Assembly (NCBI GenBank): GCA_015039365.1
Contig: WION01000168.1
Coordinates: forward strand, 50,340 to 114,339
Source: Amanita rubescens
Lineage: Eukaryota; Basidiomycota; Agaricomycetes; Agaricales; Amanitaceae
Direction: 5' to 3'
Length of the DNA: 64,000 bases
The position numbers and the translations under genes were made by a program. This document shows positions 1 through 64,000 of this stretch, piece after piece. Within the stretch, counting starts at the first letter, position 1; the number at the start of each line of letters is the position of its first letter. Below the pieces are notes generated by a model. The model was not told the origin of the DNA and did not search any database. It worked only from the letters and a program-made list of their open reading frames with translations.

Positions 1-300
1 CGCATCTGAGTTTTGGTGCGTGAGATTCCAAAAAGCGGGAGTCATCCCATCAACAGTACCTGGGCTGGCATTATACTTTATAGGATAGATATTGCACCTG
101 GGATGCAACACAAGAGGGAAAACACAAACCTTTCATCGCAAGGTGTTGTCGTCTTTGGAGTTGATGTCTCTTGGCATTGGGGCATGAGGTAATGCATGCA
201 ATCGAAGATACGTAACTCACCGCTTCATTGGCTCGGACCCATATTGTCATAGATACCGTACTAGTAAACACATACTAAAATTTGGCGCCGATCACTTCCC
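1..300. other. No gene recognised
   Basis: I see no supported gene, RNA or element end here. The short open frames on either strand lack recognisable motifs and have no splice context. Confidence 0.5.
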
Positions 301-319
301 TGCTGCAGGGGATAAATTA

Positions 320-880
320 ATCAGGCGATATTAAGAAGGGCTCACCAGTTACATGATATGATGCAAGCATTCAACGTGTATTCATTGAGCGCATCGCAGC
401 AGACGGCGATAACACTTGGTCCTTCTTTATTGGAAAAGAAAGCACGGGCACAATTAGGATGGGCTCGCCAGTTACATGATATGGTGCGCCAATTCAAGTG
501 CACCCATTGTGGGTACGGCAGGCGACATTAACGCTTAGAACGCTATCTCCGTGGCGTGGTATCCTGTCGGGCTATCTTTTCTCGGTTTTGAAAAAAAAAA
601 AGGGGCAATATTAGAAAGGACTCACCGGTTACATGATATTGTGTGAGAACTCATGGCGCATATCACGGCAGACGGCGATAACGCTTACTAGAAAGCCATC
701 TCCATGACGTGGCGTCCTGTCCGACCATCTTTTCTCGGTTGAAAAAAAAAATACGGGCGATATTAGAAAGGGCTCACCGCCGGTTACGTGATACGGCGCG
801 ACAATTCAGGGCATAGTACTTTAATACGCGTGCCGCCCTGTTGGACCATCTTTTCTTGGTTAGAGCATCACGCTCTATTT
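320..880. repeat. Diverged direct repeat, about 150-bp unit, about 4 copies
   Basis: A block containing GGCTCACC.GTTACATGATA recurs near 340, 463, 620 and 770. Between copies lies a second shared block (GACGGCGATAACGCTTA, then the CTTTTCTCGGTT motif and an A-run) near 540-590 and 670-750. Copies differ by several substitutions and indels, so the array is old. No coding role is visible. Confidence 0.6.
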
Positions 881-899
881 TCTCACTGGCAGGTCCATA

Positions 900-2250
900 A
901 TTAGTGTGATGCGTTGGATGGAAAAGTATATAAACACACACGATGTCGACTCCGTCCTCCAACCGTTACACCCTCTGCTACTAGTCTCTGCTCAGTGCCA
1001 GTACGCCTTTGAACATGGTGATGACTCGTCGAAGTGGAGCAAGCTCAGTGAATGCGTCCAGTGGAGCACGGCGGGGAGCGATGGACACGCCCGAGACACC
1101 CGAGAGGAGGAAAACCCAGTCACCCCGCTCCATTTCACCGGAGGTGGAGATGGAGGCTACACTCGAGAGCGAAAGCGAAAGAAATCACTCTGAATCCCTC
1201 CAGGAGCAGCAACCACGGCCCTGGGATAATTGTAAGGATTGCGTTTTCTTGAAAATCATTTGTTTTGACACTGCATATCAGACTTACCACCATCACTGCA
1301 TGCTGAAGCATTGCGCCGCGGTCTCTACATAAGACCCACTGACACTCCAGACGTCATTGCGCCGAACGGCGATCATGCCCATATTCTAATAAGCTCCGAC
1401 ATAGAAGCAGATCCAGGTGCCATTGTGCCAAGCAGAAATACCGTCCGAGCAGTGTCTGGCAACCGTTCCACCCATCATCAATCATCTTCGCCAGAGATTG
1501 TGAGCCAGCAACCTGTATTGCCATTAACAGGTACCAGGCTGCAGCATAATCTTCGTAAGTCGTCAACAAAATAAATAAATAAACAAGCAATTTTGACTTA
1601 CCGGTTGCAGCCCGAAACAGAGCCCTCCGCCGTCGCCTCTCTAAACCTCGCAAGAAGACCTCAGAACCTTCAAGCTCACGCAGTGCAACATCCAACACAA
1701 AGCCCACGAGAGAAAGGTTATCAGCTGGCAAAGGCGAGGTATTAGAATGAGTTAAATCGCTCTAAACCAGTAAATTAACACTTACCTTTTTAGTTTCATC
1801 TTCACGTCTACGGATTCGAATCCACCACTGTAAATATCAATGTCAATGATGGGAATGGAGAGAAGGGGCGTAGAAAGAGAGCCAACAACAAGTCAGACAA
1901 TTCCACTTAGATGGAGTACTTACCGTTAGTAGAATCACACAGAATGTGAACTGCTGTGAAGTTACGGGGGTTTTGTCTGATTTAGCGCACCAAACACATT
2001 TCATTAAATAAAATATAATTGCATTCTATTGCTATGTTGCTCCCTTCAATGCGGCATAGGTAGCAAGCCATTGTGGAGGTTCTAGCAGTACTAGCCGCTA
2101 AAACAGTAGAGGCAGGCGTTCCATACTAAGTATTGGATTAATCGAGACCTTGTCTGCCCCAACTATTGATGCATACTTGTGACGTGTCCCTTCCGCGAGC
2201 TCGGCCACCACACAGGGTAGCAGAACTCGAACCGTGCATGGGCTATCATG
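900..2250. other. No supported gene; small open frames only
   Basis: The plus-strand frame 1009-1332 begins with a basic, Ser/Pro/Thr-rich segment (MTRRSGASSV, TPETPERRK) that could be the N-terminal exon of a nuclear protein. I recognise no domain and cannot extend it through believable splice sites. The rest holds only short frames. Confidence 0.3.
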
Positions 2251-2264
2251 GGGGAAGAGGCTAT

Positions 2265-2400
2265 GAGAGTGAACCAAAATAGAAGCAAATAGTACGGTGA
2301 CTGGACCTCCTGTATTTCGATCGTCATCCTCACGCATAAATCACCGGCCCAGTTAACCATCACGGTAGCCTCCATTCAAAAGACGGACGCCTGAAGAAAT
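2265..2400. repeat. Direct repeat copy 1 (partner at 2865-2995)
   Basis: The stretch with GACCTCC.GT.TTTCGATCG, then AAATCACCGG.CCAGTT.ACC and CCTCC.TTCAAA recurs about 590 bp downstream at 2865-2995 with substitutions. It lies upstream of the wee1-like pseudogene, so it may be a duplicated piece of its 5' region. Confidence 0.55.
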
Positions 2401-2864
2401 AAGCGCTGTGGTCCTGTCAAAAATGAAGGAAATGACGCCTCCACCTCAGAATACGGCGTCGGAATCGGTATGTACTTTTTGATCGGCATGAATTCTTTCT
2501 AACCTGTTTTTCAGATCTTGGACATGTGTTGCGTACTACGTTTTTATTTCACATGCCAACCGGTGATATTCATTCTTCTCTAGTGTCCAGCGACACAATC
2601 AGGTCAAAATTATCGCCAACGACCAGGGTAACCGTGTCACCCCTTCCTGGGTCGGCTTCATGGAGAGGAACGACTGTAGTAAGTTTATTTGTCGAAATGT
2701 TGTTGCTTTCACTGCTGCTGCTTCTTAGTGGTCAATGACAGCGCGAAGAACGCTTTCCATTCCAACACGAGAACGAAGCGGCTGATTGGCCGATGCATGG
2801 ATGACGATATTAAGAAAGACATGAAACACCAGCCATAGGGGACTTGGTGTTTTCTCTGATTGGG

Positions 2865-2995
2865 CCCCTGCATACTCGACCTCCTGTCTTTCGATCGTCA
2901 TACATCATGCATCATCGTCCATCGCACAGAAATCACCGGTCCAGTTGACCATTACTGTACCCTCTGTTCAAAGACAAATGCCTGAAAAGTCACCC
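2865..2995. repeat. Direct repeat copy 2 (partner at 2265-2400)
   Basis: Second copy of the repeat at 2265-2400. It is closer to the wee1-like coding start and contains the shared AAATCACCGG.CCAGTT block. The two copies are clearly diverged. Confidence 0.55.
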
Positions 2996-3142
2996 ACGCT
3001 GTCATCAACGATCGCTGTACTGTGCCCAGCTGCCTAGTGACGATTTCCGCCATCTGCGTGCTCCGCGTCGACTGGATCTACGAATCCGCAACATATTTCA
3101 ACAATCTAGCCAAGGTTGTCTTCTCCCGATTTCTCCGTCCGT

Positions 3143-6100
3143 ATGCCGACGCAGTACGACTGGCCTGCAGATATCAAGACCGCCCGCATGTCCCCATTCC
3201 CGTTCTTACCCGACCATCGTATGTTTTTCCCCATCCCTGTGCCACACAATTCAGTATCCTCTAGCCCACAGTGCAGCAGCCTGTCACTCCACAGCTGCAA
3301 AAACCCTTTTACAGTCACGAATCTCTTTGAATAATCAGCATACTTGCTTCTACCCCGATCAAGGACTACGTCACTCTTCGCAATCCACCTACTATCTCGC
3401 CGTCCTATCGTCCTCGCTACCTCACACCTCCTCGAATTATGAACGATGCTCCGGCATATGACTCCGCATTACATTCTCCCTCCCCTTTGTGGCAACGGCC
3501 CTTGTTTCCAACTTCATCCAATGCTCTTGAACGAGACGGTCTATTTTCCAAGCTGCCTTACAGACCACCCGCGCCGGCGCAAAACCACCAAGCATCTGAT
3601 CCGAGTAGACCGCTGCCGATCACTGCGGACGACGATGAGGGCTCTATTTTCTTATCAACATCACCCCCACCACCCTTCGCCCCTGTCTGCATCTCAACCG
3701 TTGAGAACCCCAGTGAAGCAAGCGCACGGGATTGCCGGTCGTCCCGCTTTGTCTATTAGACATCTCAATACTCCAGTGGCAGCCGTCAATGCCACCCATG
3801 TCGGTACGAAGCGCAAACGGTGTTCCCAGAATACGTCTACGCCGGTGCATTCACATACACCTTTGAGAGTGGCTGTGTCGAAAACCGTAGACCCTCACGT
3901 TACATCGCACTATATGTTTGATAGGCTTGCTCCTCTTGAAGCACCAAAGTTTGCAGCTCGGACGCCGCAAACCAATGCTGAAACCGATGCTTATTTATGA
4001 CGTCAGACCGCCACCCTCACCAAGCTCAAACTCGCCGACCTGAAAGATTCTGACGACGAATTCTCGCCAGACTTGTGCTGTAATCTGGATGATGAGGTCG
4101 AGAGCTTCAGATCGACGGTTAACTTGGGTGGTCATGGGCGACATGCAAACCAGAAAGAAGTAGCCTCGGAAGCTGTATCTCCGGATGGTCACGTAACCAA
4201 GAGACGCCCTCGATCACGACCAGTTTCCGCAGAACTTCTTGAAAGTGCTTTTCGTTCATCATCCTCGCCAAGCAAAGTAAGCGTTTTGCCAATTGGATTT
4301 TGCCACGCGCTAATCAACTGTATAGGTACCAGTGACAGGCACCAACTTCCCCACAACGCGATCTCACGCTCGTTCGTCATCAGGATCTTCGATGGACACC
4401 GCTTCACCTAAGCCTCGGAAAAGAACCGGCGGCGCCACGCATCCTTACACCATCAGATCGGCACAACATCCCGTCCTTGGACGTGCGCCAATGAATCGAA
4501 TCAGTAGCGGTAGCTCTGCGTCACTCTTCTTTGGCCCTTCCATACCGTCTGATATGCTTACACGTACCTGGACGAAGAGTAATGCCAGTCCTGTTCCTAC
4601 GCTTCGGATCCCTCATCCTGTGGTCAAGACTCGTCACTGCTATAGTGGGATCGCAGATGACCGCAAAAACTGGAATACGATTCAAGCAAGGGCTAATTCA
4701 CCATCGCCCGGGTCGTCTCTGGCGAGATTTCCACGTCGGTCTAGCATGGATGACGATGAAGAAATGTTTTTTTGGTGGCGAATTGTACAACTCGTCGTTC
4801 CAGCTGCGCGTAACTGAAGATACTCCATCGCCTCATTCAAGAAGACGGGATCCTGGAACATTACAACGTAAATATCGACGCGATTCTGGTGTGGTCATTA
4901 GTGATGATGATGACGGCTCGTCACCACACTCAGGTAGCAACGGTGAACATTTCAACATTGCACCAGCCTCAATGAGTGCTGGCTCGCTTTATTTGGATGC
5001 GGACGACGGTCTCATTACGCCCGGAGTCGCACCTGAATCTGATTCAGGCTGGCCTGGGGTATATTCGTTCGAGGAACAGACGACAATAGTCTTCGTCACA
5101 GCATGGATGGGCGAGATGCTGAAATGAATGTTGACGCTTTTATCATGAGAACCTTGACTACTGCGTCCAAGAATACAAGCAACGGCATCAAGAAAGCACC
5201 AGGAACACCAGTCAAGAGGCAGAAAACAACTTTTCTGGGCATAGATAGACCATGGCAGAGCGCCATCGCTCCAAAAATTGGACCTCGATATCAACTCGAC
5301 AACAGGACGGCGAAAGGTCCCCGGAAGAGTTTGCCTGCTGTTTTCCCGGATTTGTCACAGACACGAAGATGAAACAGACTCGGAGCAAAAAGATGATAGC
5401 CCTATTGCAAGGAGGGATAAATATTCAGGCTTAGGCCTCGGCCGCCCACAACCTCTAATGCGAGAGAGTCTCCCTGCTCGCACTCGCCTTTTGATGTGCA
5501 GCAGCAGTAGCGGGGCTTTTTCAAGTGGCAGTGACTCTACACCCCACGCGCACGAAGAATAACGGTACGTAACTCGTTTCTTTTTTAACGTAGTTTGATG
5601 CGAGTACTTGTTCCAGATAACTGGAGCATACCTCCACTTTCAACAGCCACCTTTAGAACATTCCCAACCCGGAGTGCATCGAATTCCTCTACGTCAAGCA
5701 CCAGTACTGTGTCGCCAACAAAACGTTCACGTCAATCCTACAGCGCCACAAAGCGACCAGCTCCAAGAGCATCGTCCTTAGCACGTAGAGTCGTTACTGC
5801 TTCAGGAGGAGAGCAACCAGGTCGCTTCGAGCGCGACTTTGGCGAGATAGATGAGCTGGGAAGTGGCGAATTTGGAAAAGTAATCAAGGTACGATCGAAG
5901 AACAAAGGCAATCACGAGTCATTTGCAATCAAGACATCCAAACGGCTCGAGGGTGCGAGGCACAGGTATGCCGTTCCTCAGCAAATTTTCCACCTCGGCT
6001 AATTGTTCATAGGCTCCGGCTGAGAGGGGAGGTGGACGTTCTAAAACATCTTGCTCAGCGTTCAAGGACGCCCGCCGAACATCCAAACGTTCTCGGGTAT

Positions 6101-6375
6101 ATCGACAATTGGGAGGGAGATGAAGCCCTGTTTATTCAAACCGAATTGTGCGAGTCTGGGAATCTGGCCCACTTCCTATGGCAATATGGTCGAGTCTTTC
6201 CGCGATTGGACGAAGCAAGGGTATGGAAGATAATTGTTGGTCTCAGTAAAGTAAGTCATATGGTCTGCCGAGGTACATATCATATCTTATCGGACCTTTT
6301 ATGGTCTCCGATCTATTCACGAGGCTGGGGTCATTCATTTGGATCTCAAACCGTCCAACGTTTTTCTCACCACAG
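3143..6375 (+). pseudogene. wee1: Wee1-like mitotic-inhibitor kinase, broken and truncated
   Basis: Family role: Wee1 kinases phosphorylate Cdk1 on an inhibitory tyrosine and delay mitosis. Visible here: a Ser/Pro/Thr-rich N-terminal region with pieces typical of fungal Wee1 (FDRLAPLEAPKF, LKLADLKDSDDEFSPD, KKAPGTPVKRQKTTFLG, GLGLGRPQP), then a kinase N-lobe beginning FERDFGEIDELGSGEFGKV near 5830, RLRGEVDVLKHL near 6025, HPNVLGYIDNW, QTELCESGNLAHFLWQYGR, and the catalytic-loop piece HLDLKPSNVFLTT near 6340. A believable intron is 4276-4325. Damage: a frame change near 3690, an in-frame TGA at 3998-4000, a 7-T run at 4767-4773 that shifts frame (the duplicate at 6515-6520 has 6 T and stays in frame), a frame change near 5100, and a missing AG before 6320. 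The whole C-lobe (DFG, APE) is absent. The call is firm; exact 5' exon borders are not. Confidence 0.85.
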
Positions 6376-6562
6376 CTATAGCAGGATCACACACGAGCGC
6401 AAAACCTGGAATACAATTCAAGCAAGGGCTAATTCACCATCACCCGATTCGTCTCTGGCGAGGTTGTCGTTTTAACAACAGCGTCGGTCTAGCATGGATG
6501 ACGACGAAGAAATGTTTTTTAGTGGCGAATCGCATAACTCGTCGTTCCAGCTGCGCATGAGC
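6375..6562 (+). repeat. Second copy of wee1 N-terminal exon segment fused into the kinase
   Basis: Positions 6375-6562 repeat 4632-4815 of the same pseudogene, including the frames for MDDDEEMFF and NSSFQLR. The duplicate begins directly after the catalytic-loop codons and ends at CAGCTGCGC, where the two copies diverge. The copy retains the in-frame 6-T run, so it looks closer to the functional ancestor than the resident segment. It may come from a second wee1 copy by rearrangement. Confidence 0.8.
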
Positions 6563-7040
6563 CGAGCCGGGCCAGGTCTTCAAGTGCCGGGCTTGTGGGG
6601 CTCACGGCCTGGCTCTTGGGATTGTAGGCTTTGAGCAGACTGCGAGGCCGTGGCTTTGTAGGCAACAGTTCAGGTCACTGCACCGGAGTCGTCGGGTTGA
6701 TATGGCCAGCACGTCGAAATTTCGACGCGCCTTCCAAATCAGGCATGCATCATGTGACGCACTCTTTTTTTTTGGCTACATTTGTATACCGCTTCGCATA
6801 CCTAAGACGCACTCCCATTATCCCACTGCCCAGCGTTAACATTGGTGAGGGGAGCTCAAAAGCGAGAGCTCACTGTGGCTACAAGAGCCTCAGCCTCGAT
6901 TGCGTAGCGGTGGTCCGAGGAAATGAGATGAGGATATAACGGTCGGAAGAGCCACGGGCGGTTATCAGGACGAGGTAAGTTCCTTGTTTGTTTCTCTTTC
7001 ATTCCCCTCCGACTGACAACTGGTAACGGCAGGATGACCT
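6563..7040. other. No gene recognised
   Basis: GC-rich start (GCCGGGCC-type tracts near 6570-6610), then ordinary sequence. No family motif, no element end. Confidence 0.4.
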
Positions 7041-7044
7041 ATGT

Positions 7045-7910
7045 TTGAATGCCTGGGACACCTGGGATGCCATATGCTGCGATGGAAGACCGGCGAACTT
7101 GCATGACTCGGGGAGTAGTGAGGTAAATTCTCCCCCACAGGACGTGTCCTGGGGAGAGCTGGAAAAGGCATGGATGCCGGGTAAGTTCCCGGTATCATTC
7201 CTGTTGATAGTAAGGCCGACGTGCTTCTGTTTAGATACAGATTGTTCGCGAGGATTTATTTCCTCACACGTTTCATTTCCACGAGAGGGAACAGGCTAAA
7301 AAACACAGCCCGTTGTGGAGAGGAGGTGCAGGTGAGCAAGAGGGACGAGAGCAGTATTCCTGGACAAAGGTATGTTCTGCCTTGACCCTTTCTTCTATTC
7401 CATGCTAACCGCTTTGACAGCTTCTCTTTATTGATTCTTAGGGCTCAGAAGCGAGTCCTTCTCAGCTTAGCACCAAGCCAAAGCTGGAAAGCGTCATCAA
7501 CATCACAAGCCGCATCCACAACAACTTTGAAACACGTCAACCATCCCACCGAGGCTCAGCCCCTCAACTTTACTGACGGTTTATTAGTCTCATTTAACAG
7601 TTCCGCTGGTGCGTATGGCGTTAGCCTCCGGTGGCAATAAACTGAATGTTAATTGTTAGTACGTTGATGATAGCGGCTGGGAAGATAACAACGTCTTTCA
7701 ATCCGGCGCTGAAGACTCATCACCTGCGCGACCTTCTCCCGGTAAAGTTGGAGCGGCTCGTAAGAGTATTGGAACTAGGAAATCAAGAAAGTCGTCATCA
7801 GCCCACTACATGTCGTCCCGCTTTCTTCGCCGACTCGAGATTCGTATCACGCAGTCAACATCAAGTTTCCGCAGTCAGAGTATATATCAACAGATGTCGG
7901 TAATGCCTGA
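7045..7910 (+). pseudogene. Unrecognised multi-exon gene remnant
   Basis: Several consecutive plus-strand pieces look like exons in different frames: 7045-7180 (WDTWDAICCDG, PPQDVSWGELEKAWMPG, followed by GTAAGT), about 7255-7370 (ending SWTK before GTATGT), about 7425-7580 (KLESVINITSRIHNNFE), and about 7650-7900 (DDSGWEDNNVFQSG, KSIGTRKSRKSS). Stops interrupt the joins. The spacing by intron-like stretches suggests a decayed spliced gene. I do not recognise the family. Confidence 0.3.
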
Positions 7911-8639
7911 AGCACGTACTACACGCGGAACAGCACCAGTTGTTCATAATGTCTGTGCTACGGTCCTAACTTACAGACGACGTTATCATTGGATACTAAT
8001 ACCCTCTGACGCAAGTCCTGCGTTTCAGGTGGGCGTCGGGTGGAGGAGGAGAGGATGGTGTTCAATGGCTGGCCCAGTGGCGGGTAATGTTTTGCCTCCT
8101 TGTCGCTATCGCGTCTAAATTCAGGCTAACATTGTATCTGCATAGCTTTGTCCAGTTTTGCGCACCATACACCAGCAGACTTGGGAAATGGGTGATGACC
8201 GCAAAATCAGTCCCAAGCCCCCCTGCTTCTTCCAGCCCAGTGGTAAGTCCTTATTTTTGAATTTTCATTCACGTTCTGACTGCGTCGTACGCTACTGGTA
8301 GGCGCAGTCGTTGTTTTATATATGACCACCAGCTCGCCCAGGATGGCCCTCGAATGCACAAGCTGCTAGTTCCCACAGGACCATTGGCCCTGACTCCACC
8401 ACGCGCCCAATCACGTTTGCGCCTTTGTTTAACTTGTGTCGCTCCATCTTGTGCTTCGCCTCCGTTGCCCTCTGTCTCGTGTATATCTCCCTTCAACGTT
8501 AATCCGACTCAGCAAGCTCTTCGGAGCTTGGCGGAGCCAGCATCTTAGGGTCAGGTTGGACTGGGAAAGCTTATATCCGTAAAGATCCGTATCCTGGGAA
8601 CTTTCCCATCGCTTAAGGACCCTCAAGTTAAACATATAA

Positions 8640-9190
8640 AAGGGTGCTAGTTTCCGCATCCCCACCATTCTCTTTTCCTTCGCCGCTCTCTTCTCCCCCC
8701 TTGTCATCGTTTCCCCCTTCCCCTTGCTATCGTTTTCCTACCCCCTCAGTTTCCACACCATTCTGGTCGCCGCCTCTGCCTTCCATCTTGGTCGCCACCG
8801 CTCTCCTTTCCCCCCGGGCCCTTGCCATGGTTTTCCTACGTTTGTCTCCCTTGCCGTTCGTCGTCCCGGGTCACTGCTGCTCTCGCCGTTTGGCGTTGTC
8901 TTCGCTCCCTTGCCATTCCTGCGCTCCCATTCCATGCCGTTGTTCTCTTGTACTCCCGTTCCTTGCCAGTCGTTCTCTTGCGCTCCTGTTCCTTGCCAGT
9001 CGTTCTTTTGTGTTTGTCTCCCTTGCCTTGGTTTTCCTACCCTCACACCTCCCTTGCTGTCCGTTCCGGTCGCCGCTGCTCTCCTTTAATTTTCCACATT
9101 CCCTTGTCATTGTTTTCCTACACCCCATTTTCGTACCCTCCGCGCGCCATCGTCTTCTTCACTCATCATCTTCATTTAACTTCACCCCTT
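8640..9190. repeat. Pyrimidine-rich low-complexity tract
   Basis: The plus strand is almost free of adenine over about 500 bp, with repeats of CCTTGCCAGTCGTTCTCTTG-like units near 8950-9010. Long open frames here (Ser/Pro/Leu-rich on plus, Arg/Glu-rich on minus) follow from the base bias and are not evidence of genes. Confidence 0.75.
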
Positions 9191-9229
9191 TGACATAGCT
9201 GAAATATAATATAATATAATATAACATTT

Positions 9230-10640
9230 GATTTTAATTATGGTGATCTGTGAATGTCTGACTTGCTGGTTATCTGTTTGTATGAATGTCTAGTTATCTG
9301 GCTTGTTGGTTATCTGAACATCTGTTTATGTGAATGTCTGGTTGTCTGGTTATCTGAATATCTGTTTATATGAATGTCTGGTTGTCTGGTTATCTGAATA
9401 TCTGTTTATGTGAATGTCTGGTTGTCTGGTTATCTGAATATCCGTTTATGTGAATGTCTGGTTGTCTGGTTATCTGAATATCTGTTTATATGAATGTCTG
9501 GTTGTCTGGTTATCTGAATATCTGTTTATATGAATGTCTGGTTGTCTGATTTGTTGGTTATCTGTTTATGTGAATGTCTGGTTGTCTGACTTGCTGGTTA
9601 TCTGGCTATCTATCCTCAAACTGCCCAGTTGTCTGATTTCATGAGTGCCTGTTATCTGGTTCTATAACTATCTGGCAGCCTTGGTCTGACTCCTGTCAGG
9701 TGGTTTGAGTCTATGACTATCTGGCTCTCTACTAAATCTTGATCTGGCTGCATGATAATGTAACTGTCTGATTGTCTGGCAGTTGGATATCTGCCTGCAT
9801 GAGTCTTTGAGTATCTGAGATTCTGAGAATCTGGCCATCTGGTGGTCTTATTTTCTACCTGTCTGGTAGCCTGTTGTCTATTGGCCTGACTTTCTGTTGG
9901 TCTGCTGCCTATCTGTCTGACCATCTATCATCTAAACATCTGAGTGTTTGGCTTTATAAATCTCTGAGGTCTGATGGTCTGATAACCTGACAACCTGGCT
10001 GTTTTATGGTCTCCCTGTTTGGCTATTTGATAGCTGATTATCTGCTTATCTCACTGCTTGACTATCTGCCTACTTGGTGGCATCTAACTGTCTGGGTATC
10101 TGATTGTCAGAATATCTAATTGCTTGATGATATGACTACATGATTTCTGAGTGTTTGTCAGTCTGCCTATCCTACTCCCTAGTAGTTTGATTGTGCATCC
10201 ATCTGTTTTCTGAATATCTGGCTACCTTGTGGTTTATTGTATGAATTTCTGGATGTCCAATAGTCTCAGATTGCTTAGCTATCTAATGGCCTAGCAGGGT
10301 GTAATTATCTGGACATTTGGTCTTCTGACTGTTTGATGGCTTGATTATCCAGCTGCCTGGTGGTCTGGCTGACACTTTGTTTGGAGGCCTTTTTGTTGGA
10401 TATGTACAATTGTCTTGTAATCTCATTATCTGATATAGTTTGATAGTAAGGTGTCTGATGGCCTGGGTGTCTTGCTGTCAATTGATCTGACTGTCTTATA
10501 TCTCATTGTCTGATATAGTTCAATAGTGAGTATCTGATGGCCTGGGTATCTTACTTTCAATTTATTTGACTGTCCAACTTATTGACATGGCTCATCTACC
10601 TGACTATCTCATGGCCTTCTCACTCAATTGTCTTATTCCT
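9230..10640. repeat. TCTG-rich minisatellite, 40-bp core unit decaying outward
   Basis: Between about 9310 and 9560 a 40-bp unit (TATCTGTTTATGTGAATGTC followed by TGGTTGTCTGGTTATCTGAA) repeats about six times with few changes. From 9560 to about 10640 the sequence keeps the TCTG / GTCTG grammar but loses the 40-bp phase, as expected for an old, degraded array. A related CAGA-type tract lies at 49500-49737 inside the KDZ transposon. Confidence 0.85.
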
Positions 10641-10799
10641 TCTAGTTGCATTGTTATCTGTCCTTATGATCATAGGGCACAATGATCACATGCATGCATT
10701 ACTAACTTAAGCACTAAGTGCCAAATGACCTTATGTACATATATACTGGCACTTGTCAGACAGTGCCAGATGCTGTCAGATTTTTACCCAATTTGCTGA

Positions 10800-11480
10800 T
10801 GCATCTCACCATCACCCACTATCCTTAGCTATGGTGTGTCAGTCACTGAACATATCCTTTTGGTACGAGACTACCACACGCCGAGATGGTGTGTCTGTCA
10901 CCATACTCAAGCCTTCTGGTTTTGGTGTACAACTCACCATCACCCGCTATCCTCAGCTATGGTGCGTCAGTCACTGAACATATGCTTTTGGTGTGAGACT
11001 CACCAAGCGCTGAGAAGGCGCATCCGTCACCATTCTGGCTTTGGTGTACAGCTCACCATCACTCGCTATCCTCAGCTATGGTGTGTCTGTCACCATACTG
11101 GTGCGTCAGTCACTGAACATATGCTTTTGGTGTGAGACTCACCAAGCACCGAGATGGCGCGTCCGTCACCATTCTGGCTTTGGTGTACAGCTCACCATCA
11201 CTCGCTATCCTCAGCTATGGTGTGTCTGTCACCATACTCAAGCCTTCTGGTTTCGGTGTACGGCTCACCATCACCCACTATCCTTAGCTATGGTGTGTCA
11301 GTCACTAAACATATGCTTTTGGTGTGAGACTCACCATGCGCCGAGACGGTGTGTCCGTCACCATGCTCAAGCCTATGCAAGACTTACTCAAGCCTTCTAG
11401 CTTTGGTGTACAGCTTACCATTATCTGCTATCCTCAGCTATAGTGCATCAGTCACCGAACATACACCTTTGGTATGAGAC
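10800..11480. repeat. Minisatellite with about 120-130-bp unit, about five copies
   Basis: The block CAGTCACTGAACATATGCTT, GTGTGAGACTCACC, CCGTCACCAT, TGGTGTACAGCTCACCATCA, CTATCCTCAGCTATGGTG recurs near 10829, 10958, 11105, 11290 and 11435. Some copies carry internal duplications or deletions. The repeated open frame is a by-product of the array. Confidence 0.85.
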
Positions 11481-11689
11481 GTGTTTTATGGTCATGTGAC
11501 AAAAGGCCCGCCGGCTGTACCCATTTTTTAGTGGTAGGCGGTTACCGTTTGGAGCCGTTTGCTAAGTGCTCCCTATCTGTTAGAACTACGCGGAAAGGGC
11601 TCAATTGAAGTCCAGCTGGACATGATTTCTAGAATTCATAGAGCATGATCGAACGACTTCTCCGCCACAACCGTTTATTAATATTCCGT

Positions 11690-12110
11690 CAACCGCTACC
11701 AACAGGTCATTTGCTCAGAGTCAGCGGAGCTTTGCTTCTTACTCGTCTGAAGCTTTCGTCAGGAGTGCAAACTCCGGTACAAAATTTGCCACCACCACCA
11801 CCGCTTCGTATGTCATATCTCTGGCGTTTCCAGTGGCATCCACCCGTTCATTCGCTCATGCTGGTCTATCTAGTCCACTCAACAATAACCTGACGTTCTG
11901 GAGTGACGACTGCTTTATATCGTTCCACCTATCTGCCGCTCTACCTTTATTGCTGCGGAGCCCGTCTTTGACTCACCTACGCCCGGCCTCAGCACTTTTA
12001 GCGTGGAGAACTCCGTCGTCCCGCTAGATAACATTCTTCAATAGAGACGAAGCCGAACAATTGCTTTTCGCCGCGTTGCTTCTGACAACGACATAATCAC
12101 CAATTTAATC
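11690..12110. repeat. Segmental duplication copy 1 (partner 18886-19280)
   Basis: This segment shares with 18886-19280 the blocks CGCTACCAACAGG, CCACCACCGCTTCGTA, ACGTTCTGGAGTGAC, ATCTGCCGCTCTACCTTTAT, GCCTC.....CTTTTAGCGTGGAGAA and GAAGC.GAACAA.TTGCTTT. The reading frames in both copies are broken, so both look like remnants of one unrecognised gene. Confidence 0.7.
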
Positions 12111-12149
12111 CACATCTACCATCCACATCCATTATCAAACGACATTAAG

Positions 12150-13250
12150 ACGCATGGTAAGATCACGAAACCGTCGTCTCATCCTTTTATTTATTGCCAT
12201 GACAGAGAACATCAGTACTTCAACCACGGTCAACTTATACCATACGCGAACCTCGCCAATTGGGCGAAGGGCTGCTTCAACCGTCTCCTACCAACAACGT
12301 CGTTGTATCTCGACTACCATCCTTCGCTGTTCCCATGACGAGTCAGGACAGTGGCCTGGAATCCTGCTTTCCTCGCTTCCTGATGCCGACCCTAGCACCC
12401 CCTTCGGATGCATCTTTATCAACAACCTCGCCACCATCTCCTAGGCCATGGATGACGAGCAATTCAAGCAGAAGCAGCACTATTTGGAGCACGTGATGAG
12501 CCGGAAGACGACATTCCTAGTTCCAGACTTGTCGGCATTGAAGATTCGACGCAGAGAGAGATGGGCCGATGAATGTCGAACTCGGGGATGAAGAACAGGA
12601 TAATACCTTTGGAAACGAGGACGATATCGACCCGGCCGCGTTATCATTGACCGCCGGGTCTGGAGGCGCAATATGGAGACATGGGGCATGGTTACTATAC
12701 ACCACAATGGCCGGTCGCGGTCCATGACACGGATCGAAGTCAATGTCAACGAACTTGAACGAAGTAAACGTCGGCAGGAACAGGGAGAAGTAGGAAGGTT
12801 CAGGATGTGGTGGTATCGTAGAGTCTCCGCACCTGTTTCCGTTTCCGTTGTTCTAGAGCCAACAAGAAGAGATGATGAGCCATGAAGAAGATCCGTATGC
12901 TCCTGTTTCAGCGATATGAGGAGTGGGAGGACTGCGCTTTGTCGCGCGCTGGGAGTCCTGTTACTAGTCCCACCAAGTACATTTTGTTGTCCACATTTGT
13001 GTTATGGATGCGAAGCTGCTGATCGTGATGACGCCATTGATGCAGAGCGCGTCGTTTATGGTGGGGTCAAGTGCGAGGATGGAAGGCGGTCCATGTCGGG
13101 AATGCATTGATTCTGGGGGCTCAGTGTGATAACAGGACAGAAAGTGATGGTGTTTGTGGAGCCTGAGTCCGGTACGATCTATACCAAGACGAACGGTGAC
13201 AGCATGATACGGGTCCATATCTATCTATCGAACCAGTGAGGGCCAGAACT
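12150..13250 (+). pseudogene. Degenerate exon-like sequence, family unknown
   Basis: Plus-strand pieces such as PSSHPFIYCHDREHQYFNHG (about 12170-12230), NLANWAKGCFNRLL (about 12250-12290) and DNTFGNEDDIDPAALSL (about 12600-12650) read like parts of a real protein but lie in different frames with stops between. I do not recognise the family. Beyond 12700 nothing is supported. Confidence 0.25.
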
Positions 13251-13525
13251 AATTGAAGTTTCTGATTATAATTTTTCGTTCGTTCAATATTCAGTCGAGA
13301 CATACGATCCTTGACGGTCAACAAGATCAAAGGCCGCATCTCATCCCGAATTCACCCTCCATCGTTATCCAGATAGCTCCAAGGCCTAGTATGCACCCAA
13401 AGATATGCGAGCACCTCGTGTTATTCAATAACGATTCATTAATACAAGTACAATCTTCCTGTTTCGTCACATCTCGTGAGTGTACACGTAGACTGTCGTC
13501 TACTTCACAAACGATCCTGCCCAGA

Positions 13526-15557
13526 TCAAAATTTGAACCCTCCAGTCAAACCCATAACATCATGCGGATCGACCCTCTCCCTCAACATGTGCAGCTTATC
13601 CACATTCGCGCCATACATATCTCTCAAAGGAGTGTCGAAGATGGCATAGTTAGGGTACAGTGGTGCGTGAGCAATCTCCTGACCGTCTTCGATCGCAACA
13701 GCGAGGATGCACTCAGCACTCTGGCGAATGGCGTCGTAAAAGGAATCGTCGTACGCTGCGTCCAGCCACGAAAAAATGATACTGAGAGGGAGGTAGACAT
13801 GGTCACGAGTTGGAGGGTAAGCCGTTGGTGTAGTGTTGTGACTGAGGATGGAGGGCAGGAATGGCTCAACAGCATACATCACAGACCCACCCTTGTCAGA
13901 TAGAGCTTGGCCCCAGAACTTATAAAAGAATTGTTACCAAAACGCTACGCTTCAATAGGATAAGGACGTACGCTCGTCTCGTTTTGGATCGCAGCCATGA
14001 CCTTTGGGGAGTTTCTCAGCAGTGGAACAGTGTGGGATACCCCACTAAGAGTCATGATTTAATCACAATTGAATATAAAGGTGAACAAAGCTCACCGATA
14101 ACCAGTGAGAAAATTGAGGCTGTTAGAATTAATAAAATTGGCAAAGCTCCTGGTATGGACATCGCACGCCACTTCGGGAATGTCGAAAAACTCAGTAAAG
14201 ACTCCTGATGGCGGGCTGGGTCCATCATAGTACAATGCTGGCGTGTTGAGGGTCTAGGAGGATGGCAACGTTAATCTACATGTCAATGACCGGGAGGATT
14301 TAAACACTATACTGAGCCGTTGACGAAGCTGAATGCAGACACAACATTTGCCTTGGTATCCTTGTTGTTAGCACTGAACTTGACGACAGCAGCTATCACA
14401 TCCGGCACCGAAGATGGGGAGTAGCTAATTGTACCGGCCTAAAATAGTATCGCATCAATATCCCACTCCTCTTTAAGCTGATGCCAGAAATAAATACAAA
14501 GACCGCAGGTTGCTGTAGTGCCTTCAACGTGAAACAAGTAACCACTCCCTAGCATCAGATTAGTAGCTAGTTTCATCTCAGTGTTTCGGCGTCTCACGAA
14601 GTTGTTCAGACCACCCTAAGCAAACGTGAACACGAGGTTAGTCGACGAAAGGAAAAGAGAGAAAAATCACCTTGAGTCCAAAGAAGAGTTCAGAATCCGA
14701 TTCTTCTGTCACTTCGATCATTTTCCCATCCGGCTTCACCAGCTCATAAGCAACAATGTTATCAATTGCGAGTCCAACCCGATTTGTTTGCCAGGCATAT
14801 CCTTTGAGAGTAACATTGAGATTAAATGGGATGACAATGTCAGGATACGTTCTACTCACCACCTCCGAGCAGCAATCCTCCAACACCTATTCCAGATATT
14901 CTACCGCCAGTGATGCTGCGGTTGTAGGGCTCCAAAGCATCATAAACATCTTCAAAACGAAGGCCAGGTCCAATTTTCACCATTTCTGTCGAAGAGTCGT
15001 ATATAACTTCATTGAAACGGGTCATGGAAATTTGAATGCCAGGAGTGGATGAGAATCCAAGGTTCGTGCTGTGACCCCCGCTCTTAACCTATACAACACA
15101 GTTAATTTGCTCCTGGCCGTTGAAGAGAACGCATTCGAAACTCACGGCGAAAGGGGTACGGGATTCGCCTAGTATTTGTAGCTGTATCATGACCGTCAGC
15201 ATGACACTCGACGAGAACAGTGACAGGGTTTACAATCACTCCTACGTCCTGTACACACCCGGGTTCAACCGTGCAAGCTGATCGTTGCGAGCTAGAGGAA
15301 AACCAGTGAGATATATCATTTTCGTAGTTTTTGCTTCCTGGGATAAGGGAGTGAGGAACTGGGCGCTGGAGAACTGACGAATACCCACCGGGATAGAAAA
15401 CCTCGCTTTTGGATGAAATTGCAGCAGATATAGCTTCACATACTTGTTTGCAGTCGTTAGAATTGTGCTTGACATTGGATGGATTACCGAAGACGAGGGG
15501 TAAAAGAGCCGGAACAAGGTATAAGCTTGCTAACATCCCTGTGGATTTAGACGGCAT
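13526..15557 (-). CDS. Secreted FAD-linked oxidase, BBE-like (FAD_binding_4)
   Basis: Likely a secreted flavin-dependent oxidase; substrate unknown. Exon 1 starts at 15557 (MPSKSTGMLASLYLVPALLP, a signal peptide). Following exons, joined at GT..AG sites, give LQILGESRTPFA, VKSGGHSTNLGFSSTPGI (the FAD-binding PCMH segment), EVIYDSSTEMVKIGPGL, GGRISGIGVGGLLLGGG then YAWQTNRVGLAIDNIV, and ELVKPDGKMIEV...DSELFFGLKGG. The last exon ends YAIFDTPLRDMYGANVDKL and RERVDPHDVMGLTGGFKF, the C-terminus typical of basidiomycete members of this family. Example introns: after VGVI near 15240, after TPFA near 15146, after GGG near 14864, and after LK near 14672. I count about nine introns. The join near 14480-14530 is weak (donor GTCTTT), so one exon border may be wrong; otherwise no inactivating change is seen. 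Confidence 0.8.
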
Positions 15558-15915
15558 CCGAGCTGTACCGCTTTATACCTCTCATAAACCGTACCTTAAT
15601 TCCGCTTATATGCGTGCATTGGCAGCGACCATCCAAAATTAGTGACTTCGAAAGATGATGCGTGAACGACGGAGCATGCGTGAAGTACACGATGCTGAAT
15701 TGCTGATGTGATCGGCTGTAGATGTCTCCAGATTTCAGCACTAGAAAGTAATCCATAACTCACCCGAAAGGATGAAAGCAGCCAAATCAGACTTTTCATC
15801 TTCGCAACTAGAGAGGGTCTTGGACTTCGTTTGGCGAAACCGAGGTCACCCTAGATCAAAGTCATTTGGCCATCAGCTACTGCGCGGCCATCTGTCAAGT
15901 TATCATAACTGAAGC

Positions 15916-16115
15916 TTATCCCTGGGAATGCTCGCTGTCAACGATCCTCAACTGAGGTGGCGGCGGGGATGTGGAACCAAAATCCTCCGCGAGGTGCTTC
16001 TTGATGTCCTGATCCGCTTCCACAATCGATTCCTCGACGTCACGCAAATGTAGTACGGAACGCGAATATTCTGACGCCAAAATCGTCTCACGAATCGCGA
16101 GCTCCGGTCTACTAG
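15916..16115 (-). CDS. Possible terminal exon, helical acidic tail, unknown family
   Basis: Minus-strand frame ending at the stop 15918-15916 encodes ELAIRETILASEYSRSVLHL, DVEESIVEADQDIKKHL and FGSTSPPPPQLRIVDSEHSQ. The charged helical stretch and the proline-rich tail look like the C-terminal exon of a real protein, but no upstream exon is evident. It lies downstream in the opposite direction from the Helitron remnant. Low confidence. Confidence 0.25.
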
Positions 16116-16856
16116 TACTTGTGATGAAGAACTTGATGGGTAGTCGCAGATAAATGCATCCATCACGCTCGAGGACTATGGTCGATGAAGGATGTGTAAT
16201 GATCGAGCAAGGCGACGATGTTCTGGTTCTGGAGACTCACGATGTGCGCAATAACTCCCAGCCAAGATAAATCGCACAAGATCCAATTAACTTAAAACAA
16301 GCCTTTCCCAGAGCGGAACTTCTTAATAGGCACTTCCTATCTCACTGGCACCACTCGTAACTCGTAAAGCGGACCGGACGTGACCGTGCCTTGCCTCGTT
16401 CAGGGAAATATAGACGGCTGGTTGCATCGATAAAAAGCACTCCGTGGACAGTGATCCTTTAGTTCCGTGAATTACCTTGCTTGCAAGGTTTATTCGTTGT
16501 GAATTTAGAGGTCTAAACACATCCAAATACCCCGGCTTCCACCGAGCTGGCAGCCGGTCCCTCTGATTACGTGCGCTGCTTAGCTCCTCGGCTATACGTG
16601 ATCATCCAGATCGTGGTGCTCCACCCGCCGCTACCCATGTATTCTCTCTTCGTCCGCGATAACTTGTCCTGTTCGCTTTCAGTGTAGGAGACCCATATCG
16701 TAGGGAGCTCCCAATTCAATTGATAGAAATTTCATGGATCGTTCTGGACCTTACCGTCGGCGCCACGTGTGGTCGTCTCCATATTTTGTCCCACCCAACG
16801 TTCTCCTCTTCTCTCGTCGCCCTTTTGCTCGCAATCTGATAATTTTTTAGGAGGCA

Positions 16857-18640
16857 TGTCCAGCCACGCTGATTCCCATACTCCTTCGCGCGAAGAGTCA
16901 TACAACCGTCTATCGGCAATGTCTCTGAATTCCCTTCGCCACTATGCCTCCCACTTCCTCGGCCTGCCGTCCACAGATTGCCAAACCAAGCATGATCTTG
17001 TTCTGTGGTTTCTCCAGAACTCGTCTCAGCACATTTTAAACCTGATCTTGTCGTTTGCGGAATCAAGAGACGTTCGGGATGATCGTACCCGCCGAAAACG
17101 TGTTCGTGAGCCTGTCGACGATGACGATTCGGAGAGGGATGTCGTACGAGTTAGACATGAGCACCAGCCTCCCAATCCGTCCGTGTTCCTTGAGCTTCCG
17201 TCAGATGCGGAAATCAAGACCCTGCTACCGTGCTTTCTACGAATCCACTTCCAATGCGCGTCTTTCCTCTGGCGTTTGTGGTGTATGTGGACGACAGGCC
17301 TTTTAGTATTTACGACTCGGATCAATTGCAATGGTTTTCGCTGCTGCGGATCCCCAACAGACGTCGTTTGGTTCCCTCCGTTCCTCACCCCGCTCATCGC
17401 TTGTTCTATGATCTGCTTCTCGAACCGTCTGCCACTCAAATGAGGCCTGAGGGGTTTTTTGTGCAAAGTTGTCGTCACTGTGTCGGTGATTTGAAATTGG
17501 GCGATTGTAACCTTCCGCTTAGGAGGTCCTTGGCTAACAACCTCTGGATCGGGGTGGTTCCCGATGTGTTGAAACGTTTGAGCCTGCCAGAACAGTTACT
17601 CGTTGCTCTTGTCTATCCTAGAGTCTTCGTATTCAAATTATTTTCAAGACGTTTGAACAATCGTTATCTTGGAGGTGACAATCCTACCCTTCAACGTGCC
17701 ATGCGTGGTAACGTCTGTAGCTATGACCTTGATACCCCGGGCATCGCCGACATGATCCAAGGCAACTTGATGCCTCGTCGTCCTTCAGTTCTTGCCTCTG
17801 TGATTCAAATCACGTTGTTCGGCCAGCGTCATTTGCCGGAGAACTGGATGCATAACCTCTTTCGCATTCAGTGCCACTATATTTGGGAAGCTCTAGTTTG
17901 GTGAAAGGCAAACAATCTGTTTTACAGAGATATTGTCATCTCTTCAGACAACTTGGACTCCCTTCCCGCCGATGGCGTCCCATCAGAATTAATGATTATT
18001 GCTCGTCAAGTGGACAATCTGGACATTGTACGTGAGCAGAATGATTCTTATGTACCAGATGAGGATGATGATCCTGGTAATATCCTTTCCTGCTCATCTG
18101 TTTTCTTGTTCTCATCGTTGCACAGAGCATGTTGACAGCCTCCCTGACATCCCTTCTGACTATGACTCGGACCATGATGATGATCCTCCCGATTCCTGTA
18201 TGGCAAGCCTCCCTTCCCTCAATCATCTATTTTCAATAACCCCCGCTCCAGTGCATCCAGAAGTCTTTCCTATTCAGATATCGGGTGCAATCGATACAGA
18301 TCTGACATCTATATCTGCTTCTGAGCTCTTGCGGAATGGTCTATCCAACATGTGCTCTAATTCACGAGAACCCCCCTATGCAGTCCGGCACGGAATGCGG
18401 CCGGTCTCAGACTTTCCCAGTCGCGAACAGGAACTCGATGCTCGCCGTCCGTTACCCCTCATCATTTGTTCGAGAGAGCGTTTCCTTGCCTGTTCCCGTA
18501 CGGAGATGGGGGGTTTGGAATCTCGATGGTGCCTCCATTATCATGTTGTTGTTTACCGTTTACGATGAAGTCCTGGTCGAAAGTCAAACACGGGGTTCTC
18601 TTCACGTACATGTCTTGAGTTGCGATCCAAGCTAAAGCTT
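16857..18640 (+). pseudogene. Helitron-associated DUF6570-type protein, truncated
   Basis: Helitrons are rolling-circle DNA transposons; in fungi the large ORF carries a DUF6570 segment before the Helitron-like Rep and a PIF1-type helicase. Visible: N-terminal MSLNSLRHYASHFLGLPSTD (about 16920), a long segment 17430-17904 with ANNLWIGVVPDVLKRLSLPE, ARGLF-like KLFSRRLNNRYLGG, MRGNVCSYDLDTPGIADMIQ and ALVWL(K)ANNLFYRDIVIS, then PADGVPSELMII (17965), and PEVFPIQISGAIDTD (18260). The start of the Rep-side region (GLESRW / RRWGVWNLDG) is split between frames near 18470-18560. The TGA at 17902 (TGGTGAAAG) also breaks the frame. No Rep HUH motif, no helicase and no CTRR hairpin end are present, so this is a 5' fragment. 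Confidence 0.75.
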
Positions 18641-18885
18641 AGTGTATAAACTTCATTGTAATTATTGTCCTGAAAGGAAGAGAGGCTCGTAATTAAAGGC
18701 AAGCAAGGTTGCTGCCGACGCAGGCGGCGCTCCCGAGTATTCTTATGTCGTATGTCATTCTGAGGCCAAACGTGGTAACTTACCCGCGTAACACGGCCAA
18801 ATATATCCGGCCCGGGAGTCATCGACCCAAACTTCACTTCAGCTAGATATTCAAACACCTTCTCTGCCATTTTCGAGCCTCTGTC

Positions 18886-19280
18886 AACCGCTATCAACAG
18901 GCGCTAGGGCTGTGAACTGCGGTAATTTGGCTCCACCACTTCCACCACTACCACCGCTTCGTAAGTCATGTCTCTGGCCCTTTCTATCTGTTTATTCACC
19001 CATGCTGATCTATGTAGTCCGCCGAACGACTTTTCAGCGCAAAAAACCCACGTTCTGGAGTGACAGTACCATCGTATCTGCCGCTCTACCTTTATTGCTC
19101 CAGGACTTGCCTTCAATTGACTTACTTACGCACGGCCTCGACGCTTTTAGCGTGGAGAACCGAGTATCTTCATCGTCGTCCAGCCAGATATCACGTTTCA
19201 ATTGACTCTTACGAAGCGGAACAAATTGCTTTTTGCACTCGTCAGCAAGTTCTAACCACGACATTACCATACCTAACTAT
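18886..19280. repeat. Segmental duplication copy 2 (partner 11690-12110)
   Basis: See copy 1 for shared blocks. This copy carries small deletions relative to 11690-12110 (about 25 bp shorter overall). Frames are broken here too. The next 450 bp (19280-19730) hold nothing I can support. Confidence 0.7.
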
Positions 19281-19773
19281 ACCCATAGTACCCATTCAAT
19301 CCACCCCGGATGCCGTGCCTCACCCAACTATGGGTGTTATTACATTGCCTGCAGCTGTAGGCCAGAATTGTGCTATGTATGTGCAACAAGGAGCAAGGCA
19401 GGCCGAGCTGTACGTACGTGTTCGAAAACCATGTCAGAGCTCGAGTGGAGCAGTTAAGAGTTGGGCGCAGAGAGAAGTGTACGATGCATGAGCGGCGCAA
19501 TAGGAATGGAACGGGGCGGTGCCGCCGGTGCGAGGAATGGCCGATTTTCCTCAAGATTTGCCGATAGGCGTTGTGCATTCAATCGACTGTAAGTAAATTT
19601 ACAATTATTCTGAGGAATGGAATGGAAGGGATGATGCGAACTTCGAAGGCTGCCACGACATATCAATATAACTTCAAGTAAAGAAGCATGTCATCAAAAG
19701 CCAACACTAACGACTTTCGTAAGCGTACGGCCAGAAATTCGTACGGCTTTTCCGTCCAGGGAGGTATTGTCTA

Positions 19774-19989
19774 TCAGGTGTGCGTGATGAGGGGGCAAAA
19801 AATGGGAAAGCAATAGATTAAGCAATAAGAAAACTTAATGTACCTACTAGCTCGCATGTATTTCTTTCTACAATAGAGTGTTCCACGCATACGAGCGCGT
19901 ATATAGGAGGCCTGGCGCTTTGTACAGAACCAGAGCAACAATGCTGTTATGAACAACCACGCAAAGACACGTCCGATGACGCTGCCCAC
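19774..19989 (-). pseudogene. Remnant transmembrane exon of the tandem membrane-protein family
   Basis: The minus-strand frame encodes GSVIGRVFAWLFITALLLWF followed by CTKRQAS, which resembles the membrane segment plus positively charged stop-transfer sequence of the intact genes upstream (IGCAFGGVLILALLLFWLY then TKRGAS). Similar stretches, further decayed, follow the other two copies near 22500-22590 and 25850-25940. This suggests that the duplicated unit included a second, older family member. Confidence 0.5.
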
Positions 19990-20062
19990 TGGTATTAGAT
20001 AAATGAACAGAAAATTTTAAACCTTACCGATTCAGACACATTGGTATATTCATAAATGCTGC

Positions 20063-21400
20063 TCAAAGCTCGGGGAGATCAGCATAGTATTGCCCAATTT
20101 GATTCCAATGATGTTCCGTGTTGGGAAGCAGCCCGCGCGGGCCCTCGTATCTGAACCGTGGGATTGTAGAGGATGTAGGAATATCGTCGGGATTCTACAG
20201 TATTCATATCAGTATCTCAAGTCAAATAGCGGCAATGAATGCTTGCATAGGTTTGTTGAAGACCATTGGTCGATGGAGGAGGTGGGGGAACAGGTGTAAG
20301 CCCAGTCGATGAAGGCGGATCCGTAATTTTATGTTCACTCGTCTGAGGCGGCGTTCTAGGCGGGGAAGTCGTGCACTTCCTGTATAGCCAGAACAACAAA
20401 CCTAAGATTAACGCCCCTCCAATGGCACACCCGATTGCGCCGCCTGCGATCACGCCAGCTTTAGCTTTAGATAAACGAACAGAGGGGGAGTTTGATTCAG
20501 ACAATGCTGGTGTTGATGTTGAGGCCAACGTCGACGTCAATGAGGTCGATGCCGATGTCGAGGTAAAAGACGCAGAAGCCGTCGAACTAGATCCAACTAT
20601 ACAAGATAATTGATGAATCACGGAGCCTGTGCCTCAGTTCTCGTGAGACGCACCGGCCAGGTTAGACGCCGCGACAGGGTCAAAATCATCTCCGGTTTTC
20701 TAAAATTCATTTGTCGATTACTCGTTGGAAGCAGACAGAATCGACATCCACACGCACCGTCAGATTCATATAAGCCCAGCTTGGCACTCTAGTATTTGAA
20801 GGGATGTGACCGGGATACCTAGAGATTTCCTTCAATAATGTTGTGTTGCACTGACAATAGATCTCACCGCATCAAATATGTTTGGTTGCAATATTGTGAG
20901 TAAGTTTGCCATCTGATAATCGGTCAAGTCCACAATCCGTCACGATAAATCAAACATACGTGATCCAGGACCCATTCTGACAAATAGCACACGCCGAGAG
21001 CAAGGAGTACCAGACCGTATTGCAGGAGCACGTGGCGTTGAGGAAGTTTTCTTGGAACTCGTATGAATCTCCCGGGACTGAAAGAGGGACGATAGTATAC
21101 ACTGGACGAACCACCATTAGCTCAACTAGCTTGAAATAGATATGGTTATCAGAAAGGGGTCTTACTCAGTCCGAGGCACTGGTACATTAAAGCGTCTGCA
21201 ACGTAACATGGGCTCTGACCCATCGAGTTGAATGTCTACTCCAGTCGATTTTGAGCCAGCAGGGATGCAAAGCACGCGCTTACCCAGTTGTAATGGCCAT
21301 TCGTGCACTTTGGTGTATGACTTGAAATTGAGCCCTGAGTACTGACGCTGACAGGGGACACTACTAGAACTTGAAGCCACTGAAAGACATAAGGTATCAT
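20063..21400 (-). CDS. Single-pass membrane protein, tandem copy A
   Basis: Function unknown; family layout suggests a cell-surface protein. Exon 1 (21400-21284) encodes the 39-residue signal segment MIPYVFQWLQVLVVSPVSVS to NYNW-type HYNW before GTAAGC. The next exons give a cysteine-bearing ectodomain: LTQ-type segment, then LMVVRPVYTIVPLSVPGDSY, ATCSCNTVWYSLLSACAICQ, then CQCNTTLLKEISRYPG and a VPSWAY motif. The large exon (about 20600-20260) encodes a Ser/Thr-rich stalk, AGGAIGCAIGGALILGLLFW as membrane helix, then RKCTTSPPRTPPQTSEHK. The last exon ends PRFRYEGPRGLLPNTEHHW and ADLPEL, stop at 20063. Introns are short with GT..AG ends. No inactivating change found. Two more copies follow in tandem. 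Confidence 0.7.
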
Positions 21401-21774
21401 GGATCTACGGAGTGTAGGAAGGAGAGGATGCCCAGAGTGTGAGTAAAGGCTGTGCGTTTATGTTGTTCGAACGTATAAGGAAAGGAAACATGCCAAGTGC
21501 AAGTTGCTGGATGTGCACAGCCATCAACGCATCAGGATTGGAGGGGGCGATGCGGGGAATGACTCTGGTAAATCTAAGAGAGCCGAGGCACGAGGTGGTG
21601 CGTAGAATGTAGTACGTGACCGACCCCAGCCTCTCACTCTCATGACGCGCCATTAGAGCTGCTCGGTTGCGTTACAGCAGCTTCCGCACCTTTTCGCGCT
21701 CGAGAATCAGCATGACGTGCTACTACACGCAGCACAAATACTAACCTCCCTCCAACAAGTAAAATGGATGACCA

Positions 21775-21925
21775 TCAAACCCCGTAATCGCACAGCGGTC
21801 CAACATACCCTTTAATCACACGATGGCCAACATACCCCTGTAATCGCACAGCGGTCCATACCCCATAATCACACGACGGTCCAACATACCCTGTAATCAT
21901 GCTGCGGTCAATACCCCGTAAATGT
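21775..21925. repeat. Short tandem repeat, about 30-bp unit, about five copies
   Basis: Units of the type CCAACATACCC(T)GTAATC followed by (G/A)CACA(G/C)(C/G)GGT recur at about 21783, 21813, 21845, 21877 and 21905 with small length differences. The frame translates as GYVGPSCDYGVW-like repeats on minus; I treat this as repeat-driven. Confidence 0.65.
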
Positions 21926-22693
21926 AATCGTACTCCTTCCTCGTCAGGGGAACAGCTCGCTTTGCCGACCCCCAGCGTTTCGGGCTGGGAGTCCTCCTGG
22001 GGCTTCGCCCATCTGTTTTGACTCAAGGACCACTCAAGTAAAGCTAGTCTATCCCGTGAATGATCCTTCCCCCAAAACATTTGAGCATTGAAACGCGTAG
22101 ATTGGACTCGTGCCGATTTTCCGAAACTGCTCGCTGCGCATTACTTAACCGGCTGTAGAATTACACGGTTTCCGCTATTGCCTCACATATGCCGAACGAC
22201 GTACGGTACTTATATCTGTTCAACGCTAACCTTAGTTTAGCTGCTCCATATAAATACATGGTGTCGTTTTCACGATATTGACAAGGACGAAACTGAGTCC
22301 AAAGTGCGTTCAATTTATATGACTTCCGTAAGCGTCCGGCCAGGAGTTCGCACTACGGCTTTTCCCTCCGGTTCCGTCCGACGAAGTACGATGAACGTGT
22401 AGTAAGAAATAGGAAAGTCGTACTCCAAGCTGGTTCTTTCTAGTGGGGCTCCAGATACAAGAGATTGAGCGATAAGAAAGCTTACATAATGTACCTACTA
22501 GAGTTTCTGTTTCCACGTATATGAGCTCGTATATAGGAGGCCTGGCATTTTGTACAAAACCAGAGCAACAACGCTGTTGTGAACATCCGATGACACTGCC
22601 CGCAACCGGACCAGTGCTGAATTTAGATAAATGGACAGAAATACTATTTAAATCTCACCGATTCGGATATGTCGGTATACTCATAAATGCTGT

Positions 22694-24044
22694 TCAAAGT
22701 TCGGGGATATCAGCATAGTATTGTCCAACTTGACCCCAATGATGTTCCGTGTTGGGAAGCAGTCCCCGCGGGCCCTCTTTTCTGAACCGCGGGATTGTAG
22801 AAGATGTAGGGATATCATCGGGATCCTACGGTATTTATATCAGCATCGCAAATCAAGTGGATACATATGTTTTTTGAAGTGCAACCTGATGCACTTGCTG
22901 CACAGGGGTCGGAGAGTCGGTCAACGGAGGAGGTGAGAGTATAGCTGAAGTATCAGTCCATGAAGGAGAAGGAGGCGATGGAGCAGCTAGAGTGCTGGGC
23001 CAGGAAGCCCTGAGCTTCTTGTAAAGCCACAACAACAACGCTAAGATTAACGCCCCTCCAAAGGCACATCCGATGGCCCCGCCTGCGATCGCACCAGCGT
23101 CGGTTTTAGGTGAATGAGAAGAGAGAGAGTTCGGTATAGACGATGCTGATGCTGATGTTAAGGCCGACGTCGACGTCAATGAGGTCGATACCGGTGTCGA
23201 GGAAAAAGATCTAGACGCAGAAACCGTCGAACTAGATCCAACTATACAAAAAAATTTATGAATCACGGTGACTGGGCTTCAGTTCTCGCGAGACGCACCG
23301 GCCACGCTAGACGCCACATCAAAGTTAAAAGCATCGTTGGCTTCCTAAAATTCATATGTTGATTCCTCGTTGGAAGCGGACAGAATCGTCATTCACCACC
23401 GTCACATCCAGATAAGCCCAGCTTGGCACAATAGTATTTGATGGGATAGGATCGGGATACCTAGAGATTTCCTTTAATAGTGTTGTATTCCACCAACAAT
23501 TCATCTCACTTCGTCAAATATGTTTGGGTGCAATTTTGTGAGTACATTGGCCATCTGATAAAGAGTCGGTCAAGTTCACAATCCGTCACTACAAATCGAA
23601 CGAACGAACGTGAAAATGAACCCATTCTGACAAATAGCACACGCCGAGATTAAGGAGTACCAGACCGTATTGCAATAGCACGAGTTGTTGGAGAAGGGTG
23701 GAGTGAATATGTATACATTGCCGAACGGGAGAGAGGCGAAATTATATGCTGGACGAACCACTGTTAGCCCAACTGACTCGAGATAGATATGGTTATCGGA
23801 GGAATGTCCTACTTTGTCCGGTGCATTGCTCAATTAAAGTGTTGGCAACGTAACATGGGCTCTGACCCATCGAGTTGAATGTCTACTCCGGTCGGTTTTG
23901 GGCCAGCAGGGATGCAAAGCGCGTGCTCACCCAGTTGTATTGGTCAGTCGTGCAGTTTGGTGTATTACTTGAAATTGAATCCTGAACAGCATTGACAGGA
24001 GCCACCACTAGAGCTTGAAGCCACTGAAAGACATAAAGTATCAC
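22694..24044 (-). CDS. Single-pass membrane protein, tandem copy B (start codon changed)
   Basis: Paralogue of copies A and C. The ectodomain exon reads LTVVRPAYNFASLPFGNVYI, then CYCNTVWYSLISACAICQNG. The stalk/TM exon has Ser/Thr-rich repeats, AGGAIGCAFGGALILALLLW and LYKKLRAS. The last exon ends GPRGLLPNTEHHWGQVGQYY then ADIPEL, stop at 22694. The ATG used in copies A and C is GTG here (24044-24042); the signal-peptide codons after it are intact (ILYVFQWLQALVVAPVNAV). Translation could start instead from an in-frame ATG at 24188, adding 48 residues before a now internal hydrophobic segment. Either a start shift or a silent copy. Tail near 22590-22310 holds the decayed second membrane exon. 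Confidence 0.6.
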
Positions 24045-24421
24045 GGATCTACGGAGTGCAGGAAAGAGAGCATGTCCGAAGGATAGGTGAGCGTGGGTAG
24101 ACCTATTCTCCAGTGTGAGGTTTATGTTATTCGAACGTATAAAAGGAACTGGCATGTCCGAAAACCCAGATTTGTGGTACCTGTTCAACTGGGCAGCGGC
24201 GAGTTAGCAAATAGCGCTGATTAAAATCAAGAAATTGGCAAGACGCGATAAGTGGGAGCCTAGTTCAAATAATAACACTTGTTGGATGCGTTTCGACCGA
24301 TACATAAGGTATCGATGTGACCGTAAGGCCATCACAGCCATCAACGCATCAGGTTTTTGTTAGTAAAGCGAAACATGAAATTACCGTAGCAGTCGGGTTT
24401 CAGTGACATGCTAGTGACGCT

Positions 24422-25345
24422 GTGATGGTCCTCCGTCCGATTACTCGCCGGGATTCATCCTCTGGTCATTTTTATTCAACCCTCAGGCCTCAGGCTTTAG
24501 ACAACCACATGGTCATCACCACCGATCTCACTCCCGATCCATCCACCACACATCCATACCCTGGGATCTCTACATGTCAAACGGCACCCTCCTCATCGTG
24601 TCTCTATCAAAAGAATACTTTCCAGAGACTCGTATGACAACATCTACGCTGAAAACACACCGGAAAACATCGCTCTTCGGGAACCGACCAAGGAAACTAT
24701 GGACTTTCTAACACCAGATGAGGCACAGCAACGTTGGGGGTCTGAGGACGAAAGCGCCTACAGGGTATTGTCGGCTAAGGGCAACACTGTGAGCTCCCTG
24801 CGTTCTTCTCGCTACTCGGCTTATAATATCGCGACAGATCTTGTATAGCGACCCCGACCAGTTCCTCCGCCACCACTACCACTTCGTAGCGGAAGTTTTC
24901 CTCGGTACATGGGCATTCTGGCAAGGAGCGTTCACGCAATCATCACCTTCCCTCTCCTTTTCTCTTTCGCTCCCAAGACGATTCCGCCCCACCACCCATT
25001 CACCGCGCCATCTTTGTTAAGTTCCAAAGAAGGACAGTATGACAGGCCTGGCTTCAACGGCTACTTCTTATGCGCCACGTTTCCAATTCCATCTCTCCCC
25101 GTCGAATCGCAGTTTTCAAGACCCCGTACGTTCTACCCGTTCCGTCGACGACTCGGACAAGTTTTTCATTACGCGTTCGGGAGGCTGTGTGGCGATTCCG
25201 GCGTTAGGAGCGGATGCGGCCGTCAACTGGATGGCTGACTTGACAAGGAGGTGACACCAGATTTAGTCCGGAGCGGCGCGTTTCACGCTTTGCTGCTCAG
25301 GTCGAAGAAGATTACAATCCCGCACATCTCCCCCTTCCAACCATC
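24422..25345 (+). pseudogene. GT61-type glycosyltransferase pseudogene
   Basis: This is a shortened copy of the gene at 27601-29480. It keeps the start (VLRPITRRD), the segment NTPENIALREPTKETMDFLT, RWGSEDESAYRVLS, and the region around 24880-24960 (HYHFVAEVFLGTWAFWQG-like), but lacks about 55 codons after residue 50 and about 200 bp before 25190, has a frame difference at 24810-24840, and stops matching near 25345. The catalytic C-terminal part (VHGNGLTHL) is missing. It lies after membrane-protein copy B, in the same relation as the intact gene to copy C. Confidence 0.85.
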
Positions 25346-25981
25346 ACCTTTCCTACCATATTCCCAGCGTGAGTTGGAGAACTCACATCCCGAAAGTTAG
25401 TCTCATGAAGCGCCGTTTGAACGAGACCTGGTCATGAACTCATACTGGTATCTAATATAAAAGAATGGAGATGAAACAGTCCAAACTGCAACTGCAACCA
25501 TTCCCTTGAAATCCATGTAGCGCTGGAACTTGACCATATGGAGCCCCTTTCGAGTCGGTAAAACTCTGTATCACCTAAAGGTTGTGGGGATTCCCTAGGT
25601 GAACGCCAGGGGTCGGAAGGCAGTTCGCCCTGCGGCGTACGCTCGACTCCTGCAGGTGGCACTGGGATGGGAGACGACTCGGTAGAGATTCCGTGGGTAT
25701 TCTATCGTCTTTTTATCAGCACCCTGAATCAAGCAACACGGAAGGCGCGAGCGATGAGTGGGCAAGAAATGGGAAAGTCGAATGCAATAGATTAAGCAAT
25801 AAGTTAATGTACATACTAGCTCGCTGTATTTCTATCTACAATATAGTTTTTGTTCCACGCATACAAGCTTGTACGGCGCTTTGTACAAACAATGCTGCTA
25901 TAAACAACCCCGCAAAGACACATCCGATGAGACTGCCCGCTGGTATTAGATAAATGAACAGAAAATTTTAAACCTTGCTGC

Positions 25982-27309
25982 TTAAAGCTCAGGGATATCA
26001 GAATAGTATTGTCCAACTTGACCCCAATGATGTTCCGTGTTAGGGAGCAGTCCCCGTGGGCCCTCGTATCTGAACCGCGGGATTGTAGAGGATGTAAGGA
26101 CATCGTCGGGATCCTAAAGTATTTATATCAGCATCGCAAGTCAAGTGGAGGCAACGAATGCTTACGTATGTATTTTCAAGTGCATCCTGATACGCTTGCT
26201 GCACAGGGGTTGGAGAGTCGGTCGACGCAGGAGGTGAGGGAACAGGTAAAAGCGGAGTCGATGGAGGCGGATCCGTTAGCTTGTGTTCACTCGTCTGAGG
26301 CGACGTTTCAGGGTCAGGCCGGGAAGCCCCACGCTTCGTGTAAAGCCAGAACAACAACAACGCTAAGATTAACACCCCTCCAAAGGCACACCCGATTGCA
26401 ACGCCTATGATCGCGCTGGCATTGGTTTGAGATGAATGAGAAGAGAGGGAGGTTGATGTTGATGTTGATGTTGAGGCCGACGTTGACGTCAATGAGGTCG
26501 ATGTCGGTATCGAGGTAAAAGGCGCAGAATGCCTCGAACTAGGTGCAACTATACAAGAATAAAATTTGTTAATCATGGTGCCTGGGCTTCAGTTCTCGTG
26601 AGACGTACAGGCCAGGTAATATGCTGCAGTACAGTTAAAAGAACCGGCGGATGCCTAAATTCATTTGTCGATTACTCGTTGGAAGCGGACAGAATTCACA
26701 CGCACCGTCACATTCGTATAAGCCCAGTTTGGCACACTAGTATTTGAAGGGATATTGCCGGGATACCTAGAGATTTCCTTTAATAGTGTTGTATTACACT
26801 GGCAATTGATCTCACTCCATGAAATATGTTTGGTCGCAAAATCTTGAGTATGTTTTCCATCTGATAGGATGGGTCAAGTTCACAATTTGTCACTACAAAT
26901 CGAACGTACTCGGAAAAGGACCCGCTCTGACAAATAGCACACGCCGAGAGCATGGAGTACACGACAGTATTACAAAAGCACGGGTCATTGGTAGCCGTGT
27001 ACGCTGAATTTGTGGACGGAAGAGAGACGAAACTATATGCTGGACGAACCACCGTTAGCTGAACTGACTTGGGTTATCGGGGAAGTGAGCTACTTAATCC
27101 GGTGCATGGATCCGTTAACAGTTCAGCGACGTAACAGGGGCTTTGACCCAGCGAGTTAAATGTCTATTTCGATCAGCGTTGAGCCAGCAGGGATACAAGA
27201 CGCGCGCGCTTACCCAGTCGAAACTGCTATCCGTGCACTTTGGTTTATTTGGATCCTGAGCAAAGCTAAAAGGGGCCACTTGAAGCCACAGAAATACATA
27301 AAATATCAT
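25982..27309 (-). CDS. Single-pass membrane protein, tandem copy C
   Basis: Exon 1 (27309-27214, 32 codons) encodes a signal peptide MIFYVFLWLQVAPFSFAQ and KCTDSSFDW. Exon 2 (after an AG near 27166) gives TFNSLGQSPCYVAELLTDPC. After an intron with donor GTAGCT the ectodomain continues IQLTVVRPAYSFVSLPSTNS, PCFCNTVVYSMLSACAICQS. A further exon reads INCQCNTTLLKEISRYPGNI then PSNTSVPNWAYTNVT. The exon about 26546-26172 has a Ser/Thr-rich stalk, AIIGVAIGCAFGGVLILALL, LFWLYTKRG and a Pro-rich cytoplasmic part. The last exon encodes DPDDVLTSSTIPRFRYEGPR and ends YYSDIPEL at 25982. Six exons, short introns. A family of this shape is common in Agaricomycetes; its role is not known to me. Confidence 0.75.
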
Positions 27310-27600
27310 GGATCTACGGAGGGGGGGGAAATGAGCGTGGGTGGCGGCTGTGCGTTTATTATGTTGTTCAATAAACTTATAAGGAAAGAAAGCACGTCAA
27401 ACCCAGATTGACTTGTGTGCGGCATCAATGATACTGATCGACATGGTACCTCTTCAACTGTAGCACGATAAGGAGCGTAGCTAGAGGTCAACGTTAAGAA
27501 TGAAACGCGCGACTGTGACGGCATCACGGCCATCAACGCATCAGGTTTTTAAAAAGCAAAACATGGAATTACGGCAGTCGAGTTTTGACACGACTCTGTG

Positions 27601-29480
27601 ATGGTCCTCCGTCCGATTACTCGCCGGGATGCTTTCCTCATCCTCTTCGGCGCTGCGTCCATGCAAGTTTGGTCATTTTTATTCAACCCTGCTTTAAACA
27701 ACCACATGGTCATCACCACCGATCTCACTCCCGATCTATCCACCGCCACGACAACTGCTACCATCCCAACTCCAACCGTATGTTCAGAAAAAAATATCCT
27801 GCTTGATCCATTGGCTGGTCCACCAACCGCTCTTTCTTCCCTTCCTCACACATCCATCGCAGCTCACGCTCCGGGATGGACTCTCTTCCGGGATCTCTAC
27901 ATGTCAAACGGTACCCTCCTCATAGTGTCTCCATCAAAAGAAGACTTTCCGGAGACCCGTATGATGACTTCTACCGGCCTCTCCGCTGAAAACACACCGG
28001 AAAACATCGCCCTTCGGGAACCGACTAAGGAAACTATGGACTTTCTAACACCAGAGCAGGCACAGCAACGTTGGGGATCTAAGGACGAAAGCGCCTATAG
28101 AGTATTATCAGTTAAGGGTAATACTGTGAGCTTCCTGCATTCTCCTTCTCGCTACTCGGCTTACATATTATCGCAATAGATCTTGTATAACGACCCCGAG
28201 CAGTTCCTCCGCCACTACTACCACTTCGTAGCAGAACTTTTCCTCGGTACATGGGCATTCTGGCAAGGAGCGTTCACGCAACCATCACCCACCCTCTCTC
28301 TTTCTCTTTCGCTCCCCCAAGACGATTCCGCCCCACCACCCATTCACCGCGCCATCTTTATTCATTCCAACGAAGAAGGATGGCACGACAGGCCCGGCTT
28401 CAACGGGTACTTCTTACGCGCAGCGTTACCATCTCTCCCCGTCGAATCGCAGCTCTCCTGGGAAGACCTTGTACGTTCCACCCGTCCCGTCGACAACTCG
28501 GACAAGAATCAGAAAGCTTTTCATTTCCCTTACGCGCTTCTCGTAGATAGAAGCGCAGCGCATCGAGGATTCATCTGCGGTTCCCAGACACAACGGACTG
28601 CCGCCGAAGCGTGGCAGTATATGCTCACAAACTTTCGTCTCGTGGGTGTCCATGCCGGCAGATGGTGGGATCCTATTCGGGAGTCCGTATGGCGATTCGC
28701 TGGCGTTAAGAGCGCGGATGCTGTCAATTGGATGAGTCATCATGGCCAACCCGACGACCAACTTGTTGCTCACCATCAACTTGACAAGGAGGTAACACCA
28801 GATTTAGTCCGCAGCGGCGCGTTTCAAGATTTACTGCCCAAACCGAAGAAAATTACAATCTCGTACATCTCCAGGCAACCATCTAGGGGAAGGAAACTTA
28901 CGCCAGAGTCTCACGACGGTCTCGTAAGTGCGCTTCGAGAGCTGGTTGACAGGCGGAATTCCGCTCGGACAGCTGCTAATTCAGGGGAAGGTGAGGTGGC
29001 AGAGGAACCAGAGTGGGAATTCCACCAAGTTATTGCTGAATGGCTAAGCAAGGACGAGCAGATACAAGTTGCGGCTCGTACGACGGTGAGTCCTTGTTTC
29101 TAGTCGGGGTATGAGAGCTGATCGTACACTAGTTCCTTGTAGGCGTACATGGGAACGGTCTTACCCACCTCGTCTTTATGCCTCCTACTCGGGTATCGAC
29201 CGTCATTGAGATATTCTACCCGCAAGGGTACGCGCATGATTACCAATGGACATCGACGGCTTTGGGAATGAAACATTATGGTGTTTGGAACGATACGTGA
29301 GTTATTGATATGCTTTTTTCGCTTAACAAAGGCGCTGACCAATCTGTATACCACAGTTACTTCTCACTTCCTCAAAAAGAACCACCGGTGGGGTATCCTC
29401 CCGGATTTCAAGATGATTATATACCTGTGCACGGGCCAGCCGTGGCCAAGCTTATTGAGGATAGAGTCGACGGTGCATAA
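27601..29480 (+). CDS. GT61 (DUF563)-type glycosyltransferase with one in-frame stop
   Basis: Predicted type II Golgi-type enzyme: N-terminal VLRPITRRDAFLILFGAASM with an anchor helix, then a luminal domain. Motifs: SPSRYSAY, LYNDPEQFLRHYYHFVAEL (about residue 195-215), GTWAFWQGAF, KKITISYISRQ..RKL, GLVSALRELVDR, WEFHQVIAEWLSKDEQ, then after an intron 29086-29132 FLVGVHGNGLTHLVFMPP, STVIEIFYPQGYAHDYQW, and after an intron 29297-29356 YFSLPQKEPPVGYPPGFQDD, ending RVDGA at 29480. VHGNGLTHL is the family hallmark. The single defect is TAG at 28177-28179, in the same frame as the rest (ILSQ, stop, ILYNDPEQ). It is either a recent nonsense mutation or a short unrecognised intron; the ATG at 27601 matches the paralogue. 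Confidence 0.8.
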
Positions 29481-29499
29481 CGCAACACGTTTCTTTACG

Positions 29500-29900
29500 A
29501 ACACGAACGAATTTAAGGTTGACGTCATTTCATATGTCTTTGTTATGTTACTACTAGGCTATCGGTTGCTTTCGTGATAATATCCTCCCTATCTATTCCC
29601 TCAGGCACTCGAACATTTTTTTATATCATTCAGGGTACCTTGTTTTGTGAATTCCATCTTGGGACATTGAGTTTTTTTTTTGCTCAGCATACGTATTTAT
29701 ATTTTACATGTACACTGTACTGGGGAGATGAGATAGGTTGCAAGCTGATAGGCCGCGAATGAAGGGGTGTAATACACGATACCGGTAGTTCTACCCGTTC
29801 GTTTCAATGTACACTCTTTTACCCTACTTCTTGATGGGTTTCTTGACTCGACCAACGTGCTCCAACGAGATGTTACTCAATTCTGCCAAGCGACGACACG
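29500..29900. other. No gene recognised
   Basis: AT-rich 3' flank of the glycosyltransferase gene with no supported feature. Confidence 0.4.
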
Positions 29901-29906
29901 CAGTAG

Positions 29907-30507
29907 TTACTGCGCGTGCCGGCCAGCAGCATCTTGCGCGAGTAGAAGAGCCGTCGGAGCGTCTAACGCAGACGGTAAGTCAACGTCACCCCATTCTCGC
30001 CAAAGCTCGGCATATGCGCCCTTCGACCTGGGACTGCAATGAGCGGCCCCGCCTCCCGCTTCCTTATCCCGACCCGCTGTGTCTGGTCGTCTCTGCCATA
30101 TCCCATAGGCTATCCGCGCGAACTTAAAGCCCACCTACCTACCTTCTCCTCGATCAATCGCATGAGAAAGGACAAATAAAACCGACGAGGAACTTACTCC
30201 CGGACCGTTTCTTAAAGCCGCGCTCTCGCCGCTATATCTCTCCCACCATGTTTTTTCAAACAAGCGCTCCATGAGAACGTAGGACTTGTGCAAGGGATAG
30301 CCTCGCCGTACCACATTGTTCGTCAGTATTTTCTGGTAGCGCTGCCACAGGGATTCCGGTCTCGACAACAGGTAAGGAGGTATGGTGTGTCATTTCTTCC
30401 GAGAATGAGGAGCTGCAGTGGCCGCATCTACTCGTTTCGCGTTTGCGCACTGGTTGGTCCACTCTGCGAACTAGTAGACTGCATACTATGCGGTTGATTA
30501 AAGGCAT
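29907..30507 (-). pseudogene. Unrecognised two-exon fragment
   Basis: Minus strand 30368-30200 encodes RPESLWQRYQKILTNNVVRR, GYPLHKSYVLMERLFEKTWW and ERYSGESAAL, followed by a GTAAGT donor at about 30196. A second piece ending near 30000 encodes YAELWREWGDVDLP before GT. The composition is protein-like and the splice donors are good, but no start exon or full frame could be built and I do not recognise the family. It may be part of a decayed gene. Confidence 0.3.
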
Positions 30508-30519
30508 GAAAATTCACTT

Positions 30520-31075
30520 TTCTTCCTTGTTTTCGTTCACCGCAATGTATCCATGTTCCAGCATTGGGTAGATGTGTTGTCTTGAGTCATCACGAGCAAG
30601 TTCAAGCAGCATTCGCTATCTCTTATGTAATGATGGCCTGGCCATGTTCGTTGAAAACCCACCTGACACCTCTCGCTTTCAACTGCCTATACTCATATTC
30701 GATTCGCGCACCAAACATGATGCACGACGTTCGCCTTGGTGTTGGACGTTAAGCATACGTCTGACAAAGAGCGTTGGTGACTCGATTACGCCTGAACGTC
30801 AACAATCGCGTGGATGATTTACCGACATTGCGATGATCGAGGATGATTCTGCACGCAGACAAAAAATCTGGCCCGAAAAGAGTACGTGAACAGACTCGAC
30901 AACAGGACATGTTCTCACACTACGGTCAACAGGCTATGGATGCGTGATTCGAATCATTGCGGCAGAACCATTCTCATCGATGCAAGCAGCAAAGCGTTAT
31001 TGAACTGCTGCACAGTGTCCATCAGCTCAAGTGGTGACCGGTGATCGATGGTCAGTCGCCAGTAAGTATGTATAC
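30520..31075. other. No gene recognised
   Basis: Short frames only; nothing supported on either strand. Confidence 0.4.
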
Positions 31076-31084
31076 GAGTTTCAT

Positions 31085-31345
31085 ATGTGCTGAACGGGTA
31101 TCGAACGTCTTATTAGAGAGCATCGAGTGAGAATGCATATTGTAATCCCCATCAATTGCAAGGAATCATCAATTTTGTTCTGGTGAGGTGACGGAACTTT
31201 ACGCATCACTTTTGGGCCACAGCATATAACTAATTAAGCGCCATCAACGACTGATATCAGATATAAAACGAGTCCCCAGGTTGTTTCTATGGTACCGGTG
31301 CTTCCTGTAACATCGTGCAGTGAACCATCGCAAGGAGAGGACTGG
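31085..31345. repeat. Dispersed repeat, empty copy (partner 54525-54687 plus 57315-57420)
   Basis: Shared blocks with the downstream copy: TCTTATTAGAG.GCAT, GTGA.AATGCATATTGT, GCAAGGAATC.TCAATT, GTTCTGGTGAGGTG, TTTACGCATCACTT, ATCAG.TATAAAA.GAGT, GTGAACCATC.CAAG. In the downstream copy a gag-only LTR element sits between the CATCACTT and TATAAAA blocks, so 31085-31345 represents the unoccupied site. Confidence 0.75.
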
Positions 31346-31841
31346 AGAGGAGCGTCAGAAAAGAACTTGGAAGCATGTGCTTTGAGCAATTCAGAGATGC
31401 GTAGTCAAGCTTTCGTGAGAACCCTAGCTAATTGATACATGTAGAAGTTAGTGCTATGACAAATCAATAATGAATTATGAAACCTAGAGCACAGAGTGCC
31501 GAAACATACCGAAAACATGATAATTGATGTTACCAACGCAACGACCGCTCCTGATCGCACATAACTAGACATAGCCGAGCATTTGAGTGATAGATAATAC
31601 GAAGGCTGGTTGGTTTTTGATCCCATTCCCCAATGCTTCTCGCTACTAACATCCTCGTTTTATTACTTGTTCCCTCTATGATTCGCGCCATGATGCCTGG
31701 CGGAGTTAAATACTCAGTGACCGGGAGACCGGAAATTGAGGTGAGTCACCATCTTATCCACGTTGAAAGTTATCTCAGTCAGACTGGCAAAAAAGAGCAC
31801 AGAAATAGTTAAAACTGTAGTAGTTCGCTTGCAAGACAAAT

Positions 31842-32029
31842 TGTAAACCCTTTGTGGACTCAAAGGGGAATCACTCGAGACGGAACAGGACCAGAGCGTG
31901 TTAAGAGAGAACGAGTACCTAGGTACGATGATAAGGAGAAGGAAAAGAAAGAATATCGAAGTGTATGAACTATCCGAATATATGTATGTTGATTGATTGT
32001 AGTTGTTTGTTAGTAATCGTATGATTACA
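31842..32029 (-). repeat. 3' LTR of the gypsy element
   Basis: 188 bp, identical by eye to 51643-51830. In plus orientation it begins TGTAAACCC and ends GATTACA. It is followed by the polypurine tract of the element (plus CCCTCCCCCACC at 32030-32041). Confidence 0.95.
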
Positions 32030-32149
32030 CCCTCCCCCACCGTGAAAAAGAAAGAAGGATACGTAAAAGTGCTTACACGGGTGCGTTAAAAAACCCTCGT
32101 AAGGGAAAAAGCTACCGGTGGCGGGCGAAAGGATAAGGTAAAAAAAATC

Positions 32150-34717
32150 CTAATGCCGTGATTGTCGCAACCATATATCGAGCGCTTCATTCTGTTGTAG
32201 CAGCGAGCCGGAAAGCCAGCAGTCTTCGGAAGGTGGCTGGTCTTTGAAACGAACCAAATATTGCATACCACGGCCGCGCCGACGTTCGTCGATAACTTTT
32301 GCTTCCACCGGGAATTCTTCTACGCCATCAATAATAATAGGGTCTGGCCATTCTTTAGTTCGTCCTGGGAAAAGAGAAGAATCAGATTCGTAATAAGGTA
32401 ATAATTGGGAAACGTGAAATGTGGGGAAGATGGTTGAGTTGGGTAAATCTAGAGTATAAGTTGAGAATTCGGGGTGAGCTGCTGTAATCTTGTAAGGGCC
32501 ATCGAAACGCGGCATTAGTTTAGCAACACGTTTCTCGCCTTTCGCCTTGTACTCGCGACGGTGATTATGGGTGGAGAGCCAGACACGGTCGCCGACATCA
32601 AAGACGGGGCGGAAGGGACGGTGTGAATTTGCAGCCGTTGCTTGGGCCACCTTTGCAGTTAACAAGTTATCTTGTGCCTTCAGAACGTCAACTTCCAGTT
32701 CTTTGAGTATTAGGATAGCCTCCTTTGTATCAAGGTCAGCTGTTGAGAAGGGTTTGGTGATGACCGGTGGTATGAGGCGCGGTGAGCGTCCCATCTTCAG
32801 ATGAAAGCCGCTGAATCCCGTAGAAGCATTGACGGTATTCATCATATGGAAACGGACACGGGGGAGAGCTCTGACCCAACCTTTCTGGTTTCGTTCTACG
32901 TGAAATCTTAATGCTTGGCAGAGTGTGCGGTTGGTACATTCGCTAGCGCCGTCTGTTTCTGGATGGAAAGCCGATGACATTTTGATGTCAATGCCCGTTA
33001 AGTTGTGCAGTGTGCGCCAAAAACGTGAGGCAAATTTGGTATCACGATCGCAAATAATATCCGTCGGTAATCCATGCTCGCAATACCAGTGATTGAAAAA
33101 TAGAAGTGCAATTTCTTTTGCAGTGGCATCTGTCCGGGTGGGAATAAGTAGAATTTCTGCGCCCAATCGATCCGTAATGGTCAAGATACAGTTAAACCCA
33201 TGGTCTTCGGGAAGTGGGCCGACGAAATCCATGGCAATTGAGGCGCCTCGGTGGTCAGGGACAGGTAGTGGGTGCAAGGGACCAGACGGCTTTCGTCGCG
33301 CAGCTTTGAAGCGCTGGCAGTCGGCGCAGCCAGGGACATAATACCGTGCGAGGGACGTGAACATGCCAGGCCAGAAAAAGCTATCTCGTAATGCCGCGTA
33401 TGACTTGTCGATGCCGAAGTGTCCAAGAAGGTCATGTGCCCATCGAAAGATTTGTGTGCGAATGGACGCTACGTTGGGTATGACCAATCGGTCGTTCATC
33501 CACCAAAATCCATCTTGTAATTTGAAATTAGGCATACCGTCGGCCGCTGCCGCCATTTTTAGACACCAAGGGTCAGTTTGGTATCCCGTCTTAATTTTGG
33601 AGGCAAAGGAAGGATCTGAAGTCAGTGTCAGTCGAGTTGCGCCTAAGTTTGCTCTACGTTCATGTATTGGGGGAATCGAAATCAAGGCAGCGATGACATC
33701 CATTGGTGACTTTTTTATTTGTGCCGGCGGGGCCGCTTCAATAAATGCCGTGCACGATAAGGCATCTGCTACGGTGTTTTTCTGTCCGTCAATGTAACGG
33801 ATTTCACAATCGAATTGGGACATAAATTCGGACCAGCGGCACTGGCGTCTGGATAAATCTTTTTGCGTCATAAAATTTTCCAAGGTTCGGTGGTCGGTAT
33901 AAATGATGAAATGGTTTCCCAAAAGGTCAGTACGCCAGCGTCGTAAGGCACGGATGATTGCTAATAGTTCTTTCTCATGGACTGGGTAATTTAGTTCTGC
34001 GGCCTTGAACGTCATTGAGTCAAATGCGACAGGACGGGACGTTTCCCATGTTGGGCCGAAGGAGAGCAATGCACCTGAACGTTTGTCCGAGGCATCCGTC
34101 GTGACATAGATGTTGTTTTTGTCCAAGAGATCATGATTGATGACCGTTAGACATTCACGACTGATGACAAGGCGTTTAATCTCATCAAAAGCAAACTGGT
34201 GTGTATCAGTCCATGAGGGAAATTTGCGATCACAATGCTTCTCTGTTAAAGGTGTTAAAATGGCGGTGTGATCGGCAAGCTTTGGCAGAAAATTTGCGAT
34301 GTATCGCACCAGTCCCAAAAAGGCTCGGACGTCACTTGCTGATTGCGGAACCGGCCAATCAAGGATACGGGAAACTTTCTTGTGATGTGCCTCGATCCCA
34401 CGCGTGGAGATGTGGTGGCCCAAGAAGTCGATTTCCCAACAAAAAAGGTGAGTCTTTTTGGGGTTACAGTATAGCGAGGCAGCAGCCAAGGCGCTTAGTA
34501 CCGTACGAACATTTTTTATATGTTCCTCGATAGATTCAGACCAGATGACGATGTCGTCAATGTAGACATGGCAGATGCGACCGATTAGTGGGCGTAGTGC
34601 CATGGTTACCCGACGCTGTTGCACAGAGGGACTATTCCGTGCGCCCATTGGCATAACGGTCCATTCATATAGGCCAAGTGGCGTTGTGACAGCAGTCAAT
34701 GGCATGTCGTCAGGGTG
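32150..34717 (-). CDS. Gypsy Pol, 3' part: RT (rest), RNase H, integrase, chromodomain-like tail
   Basis: Carries out reverse transcription and integration. In order from the 5' side: LHPDDMPLTAVTTPLGLYEW, FMPMG-type VMPMGARNSPSVQQRR, the catalytic YIDDIVIW, FLGHHISTRGIE, RNase H with YVTTDASDKRSGALLSFG and YTDHRTLENF, HHCC-type zinc region (HDLLGHFGIDKSY..CADCQRF), integrase core with MDFVGPLPED, CDRDTKFASRFW and FHPETDGASECTNRTL (D, D, E), and a C-terminal chromodomain-like segment (EEFPVEAKVIDERRRGRGMQ, YLVRFKD, EDCWLSGSLL). The stop is at 32150. The frame is open throughout. Its N-terminal half lies beyond an inserted DNA element (34724-35944). Insert plus target duplication is 1227 bp, a multiple of three. 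Confidence 0.95.
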   Translation of the reverse strand, partial: HPDDMPLTAVTTPLGLYEWTVMPMGARNSPSVQQRRVTMALRPLIGRICHVYIDDIVIWSESIEEHIKNVRTVLSALAAASLYCNPKKTHLFCWEIDFLGHHISTRGIEAHHKKVSRILDWPVPQSASDVRAFLGLVRYIANFLPKLADHTAILTPLTEKHCDRKFPSWTDTHQFAFDEIKRLVISRECLTVINHDLLDKNNIYVTTDASDKRSGALLSFGPTWETSRPVAFDSMTFKAAELNYPVHEKELLAIIRALRRWRTDLLGNHFIIYTDHRTLENFMTQKDLSRRQCRWSEFMSQFDCEIRYIDGQKNTVADALSCTAFIEAAPPAQIKKSPMDVIAALISIPPIHERRANLGATRLTLTSDPSFASKIKTGYQTDPWCLKMAAAADGMPNFKLQDGFWWMNDRLVIPNVASIRTQIFRWAHDLLGHFGIDKSYAALRDSFFWPGMFTSLARYYVPGCADCQRFKAARRKPSGPLHPLPVPDHRGASIAMDFVGPLPEDHGFNCILTITDRLGAEILLIPTRTDATAKEIALLFFNHWYCEHGLPTDIICDRDTKFASRFWRTLHNLTGIDIKMSSAFHPETDGASECTNRTLCQALRFHVERNQKGWVRALPRVRFHMMNTVNASTGFSGFHLKMGRSPRLIPPVITKPFSTADLDTKEAILILKELEVDVLKAQDNLLTAKVAQATAANSHRPFRPVFDVGDRVWLSTHNHRREYKAKGEKRVAKLMPRFDGPYKITAAHPEFSTYTLDLPNSTIFPTFHVSQLLPYYESDSSLFPGRTKEWPDPIIIDGVEEFPVEAKVIDERRRGRGMQYLVRFKDQPPSEDCWLSGSLLQQNEALDIWLRQSRH

Positions 34718-34723
34718 TAAACG

Positions 34724-35944
34724 TATGAGTGTCCATATCGGACAAAATTCAGTTGTATGTTGACAATAGATAGTGATCACGACGGTTCATTGTGAACCGC
34801 CGTGTACCGGCGTGAATTGCAGTGTACCGGCATGAATCGCAGTGTACCGGCGTGAATCACCCTTTGCATGCCAAACGTGAACGTGAACCATCGTGATCAC
34901 GATCAGCTGACATAATATTTCCCACAATTCGCCAAGTATCATATGTAGGGCACAAAAGAGGTTCAATAATTAGTTGTATCCGTGTAGGCGGGGCTGGTCG
35001 CATACTAGAGCGATGCAACGCGAAAGAAAGGGAGTAAAATCACTTTAATACACATTTAATCCCCGACATTCCCCTTGACCGTCATGGAGTGACAAAAAAG
35101 AGAACCACCTAAACTCCGTGCCGCCCTGCAATACGAAATGAAGAAATAAGGCTGGCCGTATGAAATTCTATGTCACTTTGTCGTACTAAGGTCTCCTCCG
35201 ACGCAAGAGCAGACTCCGAGGAATCCCTGCAACAGACAACTCGGAGGGATACATGACCCTCTCTAGGACACCTGACCCACCTCGGCTTGCTCCCTGACAC
35301 GCCCGCACCCTCCCTTCTTCTCCTGGTGTTGTCAATGAGGAGTCGCCTTAGACTTGACGAGTTTTGGGGCGGTTTTTTCGAGTGCGACTAGGGACGCAAT
35401 GAGCTCAGCATTCCGAGTCGCATGTTGTGGGGGACGGGGGTGGTGCAGTAGGCGAATTGGAGGGCGAGGTGGGATTGGAGGGGAAAGGCTTGACGGATTT
35501 CGTAATTCCAGTGTTCGAAGCTGAGCTCGTAACTCTCAGGTTCCGCCGTGTATAAGGTGCACAGGAATTGTCGGTAGTAGTCAAGGCAGCGGTAGCCTTT
35601 GTTGAATAGTTTGAACTCCTCTGCGTCACCAGTATTTGGCTCCGACTTTTGCATGATAAATCGAGCGAGCTGCGATGGTGTCGATAGTGCAGAGGGGGTA
35701 CAAACGGGTACTTTGCAGGATACGTGTGGAACAGGCTGTTTTAGCAAGGCGAGAAGGCGTGCAGGACTTTCGCTTGAGCTGAGTTGTGGGAACCTTATGT
35801 CAGCTGATCGTGATCACGATGTTTCACTGCGATTCACGCTGGTACACTGCAATTCACGCTGATTCACGCTGGTACACGCCGGTTCACAATGAACAATCGT
35901 GATTTTCAACCTGCAACGAATTTTGTCCGATACGGACCGTCATA
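34724..35944. mobile_element. 1.2-kb TIR DNA element inserted in gypsy RT, 6-bp TSD
   Basis: Ends are inverted repeats: 34724 reads TATGAGTGTCCATATCGGAC and the far end, on the other strand, TATGACGGTCCGTATCGGAC, both continuing AAAATTC. Inside, subterminal arrays of GTGTACCGGCGTGAAT(C/T)GCA occur in opposite orientation at both ends (34795-34860, 35820-35885), as do GTTCATTGTGAACC and ATCGTGATCACGATCAGCTG. The target duplication is TAAACG (34718-34723, 35945-35950). Removing the element and one duplication restores the RT codons FFQTR-LHPDD. No transposase is present, so it is non-autonomous. The superfamily is unknown; 6 bp does not fit the usual 8 bp of hAT or KDZ. Confidence 0.9.
35388..35809 (-). 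pseudogene. Open frame inside the 1.2-kb element, possibly a captured exon
   Basis: The minus-strand frame is open from about 35809 to the stop at 35388, without an early ATG. It begins just after a CATAAG acceptor-like site. It encodes SSSESPARLLALLKQPVPHV, ARFIMQKSEPNTGDAEEFKL, FNKGYRCLDYYRQFLCTLYT, EHWNYEIRQAFPLQSHLALQ. The composition is that of a folded, real protein, unlike the flanking repeats. I recognise no family. Capture of a host exon by the element is an inference. Confidence 0.4.
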
Positions 35945-36740
35945 TAAACGAGTTTGGAAGAAGGAGTCCATCATATCCATAACACCCCAAATTTTACCTT
36001 TGGCACAATCCGCAAGGATCTCGTCTACACGAGGCAGCGGATGTGAGTCAATGACGGTATTTGCATTCAATTGACGGTAATCGTTCACCCAACGTGGCAA
36101 GACGGTTGGATCTGCTTTGGGCGTTAAGAAGGCCGGCGAGGCAAACGGCGAAGAGGAGGGCCTGATACGCCCGGCATCCAAGTGACGTTGAATGAGTATA
36201 GCCCAAGCTTCTCTATATTTTTTTGGCGAAGCATAGGATCTTGTCGTGATGGTTTTTGATGGGTCTTTTAATTTAATTCTCGCGACTATATCTGTAGGGA
36301 GCTTGTCAACATGCGGGATTGGTTCAAAGATGTGTTTGAATTCTAGGCACAAGTTAGCCTCAAGCTTTTGCAGTTGGTCATCAAGCTCTAGCTTTGCAAT
36401 GACCGTGTCGATTGAGTGTCGTGTAGCTATAGCGTTTGCACCGGTTTCGTGTTTGAGTATACGGCGAGGATGACATACTTGCGCAAGCTCGGCTATAACA
36501 TTAATTTTATTGGTTTCAATTGAAGCTGGTGATGCGAATGAAGGGGTGATTTTATTCCGTTGTGATGAAACAGTATCCGACTTTAACAAATCTATGTTTG
36601 TACCTCGGACGAAACAGGTACGACTGTCATGGTCAATTACTAGTTTGTTTTTAGCTAGAAAAGGAAGGCCTAACAAAACAGGCATTTTCAACAAAGCGGA
36701 TATGAGTGCAATGACCTTTTTCGAGGTCCAGGCATTATTC
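35945..36740 (-). CDS. Gypsy Pol, 5' part: end of protease and start of RT
   Basis: Reads from the foldback boundary at 36740: KKVIALISALLKMPVLLGLP, FLAKNKLVIDHDSRTC (end of the retropepsin-like domain), a linker, then RT motifs LPTDIVARIKLKDP, RSYASPKKYREAW, GRIRPSSSPFASPAFLTPK, RWVNDYRQLNANTVIDSHPL, GVMDMMDSFFQTR. The RT continues after the 1.2-kb element at 34717. The protease DTG/DSG active site is not present: the sequence upstream is lost at the foldback insertion. The product is therefore defective in this copy. Confidence 0.9.
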
Positions 36741-39068
36741 CACCTGTTAAGCCGGCTAAATTCGCCTAATTAGCAGTGGACACCGATTGAGTGTCCAGAG
36801 CTAATTAGCGAAGTTTAAGGGCCTACGGCACACTTTCAATAACTCTGATAAATATATAGAGAGATTTTGGTTAAGTCTTTTTTCCCACAACTAAATTACC
36901 ATTTCTGGAAGGTGGGGGATATGTTTGTACATGTTATGAGATGGGAATGTGATCACAACTCAGAAACAAGGGATAATTGCCTTATTTGGTAAGGTAGCCA
37001 GATTCTAAATAAGGTAAGCAAGTCAGGATACCATTTTTGGAAGGGTGTGAGTGTGTTTGTACATGTTATGGCACAATTTCCTTTTTTGGAAAAGTGTCAA
37101 ACTTCCAAATAAGGCACAAAATGGGTCATTCAGGGTCGAATTTCCTAAAAAGGAAATGATTACATAATCTCAGGGTCAATCAATTGTGTAGCCTTGGTCA
37201 GTGGCTTTCTAAATGTGGTTGTATGACAATGTTTGGTGCTGATTTCATTGAGATATTCACTGATTGATTTTCAGGGTCAAATTTCTAAAAAAGGAAATTG
37301 ATAATGTAATGTGCGCTTTAGGATCCAGTGGCGGGTTTCCAAAAATGGAAATAGCGCACTTCGGACTTGCCATTTTGGGAAATATCTGCTCACTGTTGCT
37401 GGTGATGAGCAGAAAGAAATTGCAATATCTCCCTTAATACTGAATGTTTTTGTGGCGCGTTTTTTGGAACATCTTCCTTATATGTATATGCACCTATCCA
37501 CTATGTTAGAATGTAAAAAATGCAAGTGGTTTCTGTCAGAATGCAACATGTCTTGCTCACTGTTGACAACAGTGAGGAGCAACAAATGACAATATCTCCA
37601 TCAATACTGGTTATTTCTGTGGCGCTTTTTTTGGTATGTCCCCATTAGGGATATAGGAAGGTGTTTGGCATGTCAGAATACAAATAGTACATACCAATCA
37701 TGCCACAAATGAAATTGGTGTGCTCACTGTCTGCCATGATGAGCAGCCATATCTCCACCAAAACAAGATCTTTCTGTGGCGCTTTTTTTGATTTGGGATC
37801 ACACATAACAAAGATAAACATTGGGAGGGTCACAACAGAGGATCCCTAGGCAAGATCAAGTGGAATCTCCCATTTATCCTTACATGTCAACTTGTCAGCC
37901 ACTCTTTCTGTATCATGTTCAGTCTTTTATCATGAAACTGAAAACTACACATTAATCAGCAGGGTAATCTGCTTTCAGATACCCTGAATGACACTCTGTT
38001 ATGATAAGGAATCAGAATCCAAAAAAGTGCCACAGGAAGATCTTGTTTTGGTGGAGATATGGCTGCTCATCATGGCAGACAGTGAGCACACCAATTTCAT
38101 TTGTGGCATGATTGGTATGTACTATTTGTATTCTGACATGCCAAACACCTTCCTATATCCCTAATGGGGACATACCAAAAAAAGCGCCACAGAAATAACC
38201 AGTATTGATGGAGATATTGTCATTTGTTGCTCCTCACTGTTGTCAACAGTGAGCAAGACATGTTGCATTCTGACAGAAACCACTTGCATTTTTTACATTC
38301 TAACATAGTGGATAGGTGCATATACATATAAGGAAGATGTTCCAAAAAACGCGCCACAAAAACATTCAGTATTAAGGGAGATATTGCAATTTCTTTCTGC
38401 TCATCACCAGCAACAGTGAGCAGATATTTCCCAAAATGGCAAGTCCGAAGTGCGCTATTTCCATTTTTGGAAACCCGCCACTGGATCCTAAAGCGCACAT
38501 TACATTATCAATTTCCTTTTTTAGAAATTTGACCCTGAAAATCAATCAGTGAATATCTCAATGAAATCAGCACCAAACATTGTCATACAACCACATTTAG
38601 AAAGCCACTGACCAAGGCTACACAATTGATTGACCCTGAGATTATGTAATCATTTCCTTTTTAGGAAATTCGACCCTGAATGACCCATTTTGTGCCTTAT
38701 TTGGAAGTTTGACACTTTTCCAAAAAAGGAAATTGTGCCATAACATGTACAAACACACTCACACCCTTCCAAAAATGGTATCCTGACTTGCTTACCTTAT
38801 TTAGAATCTGGCTACCTTACCAAATAAGGCAATTATCCCTTGTTTCTGAGTTGTGATCACATTCCCATCTCATAACATGTACAAACATATCCCCCACCTT
38901 CCAGAAATGGTAATTTAGTTGTGGGAAAAAAGACTTAACCAAAATCTCTCTATATATTTATCAGAGTTATTGAAAGTGTGCCGTAGGCCCTTAAACTTCG
39001 CTAATTAGCTCTGGACACTCAATCGGTGTCCACTGCTAATTAGGCGAATTTAGCCGGCTTAACAGGTG
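36741..39068. mobile_element. Giant foldback element: 2.3-kb palindrome with KDZ-type ends
   Basis: Position x pairs with position 75809 minus x, with no length change: the two arms are 36741 to about 37795 and about 38014 to 39068 (about 1055 bp each), around a loop of about 218 bp. All stretches I compared were identical between arms, and the same 92-codon frame appears in both (37311-37589 plus, 38220-38498 minus). The ends read CACCTGTTAAGCCGGCTAAA, then CTAATTAG and GGACACCGATTGAGTGTCC, almost the same as those of the KDZ element starting at 39086. It codes for no transposase. No target duplication: the flanks are CATTATTC and CTGTCAAT. Confidence 0.95.
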
Positions 39069-39085
39069 CTGTCAATAACCGGTTC

Positions 39086-39308
39086 CACCTGTTAAGCCGG
39101 CTTAATTCGCCTAATTAGCCGAGGACACCGATCGAGTGTCCCGCGCTAATTAGCGAGCATTCCAGCTTCACCTCACACTTTGAATAAATCCACTAATTAT
39201 ATAGCAGGACTTGACAGTATTTCTCTCCTCCGACCCATTTAGGCCTTGAATCGCCAACGTCCGGGTGACGTACTTATGTAACACATCAAAAAATCGTTCC
39301 GGCGTACT
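39086..39308 (+). repeat. Left terminal inverted repeat of the KDZ element
   Basis: Pairs with 50652-50876 with a few mismatches. Contains three nested palindromes: TTAAGCCGGCTTAA, CTAATTAG (twice) and GGACAC-N7-GTGTCC. These are likely transposase-binding features (inference). Confidence 0.9.
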
Positions 39309-39390
39309 CTGCCGTGGCGTCAATTGCTCATAGATAGTGGAATCAATCAGTTACAGGCTTTGTAGAGGTATACAAAATGACCACCAGTCT

Positions 39391-42300
39391 TCACAACTCA
39401 TTCGCATATTCATCAGATGATATTTTGAGGAGTTCAAACGCCAAGTCGAAGGCCTCCTCCTCATCCTCGACATCGTCTTCTTCTTCCTCCTCTTCGTCAA
39501 CGTCATTTTCTTCAAGCTCCTCCTCTTCGTTGGTATCTGCTACATCAACACGTTCTTGACATAGATTCATAGTGGCTGGCAGTCGTATGCTTCGTCCAGG
39601 CTTTATCTGGCCTGTAAAGCCAGGAAGCTTGGCCAATTTGGCAAAACGCTGCATGTGCGTAGCGTTTGCTCTGCCTCTCTCTAGACGGTAAACGGAGATT
39701 TGATGTGCTAGACGTGGATCGTCTCCTACCAGGGATTCTTCTTTCGTCATCAAGAAAACGGTCTCGTCGACTATGTGAGTGATCAAGCGGCAGATCTCGA
39801 TGTTCAGTCTATCAATCTCTTCCCGAGCACGTTGTATCTTGAAGTATTGGTCCCGGAGCACCCTATTTATTTGCAAAGCCCACGGTTTTGAACGAACGTC
39901 CTCCCTTGTATCACGGAGAAGGTCAAAGTCAGCGAGGAACGCGTACTCGACAACATCATCCCAGGAAAGTTCCGGCGCGGGGGGGCGGCGAGCGGCAGCA
40001 GCCACGTTGTACTTCTCGAGTGCTGCCTTGATGGCTTTCGACCTCGCTTGCAGAGCCTTCGCGATATGCCGTCGCAGCTTATAACCTGATGATGTATGTT
40101 AGACCCCTACAAAGAAATTTATTATGTAGAACCCACAAATCTGCGACTTATTTAGATTCGAAAGTTCAAAAAGCCGAGACACGATCAAACCCTCGAGATT
40201 ATCAACGGCTTTTCGATACTCGCGGAGAACAGCCTTCTCTGCCGCGGCATTCCACACTGCTGAGCCTGGTACCCATCTCTGCGCTACTCCCAGTTTCAGT
40301 TCGAGCTCGTGAACTCGCTTGAGGCAGTTGTCGCGTTGCTCGATAGCATGACGACGCTTGGTTTCGACGGATCTTGTGTAGTCACGTGCATTGATAGTGC
40401 TAGGCGACGAGTTGTAGAAAATGTCTTCTTTATCGAGTTCATCTCTGAAGTTTTGGTTAGTCGGAATCCCATCATTGAAATCAAAGAGCACCTACTGGGC
40501 TTTTTGTAATCGGACAAGACTCTCGTAGTAATTGATCTCGAGACTCTCTTCCGATGGCTCTGACTTCAACCCGCTCAAATATGACTTTTCCTCGTCTAGC
40601 CACGCCTGGAAGATCGCCGGGTCCGTTATTCCACGGTTTTTCATCATTTCTAACAAGAGAGCTTCTGACTGTGAGATGTCTAGGGCTTGCTTGTAGTTGT
40701 CCACAAGAAACTTGCCTGCGACGGTCACTTAGACAAGTAAATTTTTAAAACAGTTCAGCTTACTTAAATTAGCATACGTCTCGTAATCGTCCATGTGTCG
40801 CATATATTGAACGATAGCTTGTTGCCGGTGGAAAGTGCTTGCATAGCGAACCGATGCTGCAAGCGCGTTTGACTTTGAGAAAAACCGCTCGCAACCCTCC
40901 AAGTCTTCTATGCCTAAGCCTTCGATGTACGTTGCCAAATAGGATATCTGACAAAGCCGGTCGTGTGCATGTCCATGGAAAGATCCCACGAGTGATTGGA
41001 AATTGAGTTCGGAAGCCAATTCGCCTAGTGGGCTATTCTTGACCGTCTTGAAAAACTGGCACCCATCATCAGCGGAGTATTTTTACAGTCTATGGATGGA
41101 TTGGTGGGTGGGCAGTCAGATGTCACCCATGATAAAAATAGAAAAAAGCTCCGCTGATCACAATACCTTCATAGGCGGAGTATTTTTACAGTCTATGGAT
41201 GGATTGGTGGGTGAGCAGTGAGATGTTGCCCTTGATAAAATAGAAAAAGCTCCGCCAATCACAGTACCATCATCGGCGGAGTATTTTTTGGTTGTAAGAT
41301 GTTGCCCTAGATAAAAATAGAAAAAAACTCCGCCGATCACAGTATCATCATCAGCGGAGTATTTTTACATTTTTTTGGTTGGTTGGGACACTTGGATGTC
41401 ATTGACAGTACATATGTCATGGAAAAATTACATTAAAATTATTCTAAGGGTTGGAGTACATATAATTATTAATTATGATGGGTTAGATGGGTGCATGGGT
41501 GCATGTTTAGATGTATTTGAGGGTTAATGGTGTGATGAGAGGTATTGGTGGGGTGGATGCGCTTGTCGTACCCGATGCCAATGTCACTGCCGAACGCCTG
41601 GAGGAGAAGATTGGTGATCGATAACGGGTATTTAGCACTATGTAGATGGTTAGCATGGAAAGAGAAATAAAATGGGTGCTTCCTCACAGTTCGCCGCTCT
41701 TGACCATGTCGGCCACCAGTAAAACAAAGCCATGGCGACACAGCGCCAGAAAGATTCCCGTTTCGTCGAAAATTCCCCACATGCGGGAGGTCACTTCGTC
41801 CTTCATGTTGTTCCATCTACTTGAACAGCCGGTGTTCTCACCACTGTTCTATAAACCAAATATTAATGTACAGTAAATAGTAGCGATTAGGAAAGACTCA
41901 CGGATTCCGGTCTTGCGATTTTCTTCTTAATAACGCTTTTGTCCCATTGATCAACCTCCTCACGCATTATGTAATAATCTCCGGGGGCAGTCCGTGAATC
42001 TGGAAGAGCGCAACGGCTCAGCCGCACATCGGTTTCATCTTTTGCCCCTCCATCTCTTCGCAAGCGCTTCAACGAGTTGTTGCCGTCCATTGCTATTAAC
42101 ATCTTCAGCTTGAGGTCTTTCTCATCGTGGAGCCGATATGAGCATGCCGGACACGTGTTCTTCACACGCCATAACGGCTGATCACGCCGCAAGGTCGCTA
42201 AAACCCTATGTCAAACTTTTTCAAGCACATCCAGATATAAATCGAGGGTAATCGAGAAAACCGTGTTATAATATGGTTTGTAGGGCAGCTAATGTAATGT

Positions 42301-43229
42301 AAGTTTTTGGCTTGGCTGAAAAACAAATAACGCACCCTCTGCATATCCATTAGCCCTTTTATAAATGATTGACGTGCGAGATGAGGGCAGCGGCAGAATA
42401 AATTTCGATACAGTTCAAGCAAACGAATAGAAACCGCATACGACGGGCGAAATGGGGCACACGGGATCATTCCTTGACGTACTAAAGCGGAGGCAACGAA
42501 TTCGTCGCTGTGCAGCATCGAGTATTGCGTATTGTACGTTCCTAAGATAAATCAGTGTTAAAAATGGGACAGGAAAACGTCGAAAACTTACTATGCGTGT
42601 CAAATAATATAATGTTCTCGAACCCTTCCGGCTCTTCAGCAAACGATGGAGAAACGGCGTCAGGATTGCCCTCTTCTTTCATCTGACAACTCCATCGCTC
42701 GTAGGCACCTAAGATTGCAGACATTTGCGCTGAAAACCCAGAAATACGGCGTTCCGTCCTATCCCGCCTGTTGCTGGCATCATTGTGCGCACGACCCCGC
42801 CTGGCACGATGTCAGCGAAAGCATAGTCTCCTGTCAAAATCACGTACCTCGACTTTTTCATATCTTCGTTTACCAACTCGAAAAATTCTCCGCCAGCATG
42901 GCTGAGATCTATGGCATGCGTTCCATTAAGGATATCTTCAGCCGTGGGAGGGTCGAGATCGTCGAGATCCATGGAGTCGTCCACTTCCGTCCCAAGGGCA
43001 TCACGAAAATAAGTACTTGCATTGGGCTTCAAGGGTTCTATTAAAACATTCAGTGAACAAATTACAAGAGAAGCACCGCTCAGTGCTCACCTGATTTGCG
43101 TTGTATCCTTTGGGCTTCCTTTTTGGCCAGTTCTTCTTCAACCTGTTTGCGCCCCACCGCCTGGCCATATTTTACCCCGCCTTGACTATAGTTACGGTAC
43201 TTTTTGGAAGAAATAGTACCCTTCTTCAT
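39391..43229 (-). CDS. KDZ transposase, one in-frame TGA and a disrupted segment
   Basis: Catalyses cut-and-paste transposition. Start at 43229 (MKKGTISSKKYRNYSQGGVK), donor GTGAGC at about 43090. Exons in order: HAIDLSHAGGEFFELVNEDM, SAQMSAILGAYERWSCQMKE, TYNTQYSMLHSDEFVASALV then RQGMIPCAPFRPSYAVSIRL, CRCPHLARQSFIKGLMDMQ, LPYKPYYNTVFSITLDLYLD, WRVKNTCPACSYRLHDEKDL with AMDGNNSLKR (first catalytic Asp), DSRTAPGDYYIMREEVDQW, MWGIFDETGIFLALCRHGFV, ITNLLLQAFGSDIGIGYD (second Asp), TVKNSPLGELASELNFQSLV then GSFHGHAHDRLCQ and GLGIEDLEGCERFFSKSNAL (Glu), and the C-terminal LDNLEGL-type exon to 39391. The acidic tail is EEEEE-rich. Problems: TGA at 42213-42211 where CGA (Arg) is expected, and about 500 bp of repeat sequence after GYD replacing the usual IGC. 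Confidence 0.9.
41065..41400. repeat. Short repeat array GGCGGAGTATTTTT inside the transposase gene
   Basis: Three to four copies of a unit beginning (A/G)GCGGAGTATTTTT and ending AGCTCCGC(C/T)GATCACA occur at about 41067, 41173, 41274 and 41354. Each unit is a weak inverted repeat (GCGGAG..CTCCGC). It lies between the GYD codons and the FFKTVKN exon of the transposase, so it is either within an intron or a disruption. Confidence 0.8.
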
Positions 43230-43399
43230 GATTGCTGTGCTGGCAGTTCGTCACATGCGTGACAGTGCGATATCTTATCGCCCACGTGGCACGGCAGCAG
43301 CTCCCCGATCTATCATCTGTGTTATTTCCTCCTACTTCGTTGGAATGATTTAGTGAGATCGAGACATTCTCAGACGCGGAAAGAGTCCGGCGCCCAAGC

Positions 43400-43620
43400 T
43401 TAGGCATTCCTGGGGCCAAAGAGAGCGCAAATAGACCGTAAAGAGAGGGACAAAGAGATAGCGCCCCTCTTAAGATCCCGATTCACAGAAATCCTCGCGC
43501 AATGTTTAGAAGAACATATTCGCAGGGGGTCTTTGGATGAAATTACTCGCGTTACTAGATCGCCAGAAAGTGATACAAGCTCCACCGCGCACGCTACTTC
43601 AAGTTTCTCACATCGGTATG
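43400..43620 (+). CDS. Possible exon divergent from the transposase
   Basis: The plus frame 43400-43616 encodes GPKRAQIDRKERDKEIAPLL, FTEILAQCLEEHIRRGSLDE and ITRVTRSPESDTSS and ends at a good donor GTATGT. No ATG is seen in frame. It may be an internal exon of a small gene or a remnant. Low confidence. Confidence 0.25.
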
Positions 43621-43674
43621 TCCATACTAGTTACTAACATCTGCGTGCTTAGGACTTGTCCTTATGATCGTTTC

Positions 43675-43935
43675 TCGTTACACAGGGCAAAGAACCGGAG
43701 CGCGTGTATTTCAAGTGTAGGGACGTCAATGGATGGTTGCGATCCATTGCTTGGCAGTGCGCGCGGAGTCGATCATTCGTCACGCCATCCATTCACTTCG
43801 ATCCTTATGAGCTCTTATAGATCAAAGAACCAGAGCGCGTGCAATTCAGGTGTGAGGACATCATTGGCTGGTTGCGATCCATTTGCCATGCTTGGCAGTG
43901 CGCGCGGCATTGCATTAGACATTGGAGTCAATCAT
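43675..43935. repeat. Two tandem copies of a unit of about 150 bp
   Basis: The block CAAAGAACC.GAGCGCGTG, TTGCGATCCAT, TTGGCAGTGCGCGCGG occurs at about 43688-43780 and 43835-43915. Copies are diverged. No clear role. Confidence 0.6.
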
Positions 43936-44146
43936 TCTGAGTCGTCACGCAGTGAATTGACGTACGAACTCTTATTCACATTTCGACACTGTTCGTCAGT
44001 CACTCGCCCCGCATATTATTCACGATTCTCCACACCTTGAATGTATTTCAATCCTCGTATCAGTCAGCTTTCCGGTACTTCCTGTATGGCAGTCGTCCAA
44101 TTCTGCTATCATAATCACACTTGTACACTTGTTTTGCATCTCACAT

Positions 44147-44290
44147 CAATGATGCGACAACGATACGACATTCATTGCAAAGTAAATCCTACGTTTAGCT
44201 AGTACAAACTACGTATATACAATCAATGATGCGACAACGATACGAAATAAATCCTACGTTTAGCTAGTACAAACTACGTATATACATTGA
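44147..44290. repeat. Direct repeat of about 70 bp, two copies
   Basis: TCAATGATGCGACAACGATA, then TAAATCCTACGTTTAGCTAG and TACAAACTACGTATATACA, is present twice in tandem just downstream (minus-strand sense) of the viroplasmin-like gene. May contain its 3' end. Confidence 0.75.
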
Positions 44291-44294
44291 CTAG

Positions 44295-45287
44295 TCACAC
44301 GGTGAACACTTGGCGCGATTCGGACAACCTCGCGAATTGTCGGTAGGCGCTCAGTTCATCTCCCAGTAATCGTCGAATGAGAGCATCTGGAGCGTTACCC
44401 AACGCAGCATCTGCAGCCAGTCTGCAATTTTTTACTTGATTAGTATTTCACGACTAGTGATTAAGATATACATACATTGTGTCGTAGACACCGGGGCGTT
44501 CTCCGCGTAAGACTAAATAATATCTAGGCAATTCCGCCAAGTTCAAGAACACTGCATCATCCGACAGCGTCGGGCTGCTTGACCGGCCTGAATTTGATCC
44601 TACCCCTTCGGATGGGTGCGGCGTAACGGTAGACATAGGCGCTGGGGCTGGTGCCTGGGGATCAGAAACCGGACTGTACGAGACGGTGGTGGTGGTCTCG
44701 GAGTGCACTGTAGCTTGGTGCATTCGGCGTTCAAGGAACGCGAGCCAAGCACGGTATGAAGCGTCACCCTCATCGCGAGTGCGGAAACCCTTATACACGT
44801 TGCCAGACACGCCATTTACCGACTCGTGAGCCTCGAACCTGTCAATATTGCCCGTTATTCTAGATTACTCTGAAAAAAAAACGAAATAAGCGCACCAGGC
44901 ATTAAAGACGCCACTAACACGGCCACGATAGACGACGTAGCACGCATACTGGCCTCTTTGGTTGCAGGAAGTATTTCCCAAGTATTCGAGAAGGAGTTGA
45001 TGAACTCGGTCTGTCGTTGAAAGGCTTTGCATCATTGAAGTGAGGGTGTCGGCTGTGCTTGAAGCGGGAACGGCACTTGCGATAGGGTCCCTAACTGAAC
45101 GACGAGGAGATCCTGTAATCGATGAGAGGATGTTCGTAAATAAGAAAAATGTGGCCCACCTTGATGCAACGTGCTTGCGACGGGAACAGGTTGTGCTGTA
45201 AAGCGCCAGCCCGAACGACGAGAGGTAGAACCTATAATATATGAGTAGGTTGTCAAAATGAAAAAGACGGTACTCGCGAGTTGCCAT
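44295..45287 (-). CDS. RNase H1-N/viroplasmin-like domain protein of the KDZ element
   Basis: The minus-strand exons encode an N-terminal region starting MATREYRLFHF at 45287 (start uncertain, because two introns near 45235 and 45160 are possible), then STADTLTSMMQSLSTTDRVH, YACYVVYRGRVSGVFNAW, joined after GTGCGC..CAG to FEAHESVNGVSGNVYKGFRT and EGDASYRAWLAFLERR. This is one viroplasmin/RNase H1 N-terminal-type fold signature (YVV.RGR..GVF..W ... V.G....YKGF). A Pro/Ser/Thr linker follows, then PRYYLVLRGERPGVYDT, the start of a second such domain, joined to LAADAALGNAPDALIRRLLG and ending RQVFTV at 44295. In other proteins this domain binds RNA/DNA hybrids or double-stranded RNA. A role in transposition is an inference. 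Confidence 0.65.
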
Positions 45288-45456
45288 GATAGCGAGGGAG
45301 AGAGGGAAGGAATGGGGGAGAGAGTAACGCAGGGAAGGAGAGAGTAACGCAACGTGTCGGTCAAGTTCGTTTCTCACGCACTAGTGGCTACTTGGCCGCC
45401 ATTTTTCCCATAGTCCAGTCAACTTTCTCCTCTGCGAACGACTCGTTTCCCCTCCA

Positions 45457-47969
45457 ATGAGCCACACTCGCGGGGACGAGAATATTCCTCCGGGGGACGC
45501 CTTCCCCAATGGTCAAAGTGGCTCAAATACGTCCAAGTCATTAACGGCTCGGAGTTCCGAACAGAACACGGGAACGTTCTACAGTCAAAAGTCAGCAAGA
45601 CCTATGGTAACTTCAGATATTCATACCTTTGGAATCCCACCCGCAACCTCCAGTCCTGCGCTGTCTGGACTACACACCGCTCGTTCTCAAATAGCCCCTC
45701 CTTCAATCTATCAATTATTCAGAAACTATGTTAACAATCCCGCGAGCGAACCAAGGGAGCAACGGGCGTCGAACGCAGTAACTAATGAAGCTAACCATAT
45801 CAGTACAACGTATGTCAACCGGCTCTTATTGGTGATATATTGCTTACATTCTGACTCAGCGCCGAAGCACTTAATACCCCCAATCATAGTACACAGAAAA
45901 GTGTTTCTTTTGTCTTAGAACAACCGTCTGGATCTTCGGGTGCTGCGGCGCTCAGTACTACACGGGAAAATCATGCTTTTGTCGTTCAACGAATGTCGGA
46001 ATCTTCAAGTGCTGAACAAGCAGCTTCACCTGAACAGCATCGAGAATGTGAAGGTTGTGATCGTGAAGGTTGTGATCGTGAACGGCCAATGGATATTGCG
46101 AAGGCAAAATCTGGCAATGGTGATCAGGCTCCACCGGAGAACGACGAACCAGTAAGTAATTCTTACCAAGTGCCGGCGGCAAATGATATTGATAATGTTA
46201 TTTGAAAAAGGACGATGATAATTCAGACGATGAACGTCTTGCGCTGTATATGACCCGCCTTAGGCATGAACATGAGATCTTGGGTATGGAAAATGACGCC
46301 GGGAATACCGGTCCCACGGCAACTGCGGCAGAGAGCACGTGGGTCAAACGCCAACCAACAACACTCATACAACCCATACGCCTGCGCCAGTATCGTCAAA
46401 AGACCCACGCCGAACATCAGACAGAAAAGATGAGACACGAGCGGGCTAAAGAGAACAATGAGGCCTTACAAGCAGAAGTTAAAGCGTTTCATAACCTACG
46501 CGCCAAGATGGTCAAGGAGCTTGCGGCACGATTTAAGAAAAAGGAAGAGTACATCCGCGTCTTACTATGTTCATCTTCGACTCTGAAAACGACACGTAAA
46601 CCCAACCTGAAGAATGCGATAATCCATAAGAAAGTAAAAGAGCTGAACGAAGGTTCGTGGTCCTCACGCCAGCTCGTAATTTCTGTCTTATTAATCTTTA
46701 TGCAGGTCGAGAAGAAGGCAACCGACTGAGCTTGCTTGAAGTTCAGAAGATGATTAATGTTGAGGAGATAATGCGGGAATTGACGGAGGAAGAGAAAACC
46801 GACATTCTACAGCAGCTAGAAGACCACCGTGAGCTGAAGCACAAAGGAGCGAGGGCGACAAGTATCTCCGCTGCACAAGATATGCGGTGCACCATGCAGC
46901 GTTTGACACAGGAGGTAAGCTGACGTGTCTTTAGAGTTTTTTCTCACTAATGAATAATAGGCCGACAATCTCGCATCTCGGACCGGCGCACACGTCTTTT
47001 TGTTCACAACGCGAGGGCACGTGGACGACAGGGGTATTCCGGGTTGGACGGCGACAGAAAACACGGAGGCGTTCTTTTCAGATGTTCTCAAGATCGAGGC
47101 GTGGAACCTACTGCGGAAATTTGAACAATGGGCGTGTGCAAATGACAGAAGTGGGTCCACTTCTTTCGTTGTGCTTTCCAGGCTTACAATAGAGTCTAGC
47201 TGGACAGAAAGATTCGTGGCAAGGCCTGCGGACGCAATGCAGCAATTATATTCTCGGTGGTCTTAGTGAGTATTTATTGTTTTTGTATCTCCCACTTTCT
47301 GACCAGAAAATAGAATATATTGCCAACATGGATCATATATCAATGAACTACGTGAACTACGAAAAGTCAATTATACAGAAATACCGCCTGAAGCTTGTCG
47401 GCTGGCCAGACGATGTCAAGTTCACAAACCCGGCGAGTCTCACAAGCGTAGATGATTTAAGAAAACTTCGACATGCGCTGAGAACGCAAACCTGCCACTG
47501 GGTCAAACTTTCTGATCGAGAACTACGACAGCATACCGAATCAATTAAGCAACGTGAAGTATCTGGTGAATGTGTTGGCCGTAAGCGAAAGGCACGTAGC
47601 GACAAAGGGAAGTCGAGGAAGCGAGTAGCTCGCGAGCGCCCCGACAACGATCTCGATGATGGCGATGATGATGACGGAGATGGCGATTATGGCGGGGACG
47701 ACAACGACAATGACAACGACCAGTCCCCTGGTCCGTCGTCTGCCCCAGTGCCTACTCGGATGAAAACGCGTTCCAAGGGGGGCCGCCGTGGTCGCCCATT
47801 CAAGAGCAAGGAGATAATTCACTCTAGCGATGATGACGACGGAGATGGCGATGATTACACCGGGGATGACAACGACAACGACCAGTCTCCCGGTCCGTCG
47901 TCTGCCACAGCGCCTGCTCGGACGCAAACACATTCCAAGGCGGGCCGCATCCGTCGAGCAAGGAGATGA
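45457..47969 (+). CDS. KDZ-element cargo protein, coiled coil plus conserved C-domain
   Basis: Starts MSHTRGDENIPPGDAFPNGQ at 45457. Exon 1 ends near 45809 (GTATGT); exon 2 from about 45861 to 46150 (NDEP, then GTAAGT). The exon 46207-46650 has LRHEHEILGMENDAGN and a basic coiled coil (RHERAKENNEALQAEVKAFH). The next gives GREEGNRLSLLEVQKMINVE and EEEKTDILQQLEDHREL. Then, after TAATAG, ADNLASRTGAHVFLFTTRGH, GWTATENTEAFFSDVLKIEA and LLRKFEQWACAND. The last exon reads HISMNYVNYEKSIIQKYRLK, LVGWPDDVKFTNPAS, CHWVKLSDREL, followed by a lysine-rich and acidic, repeated Asp-rich tail. Two tail repeats (about 47650-47780, 47830-47945) encode DQSPGPSSA. I recall similar C-domains next to transposons in mushrooms; function unknown. 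The small exon at 47180-47260 is uncertain. Confidence 0.65.
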
Positions 47970-48082
47970 TTCACTCAGACCAGGACTGAATATGACGAAG
48001 AGGGCTAGGGTGCCCGTTACTTTTTAACTGCGTAATACTATATACTATTGCTAATACAAACATTTCGCATGGCGAAGAGGTC

Positions 48083-49644
48083 TTTACTGTCCCCCCCCTA
48101 TTCCGATCGGAGTCCGATCGGAGTCCTAGGAGTCCTATAGGAGTCACATTGGAATTTATTACAAATGAGATTACATTAACATTACAAATTTTTTGACACT
48201 ACATTTTTCAATCGGACTGGTATCGGATGAATAGGAAGCCTTCCGACGGACTCGAATAGGACATAGGACTCTAATAGGACTATTCCTATAGGACTCCGCT
48301 TTTTAATGTAGTCTTTGTAGTCTCATTTGTAATACCACCATTTGCCAAGAGTACTGTGTGACCGTGGGAAATTTTGGAAAAAAATTGTGAAAAATGCAGA
48401 AAAATCATGTAATCAGATTAGTTTGTAAATGAACATGCCAAACAATGCCAAACTCAAGTTATTTGCAAAATACTGTTTTAAACGCTTCGTGTTGAAAAAT
48501 TGAATGGCTGCCAAAAATCTGGAAAAATCCGGAAAAATCATGTGATCAGATTAGTGTGGAAATGGACATGCCAAACAATGCCAAACTCAAGATATTTGCA
48601 AAATACTGTTTTAAACACTTCATGTTGAAAATTTGAAAGGCTGCTAAAAATCTTGAAAAATCTGGAAAAATCATGTGATCAAGATGGTGCAAGAATCATG
48701 CTCCAGAACAGAGCCTTTGAAACCCAAGATATTTGTAATTAATTCTTCAGATATAATGGAGAGAAATTTGATAGGTTGCCAAAACATCTTGTGACTTTGT
48801 CCAAGGGCCCCTGGTCACATTGATAAGACAAACCACTGGAGGTGTGGGGTCAGGGAAACTTCAAACATATTAGGTAAAACAATAGAATATCATAGTCTTA
48901 GGTTTGAGGCAATTCTGGAACAGAGCATGGACAACAAAGTTATAGTATAACTACTAGTAAAGGTGAGACTGACTGATATTGGCCTATAGGGCACTGTACC
49001 TAACTTCAAATTACTAATAGTACTTGTGATTGGAGGTAGCTGATAATGATCATGATAGTAGGACACTCAGTGTGGCAGGGCACAGGTGCCAGATAGTGTT
49101 GCCATTGTGATTGGAACTTTGGAAGTTGATACTAATTACATGATGTCACTGAGCCACCATTCTGTTACTAATAGTATTGACTCCCACATTATGCATGCCT
49201 GATTAGTTTTGGAAGTGACAGGCCCTCTTATGTATCTCTACTTACTCATCAAGTTATCTATCATTGTCCACACTTTGTTCAATTTCTGTCTGAAACATCC
49301 AAAGACTCTATCCTACTATTGTATTAGCACTCGTCATATCATCATTCTCTTAGTATTTGAGTTAACCATTGCTGAGTTAACTTTGCCACATGCTTCTAGT
49401 GTGGAAGCTTAGTACATCAACTAACACAGCAAAAGTCTGATCATAGCCTTGTCTGATGTTGTCTGATGCTTAAGTGTCTCTCACTGCTCAGATGGTTAGA
49501 CAGTCAGACAAGTCAGACAACTTATGAAACACTGTCTGTCAGACAGTCAGATAATCAGTGTGTCAGCATCTGTCAGTGCCTGTTAGATAGTCAGACAACC
49601 AGATAATTAGTGCATTAACATCTGTCAGTGCCTGTCAGATAGTC

Positions 49645-49681
<37 letters not shown>

Positions 49682-50650
49682 GTCAGACAGACAGTCAGAC
49701 AGACAGACAGACAGACAGACAGTCAGACAGTCAGACAATTATTAATATGGTTCTAACAACCACAACTCACTGTGTACCCGGCATCACCAAATAACCAAGA
49801 ACTCATCTCCACCTGCTTTCACCCCTTGACTTCAATACATACATAATCACAAATCCCTCATATTTACCTATGACAATTATAGGTGATTGGTGGTCATTGG
49901 TTGTTGCTGGCAACAAACATGTGGGATTGTGGAACTAAAACTAGATCATCACTTCAACACTCTGCACTGCACCCCCAGCAGCCACTGCCATGTGCATGTT
50001 GCCAATGTCCTTGACCTCAGCAGCCTCTACTCACCACTCAAGTCACATTACTGAAACTGACTTTCACCACTGCCAGCCCTTTCTAACTGATCACACATAT
50101 GTACTACATTGATCATCACCAGCCAGACATACCCAAATTGTGTTGGGTTCAACTATGGCTTTGCAGGTGGTCACATGGAGTGGTGATACATTCTTTTACA
50201 TTTACCTAGAATTTGGCTCAGATTTGTGTCCTAATTCTTGCATGACCTTGTGTGCATTTTTCAAGATCACACTTGCATCTGAAAAGTATTTTGCAAATAT
50301 GTCAAGTTTGCCATTGTTTGGTTTTATAATTCTTAGATAACCTGGATCACATGAATTTTCCGCATTTTTTCAGTATTTTTTTGAATTTATTCTGCAAGTT
50401 AAAGATGCCTAATACAAATAAACATAAATAAACAATGCCAAACATCATTCACTATTTTTAAGGATTTTGGATTTCTTTTGCAAGTTAAAGATGCCTAATA
50501 TAAATAAACATAAACAAACAATGCCAAACATGTTTCCTACCATTTTACATTTTTTTACATTTTATCAGAAAGTGATCAGAGTCCTATAGGAGTCCTATAG
50601 GAGTCATAGGAGTCTGTCGGAGTCTAATCGGACTGGGGGGGGAGTGTAAA
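48083..50650. mobile_element. Inner noncoding TIR element, poly-C ends, inside the KDZ element
   Basis: Left end TTTACTGTCCCCCCCC (48083) and right end, on the other strand, TTTACACTCCCCCCCC (50650). Both are followed by GGAGTCC/ACTCC-rich blocks (48100-48145; 50575-50635) and by diverged inverted blocks: CAAACAATGCCAAAC, AT.TTTGCAAAATACT and CATGTGATC occur on plus at 48430-48680 and inverted at 50265-50370. Three tandem units of about 125 bp lie at 48366-48720. No transposase and no clear target duplication. A third copy of the terminus is at 63208. Confidence 0.7.
49641..49737. repeat. (CAGA)n microsatellite
   Basis: A run of GACA tetranucleotides with occasional GTCA interruptions. It is preceded from 49480 by less regular GTCAGACA sequence. 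Confidence 0.95.
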
Positions 50651-50651
50651 G

Positions 50652-50876
50652 TACTGTGGCGGAACGATTTTTTGATGTGTTACGTAAGTTAAGTCACACG
50701 GACATTGGCCATTCAAGGCCTAAATGGGTCGGAGGAGAGAAATACTGTCAAGTCCTGCTATATAATTAATGGATTTATTCAAAGTGTGAGGTGAAGCCGG
50801 AATGCTCGCTAATTAGCGCGGGACACTCAATCGGTGTCCCTGGCTAATTAGGCGAATTAAGCCGGCTTAACAGGTG
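50652..50876 (-). repeat. Right terminal inverted repeat of the KDZ element
   Basis: Inverted copy of 39086-39308. It ends CAGGTG at 50876 next to the target duplication ACCGGTTC. Confidence 0.9.
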
Positions 50877-51564
50877 ACCGGTTCTTGTTCGTAATCTCAG
50901 TGGCCCAATTCCAAAAGTTATATGGCGGTTTCAGCTCGCAGTAAAGGATTTCCCGTCGGATTTTATCCTCCCAGTCTGTGTCCAGGTAGCGGTCCCGGAT
51001 TTCGTTGATGAAAGCGGCAAAAGATAACGATTTGAGGCGCTCGTGGTCAGAATTAATCCAGTCACGCATGTGTCCGTCACGTATGGACGCCATGGCCAAC
51101 GGAACTTGTTTTTCTGCAGCGATGTCCTTTATGCCAAAATAGTCCAAACAGCCGAGTTCGAAACGAGAAGCAATATCCGGCGTTAGCCTACCCTTGGTCA
51201 GGATGGGGAGTTTCGACGGGTTGCTGTGTTCTAACAAGGCGTGTTCTGATCGTGTAGACATTACAACCCTGATCGATGACGATGAAGACGATGAAGACGG
51301 TGGTGACGATGGAGGCGGTGGCGAGGGCAGTTTATTGCCCTCCAAAAACGGTGTAGACATTGGGTTAAGCGGTTCAGAAGACAAAGAGGAAGAAGCGGTG
51401 CTCGGCGGGAGCAGGGTGCGGTGTGTAGATCCGTCCTTCGGAGTACTGGTGGCTGTATGCGGCGTACTCCGAGTGACAGCGCCTGAGCGAAGTTTGGTAG
51501 TTCCCCGGGAAGACTCGCCCTGCTTTGCCTTGGGCGATTTACGAGAAGATTTAGCTGGCGCCAA
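50877..51564 (-). CDS. Gypsy Gag, N-terminal part (interrupted)
   Basis: Structural capsid protein of the retrotransposon. Starts MAPAKSSRKSPKAKQGESSR at 51564, with a basic Ser/Thr/Pro-rich N-terminal part, then a capsid-type region with FELGCLDYFGIKDIAAEKQV, MRDWINSDHERLKSLSFAAF, IRDRYLDTDWEDKIRREIL, and YNFWNWATEITNKNR just before the KDZ insertion. The remaining codons up to the foldback at 39069 are only a few (RLLT). The rest of Gag, including any zinc knuckle, is absent from the window, so this copy is defective. Confidence 0.9.
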
Positions 51565-51642
51565 AACGTAACAAGGAGACCGGTAGGGACCGGGGATTTC
51601 GAGAGTCGAGAGTCAACGCGCAAGTTGCTGTTCAAAAAAAAG

Positions 51643-51830
51643 TGTAAACCCTTTGTGGACTCAAAGGGGAATCACTCGAGACGGAACAGGACCAGAGCGT
51701 GTTAAGAGAGAACGAGTACCTAGGTACGATGATAAGGAGAAGGAAAAGAAAGAATATCGAAGTGTATGAACTATCCGAATATATGTATGTTGATTGATTG
51801 TAGTTGTTTGTTAGTAATCGTATGATTACA
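51643..51830 (-). repeat. 5' LTR of the gypsy element
   Basis: 188 bp, identical by eye to the 3' LTR at 31842-32029. Flanked on the outside by CAAAT. The sequence inside the element next to the LTR (CTTTTTTTTGAACAGC on minus) is not a standard TGG-type primer site. Confidence 0.95.
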
Positions 51831-51835
51831 CAAAT

Positions 51836-53080
51836 GCAAAAAGGATCATGCTCAGTCCGAGCCTGACAAGTGTGCAGCATCCATTTTGCACGAGACCTTC
51901 TTGAATACAGTCAACTGTGGACTGCCCGTCTTTTTGGAACAAGACGCAGGAACCCCGGGCGGTTTCACTCGTTTATACCTGGCGAATTTCCCCCAGTGAG
52001 TCGCTGTGAAGCTATTTTTCGAGAAAGTCTCAGCCCGGCGTCGGATAGGAAAAAAATTCGCTATTGTATCTCATGATGATCTGTGACTACAAGTGTCATG
52101 GAAAAGATCGCGTTCGCAGACAATGCTGGTCCTGTATAACGGATTGCACGTCTATTTTACTGCGGTCGCATTTTCCTACCATCGACAAGCATTTAAGAGC
52201 ACTCAGCGCAGCAGCACAATCGCAGGCGCAGGCGCAGCATCAAATGAAACGGGCGTACTATTATTGATGACGAAACTGTATATCTATAAACAGCGTATTA
52301 TATATGTGCAATCGTTGTTCTCGACATGACCTGACATTGTCGAGTTCAACACCGAGCGTGGTCTGGAAGTAACATCCGACTAGAGATTGCTTTCAATGGG
52401 TTGATCTGCCCATCTCAATCAACAATCTTGTATGGACTAGTACTTGTCAATAGCAAATACTGCGCAAAATGATCATCATCTTCGCCACCGATACAGAAAC
52501 ACAGTGAAAAGAAAAGGAGACTATGAAACGATGGTCGGAGGAAAATCATGAGACGCATGTCAGAATTGCAATCTATCAAATATGTCGATGCTTTGCATGG
52601 GAAGTAGACTGACTGTTCCGCCTTGGCATCAATAACTTTGAGGCACCCAATATGGTGGTAGGATATAGATAGGGTATGGGTACGGGATAACACATTGCGC
52701 ACCCGTACCACCCATGCCGCGGGTTAACGCTGCCGTAGAGGTACAGAGCGGGTGGAGGACCAGCATCGTCTCAGGCACCTGCGTCCAGACCCCGATTGGG
52801 TAGTAAGCGGGAGAGTTGGTTGTTGGGGTGAGGATAGGACTGGTGTAGGGGAAGCGGGAGGCATCCTGAGATCTTGTGCACTGAGCCGTCGAAGTGGCCG
52901 ACTGCGAATTGGATGGGACGTGTCTGGGTCAGAGCAGTCATCAAGTTCCTGCATCACGTTGTCACACTGTATACCTAAATGTCTCACATCTTTAGGAGTT
53001 GAATTTAAGGCTCTCTGAACAACGGAAAGGGGGAATCCCCACGACAGTAACGAACGTACGAATTACAATCAAAACGCACC
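51836..53080. other. No gene recognised
   Basis: Only short frames. A GCA/CAG-rich patch lies near 52200-52240. Nothing else supported. Confidence 0.4.
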
Positions 53081-53084
53081 GGGG

Positions 53085-53949
53085 ATGTCGATGCTCTACC
53101 GCCAGCAAAGCGGGAAAAAACTTTACCGCGGATATAAGGATGGAAACGAATGGACACGAGTGGACCTCGATTCGTACAATATCCATGTGACTCCGCAAGA
53201 TACAGCTTCTTTCTTCAATAGCCCTTCTCTTCCAAATCCACAAGTTTCAGCAGAGATTCTCGATGTCGAAGAAGCCGTTGACATGAAGAACAACGATAAT
53301 GTGATGCTCATCGAGCTTCTCGACGCCGCCATGGCTCCGAGTTCGGAAGAATCGGCTGTTATCGACTTTTCAACCCAGTTGTTCAGGTATCTTGGTGGTT
53401 ACATTGGCGGTCATCGATATCCACGTACCCGGAAACATCTCGCCCTGCCTATATCCGGTCATACCCAAGAAGCAACGATAGACTTGTGCATCATTGACGG
53501 CTCCAGCGACCATATCGTCCTCATCGTCGAAGATTACAAACGTTCAAATGGCTCCATTTCTGACGCAGAGGCAAAGCTGGTCGCCAAGGCTATCGCTGCG
53601 TTTGAGTACAATAACGAATGTAGAAAGGCCAGCGGTTTGCCTGAACTCGACAAGAAGGTAAGCCTCTCCCCCTATTTCGCTTGCCTGACATTGATCGCTT
53701 CAATAGGTGATGGCTGGGATCATTATGACTGGAACTATGCCGACGTTTTATGAAATTCCCATCACCTTGGACCTGGTTCACAGTGTTCGCCATGGAAACT
53801 TTTCCTACCAGCCCACTGAAGTCTTGGCTTATTATGTACCCGTTACGAGACAGAACCGTCGTTGGACTGAAGGCATGAAACCATTGGACAATAGGCACAA
53901 TATTCTCAGCTGTTATGAGGTTTTCAAGGCCATTGCAGGGGTGAATTAG
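53085..53949 (+). CDS. PD-(D/E)XK-like protein of an expanded basidiomycete family
   Basis: 271 residues from two exons: 53085-53657 (191 codons) and 53707-53949, with intron 53658-53706 (GTAAGC..CAATAG) in phase 0. Core motifs: DFSTQLFRYLGGYIGGHRYP, RTRKHLALPISGHTQEATID, LCIIDGSSDHIVLIVEDYKR, EAKLVAKAIAAFEYNNECR. After the intron: VMAGIIMTGTMPTFYEIPIT, HGNFSYQPTEVLAYYVPV, EGMKPLDNRHNILSCYEVFK. The pattern D..I.D....I.L.VEDYKR looks like the D...ExK core of PD-(D/E)XK nucleases, in a family that is very numerous in mushroom genomes. Nuclease activity is not shown. No inactivating change seen. The ATG at 53085 gives a short N-terminal part; an upstream exon is possible. Confidence 0.75.
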
Positions 53950-53954
53950 CACAG

Positions 53955-54520
53955 ACTCTGTATCGAATAAATACAACTGGATGAACAACCAATCATTTGA
54001 CATATTTACCATCGGAGAAATCTGCTCCCCGCTTTCGGCCTATATCTCACCTCACTTATTCGTTTTTTCAGACTCATGAACTTGAACCTCATTTTCATGG
54101 AACGGTATATACCTCCTGCGGCCAAGATTACGCCTGGTAGCAAATGTGAATATGAAGTTATGTTTAGACTTTTTTTTGAAACACGTACATTCTTAAACGA
54201 ATCCAGTTTCCTCCGTCATCTTGATAGGTGAAGAAAGTTGGAATGAATTCAATGAGCCACTAGAACCAGACGAGAATGAGCTGGTCGAAAATGTTGTCAC
54301 GTAAATCGAGAAAATGTCGTCCGACGATGACCGTTAGCTTGCGGGTGGCTGCTAATCTGCACCGGTCCCCCACTCGCAAGTGACTCCACCATGATAGATA
54401 TATTGACATCGACCATGCGGACTGGACCGTTTTATTGCTTGTATCATGTCTCGTGAATTGCCTTGGATGTCTCGCGTGTCGCCGTGCTCTCGGCTAAATC
54501 CGCGCGAGGAAGAGACGCAG
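53955..54520. other. No gene recognised
   Basis: 3' flank of the preceding gene. Short frames only; no element end seen before the repeat at 54525. Confidence 0.4.
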
Positions 54521-54524
54521 AGCT

Positions 54525-54687
54525 CACCTGGGTTATCGACCGTCTTATTAGAGGGCATGAGTGAAAATGCATATTGTGGTTGCCCCATAGGCGGAAGTGC
54601 AAGGAATCCTCAATTGTGTTCTGGTGAGGTGCCAAGTGAACAAGTTTACGCATCACTTCGGAGCATATCCCATGGCCACTCGACTGA
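54525..54687. repeat. Dispersed repeat, left half (split by LTR element; right half 57315-57420)
   Basis: Matches 31100-31260 (see that entry). The match resumes directly after the element at 57315 (ACATCAGGTATAAAATGAGT), which confirms the outer limits of the inserted LTR element. Confidence 0.75.
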
Positions 54688-55084
54688 TGTAACGAGCCGA
54701 TTCCGGCTACGTTGGAACCGATCTCCGAAACCTTCCGAAGCTCCCCGAAGCACTCCGAGCCTATACTCGACCCCGGAGGATGATCGTTTGTGTTCGGACG
54801 CATGCACAGGCCTCAGACTCGGTGCAGGAATTGTCACATGGTCACCTCGTGCCTCCGTAGTATATATACCATTGTGTACATAGTTGTAGTTAGTGAATTA
54901 TCACCCCGTTACTGCTCCGGGTTTGATTCCTTTCGTTCCCTTTGTTCCTCGGTGCTTCGGACACCTTCCACTCGTTCACCTTCGCATTCGGCACCCTCTC
55001 TGCCTCCGAGGCACCCCCAGGACTGACCTCCGAAGCCCCTTTGGCCGAACGCACTTCCGCATCGGCCTTCTTCTGATCGTTTCA
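54688..55084 (+). repeat. 5' LTR of the gag-only element
   Basis: Starts TGTAACGAGCC; includes a TATATATA box at about 54858. A few substitutions from the 3' LTR. Confidence 0.9.
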
Positions 55085-55085
55085 A

Positions 55086-55105
55086 CTGGAGCCCACCGCG
55101 AGGGG
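55086..55105 (+). promoter_or_regulatory. Putative primer-binding site of the gag-only element
   Basis: Begins TGGAGCCCACC right after the 5' LTR, as expected for a site pairing with a tRNA 3' end (CCA). The tRNA was not identified. Confidence 0.6.
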
Positions 55106-55470
55106 CTCTTAGGTCAGTCCGTCGGTCATTCCTTTCACCCAACTCCTGCACAGAAAGCATCGGACAAGCTCCGGTGTCACTTGGAATCTGCTCCGAGCCA
55201 CTCCAAGCACTCTGCCGGCCCTCCCATAGCTCAGAGACCATACCCCGCCGACCTTTCTTCAATTATACCCTCCCCGCTCTTTACACTGCAGTAGCCTTCA
55301 CCACTCGGCCCCACAGCACTGACACAGCATCAGCCGAACAACGCCCACACGTTCCACTACTCCCGATCCAGCTCCGATCGATCAATAGCTTTCGTCCCTG
55401 AAGCCCCTTGCTTAATCCACCTCGCTTTCCATCAGAACAGCTCGCTTCGCTTCGGCCTGCCAGTAACATC

Positions 55471-57012
55471 ATGACCGAACCAAGCCGCCGCATGCCCATC
55501 CGAACGAACAAGGAGGCACCCTGCTTCCGAGGCACTGCCGCTGGCCTTGAGAGATACCTCGAAGATATCGAGATGATCTGCGAGGATAGACAACGCTCTG
55601 GAGATGCTGAACTGATCAAATGGGCTGTCTACTATACCGATGAGAAATCTTCCGAGATCTGGAGAGCCGCTCGAGACACCCTATCGGATCCGAAAACCTG
55701 GGACGCGTTTAAGAAAGCGATTTCCGAGATCTACCCCGAGGCACAGCCCGATCGCCGCCACACTATTGCAGCACTACATGCCGTTTCCGGCCGCTTCTCA
55801 GCGCAAAATGTCACATCCGAGACAGCCCTTGCTGAGTATCACAGGGAATTTTCCGGAACAGCTCAATACCTCATCGGAAAGCACCGCATGACACGCCGTG
55901 AGGCAAGCATCATGTACATGTCCGCATTCCCTCCCGAGCTCCGACCCGATATCACTACTCGGCTCACAATCAAGTACCCGGATGTCCACCCCGATGACGG
56001 CTATGATCTAAAAGACATGAATAGTGCTGCACAATTCATTATCAGCTCAAGGTCTGCTATAGCCTTGCTCGCCGCGACCACCCCACAAGCTCCGACGCTT
56101 CCGACGCCTCCGACACCTATCCCTACTCCCCCTCCGAGCACTGCCTTCGCTCCGAGCACAGCTTCCACCCATCTCCTTAGCGGATGCATTTTCTGCGGAG
56201 ATATCAATCATCGGACGGCCTGGTGCCATATCAGGGATGAATATGCAAGGCAAGGGAAGATCAAAATAGTTGACGGACGGATTCAATTTTTGGACGGCAA
56301 CGAACCGAATGCATTCCAATACCGCCACTTCGGACAATGGTTCAAAGAACGCATCGATGTATGGCTGCTGAGGTACACACAGCCGACCGCTCCGAAGCCA
56401 TTTGTGTCCTCCAACTACTTCCTGGAAGCTCTAGACCACTCCGGAACGCATACCACCGAGCCTGTCAATACTGAAGCACTGCAAAACGTACATACGACTC
56501 CGACGCACATACACATTAGCACCACAATCCCTAATCAATCCACGCTCCCTAATACCACCCCCTCCGAACCCTCTGAACCCCCCAGACCCTCCGACGCTCC
56601 TACCACTACAACGCATGATACCACCGAGACCTCCGAGGCTTCTGATGACCCCACCACTGCTACGCCAATTTCTGCCACCCCGGAAACCCTCGGCGACCCC
56701 ATCACCGAAGTCTTTATCATTTCCGGGCCATCTGGCATCCCAACAGCTGCCATTCCGAGACCTGATTCCGCCGAAATTCCAACTGCCGCCTTGACCGCCT
56801 GCACGATCGAAGAAAGCGAGACGAGAAGAACCCACCCACCACTTCCCTTCTACTTTCTATCACCATCCGACCTCTCTGACCTGACCAGGAGGTCAGTATT
56901 AAAAGTACCCAGGAGGTGTAACGAGCCGATTCTGGCTACGTTGGAACCGATCTCCGAAACCTTCCGAAGCTCCCCGAAGCACTCCGAGCCTATACTCGAC
57001 CCCGGAGGATGA
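55471..57012 (+). CDS. Gag protein with CCHC zinc knuckle
   Basis: About 513 residues from the ATG at 55471; the frame is also open upstream. A capsid-type region holds KEAPCFRGTAAGLERYLEDI, ELIKWAVYYTDEKSSEIWRA, TWDAFKKAISEIYPEA, YHREFSGTAQYLIGKHRMTR and MYMSAFPPELRPDI. A Pro/Thr linker precedes one CCHC knuckle CIFCGDINHRTAWC (C-x2-C-x4-H-x4-C) at about residue 240. A long Thr/Pro/Ser/Glu-rich low-complexity C-terminal part follows. The last codons (about 30) read into the 3' LTR (CNEPILATLEPISETFRSSP). No frame leads into pol. Long compared with Gag of the gypsy element in this window, and unrelated in sequence by eye. Confidence 0.85.
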   Translation: MTEPSRRMPIRTNKEAPCFRGTAAGLERYLEDIEMICEDRQRSGDAELIKWAVYYTDEKSSEIWRAARDTLSDPKTWDAFKKAISEIYPEAQPDRRHTIAALHAVSGRFSAQNVTSETALAEYHREFSGTAQYLIGKHRMTRREASIMYMSAFPPELRPDITTRLTIKYPDVHPDDGYDLKDMNSAAQFIISSRSAIALLAATTPQAPTLPTPPTPIPTPPPSTAFAPSTASTHLLSGCIFCGDINHRTAWCHIRDEYARQGKIKIVDGRIQFLDGNEPNAFQYRHFGQWFKERIDVWLLRYTQPTAPKPFVSSNYFLEALDHSGTHTTEPVNTEALQNVHTTPTHIHISTTIPNQSTLPNTTPSEPSEPPRPSDAPTTTTHDTTETSEASDDPTTATPISATPETLGDPITEVFIISGPSGIPTAAIPRPDSAEIPTAALTACTIEESETRRTHPPLPFYFLSPSDLSDLTRRSVLKVPRRCNEPILATLEPISETFRSSPKHSEPILDPGG

Positions 57013-57314
57013 TCGTTTGTGTTCGGACGCATGCACAGGCCTCAGACTCGGTGCAGGAATTGTCACATGGTCACCTCGTGCCTCCGTAGTATATATACCA
57101 TTGTGTACATAGTTGTAGTTAGCGAATTATCACCCCGTTACTGCTCCGAGTTCGATTCCTTTCGTTCCCTTTGTTCCTCGGTGCTTTGGACACCTTCCAC
57201 TCGTTCACCTTCGCATTCGGCACCCTCTCTGCCTCCGAGGCACCCCCAGGACTGACCTCCGAAGCCCCTTTGGCTGAACGCACTTCCGCATCGGCCTTCT
57301 TCTGATCGTTTCAC
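56917..57314 (+). repeat. 3' LTR of the gag-only element
   Basis: Matches 54688-55084. Preceded by CCCAGGAGG, the polypurine tract. Confidence 0.9.
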
Positions 57315-57520
57315 CGACATCAGGTATAAAATGAGTGATATCATCCCCCAGGCTCCCCTAGGTCGTCGCTATGGTGCATTTTTCAGTGAACCATCCCAAG
57401 TAGAGGAGCGTCGGAAACCATGGAATCAGTACAATTAGCTTCCTCCTACTGCAATTGCACCTTTTGTTAAATATAGAATTATATTTATAGAATGATTAAC
57501 TACTGATTGACTACAATCAA

Positions 57521-57947
57521 TGTTACTCATATCGCTTGCGTCATCCTTTATGTATGACATAGAGATGACATCATAATGACTTCATTATGATAACATGGTG
57601 ACATCATGATAGACTCATGATCACATCTTATGGTGTACTTAGCACGCCATATCTTCTCATCTATACTATACGCTTACACATATGTAGACACATATTTGTT
57701 CTCTCCTAGTATATAAACCTGTCCTGTATCGTAGAATAGGACAATCCATTCTCTTCCTCTTACTATCACTACTACGCCGAAGGGTAGTGCTAAGATCATA
57801 TCGCAATAGGTAAGCTATTGCACCTGCTCATGCTGTGGACACGCTCTCGCGTAGACCTGTCTTCTTCGTCAGGTTATGGGCCCCGCCGTCGATATTGCCA
57901 GGACCCACATCGCCGCTCGCTTGCTCGTCATCCGACATGATGTCCCA
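57521..57947 (+). repeat. Probable 5' LTR of the copia element
   Basis: Starts TGTTACTC, ends TCCCA; a TATATAA box lies at 57710. A primer-site-like TGGTATAGTATCGC starts at 57949, resembling the common copia TGGTATCAGAGC. Without the 3' LTR the limits are tentative. Confidence 0.45.
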
Positions 57948-57949
57948 CT

Positions 57950-58771
57950 GGTATAGTATCGCAGCGAGCCTGATATGGTCTTATCATCTTGATATTACTA
58001 ATCCTTGATATGGTATATGCGCTAATGACATGCGCCCGGACCCTAGGGCTTTAGGGGGATCTCCTAGACACCCAGGGATAAGGGTACTTCCTATGTTTCT
58101 CGACGCTGGCATGGCAACGTCGGCCCCCACAGAGTTATACTTGCCCTCTGTGATGTGACTGGGGTATTCATGCACGATATAACATCATAAGCCCCTAGAG
58201 GCTTTATAATACAATATGGCTCGTATATAGAAACTTCTAGTATAAAGAACGTGCTGACACCTCATTGTGGGTGGTACACGCAGTCTATTAAGGATGCGCC
58301 CTTAGGGACTCCTTTAGTCGGAATGATCGTTAGGATCATTCTAAGTTTGGGCTCTATGGTGATCCCATAATCCCATTTAGAAGTTTCATATTGATTACCG
58401 GTCGTGCTTATATAATGGTCTGGGGGGTTTATGGACCAGACATTATTTCTATTTTACAATCACAACGGGTAAAACCGTGGTTCGCCCAAGAGTGCTTGAG
58501 CCAGCGATTGATTTTGCATGTCATTTACAGCATTCAGGGATAATCCGAGCTTTCAAGACCGAGTGGACCTGTGGACCTGAGCTTTATCTAAGCTTGGCTT
58601 GTAACTAAGTTACTCAGGGTCGGTTGGTTTAACCGAATATGGACTGTACTCGTAACCGAGGAACTCTATATAGTCTGACATTCTAGTCTATGGCACCCTG
58701 GTAACTTAATAAAGACGAATTAGACTTTTTAGCTTTAAATTAAGCTTTAAGCTCATTAAATTCTCTTTTAG
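57950..58771 (+). other. Copia leader; contains candidate splice sites
   Basis: Noncoding by eye. A strong 3' splice site (TTCTCTTTTAG at 58761-58771) ends this region, and good 5' splice sites exist upstream (AATAGGTAAGC at 57808, in the LTR; GTAACTT at 58703). An intron in the leader would join an upstream start exon to the frame at 58772 (inference). Confidence 0.4.
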
Positions 58772-59323
58772 GAAAGAAAACTGGATTCCGAAACTAGTAC
58801 TCCGCTACCAGTTTACGAAGCTGAAGGAGAATCATTTCCTCCTGCCCGGAGATTACCTCCTTCTTACGACGCTCCAATCCCACCGTTTCCCTTAATCCTA
58901 GGGGACCGGACTTTTATTGATACACCGGCACCAATTCCATCTTCGTCCTATTCTAGGACGATAGTTCGTATTGTCAATCCTGATACCAGATTCGGTATCA
59001 CAACTCGTGGACCTGTCACAGTTCACGATCGAAGAGATCACTTCTTAGCCGCGCGACTTAGAAACGGCCGCACCTTACAAGACGAAATAATACATCGTCG
59101 TAGACAGGCAGCTATCGAAGAAGGTGTTCCGCCCACCTTAGATCTTTGGATTCCACCCAGGGGCACTTCAGTAGCCCAACACATAGCAAATAGGCGTACA
59201 CGCCGTAATCTCGAAAGAGATAACCAAGAGGTCGAAAACCTCGAAAATCAAAGAAACTTCCATTTCTTTTGGCGTCTCCTAACCGCCTATATCATAATCA
59301 TCACATCCGCCTTCCTCGTCTAA
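58772..59323 (+). CDS. ATG-less exon with C-terminal membrane segment, upstream of copia gag
   Basis: Open for 183 codons from the splice acceptor at 58771 to TAA at 59321-59323, which almost touches the gag ATG at 59325. The frame just before the acceptor is closed by TAG. The protein begins ERKLDSETSTPLPVYEAEGE, then a proline-rich SFPPARRLPPSYDAPIPPFP, then TIVRIVNPDTRFGITTRGPV, VHDRRDHFLAARLRNGRT, basic helices (HIANRRTRRNLERDNQEVEN), and ends HFFWRLLTAYIIIITSAFLV, a hydrophobic segment of about 18 residues. No ATG inside, so translation would need a spliced upstream exon. No known family. Its position before gag is unusual for copia elements. Confidence 0.6.
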   Translation, partial: ERKLDSETSTPLPVYEAEGESFPPARRLPPSYDAPIPPFPLILGDRTFIDTPAPIPSSSYSRTIVRIVNPDTRFGITTRGPVTVHDRRDHFLAARLRNGRTLQDEIIHRRRQAAIEEGVPPTLDLWIPPRGTSVAQHIANRRTRRNLERDNQEVENLENQRNFHFFWRLLTAYIIIITSAFLV

Positions 59324-59324
59324 T

Positions 59325-60068
59325 ATGTCTAACGACTTGACGATTCCTAGTTCCATTCCCGTTTTGAATGGAACTAACTATAAAGAATGGGAACGTATGA
59401 TGCGATTCCTATTACAAACAAAGGGACTATTTCAGTACCTTAAAAGTGATTATGTTCATCCACCACGGGTTACCCCGTTAGAACAATTCTTCATTGATAC
59501 AGGTGTTCGTGCAGCCATAACTGCACAACCTGCGGTAGCAGCAGTTGCCGCACATGGTACACATCCAGCAATACCTGCAATCCCAGCCGTTGAGGGTGAA
59601 CCGGCTATCACCCAACAAATGGTTGATAATGCAAAGGCCGTTAAAAAGGCTTTTGAAGATTGGGTCGTCGAGGATGATCGCATCCTCGGATCCATAAACA
59701 TGAAATGTTCTGCTACCATACAGCAGATCAATTCAGAAGTAAATGCCGCCCGTGTTCTATGGCATAACTTAGAACAACAATACGGTGTAACGACGTCTGC
59801 CGGAATTTATAATGACTTCCAATTAGCCGTTACTTGGAAGTTTCAAGATAAAAAGGATCCCACACAATCCTTAAACGACCTCCTCGCCATTATAAACCGC
59901 TTAGCATCAAGCGGAATTACATTGCCTGCAAATGTACAGGCAATGATTGTACTTTCAGCTGTCCCCTGTCATTGGGACAATTTTGCCGCTGTGGTTCTAG
60001 CCACAACAGAACCATCGGATCTTACGATCCAAGGGATACTTCCCTTAATTCAGAATGAGTGGCGCTGA
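59325..60068 (+). CDS. Copia Gag (UBN2-type)
   Basis: 247 residues from ATG 59325. N-terminal MSNDLTIPSSIPVLNGTNYK and EWERMMRFLLQTKGLFQYL match the start of the copia-type Gag domain (NG.NY..W...M...L...LW.....). An Ala/Pro-rich insert (AQPAVAAVAAHGTHPAIPAI) follows, then KAVKKAFEDWVVEDDRILGS, AARVLWHNLEQQYG, QSLNDLLAIINRLASSGI and IQGILPLIQNEWR, stop TGA at 60066-60068. The same frame continues after the TGA with an RGG-rich segment. Gag ends with no CCHC knuckle. Confidence 0.85.
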   Translation: MSNDLTIPSSIPVLNGTNYKEWERMMRFLLQTKGLFQYLKSDYVHPPRVTPLEQFFIDTGVRAAITAQPAVAAVAAHGTHPAIPAIPAVEGEPAITQQMVDNAKAVKKAFEDWVVEDDRILGSINMKCSATIQQINSEVNAARVLWHNLEQQYGVTTSAGIYNDFQLAVTWKFQDKKDPTQSLNDLLAIINRLASSGITLPANVQAMIVLSAVPCHWDNFAAVVLATTEPSDLTIQGILPLIQNEWR

Positions 60069-62987
60069 AGGCACCCTGAATCTGCCGCGACGGCAAATAC
60101 GTCGCAACAACAGCAGCAACCATGGCAACAAGTACGTGGTCGAGGACGAGGACGTGCTCGCGGACGTGGCCGCGGAGCAGGTCGTGGACGTGGGGGGAGG
60201 CCTTATTCTAGGCCTCCACAAGGCGCTCAAACACCGGCTCCTACTGCTCCTCCGGCAAATCAAAATTGGCCGGGTAAAGTTGAGGGCCAAACACGTGGTC
60301 CTAACTGGGAGAGGAACCGAGAACGCCGAAAGGCAGATGCAGCCGAGAAGAAGGCTGCCAAAGCCGCAGAACATACTATGAGTTCTGCACATACCGTCGC
60401 CCGTATTGGGCCTTATGACATCACTGAGCCAGTTGCCGGCTCTAGCAAAGGCAAACAAAGAGAAAAGGACGAACAGAACTTTGAGTCCTATAAATCGAAC
60501 CGAGGAATGGGGATATCGTCAGACGATATCGATTACAAAAATATGGATATAGATCAGGAAGCTGAACTATATTATGATGATTACTACTATGAAGATAACG
60601 GCGAACAATGGTATGAAACCATTAAGAAACTGGAAATGGCTAACTTTCTCTTTATAGAGGCAGCGATGAAAATGGTGTTCCCTAAATTGGGACATCATCG
60701 TCGTACTATAAATTCCTTCTTTGAACAATCTGTACTATATGATAGTATAAATTATAAAGAAAATTTAGACGAAACCTGCCTTGTAAGAGATAAGTTTAGT
60801 GACACTGCCATTTATAATGCAAATATGATCGAACGATCATATAATATTGGTAACATGTTTAAGAAACCTTTTACGTGTTTAGCAGTCAATAAAAGAAAAT
60901 TTAAGGATAAAGTACATCCGACATGTCCCTGTCCGGAATGTGTTGAGAAACGTACTGGAGATACACTATGGATGTGTGACTCTGGTGCATCCGATCACTT
61001 TACCTTCAGTAGGAAAGATTTCTCTGAATACAGAGAATTTCCTGCAAATGAAAACCACAGTGTTAAAACTGCTAATGGTTTAGATCGTCTTGAGGGACTT
61101 GGCACAGTTATTCTTGAACACAAGTTATCCACAGGGGAAACAACACTCGTAAAGCTCTTCCCTGTCCTATATATGCCACGGGCAACTGCACGCTTGATTT
61201 CAAACGGCAGATTAATCCGACAAGGATTGACTTGTAAACAAGATGAAAAGATGGTAGTTTTTTCCTTTACAGACTCGGGTAGAACATGTATCGAAGGACA
61301 TTATCTTATGCCCGATGATACATTAGTTTACGCTCGAGGTAGGATTATCATAATGAATCCTACACTGGTTTCCGGTCCTGGCTTAGCCAACAGGAATTCT
61401 AAATTAATTCTTGGAAGACCGACAAAGAAACCAAACGCAGAGTCTATAGAAAAATTATTAGACTACGAGACCTGGCATAAACGTTTTGGTCATCCATCTA
61501 ACGAAGTCTTTTCGAAGATACCGTTAAATGTCAATGGATGGAAAGAAGTTACACTTCCAGAAGGAAAACTACGTTGTGAAGGTTGTCTAAAAGGCAAAAT
61601 GAAGGCAAAACCTTATAAATTGTCTTCAAAGAGAGCTACTCGTCCTTTTGAGTTACTCCATATGGATCTTATGACCGTACCGGTCATATCCTACCACAAA
61701 TACAAATATATTGGTGTCATCGTTGACGATTTCACCTCGTATACGTGGATTGGTTTATTAAAAACCAAAGATCAAACTCTAGAATATTTTACCGGCTGGT
61801 ATAATGAGTTTGTAGATCCTAAACAACCTATCTCTCACCTCTGTTCTGATCGAGGGGGGGAATTTGTAAATAAAGCCTTTGAAGAATTCCTTAAATCCAA
61901 AGGAATTAAACATCAACAGACAGCTCCTTACACCCCACAGCAAAATGGTCGCGTTGAACGCATGAATCAGACTTTGTCAGACAAAGCTGAGGCTATGCGA
62001 TTAGACGCAGGATGTCCGAAATCTTGGTGGGAGTTCTCATTCAGAACGGCTGTGCATGTGTACAACCGCACTCCCCTAAAACGGACTAAATGGAAGACCC
62101 CTCTGGAAAATCTTCTTAATAAAAAACCAGACGTATCATACTTTCGAGTATTTGGATGTGAAGCTTGGGTATTTATCCCTGATCAACGGAGACCGGATAA
62201 GCTGTCCGAGAAATCCGTTTTATGTACTTTTGTAGGATATGAATCAGGAACCAAAGGCTATAGGTTCATGACGTCGACAAATACACTGGTCATATCCTCC
62301 CAAGCCACATTCTTTGAAAACAGGTTTCCGCGCAAAGGAAAGACTACAGATATAATTACTGAAGATCTTGGTCCGATCTGGGAGGCGATTCCTCAAGAGG
62401 AACCTAACCGCCCTCCACAAAATTTGGATTTAGATGACTTACTCCCAGAGAACCGTAGACGTTCTCCGAGCCGTAGACGCTCACCAAGTTTGGATCGAAG
62501 GGGTGCATCTCCTGATCGACAGCAGTCAGACCCTTCTGATGATTCAAACGATGATGATGACGGTGATGAATTTGCCGATCGTCGAAGAGATTTTTTGGAT
62601 GATGATATCCGAAGGCAAAGGGAAGAAAGAGAACAAGAAAGATGTGACAATTATCGTAGACAACGCGATGATTGGAAAAAGGGTCAAGGAATTGATAAAC
62701 AGTCTCGTTTACGAGATCAATTCAAATGTCAAATGAGTGATATGTTTAAGAAACGTAAAACTCCTGAACCTTTTAGACGTACTCCCTCTCCACAAATAAA
62801 AGAGGAGACTCCTGTTCCTTCTAGGCCTATAACTCCGATACCATATGTATCTAGGCCACCTTCGCCTCGTAGTCCTATGGATGAAGATAATCCCTTCTCT
62901 TTGAATCAAAGAGATCGTGATGAAATAGAAAACCCATTTATGATGGATCTGTCATATCCCGTTCTGGACTCCACCCAAACTCCATGA
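60069..62987 (+). CDS. Copia Pol: RGG-rich linker, protease, integrase; RT absent
   Basis: Same frame as gag across TGA. 60069-60377 encodes QQQQQPWQQV and an RG-rich stretch (RGRGRGRARGRGRGAGRGRG). From the ATG at 60378: an acidic region, a CPCPEC cysteine patch, protease LWMCDSGASDHFTFS (about residue 200 from that ATG), GAG-pre-integrase TWHKRFGHPSNEVF and CEGCLKGK (about 366-405), integrase core HMDLMTV (429), CSDRGGEFVN (490), NGRVERMNQTL (522), and YFRVFGCEAWVFIP. A charged, repeat-like tail (RRRSPSRRRSPS, then Asp/Arg-rich) follows and the frame ends at 62987 (VLDSTQTP), where RT should begin. The loss of RT is probably due to insertion of the ACTCC-rich sequence. Confidence 0.88.
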   Translation, partial: RHPESAATANTSQQQQQPWQQVRGRGRGRARGRGRGAGRGRGGRPYSRPPQGAQTPAPTAPPANQNWPGKVEGQTRGPNWERNRERRKADAAEKKAAKAAEHTMSSAHTVARIGPYDITEPVAGSSKGKQREKDEQNFESYKSNRGMGISSDDIDYKNMDIDQEAELYYDDYYYEDNGEQWYETIKKLEMANFLFIEAAMKMVFPKLGHHRRTINSFFEQSVLYDSINYKENLDETCLVRDKFSDTAIYNANMIERSYNIGNMFKKPFTCLAVNKRKFKDKVHPTCPCPECVEKRTGDTLWMCDSGASDHFTFSRKDFSEYREFPANENHSVKTANGLDRLEGLGTVILEHKLSTGETTLVKLFPVLYMPRATARLISNGRLIRQGLTCKQDEKMVVFSFTDSGRTCIEGHYLMPDDTLVYARGRIIIMNPTLVSGPGLANRNSKLILGRPTKKPNAESIEKLLDYETWHKRFGHPSNEVFSKIPLNVNGWKEVTLPEGKLRCEGCLKGKMKAKPYKLSSKRATRPFELLHMDLMTVPVISYHKYKYIGVIVDDFTSYTWIGLLKTKDQTLEYFTGWYNEFVDPKQPISHLCSDRGGEFVNKAFEEFLKSKGIKHQQTAPYTPQQNGRVERMNQTLSDKAEAMRLDAGCPKSWWEFSFRTAVHVYNRTPLKRTKWKTPLENLLNKKPDVSYFRVFGCEAWVFIPDQRRPDKLSEKSVLCTFVGYESGTKGYRFMTSTNTLVISSQATFFENRFPRKGKTTDIITEDLGPIWEAIPQEEPNRPPQNLDLDDLLPENRRRSPSRRRSPSLDRRGASPDRQQSDPSDDSNDDDDGDEFADRRRDFLDDDIRRQREEREQERCDNYRRQRDDWKKGQGIDKQSRLRDQFKCQMSDMFKKRKTPEPFRRTPSPQIKEETPVPSRPITPIPYVSRPPSPRSPMDEDNPFSLNQRDRDEIENPFMMDLSYPVLDSTQTP

Positions 62988-63290
62988 CCTCGGACCCCGA
63001 TGGACTCCTGACTATACCCATGACCACTTTCCACCCATGTTGCATCTCATATCAAGCCTATGCCAAAACTCCGAAAACTCCGTGACAAACTCCGTGACGG
63101 ACTCCGTCACAACTCCGTCACAACTCCGTCACAACTCCGTGCATATTCGCTAAGTTCCTTTCTACATATTCTCCATACTTGTTTCACCTCTTGTTTCATC
63201 TCGGGTATCACCAGCACTTTACACTCCCCCCCCTGTCCGAATAGACTCCGAGTCCAGTCCGAGGACTCCGAGGACTCCGAGTAGACTCCA
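62970..63290. repeat. ACTCC(G)-rich repeats and a poly-C element terminus
   Basis: Tandem CTCCGTCACAA units at 63079-63140, and GGACTCC/GACTCCGAG at 63240-63290. At 63208 the terminus CTTTACACTCCCCCCCC appears, followed inward by GTCCGAATAGACTCCGAG, matching the right end of the element at 48083-50650 (read on its other strand). A related element therefore starts at 63208 and runs to the right. Confidence 0.65.
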
Positions 63291-64000
63291 AGTGTTGAAA
63301 CTAGGGGTAACAAGTCCCTAGCGAGCAGCGCAGTCTAGTACATAGAATGTACTACTTACCGAGTGTGGTGTGGAGTTGTTAAGAGCTTACTGGAGCTGGG
63401 GCTCAACAGTAGACAGTAGAGAGGATAATAGGATAAGGATTGACGCTACTAGAGTACAGTTTATATACTACTAAACTACAAATAAGTACAAAGAGTCTTA
63501 TCAGTATGAGTCAAAGGTATTTGACTCATAAGGCGTCATTCCACAGCAATGCACAGCTATTGTACAGCAATACACAGCTTTGCGCAGCACTTGACTCATC
63601 AATTATATTGACTGATTCATCACATTATCAATCTTCAATGTGATAGGTCGATAACCATAACGTATATATGTCTTCTATTCTCATGTCAACATATATTCAC
63701 ATCATCAATAGTTCCACTATTATGATTGGATGATCTCATGTGAATATCTCTAGGATATTCTCATGTCAGAATATGTTCTCATCATCAATCATCCACTATT
63801 ATGATTGGTAGATGAGTATGAGAATATGTCGAATATATTCTCATGTCAATATTTTATCTCACACTCAATCATCCACTATTATGATTGGTTGAGAGATGAG
63901 TAAGTAACTGAGTGTTATAACATTAGTTAGTGTAAACTAATGATATCACTTATATTTACTATATACTGTATGTATATCGTATATTATAAGTCAACACTCC
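63291..64000. repeat. LTR-like sequence with tandem repeats, runs off the window
   Basis: TGTTGAAACTAGGGG at 63292 could be an LTR start; a TATATA box lies near 63461. From about 63690 a unit containing CAATCATCCACTATTATGATTGG repeats three times at about 85-bp spacing, and each unit is partly palindromic (CAATCAT..ATGATTG). No partner LTR is in the window. Confidence 0.4.

What the first reader, a model, noticed from the sequence alone, without database searches (positions are those of the whole stretch)
36741..39068. A 2.3-kb near-perfect palindrome that shares KDZ termini
Arms of about 1055 bp pair without length change (x with 75809-x) around a loop of about 218 bp, and no differences were seen in the stretches compared. 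The outer ends match those of the KDZ element. It looks like a non-autonomous foldback derivative mobilised by a KDZ transposase, an arrangement I do not know to be described. Such a palindrome should be unstable, so near-identity of the arms suggests youth or ongoing conversion.
Basis: partly seen in the sequence, partly recalled or inferred. Interest (0 to 1): 0.78.

Follow-up and report, generated by a model that had tools for sequence, protein, structure and literature searches.

The report
Palindromic transposons riding KDZ ends
In this mushroom-type fungus a family of gene-less, mirror-image jumping DNA pieces carries the same end signals as several KDZ transposons, and its two halves have been made identical again and again, so the family seems able to swap which helper transposon moves it.

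Summary
The palindrome is real: window 36741-39068, arms of 1053 bp (3 mismatches, all within 21 bp of the loop), loop 222 bp. It is one copy of a dispersed family in a 75.7-Mb genome: a 22-base loop tag occurs 111 times (reversed-pattern control 0). Of 33 insertions whose both flanks I read, 29 have identical 8-bp duplications. The outer ~119 bp match KDZ transposons. A 16-base end occurs 97 times (control 0) in 44 convergent pairs: 36 classed as palindromes, 7 with a KDZ transposase, 1 complex. Four palindrome subfamilies match different KDZ lineages best (A only narrowly), yet share inner arms and loop. The body is not a KDZ deletion derivative. The window copy has no duplication: it replaces exactly 889 bp of a Gypsy element. 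Youth alone does not explain arm identity: arms differ by 0-2.1% within 23 of 27 copies (about 6% in the other four) but 9.5-30% between subfamilies. One copy (C451) carries one arm's states at both ends. Homogenisation is episodic, since some copies transposed with ~6% different arms. Closest precedent: Galileo/foldback elements. KDZ action in trans is inferred.

The parts
36741..37793 (+). left arm of the palindrome (1053 bp)
37794..38015. 222-bp loop; 95-100% identical in the 40 places scored of 125 candidates, 91.7% in type D
38016..39068 (-). right arm (1053 bp), 3 mismatches to the left arm, all within 21 bp of the loop
36741..36859 (+). KDZ-like terminal module (~119 bp), left
38950..39068 (-). 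KDZ-like terminal module (~119 bp), right
37324..38485 (.). core shared by the representatives of subfamilies A-F: inner arm, loop, inner arm (element positions 584-1745)
36733..36740 (+). left flanking 8-mer CATTATTC (no match on the right side)
39069..39076 (+). right flanking 8-mer CTGTCAAT; in two Gypsy copies without the palindrome it lies 889 bp from the left flank
39086..50876 (-). KDZ transposon, inserted 17 bp from the palindrome
39078..39085 (+). 8-bp target duplication ACCGGTTC of the KDZ element, left copy
50877..50884 (+). 8-bp target duplication ACCGGTTC of the KDZ element, right copy
40732..41082 (-). KDZ transposase domain (PF18758) fragment
   Evidence: E 2.1e-34
42198..42551 (-). 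CxC1-like cysteine cluster (PF18802, E 8.2e-5, below the curated cut-off)
31842..51830 (-). Gypsy-type LTR element hosting both insertions; LTR alignment 98.5% identical over 199 bp; apparent 5-bp duplication CAAAT

Best explanation
A large family of non-autonomous foldback transposons made of KDZ-type ends (~119 bp) on a non-coding palindromic body. Shown: common ends with KDZ-transposase elements, mostly 8-bp duplications, subfamily-specific matching of ends to different KDZ lineages, a shared core, and arms that were made alike within copies after the subfamilies separated. Inferred: KDZ transposases from full elements cut and paste the palindromes in trans. Independently of transposition, one arm is occasionally rewritten from the other arm or from another copy (conversion or fold-back copying of one half, probably during break repair). 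That restores symmetry and lets a new end module, taken up on one arm, spread to both ends, so the family can change its KDZ helper.
For: 97 matches to the 16-base end, reversed-pattern control 0, in 44 convergent pairs: 36 classed as palindromes (28 of the 34 short ones read in sequence), 7 KDZ-transposase elements of 8.5-12.9 kb, 1 complex 27-kb nest. 8-bp duplications in 24 of 26 copies, 3 of 4, 0 of 1, 1 of 1 (C451:96380), 1 of 1 (split palindrome in C504). KDZ homology stops at 70-119 bp in the 11 KDZ end sequences tested; best partners are A for KDZ C13a (83%, with C close behind at 82%), B for KDZ C157/C13b/C504/C704 (81-82%), C for KDZ C77/C715 (86-91%), F for KDZ C95 (90% over 70 bp). 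Within-copy arm difference median 0.57%, mean 1.37% over 27 copies; between subfamilies mean 15.6%, minimum 9.5%. Between representatives of A-F mean differences fall from 39% (ends) to 22.5-23% (outer arm) to 6.5-8% (inner arms, loop), nearly the same on both sides. C451: at 52 sites where the F arms differ, its two ends agree at all 52, with one arm's state at 47.
Against: Transposition or excision by KDZ is not shown. Three F copies, two of them with matching duplications, keep 5.6-6.0% arm difference, so homogenisation is neither constant nor tied to transposition. The same-copy partner is the closest arm for only 30 of 54 arms. Private variants on both arms against one arm number 156 v 68 in 22 copies, but 132 and 53 of these come from D and E; the other 20 copies give 24 v 15, and 14 of those 24 come from one copy. 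4 of 33 insertions read lack duplications. KDZ elements with D- or E-type ends were not searched for. The A-lineage match is only narrowly the best.
Confidence: 0.8

Rival explanations
1. Each subfamily arose independently as a fresh inverted duplication behind a KDZ end, with no later homogenisation of arms.
For: F-type to C451 shows that new palindromes can be made by mirroring one half.
Against: In the A-F representatives the loop and inner arms are the same sequence at the symmetry centre, so the architecture predates the split in ends and outer arms. Unit-number forms of type B run 2368, 2524/2525, 2682, 2838 bp; C146b has 2 v 1 and C65 2 v 3 copies of the arm tag, as expected if one arm changes first and the other follows.
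Confidence: 0.08
2. The palindromes are moved by another 8-bp-duplicating transposase (for example hAT) and the KDZ resemblance is convergent.
For: hAT elements usually also make 8-bp duplications (PMC12730594, passage seen).
Against: The end match is up to 119 bp long and lineage-specific, and the 7 simple non-palindromic pairs of this end each contain a KDZ domain.
Confidence: 0.04
3. The palindrome is kept symmetric because it works as a long hairpin RNA locus (a Dicer substrate) that silences KDZ ends.
For: A ~1-kb arm and 222-b loop would form long double-stranded RNA if transcribed; core and loop are the best-conserved parts.
Against: No transcription data; the loop alone folds about as well as shuffles (z -0.5 and -1.2); no Rfam family over its gathering score; two loop-less copies are also inserted at different sites.
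Confidence: 0.07
4. Assembly or sequencing fold-back artefact.
For: Long palindromes are a known error type (recalled); raw reads were not available.
Against: Dispersed copies bounded by the same ends, 29 of 33 with site-specific duplications; a clean 889-bp replacement against two Gypsy copies.
Confidence: 0.01

Closest known systems
Galileo 2-TIR and recombinant-TIR elements (P superfamily, Drosophila; PMC3573991, passages and the first part of the Discussion seen)
   Same: Gene-less elements that are almost all terminal inverted repeat, with tandem units inside; 98-100% identity between the two TIRs of a copy; chimeric copies; TIR extension by mirrored internal sequence; several subfamilies in one genome.
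   Different: KDZ ends, not P; here KDZ elements share only ~119 bp with the arms, whereas the paper calls long TIRs Galileo's most characteristic feature; different ends sit symmetrically on one shared core; one chimeric copy here (C168:357962) has matching duplications, whereas the paper's 12 chimeras have non-matching flanks.
KDZ elements KDZ1-KDZ3 of Cryptococcus (PMC12810828, passages seen)
   Same: 8-bp (4-8) duplications, TIRs of 139-241 bp, KDZ plus CxC1 transposase.
   Different: Those are transposase-encoding elements of about 9-11 kb; the passages seen mention no palindromic relatives.
Classical foldback elements (Drosophila FB, Tetris, Tm1; from search listings and recall)
   Same: Long, internally repetitive inverted repeats filling most of the element.
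   Different: In the searches I found none assigned to KDZ.

Membership tests
KDZ superfamily (as non-autonomous member) | 8-bp target duplication | tested here: met
   29 of 33 insertions read; window KDZ ACCGGTTC, C157 KDZ CAAAAAAG. The window palindrome itself lacks one.
KDZ superfamily (as non-autonomous member) | terminal inverted repeats shared with KDZ-transposase elements | tested here: met
   best partners 81-91% over 116-119 bp for types A, B, C; 90% over 70 bp for F; for D and E no KDZ partner was searched for
KDZ superfamily (as non-autonomous member) | mobilised by a KDZ transposase | not testable with these tools
   inferred from ends and duplications only
KDZ internal-deletion derivative | body derived from the autonomous element | tested here: not met
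   no homology beyond ~119 bp in 11 KDZ end sequences of 260-500 bp nor in the window's KDZ interior; interiors of other KDZ elements were not read
Foldback elements | long, internally repetitive inverted repeats making up most of the element | tested here: met
   arms 1053 of 2328 bp on each side; degenerate ~167-bp units
Galileo | P-superfamily transposase and ends | tested here: not met
   ends shared with KDZ elements
MITE | short, usually under 600 bp (PMC3573991) | tested here: not met
   1.9-2.9 kb for the uninterrupted copies

The most novel reading that the evidence does not exclude
The palindromic form is itself the adaptation: because either half can be rewritten from the other, a foreign KDZ end acquired on one side is copied to the other side, so a gene-less parasite can hop between helper transposase lineages as each is silenced or dies, while its core stays the same.
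Probability: 0.4. Interest if true: 0.8.

Novelty: new variant of a known kind. Interest (0 to 1): 0.62.

Why it matters
Foldback elements are old and poorly explained. This genome holds dozens of natural palindromes, many with near-identical arms, together with what look like intermediate states (asymmetric, one-arm exchanged, mirrored, loop-less), so it could show how symmetry is kept and how a non-autonomous element changes helper. It would add KDZ, a common but little studied transposon group of mushrooms, to the groups with foldback riders. The palindromes may also mark deletions, as the 889-bp loss here shows.

Tried and rejected
Loop as structured or known RNA: folding about as good as shuffles; Rfam gave 4 hits, all below gathering score. 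The two best (39041-39112) are just the facing palindrome and KDZ ends; the other two (E 0.82) are mirror positions in the arms.

Coding capacity: none seen; longest Met-started ORF 58 aa.

TTCC-N-GGAA motif as a shared secondary transposase site: 1-5 per arm in six palindrome types (single-base shuffles, mean 0.06-0.07) but 0 in 11 KDZ ends, so not supported as a KDZ site.

Second duplication-less copy (C224): its flanks belong to two different repeats, so no empty site could be read; unresolved. The other two such copies (C495, C385) were not followed.

C504 'giant' palindrome of 60.9 kb: an LTR-like insertion (266-bp direct repeats, 96.6%) in the loop with nested material, not a new structure; its outer flanks are the duplication ATATGGCA.

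Single-arm sites as possible progenitors: C385 turned out to be a full E palindrome, C49:46099 another palindrome (arms 99.3%, ends outside the stretch read), and C157:101410 a palindrome cut by the KDZ at C157:90650-101409. No progenitor of the body was found.

Organism: not named; the Gypsy relatives that carry names among the 120 listed are agaricomycetes (Ganoderma, Lentinula, Bondarzewia and others), 53-58% identical; the best hit (89%) has no name.

Rows dropped: C759, C640, C134 (same sites as C167, C153) and the C168 chimera were left out. C201 (contig end) and C65 (locus cut short) were left out. Truncated D copies (C30, C515, C157:38 kb) and fragments (C168:267 kb, C49:46 kb, C157:101 kb) are in no duplication count. 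Of the 34 pairs under 6 kb I read 28; C86, two in C629, C359, C321 and C451:96380 (ends only) were classed by loop matches and, where listed, arm tags. C2 (11.4 kb) was also classed by tags. The pairing script used a hand-copied list of the ends, of the 40 loops and a selection of the KDZ hits.

Full report
OBSERVATION. At the pairing x with 75809-x, 1087 of 1164 positions match; the 19 other offsets tested give 264-367. Arms are 36741-37793 and 38016-39068, with three mismatches at arm positions 1033, 1041 and 1049. The loop is 222 bp. No open reading frame from a Met exceeds 58 aa, and the arm has 39% G+C against 47% for the window.

SETTING. The palindrome and a KDZ transposon both sit inside a Gypsy-type LTR element on the minus strand. 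Its LTRs lie at about 31842-32029 and 51643-51830 (alignment 98.5% over 199 bp, apparent duplication CAAAT). The KDZ element is 39086-50876 with ACCGGTTC on both sides. It holds a KDZ domain fragment (E 2.1e-34) and a weak CxC1 match below its cut-off (genome-wide search). It is inserted 17 bp from the palindrome.

A DISPERSED FAMILY. The left arm finds 46 matches in the 40 candidates scored of 274, so that search gives lower bounds. A 22-base loop tag with up to one mismatch occurs 111 times and a 29-base arm tag 167 times (100 of each listed); both reversed-pattern controls are 0. I read both ends and flanks of 26 copies (24 with identical 8-bp duplications; the window copy and C224 without), 4 (3 with, C495 without), one (C385, without), one (C451:96380, with) and one (C504, with): 29 of 33. 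C153/C134 share a site, as do C759/C167/C640, so this is 26 of 30 distinct sites.

THE ENDS ARE KDZ ENDS. The 16-base end CACCTGTTAAGCYRGC occurs 97 times, control 0. Nested pairing of convergent ends gives 44 pairs. Seven, of 8.5-12.9 kb, contain a KDZ transposase hit. Thirty-four, of 1.9-5.3 kb, are palindromes or palindrome-derived (28 read, 6 classed by tags or ends). Two larger ones (C2, 11.4 kb, by tags; C504, 60.9 kb, read at both ends) are palindromes with insertions. One 27-kb pair is a nest holding both. Nine ends are unpaired. I saw no ordinary deletion derivative among these pairs. Homology between palindromes and KDZ ends stops at 70-119 bp in the 11 KDZ end sequences examined. 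The best partners differ by subfamily: A for the KDZ of C13:8217 (83%, but C is at 82%), B for those of C157, C13:127878, C504 and C704 (81-82%), C for those of the window and C715 (86-91%), F for that of C95 (90% over 70 bp). Types D (CACCTACCCAGC) and E (CACCTGATCAGC) have other ends; I did not search for their KDZ partners.

MODULES. Six subfamily representatives share loop and inner arms (mean pairwise difference 6.5-8.0%) but differ in the outer arm (22.5-23.0%) and end (39%), nearly equally on the left and right. Between A and B the change is a step: 10-28% per 100 columns in the outer ~500 bp of both arms, 0-5% across the inner arms and loop (similar). Such a symmetric mosaic needs the same replacement on both arms.

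ARMS ARE HOMOGENISED, EPISODICALLY. Among 27 copies the two arms of a copy differ by 0-2.1% in 23; the other four are E_C289 (6.2%) and three F copies (5.6-6.0%). Arms of different subfamilies differ by 9.5-30%. Variants private to a copy are on both arms 156 times and on one arm 68 times among 22 copies; D and E contribute 132 and 53, the other 20 copies 24 and 15, with 14 of the 24 in one copy. Results against constant homogenisation: the three F copies (C693, C34, C495) keep the same two diverged arms, two of them with their own matching duplications. C157/C87 and C113/C18 likewise share inherited asymmetries at different sites. Only 30 of 54 arms have their own partner as nearest relative. 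So transposition copies the asymmetry; resetting is a separate, rarer event.

INTERMEDIATES. (i) One-arm states: type-B C146b has two copies of the arm tag on one side and one on the other; C65 has two and three. The length ladder is 2368, 2524/2525, 2682, 2838 bp, and C662 has the extra unit on both arms. (ii) One-arm exchange: in E_C289, 61 of 64 left/right differences have the E_C385 state on the right arm. C168:357962 joins an A arm to another type (85% arm identity) with matching duplications. (iii) Mirroring: C451:212050-214976 has two inverted loops and 99.7% arms of 1279 bp. At 52 sites that separate the two F arms, its ends agree at all 52, with one arm's state at 47 and the other's at 4. 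It is what results if one half including the loop is copied over the other. (iv) Loop-less palindromes of 2101 bp exist at two sites with different duplications (C113, C18).

THE WINDOW COPY. Its flanks CATTATTC and CTGTCAAT differ. Four other Gypsy copies (C399, C8, C223, C104) have both flanks at the same 906-bp spacing by coordinates. In the two that I read (C399, C8) there is no palindrome between them, and the two flanks, adjacent to the palindrome in the window, are separated by 889 bp of Gypsy sequence. So this palindrome replaces exactly 889 bp of its host, with breakpoints at its own first and last base. Two palindromes inserted 889 bp apart and recombined, with loss of the middle, would give this; so would an aberrant transposition using one end. 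I favour the first but cannot separate them.

MECHANISM. Shown: family, ends, duplications, lineage-specific ends, shared core, arm homogenisation, a mirrored copy, a deletion. Inferred: KDZ transposases act in trans; homogenisation occurs by conversion or fold-back copying during break repair; a new end taken up on one arm and copied to the other changes the helper. The direction and timing of end swaps are not shown.

COMPARISON AND NOVELTY. Galileo in Drosophila is the closest precedent: 2-TIR elements, 98-100% within-copy TIR identity, chimeras, TIR extension (PMC3573991: passages, first part of the Discussion; PMC4168063: passages). KDZ facts come from passages of PMC12810828 and PMC12730594; PMC8290104 was seen in passages only. 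Searches for KDZ with foldback (0 papers), with palindromic plus non-autonomous (2 papers; the passages of both seen report no such element) and with MITE (1 paper, listing only), and the wider searches (listings), showed no KDZ foldback family in this open-licence library. Subscription papers and Repbase were not searched. I rate it a new variant of a known kind.

Noticed in passing
window 54688-57313: Direct repeats of 397 bp (54688-55084 and 56917-57313, 98.5%) flank most of a 534-aa ORF (55408-57012) without Pfam match: possibly a small LTR-like element with an unknown protein.
   Followed up: no
window 19786-28872: Three direct blocks of about 1.6-1.7 kb, 73-77% alike (19786-21496, 22511-24077, 25753-27400), with further paired repeats up to 87%: an old tandem duplication.
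   Followed up: no
window 59325-62987: Copia-type gag and pol ORFs.
   Followed up: no
L017/L018 (C504:43.6-102.3 kb): LTR-like element (266-bp direct repeats) with nested KDZ material inserted in the loop of a palindrome.
   Followed up: partly
L096 (C157:101410): A KDZ element (duplication CAAAAAAG) inserted inside an E-type palindrome arm; with the window this makes two KDZ insertions in or next to palindromes.
   Followed up: partly
palindrome arms, e.g. window 36741-37793: Repeated short palindromic motif TTCC-N6-GGAA in the arms (1-5 per arm in six types, shuffle mean 0.06-0.07), absent from 11 KDZ ends; meaning unknown.
   Followed up: partly
L028 2581-2722: The right flank of C224 starts at the edge of a ~140-bp dispersed repeat that also occurs elsewhere with the same or nearly the same edge.
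   Followed up: no
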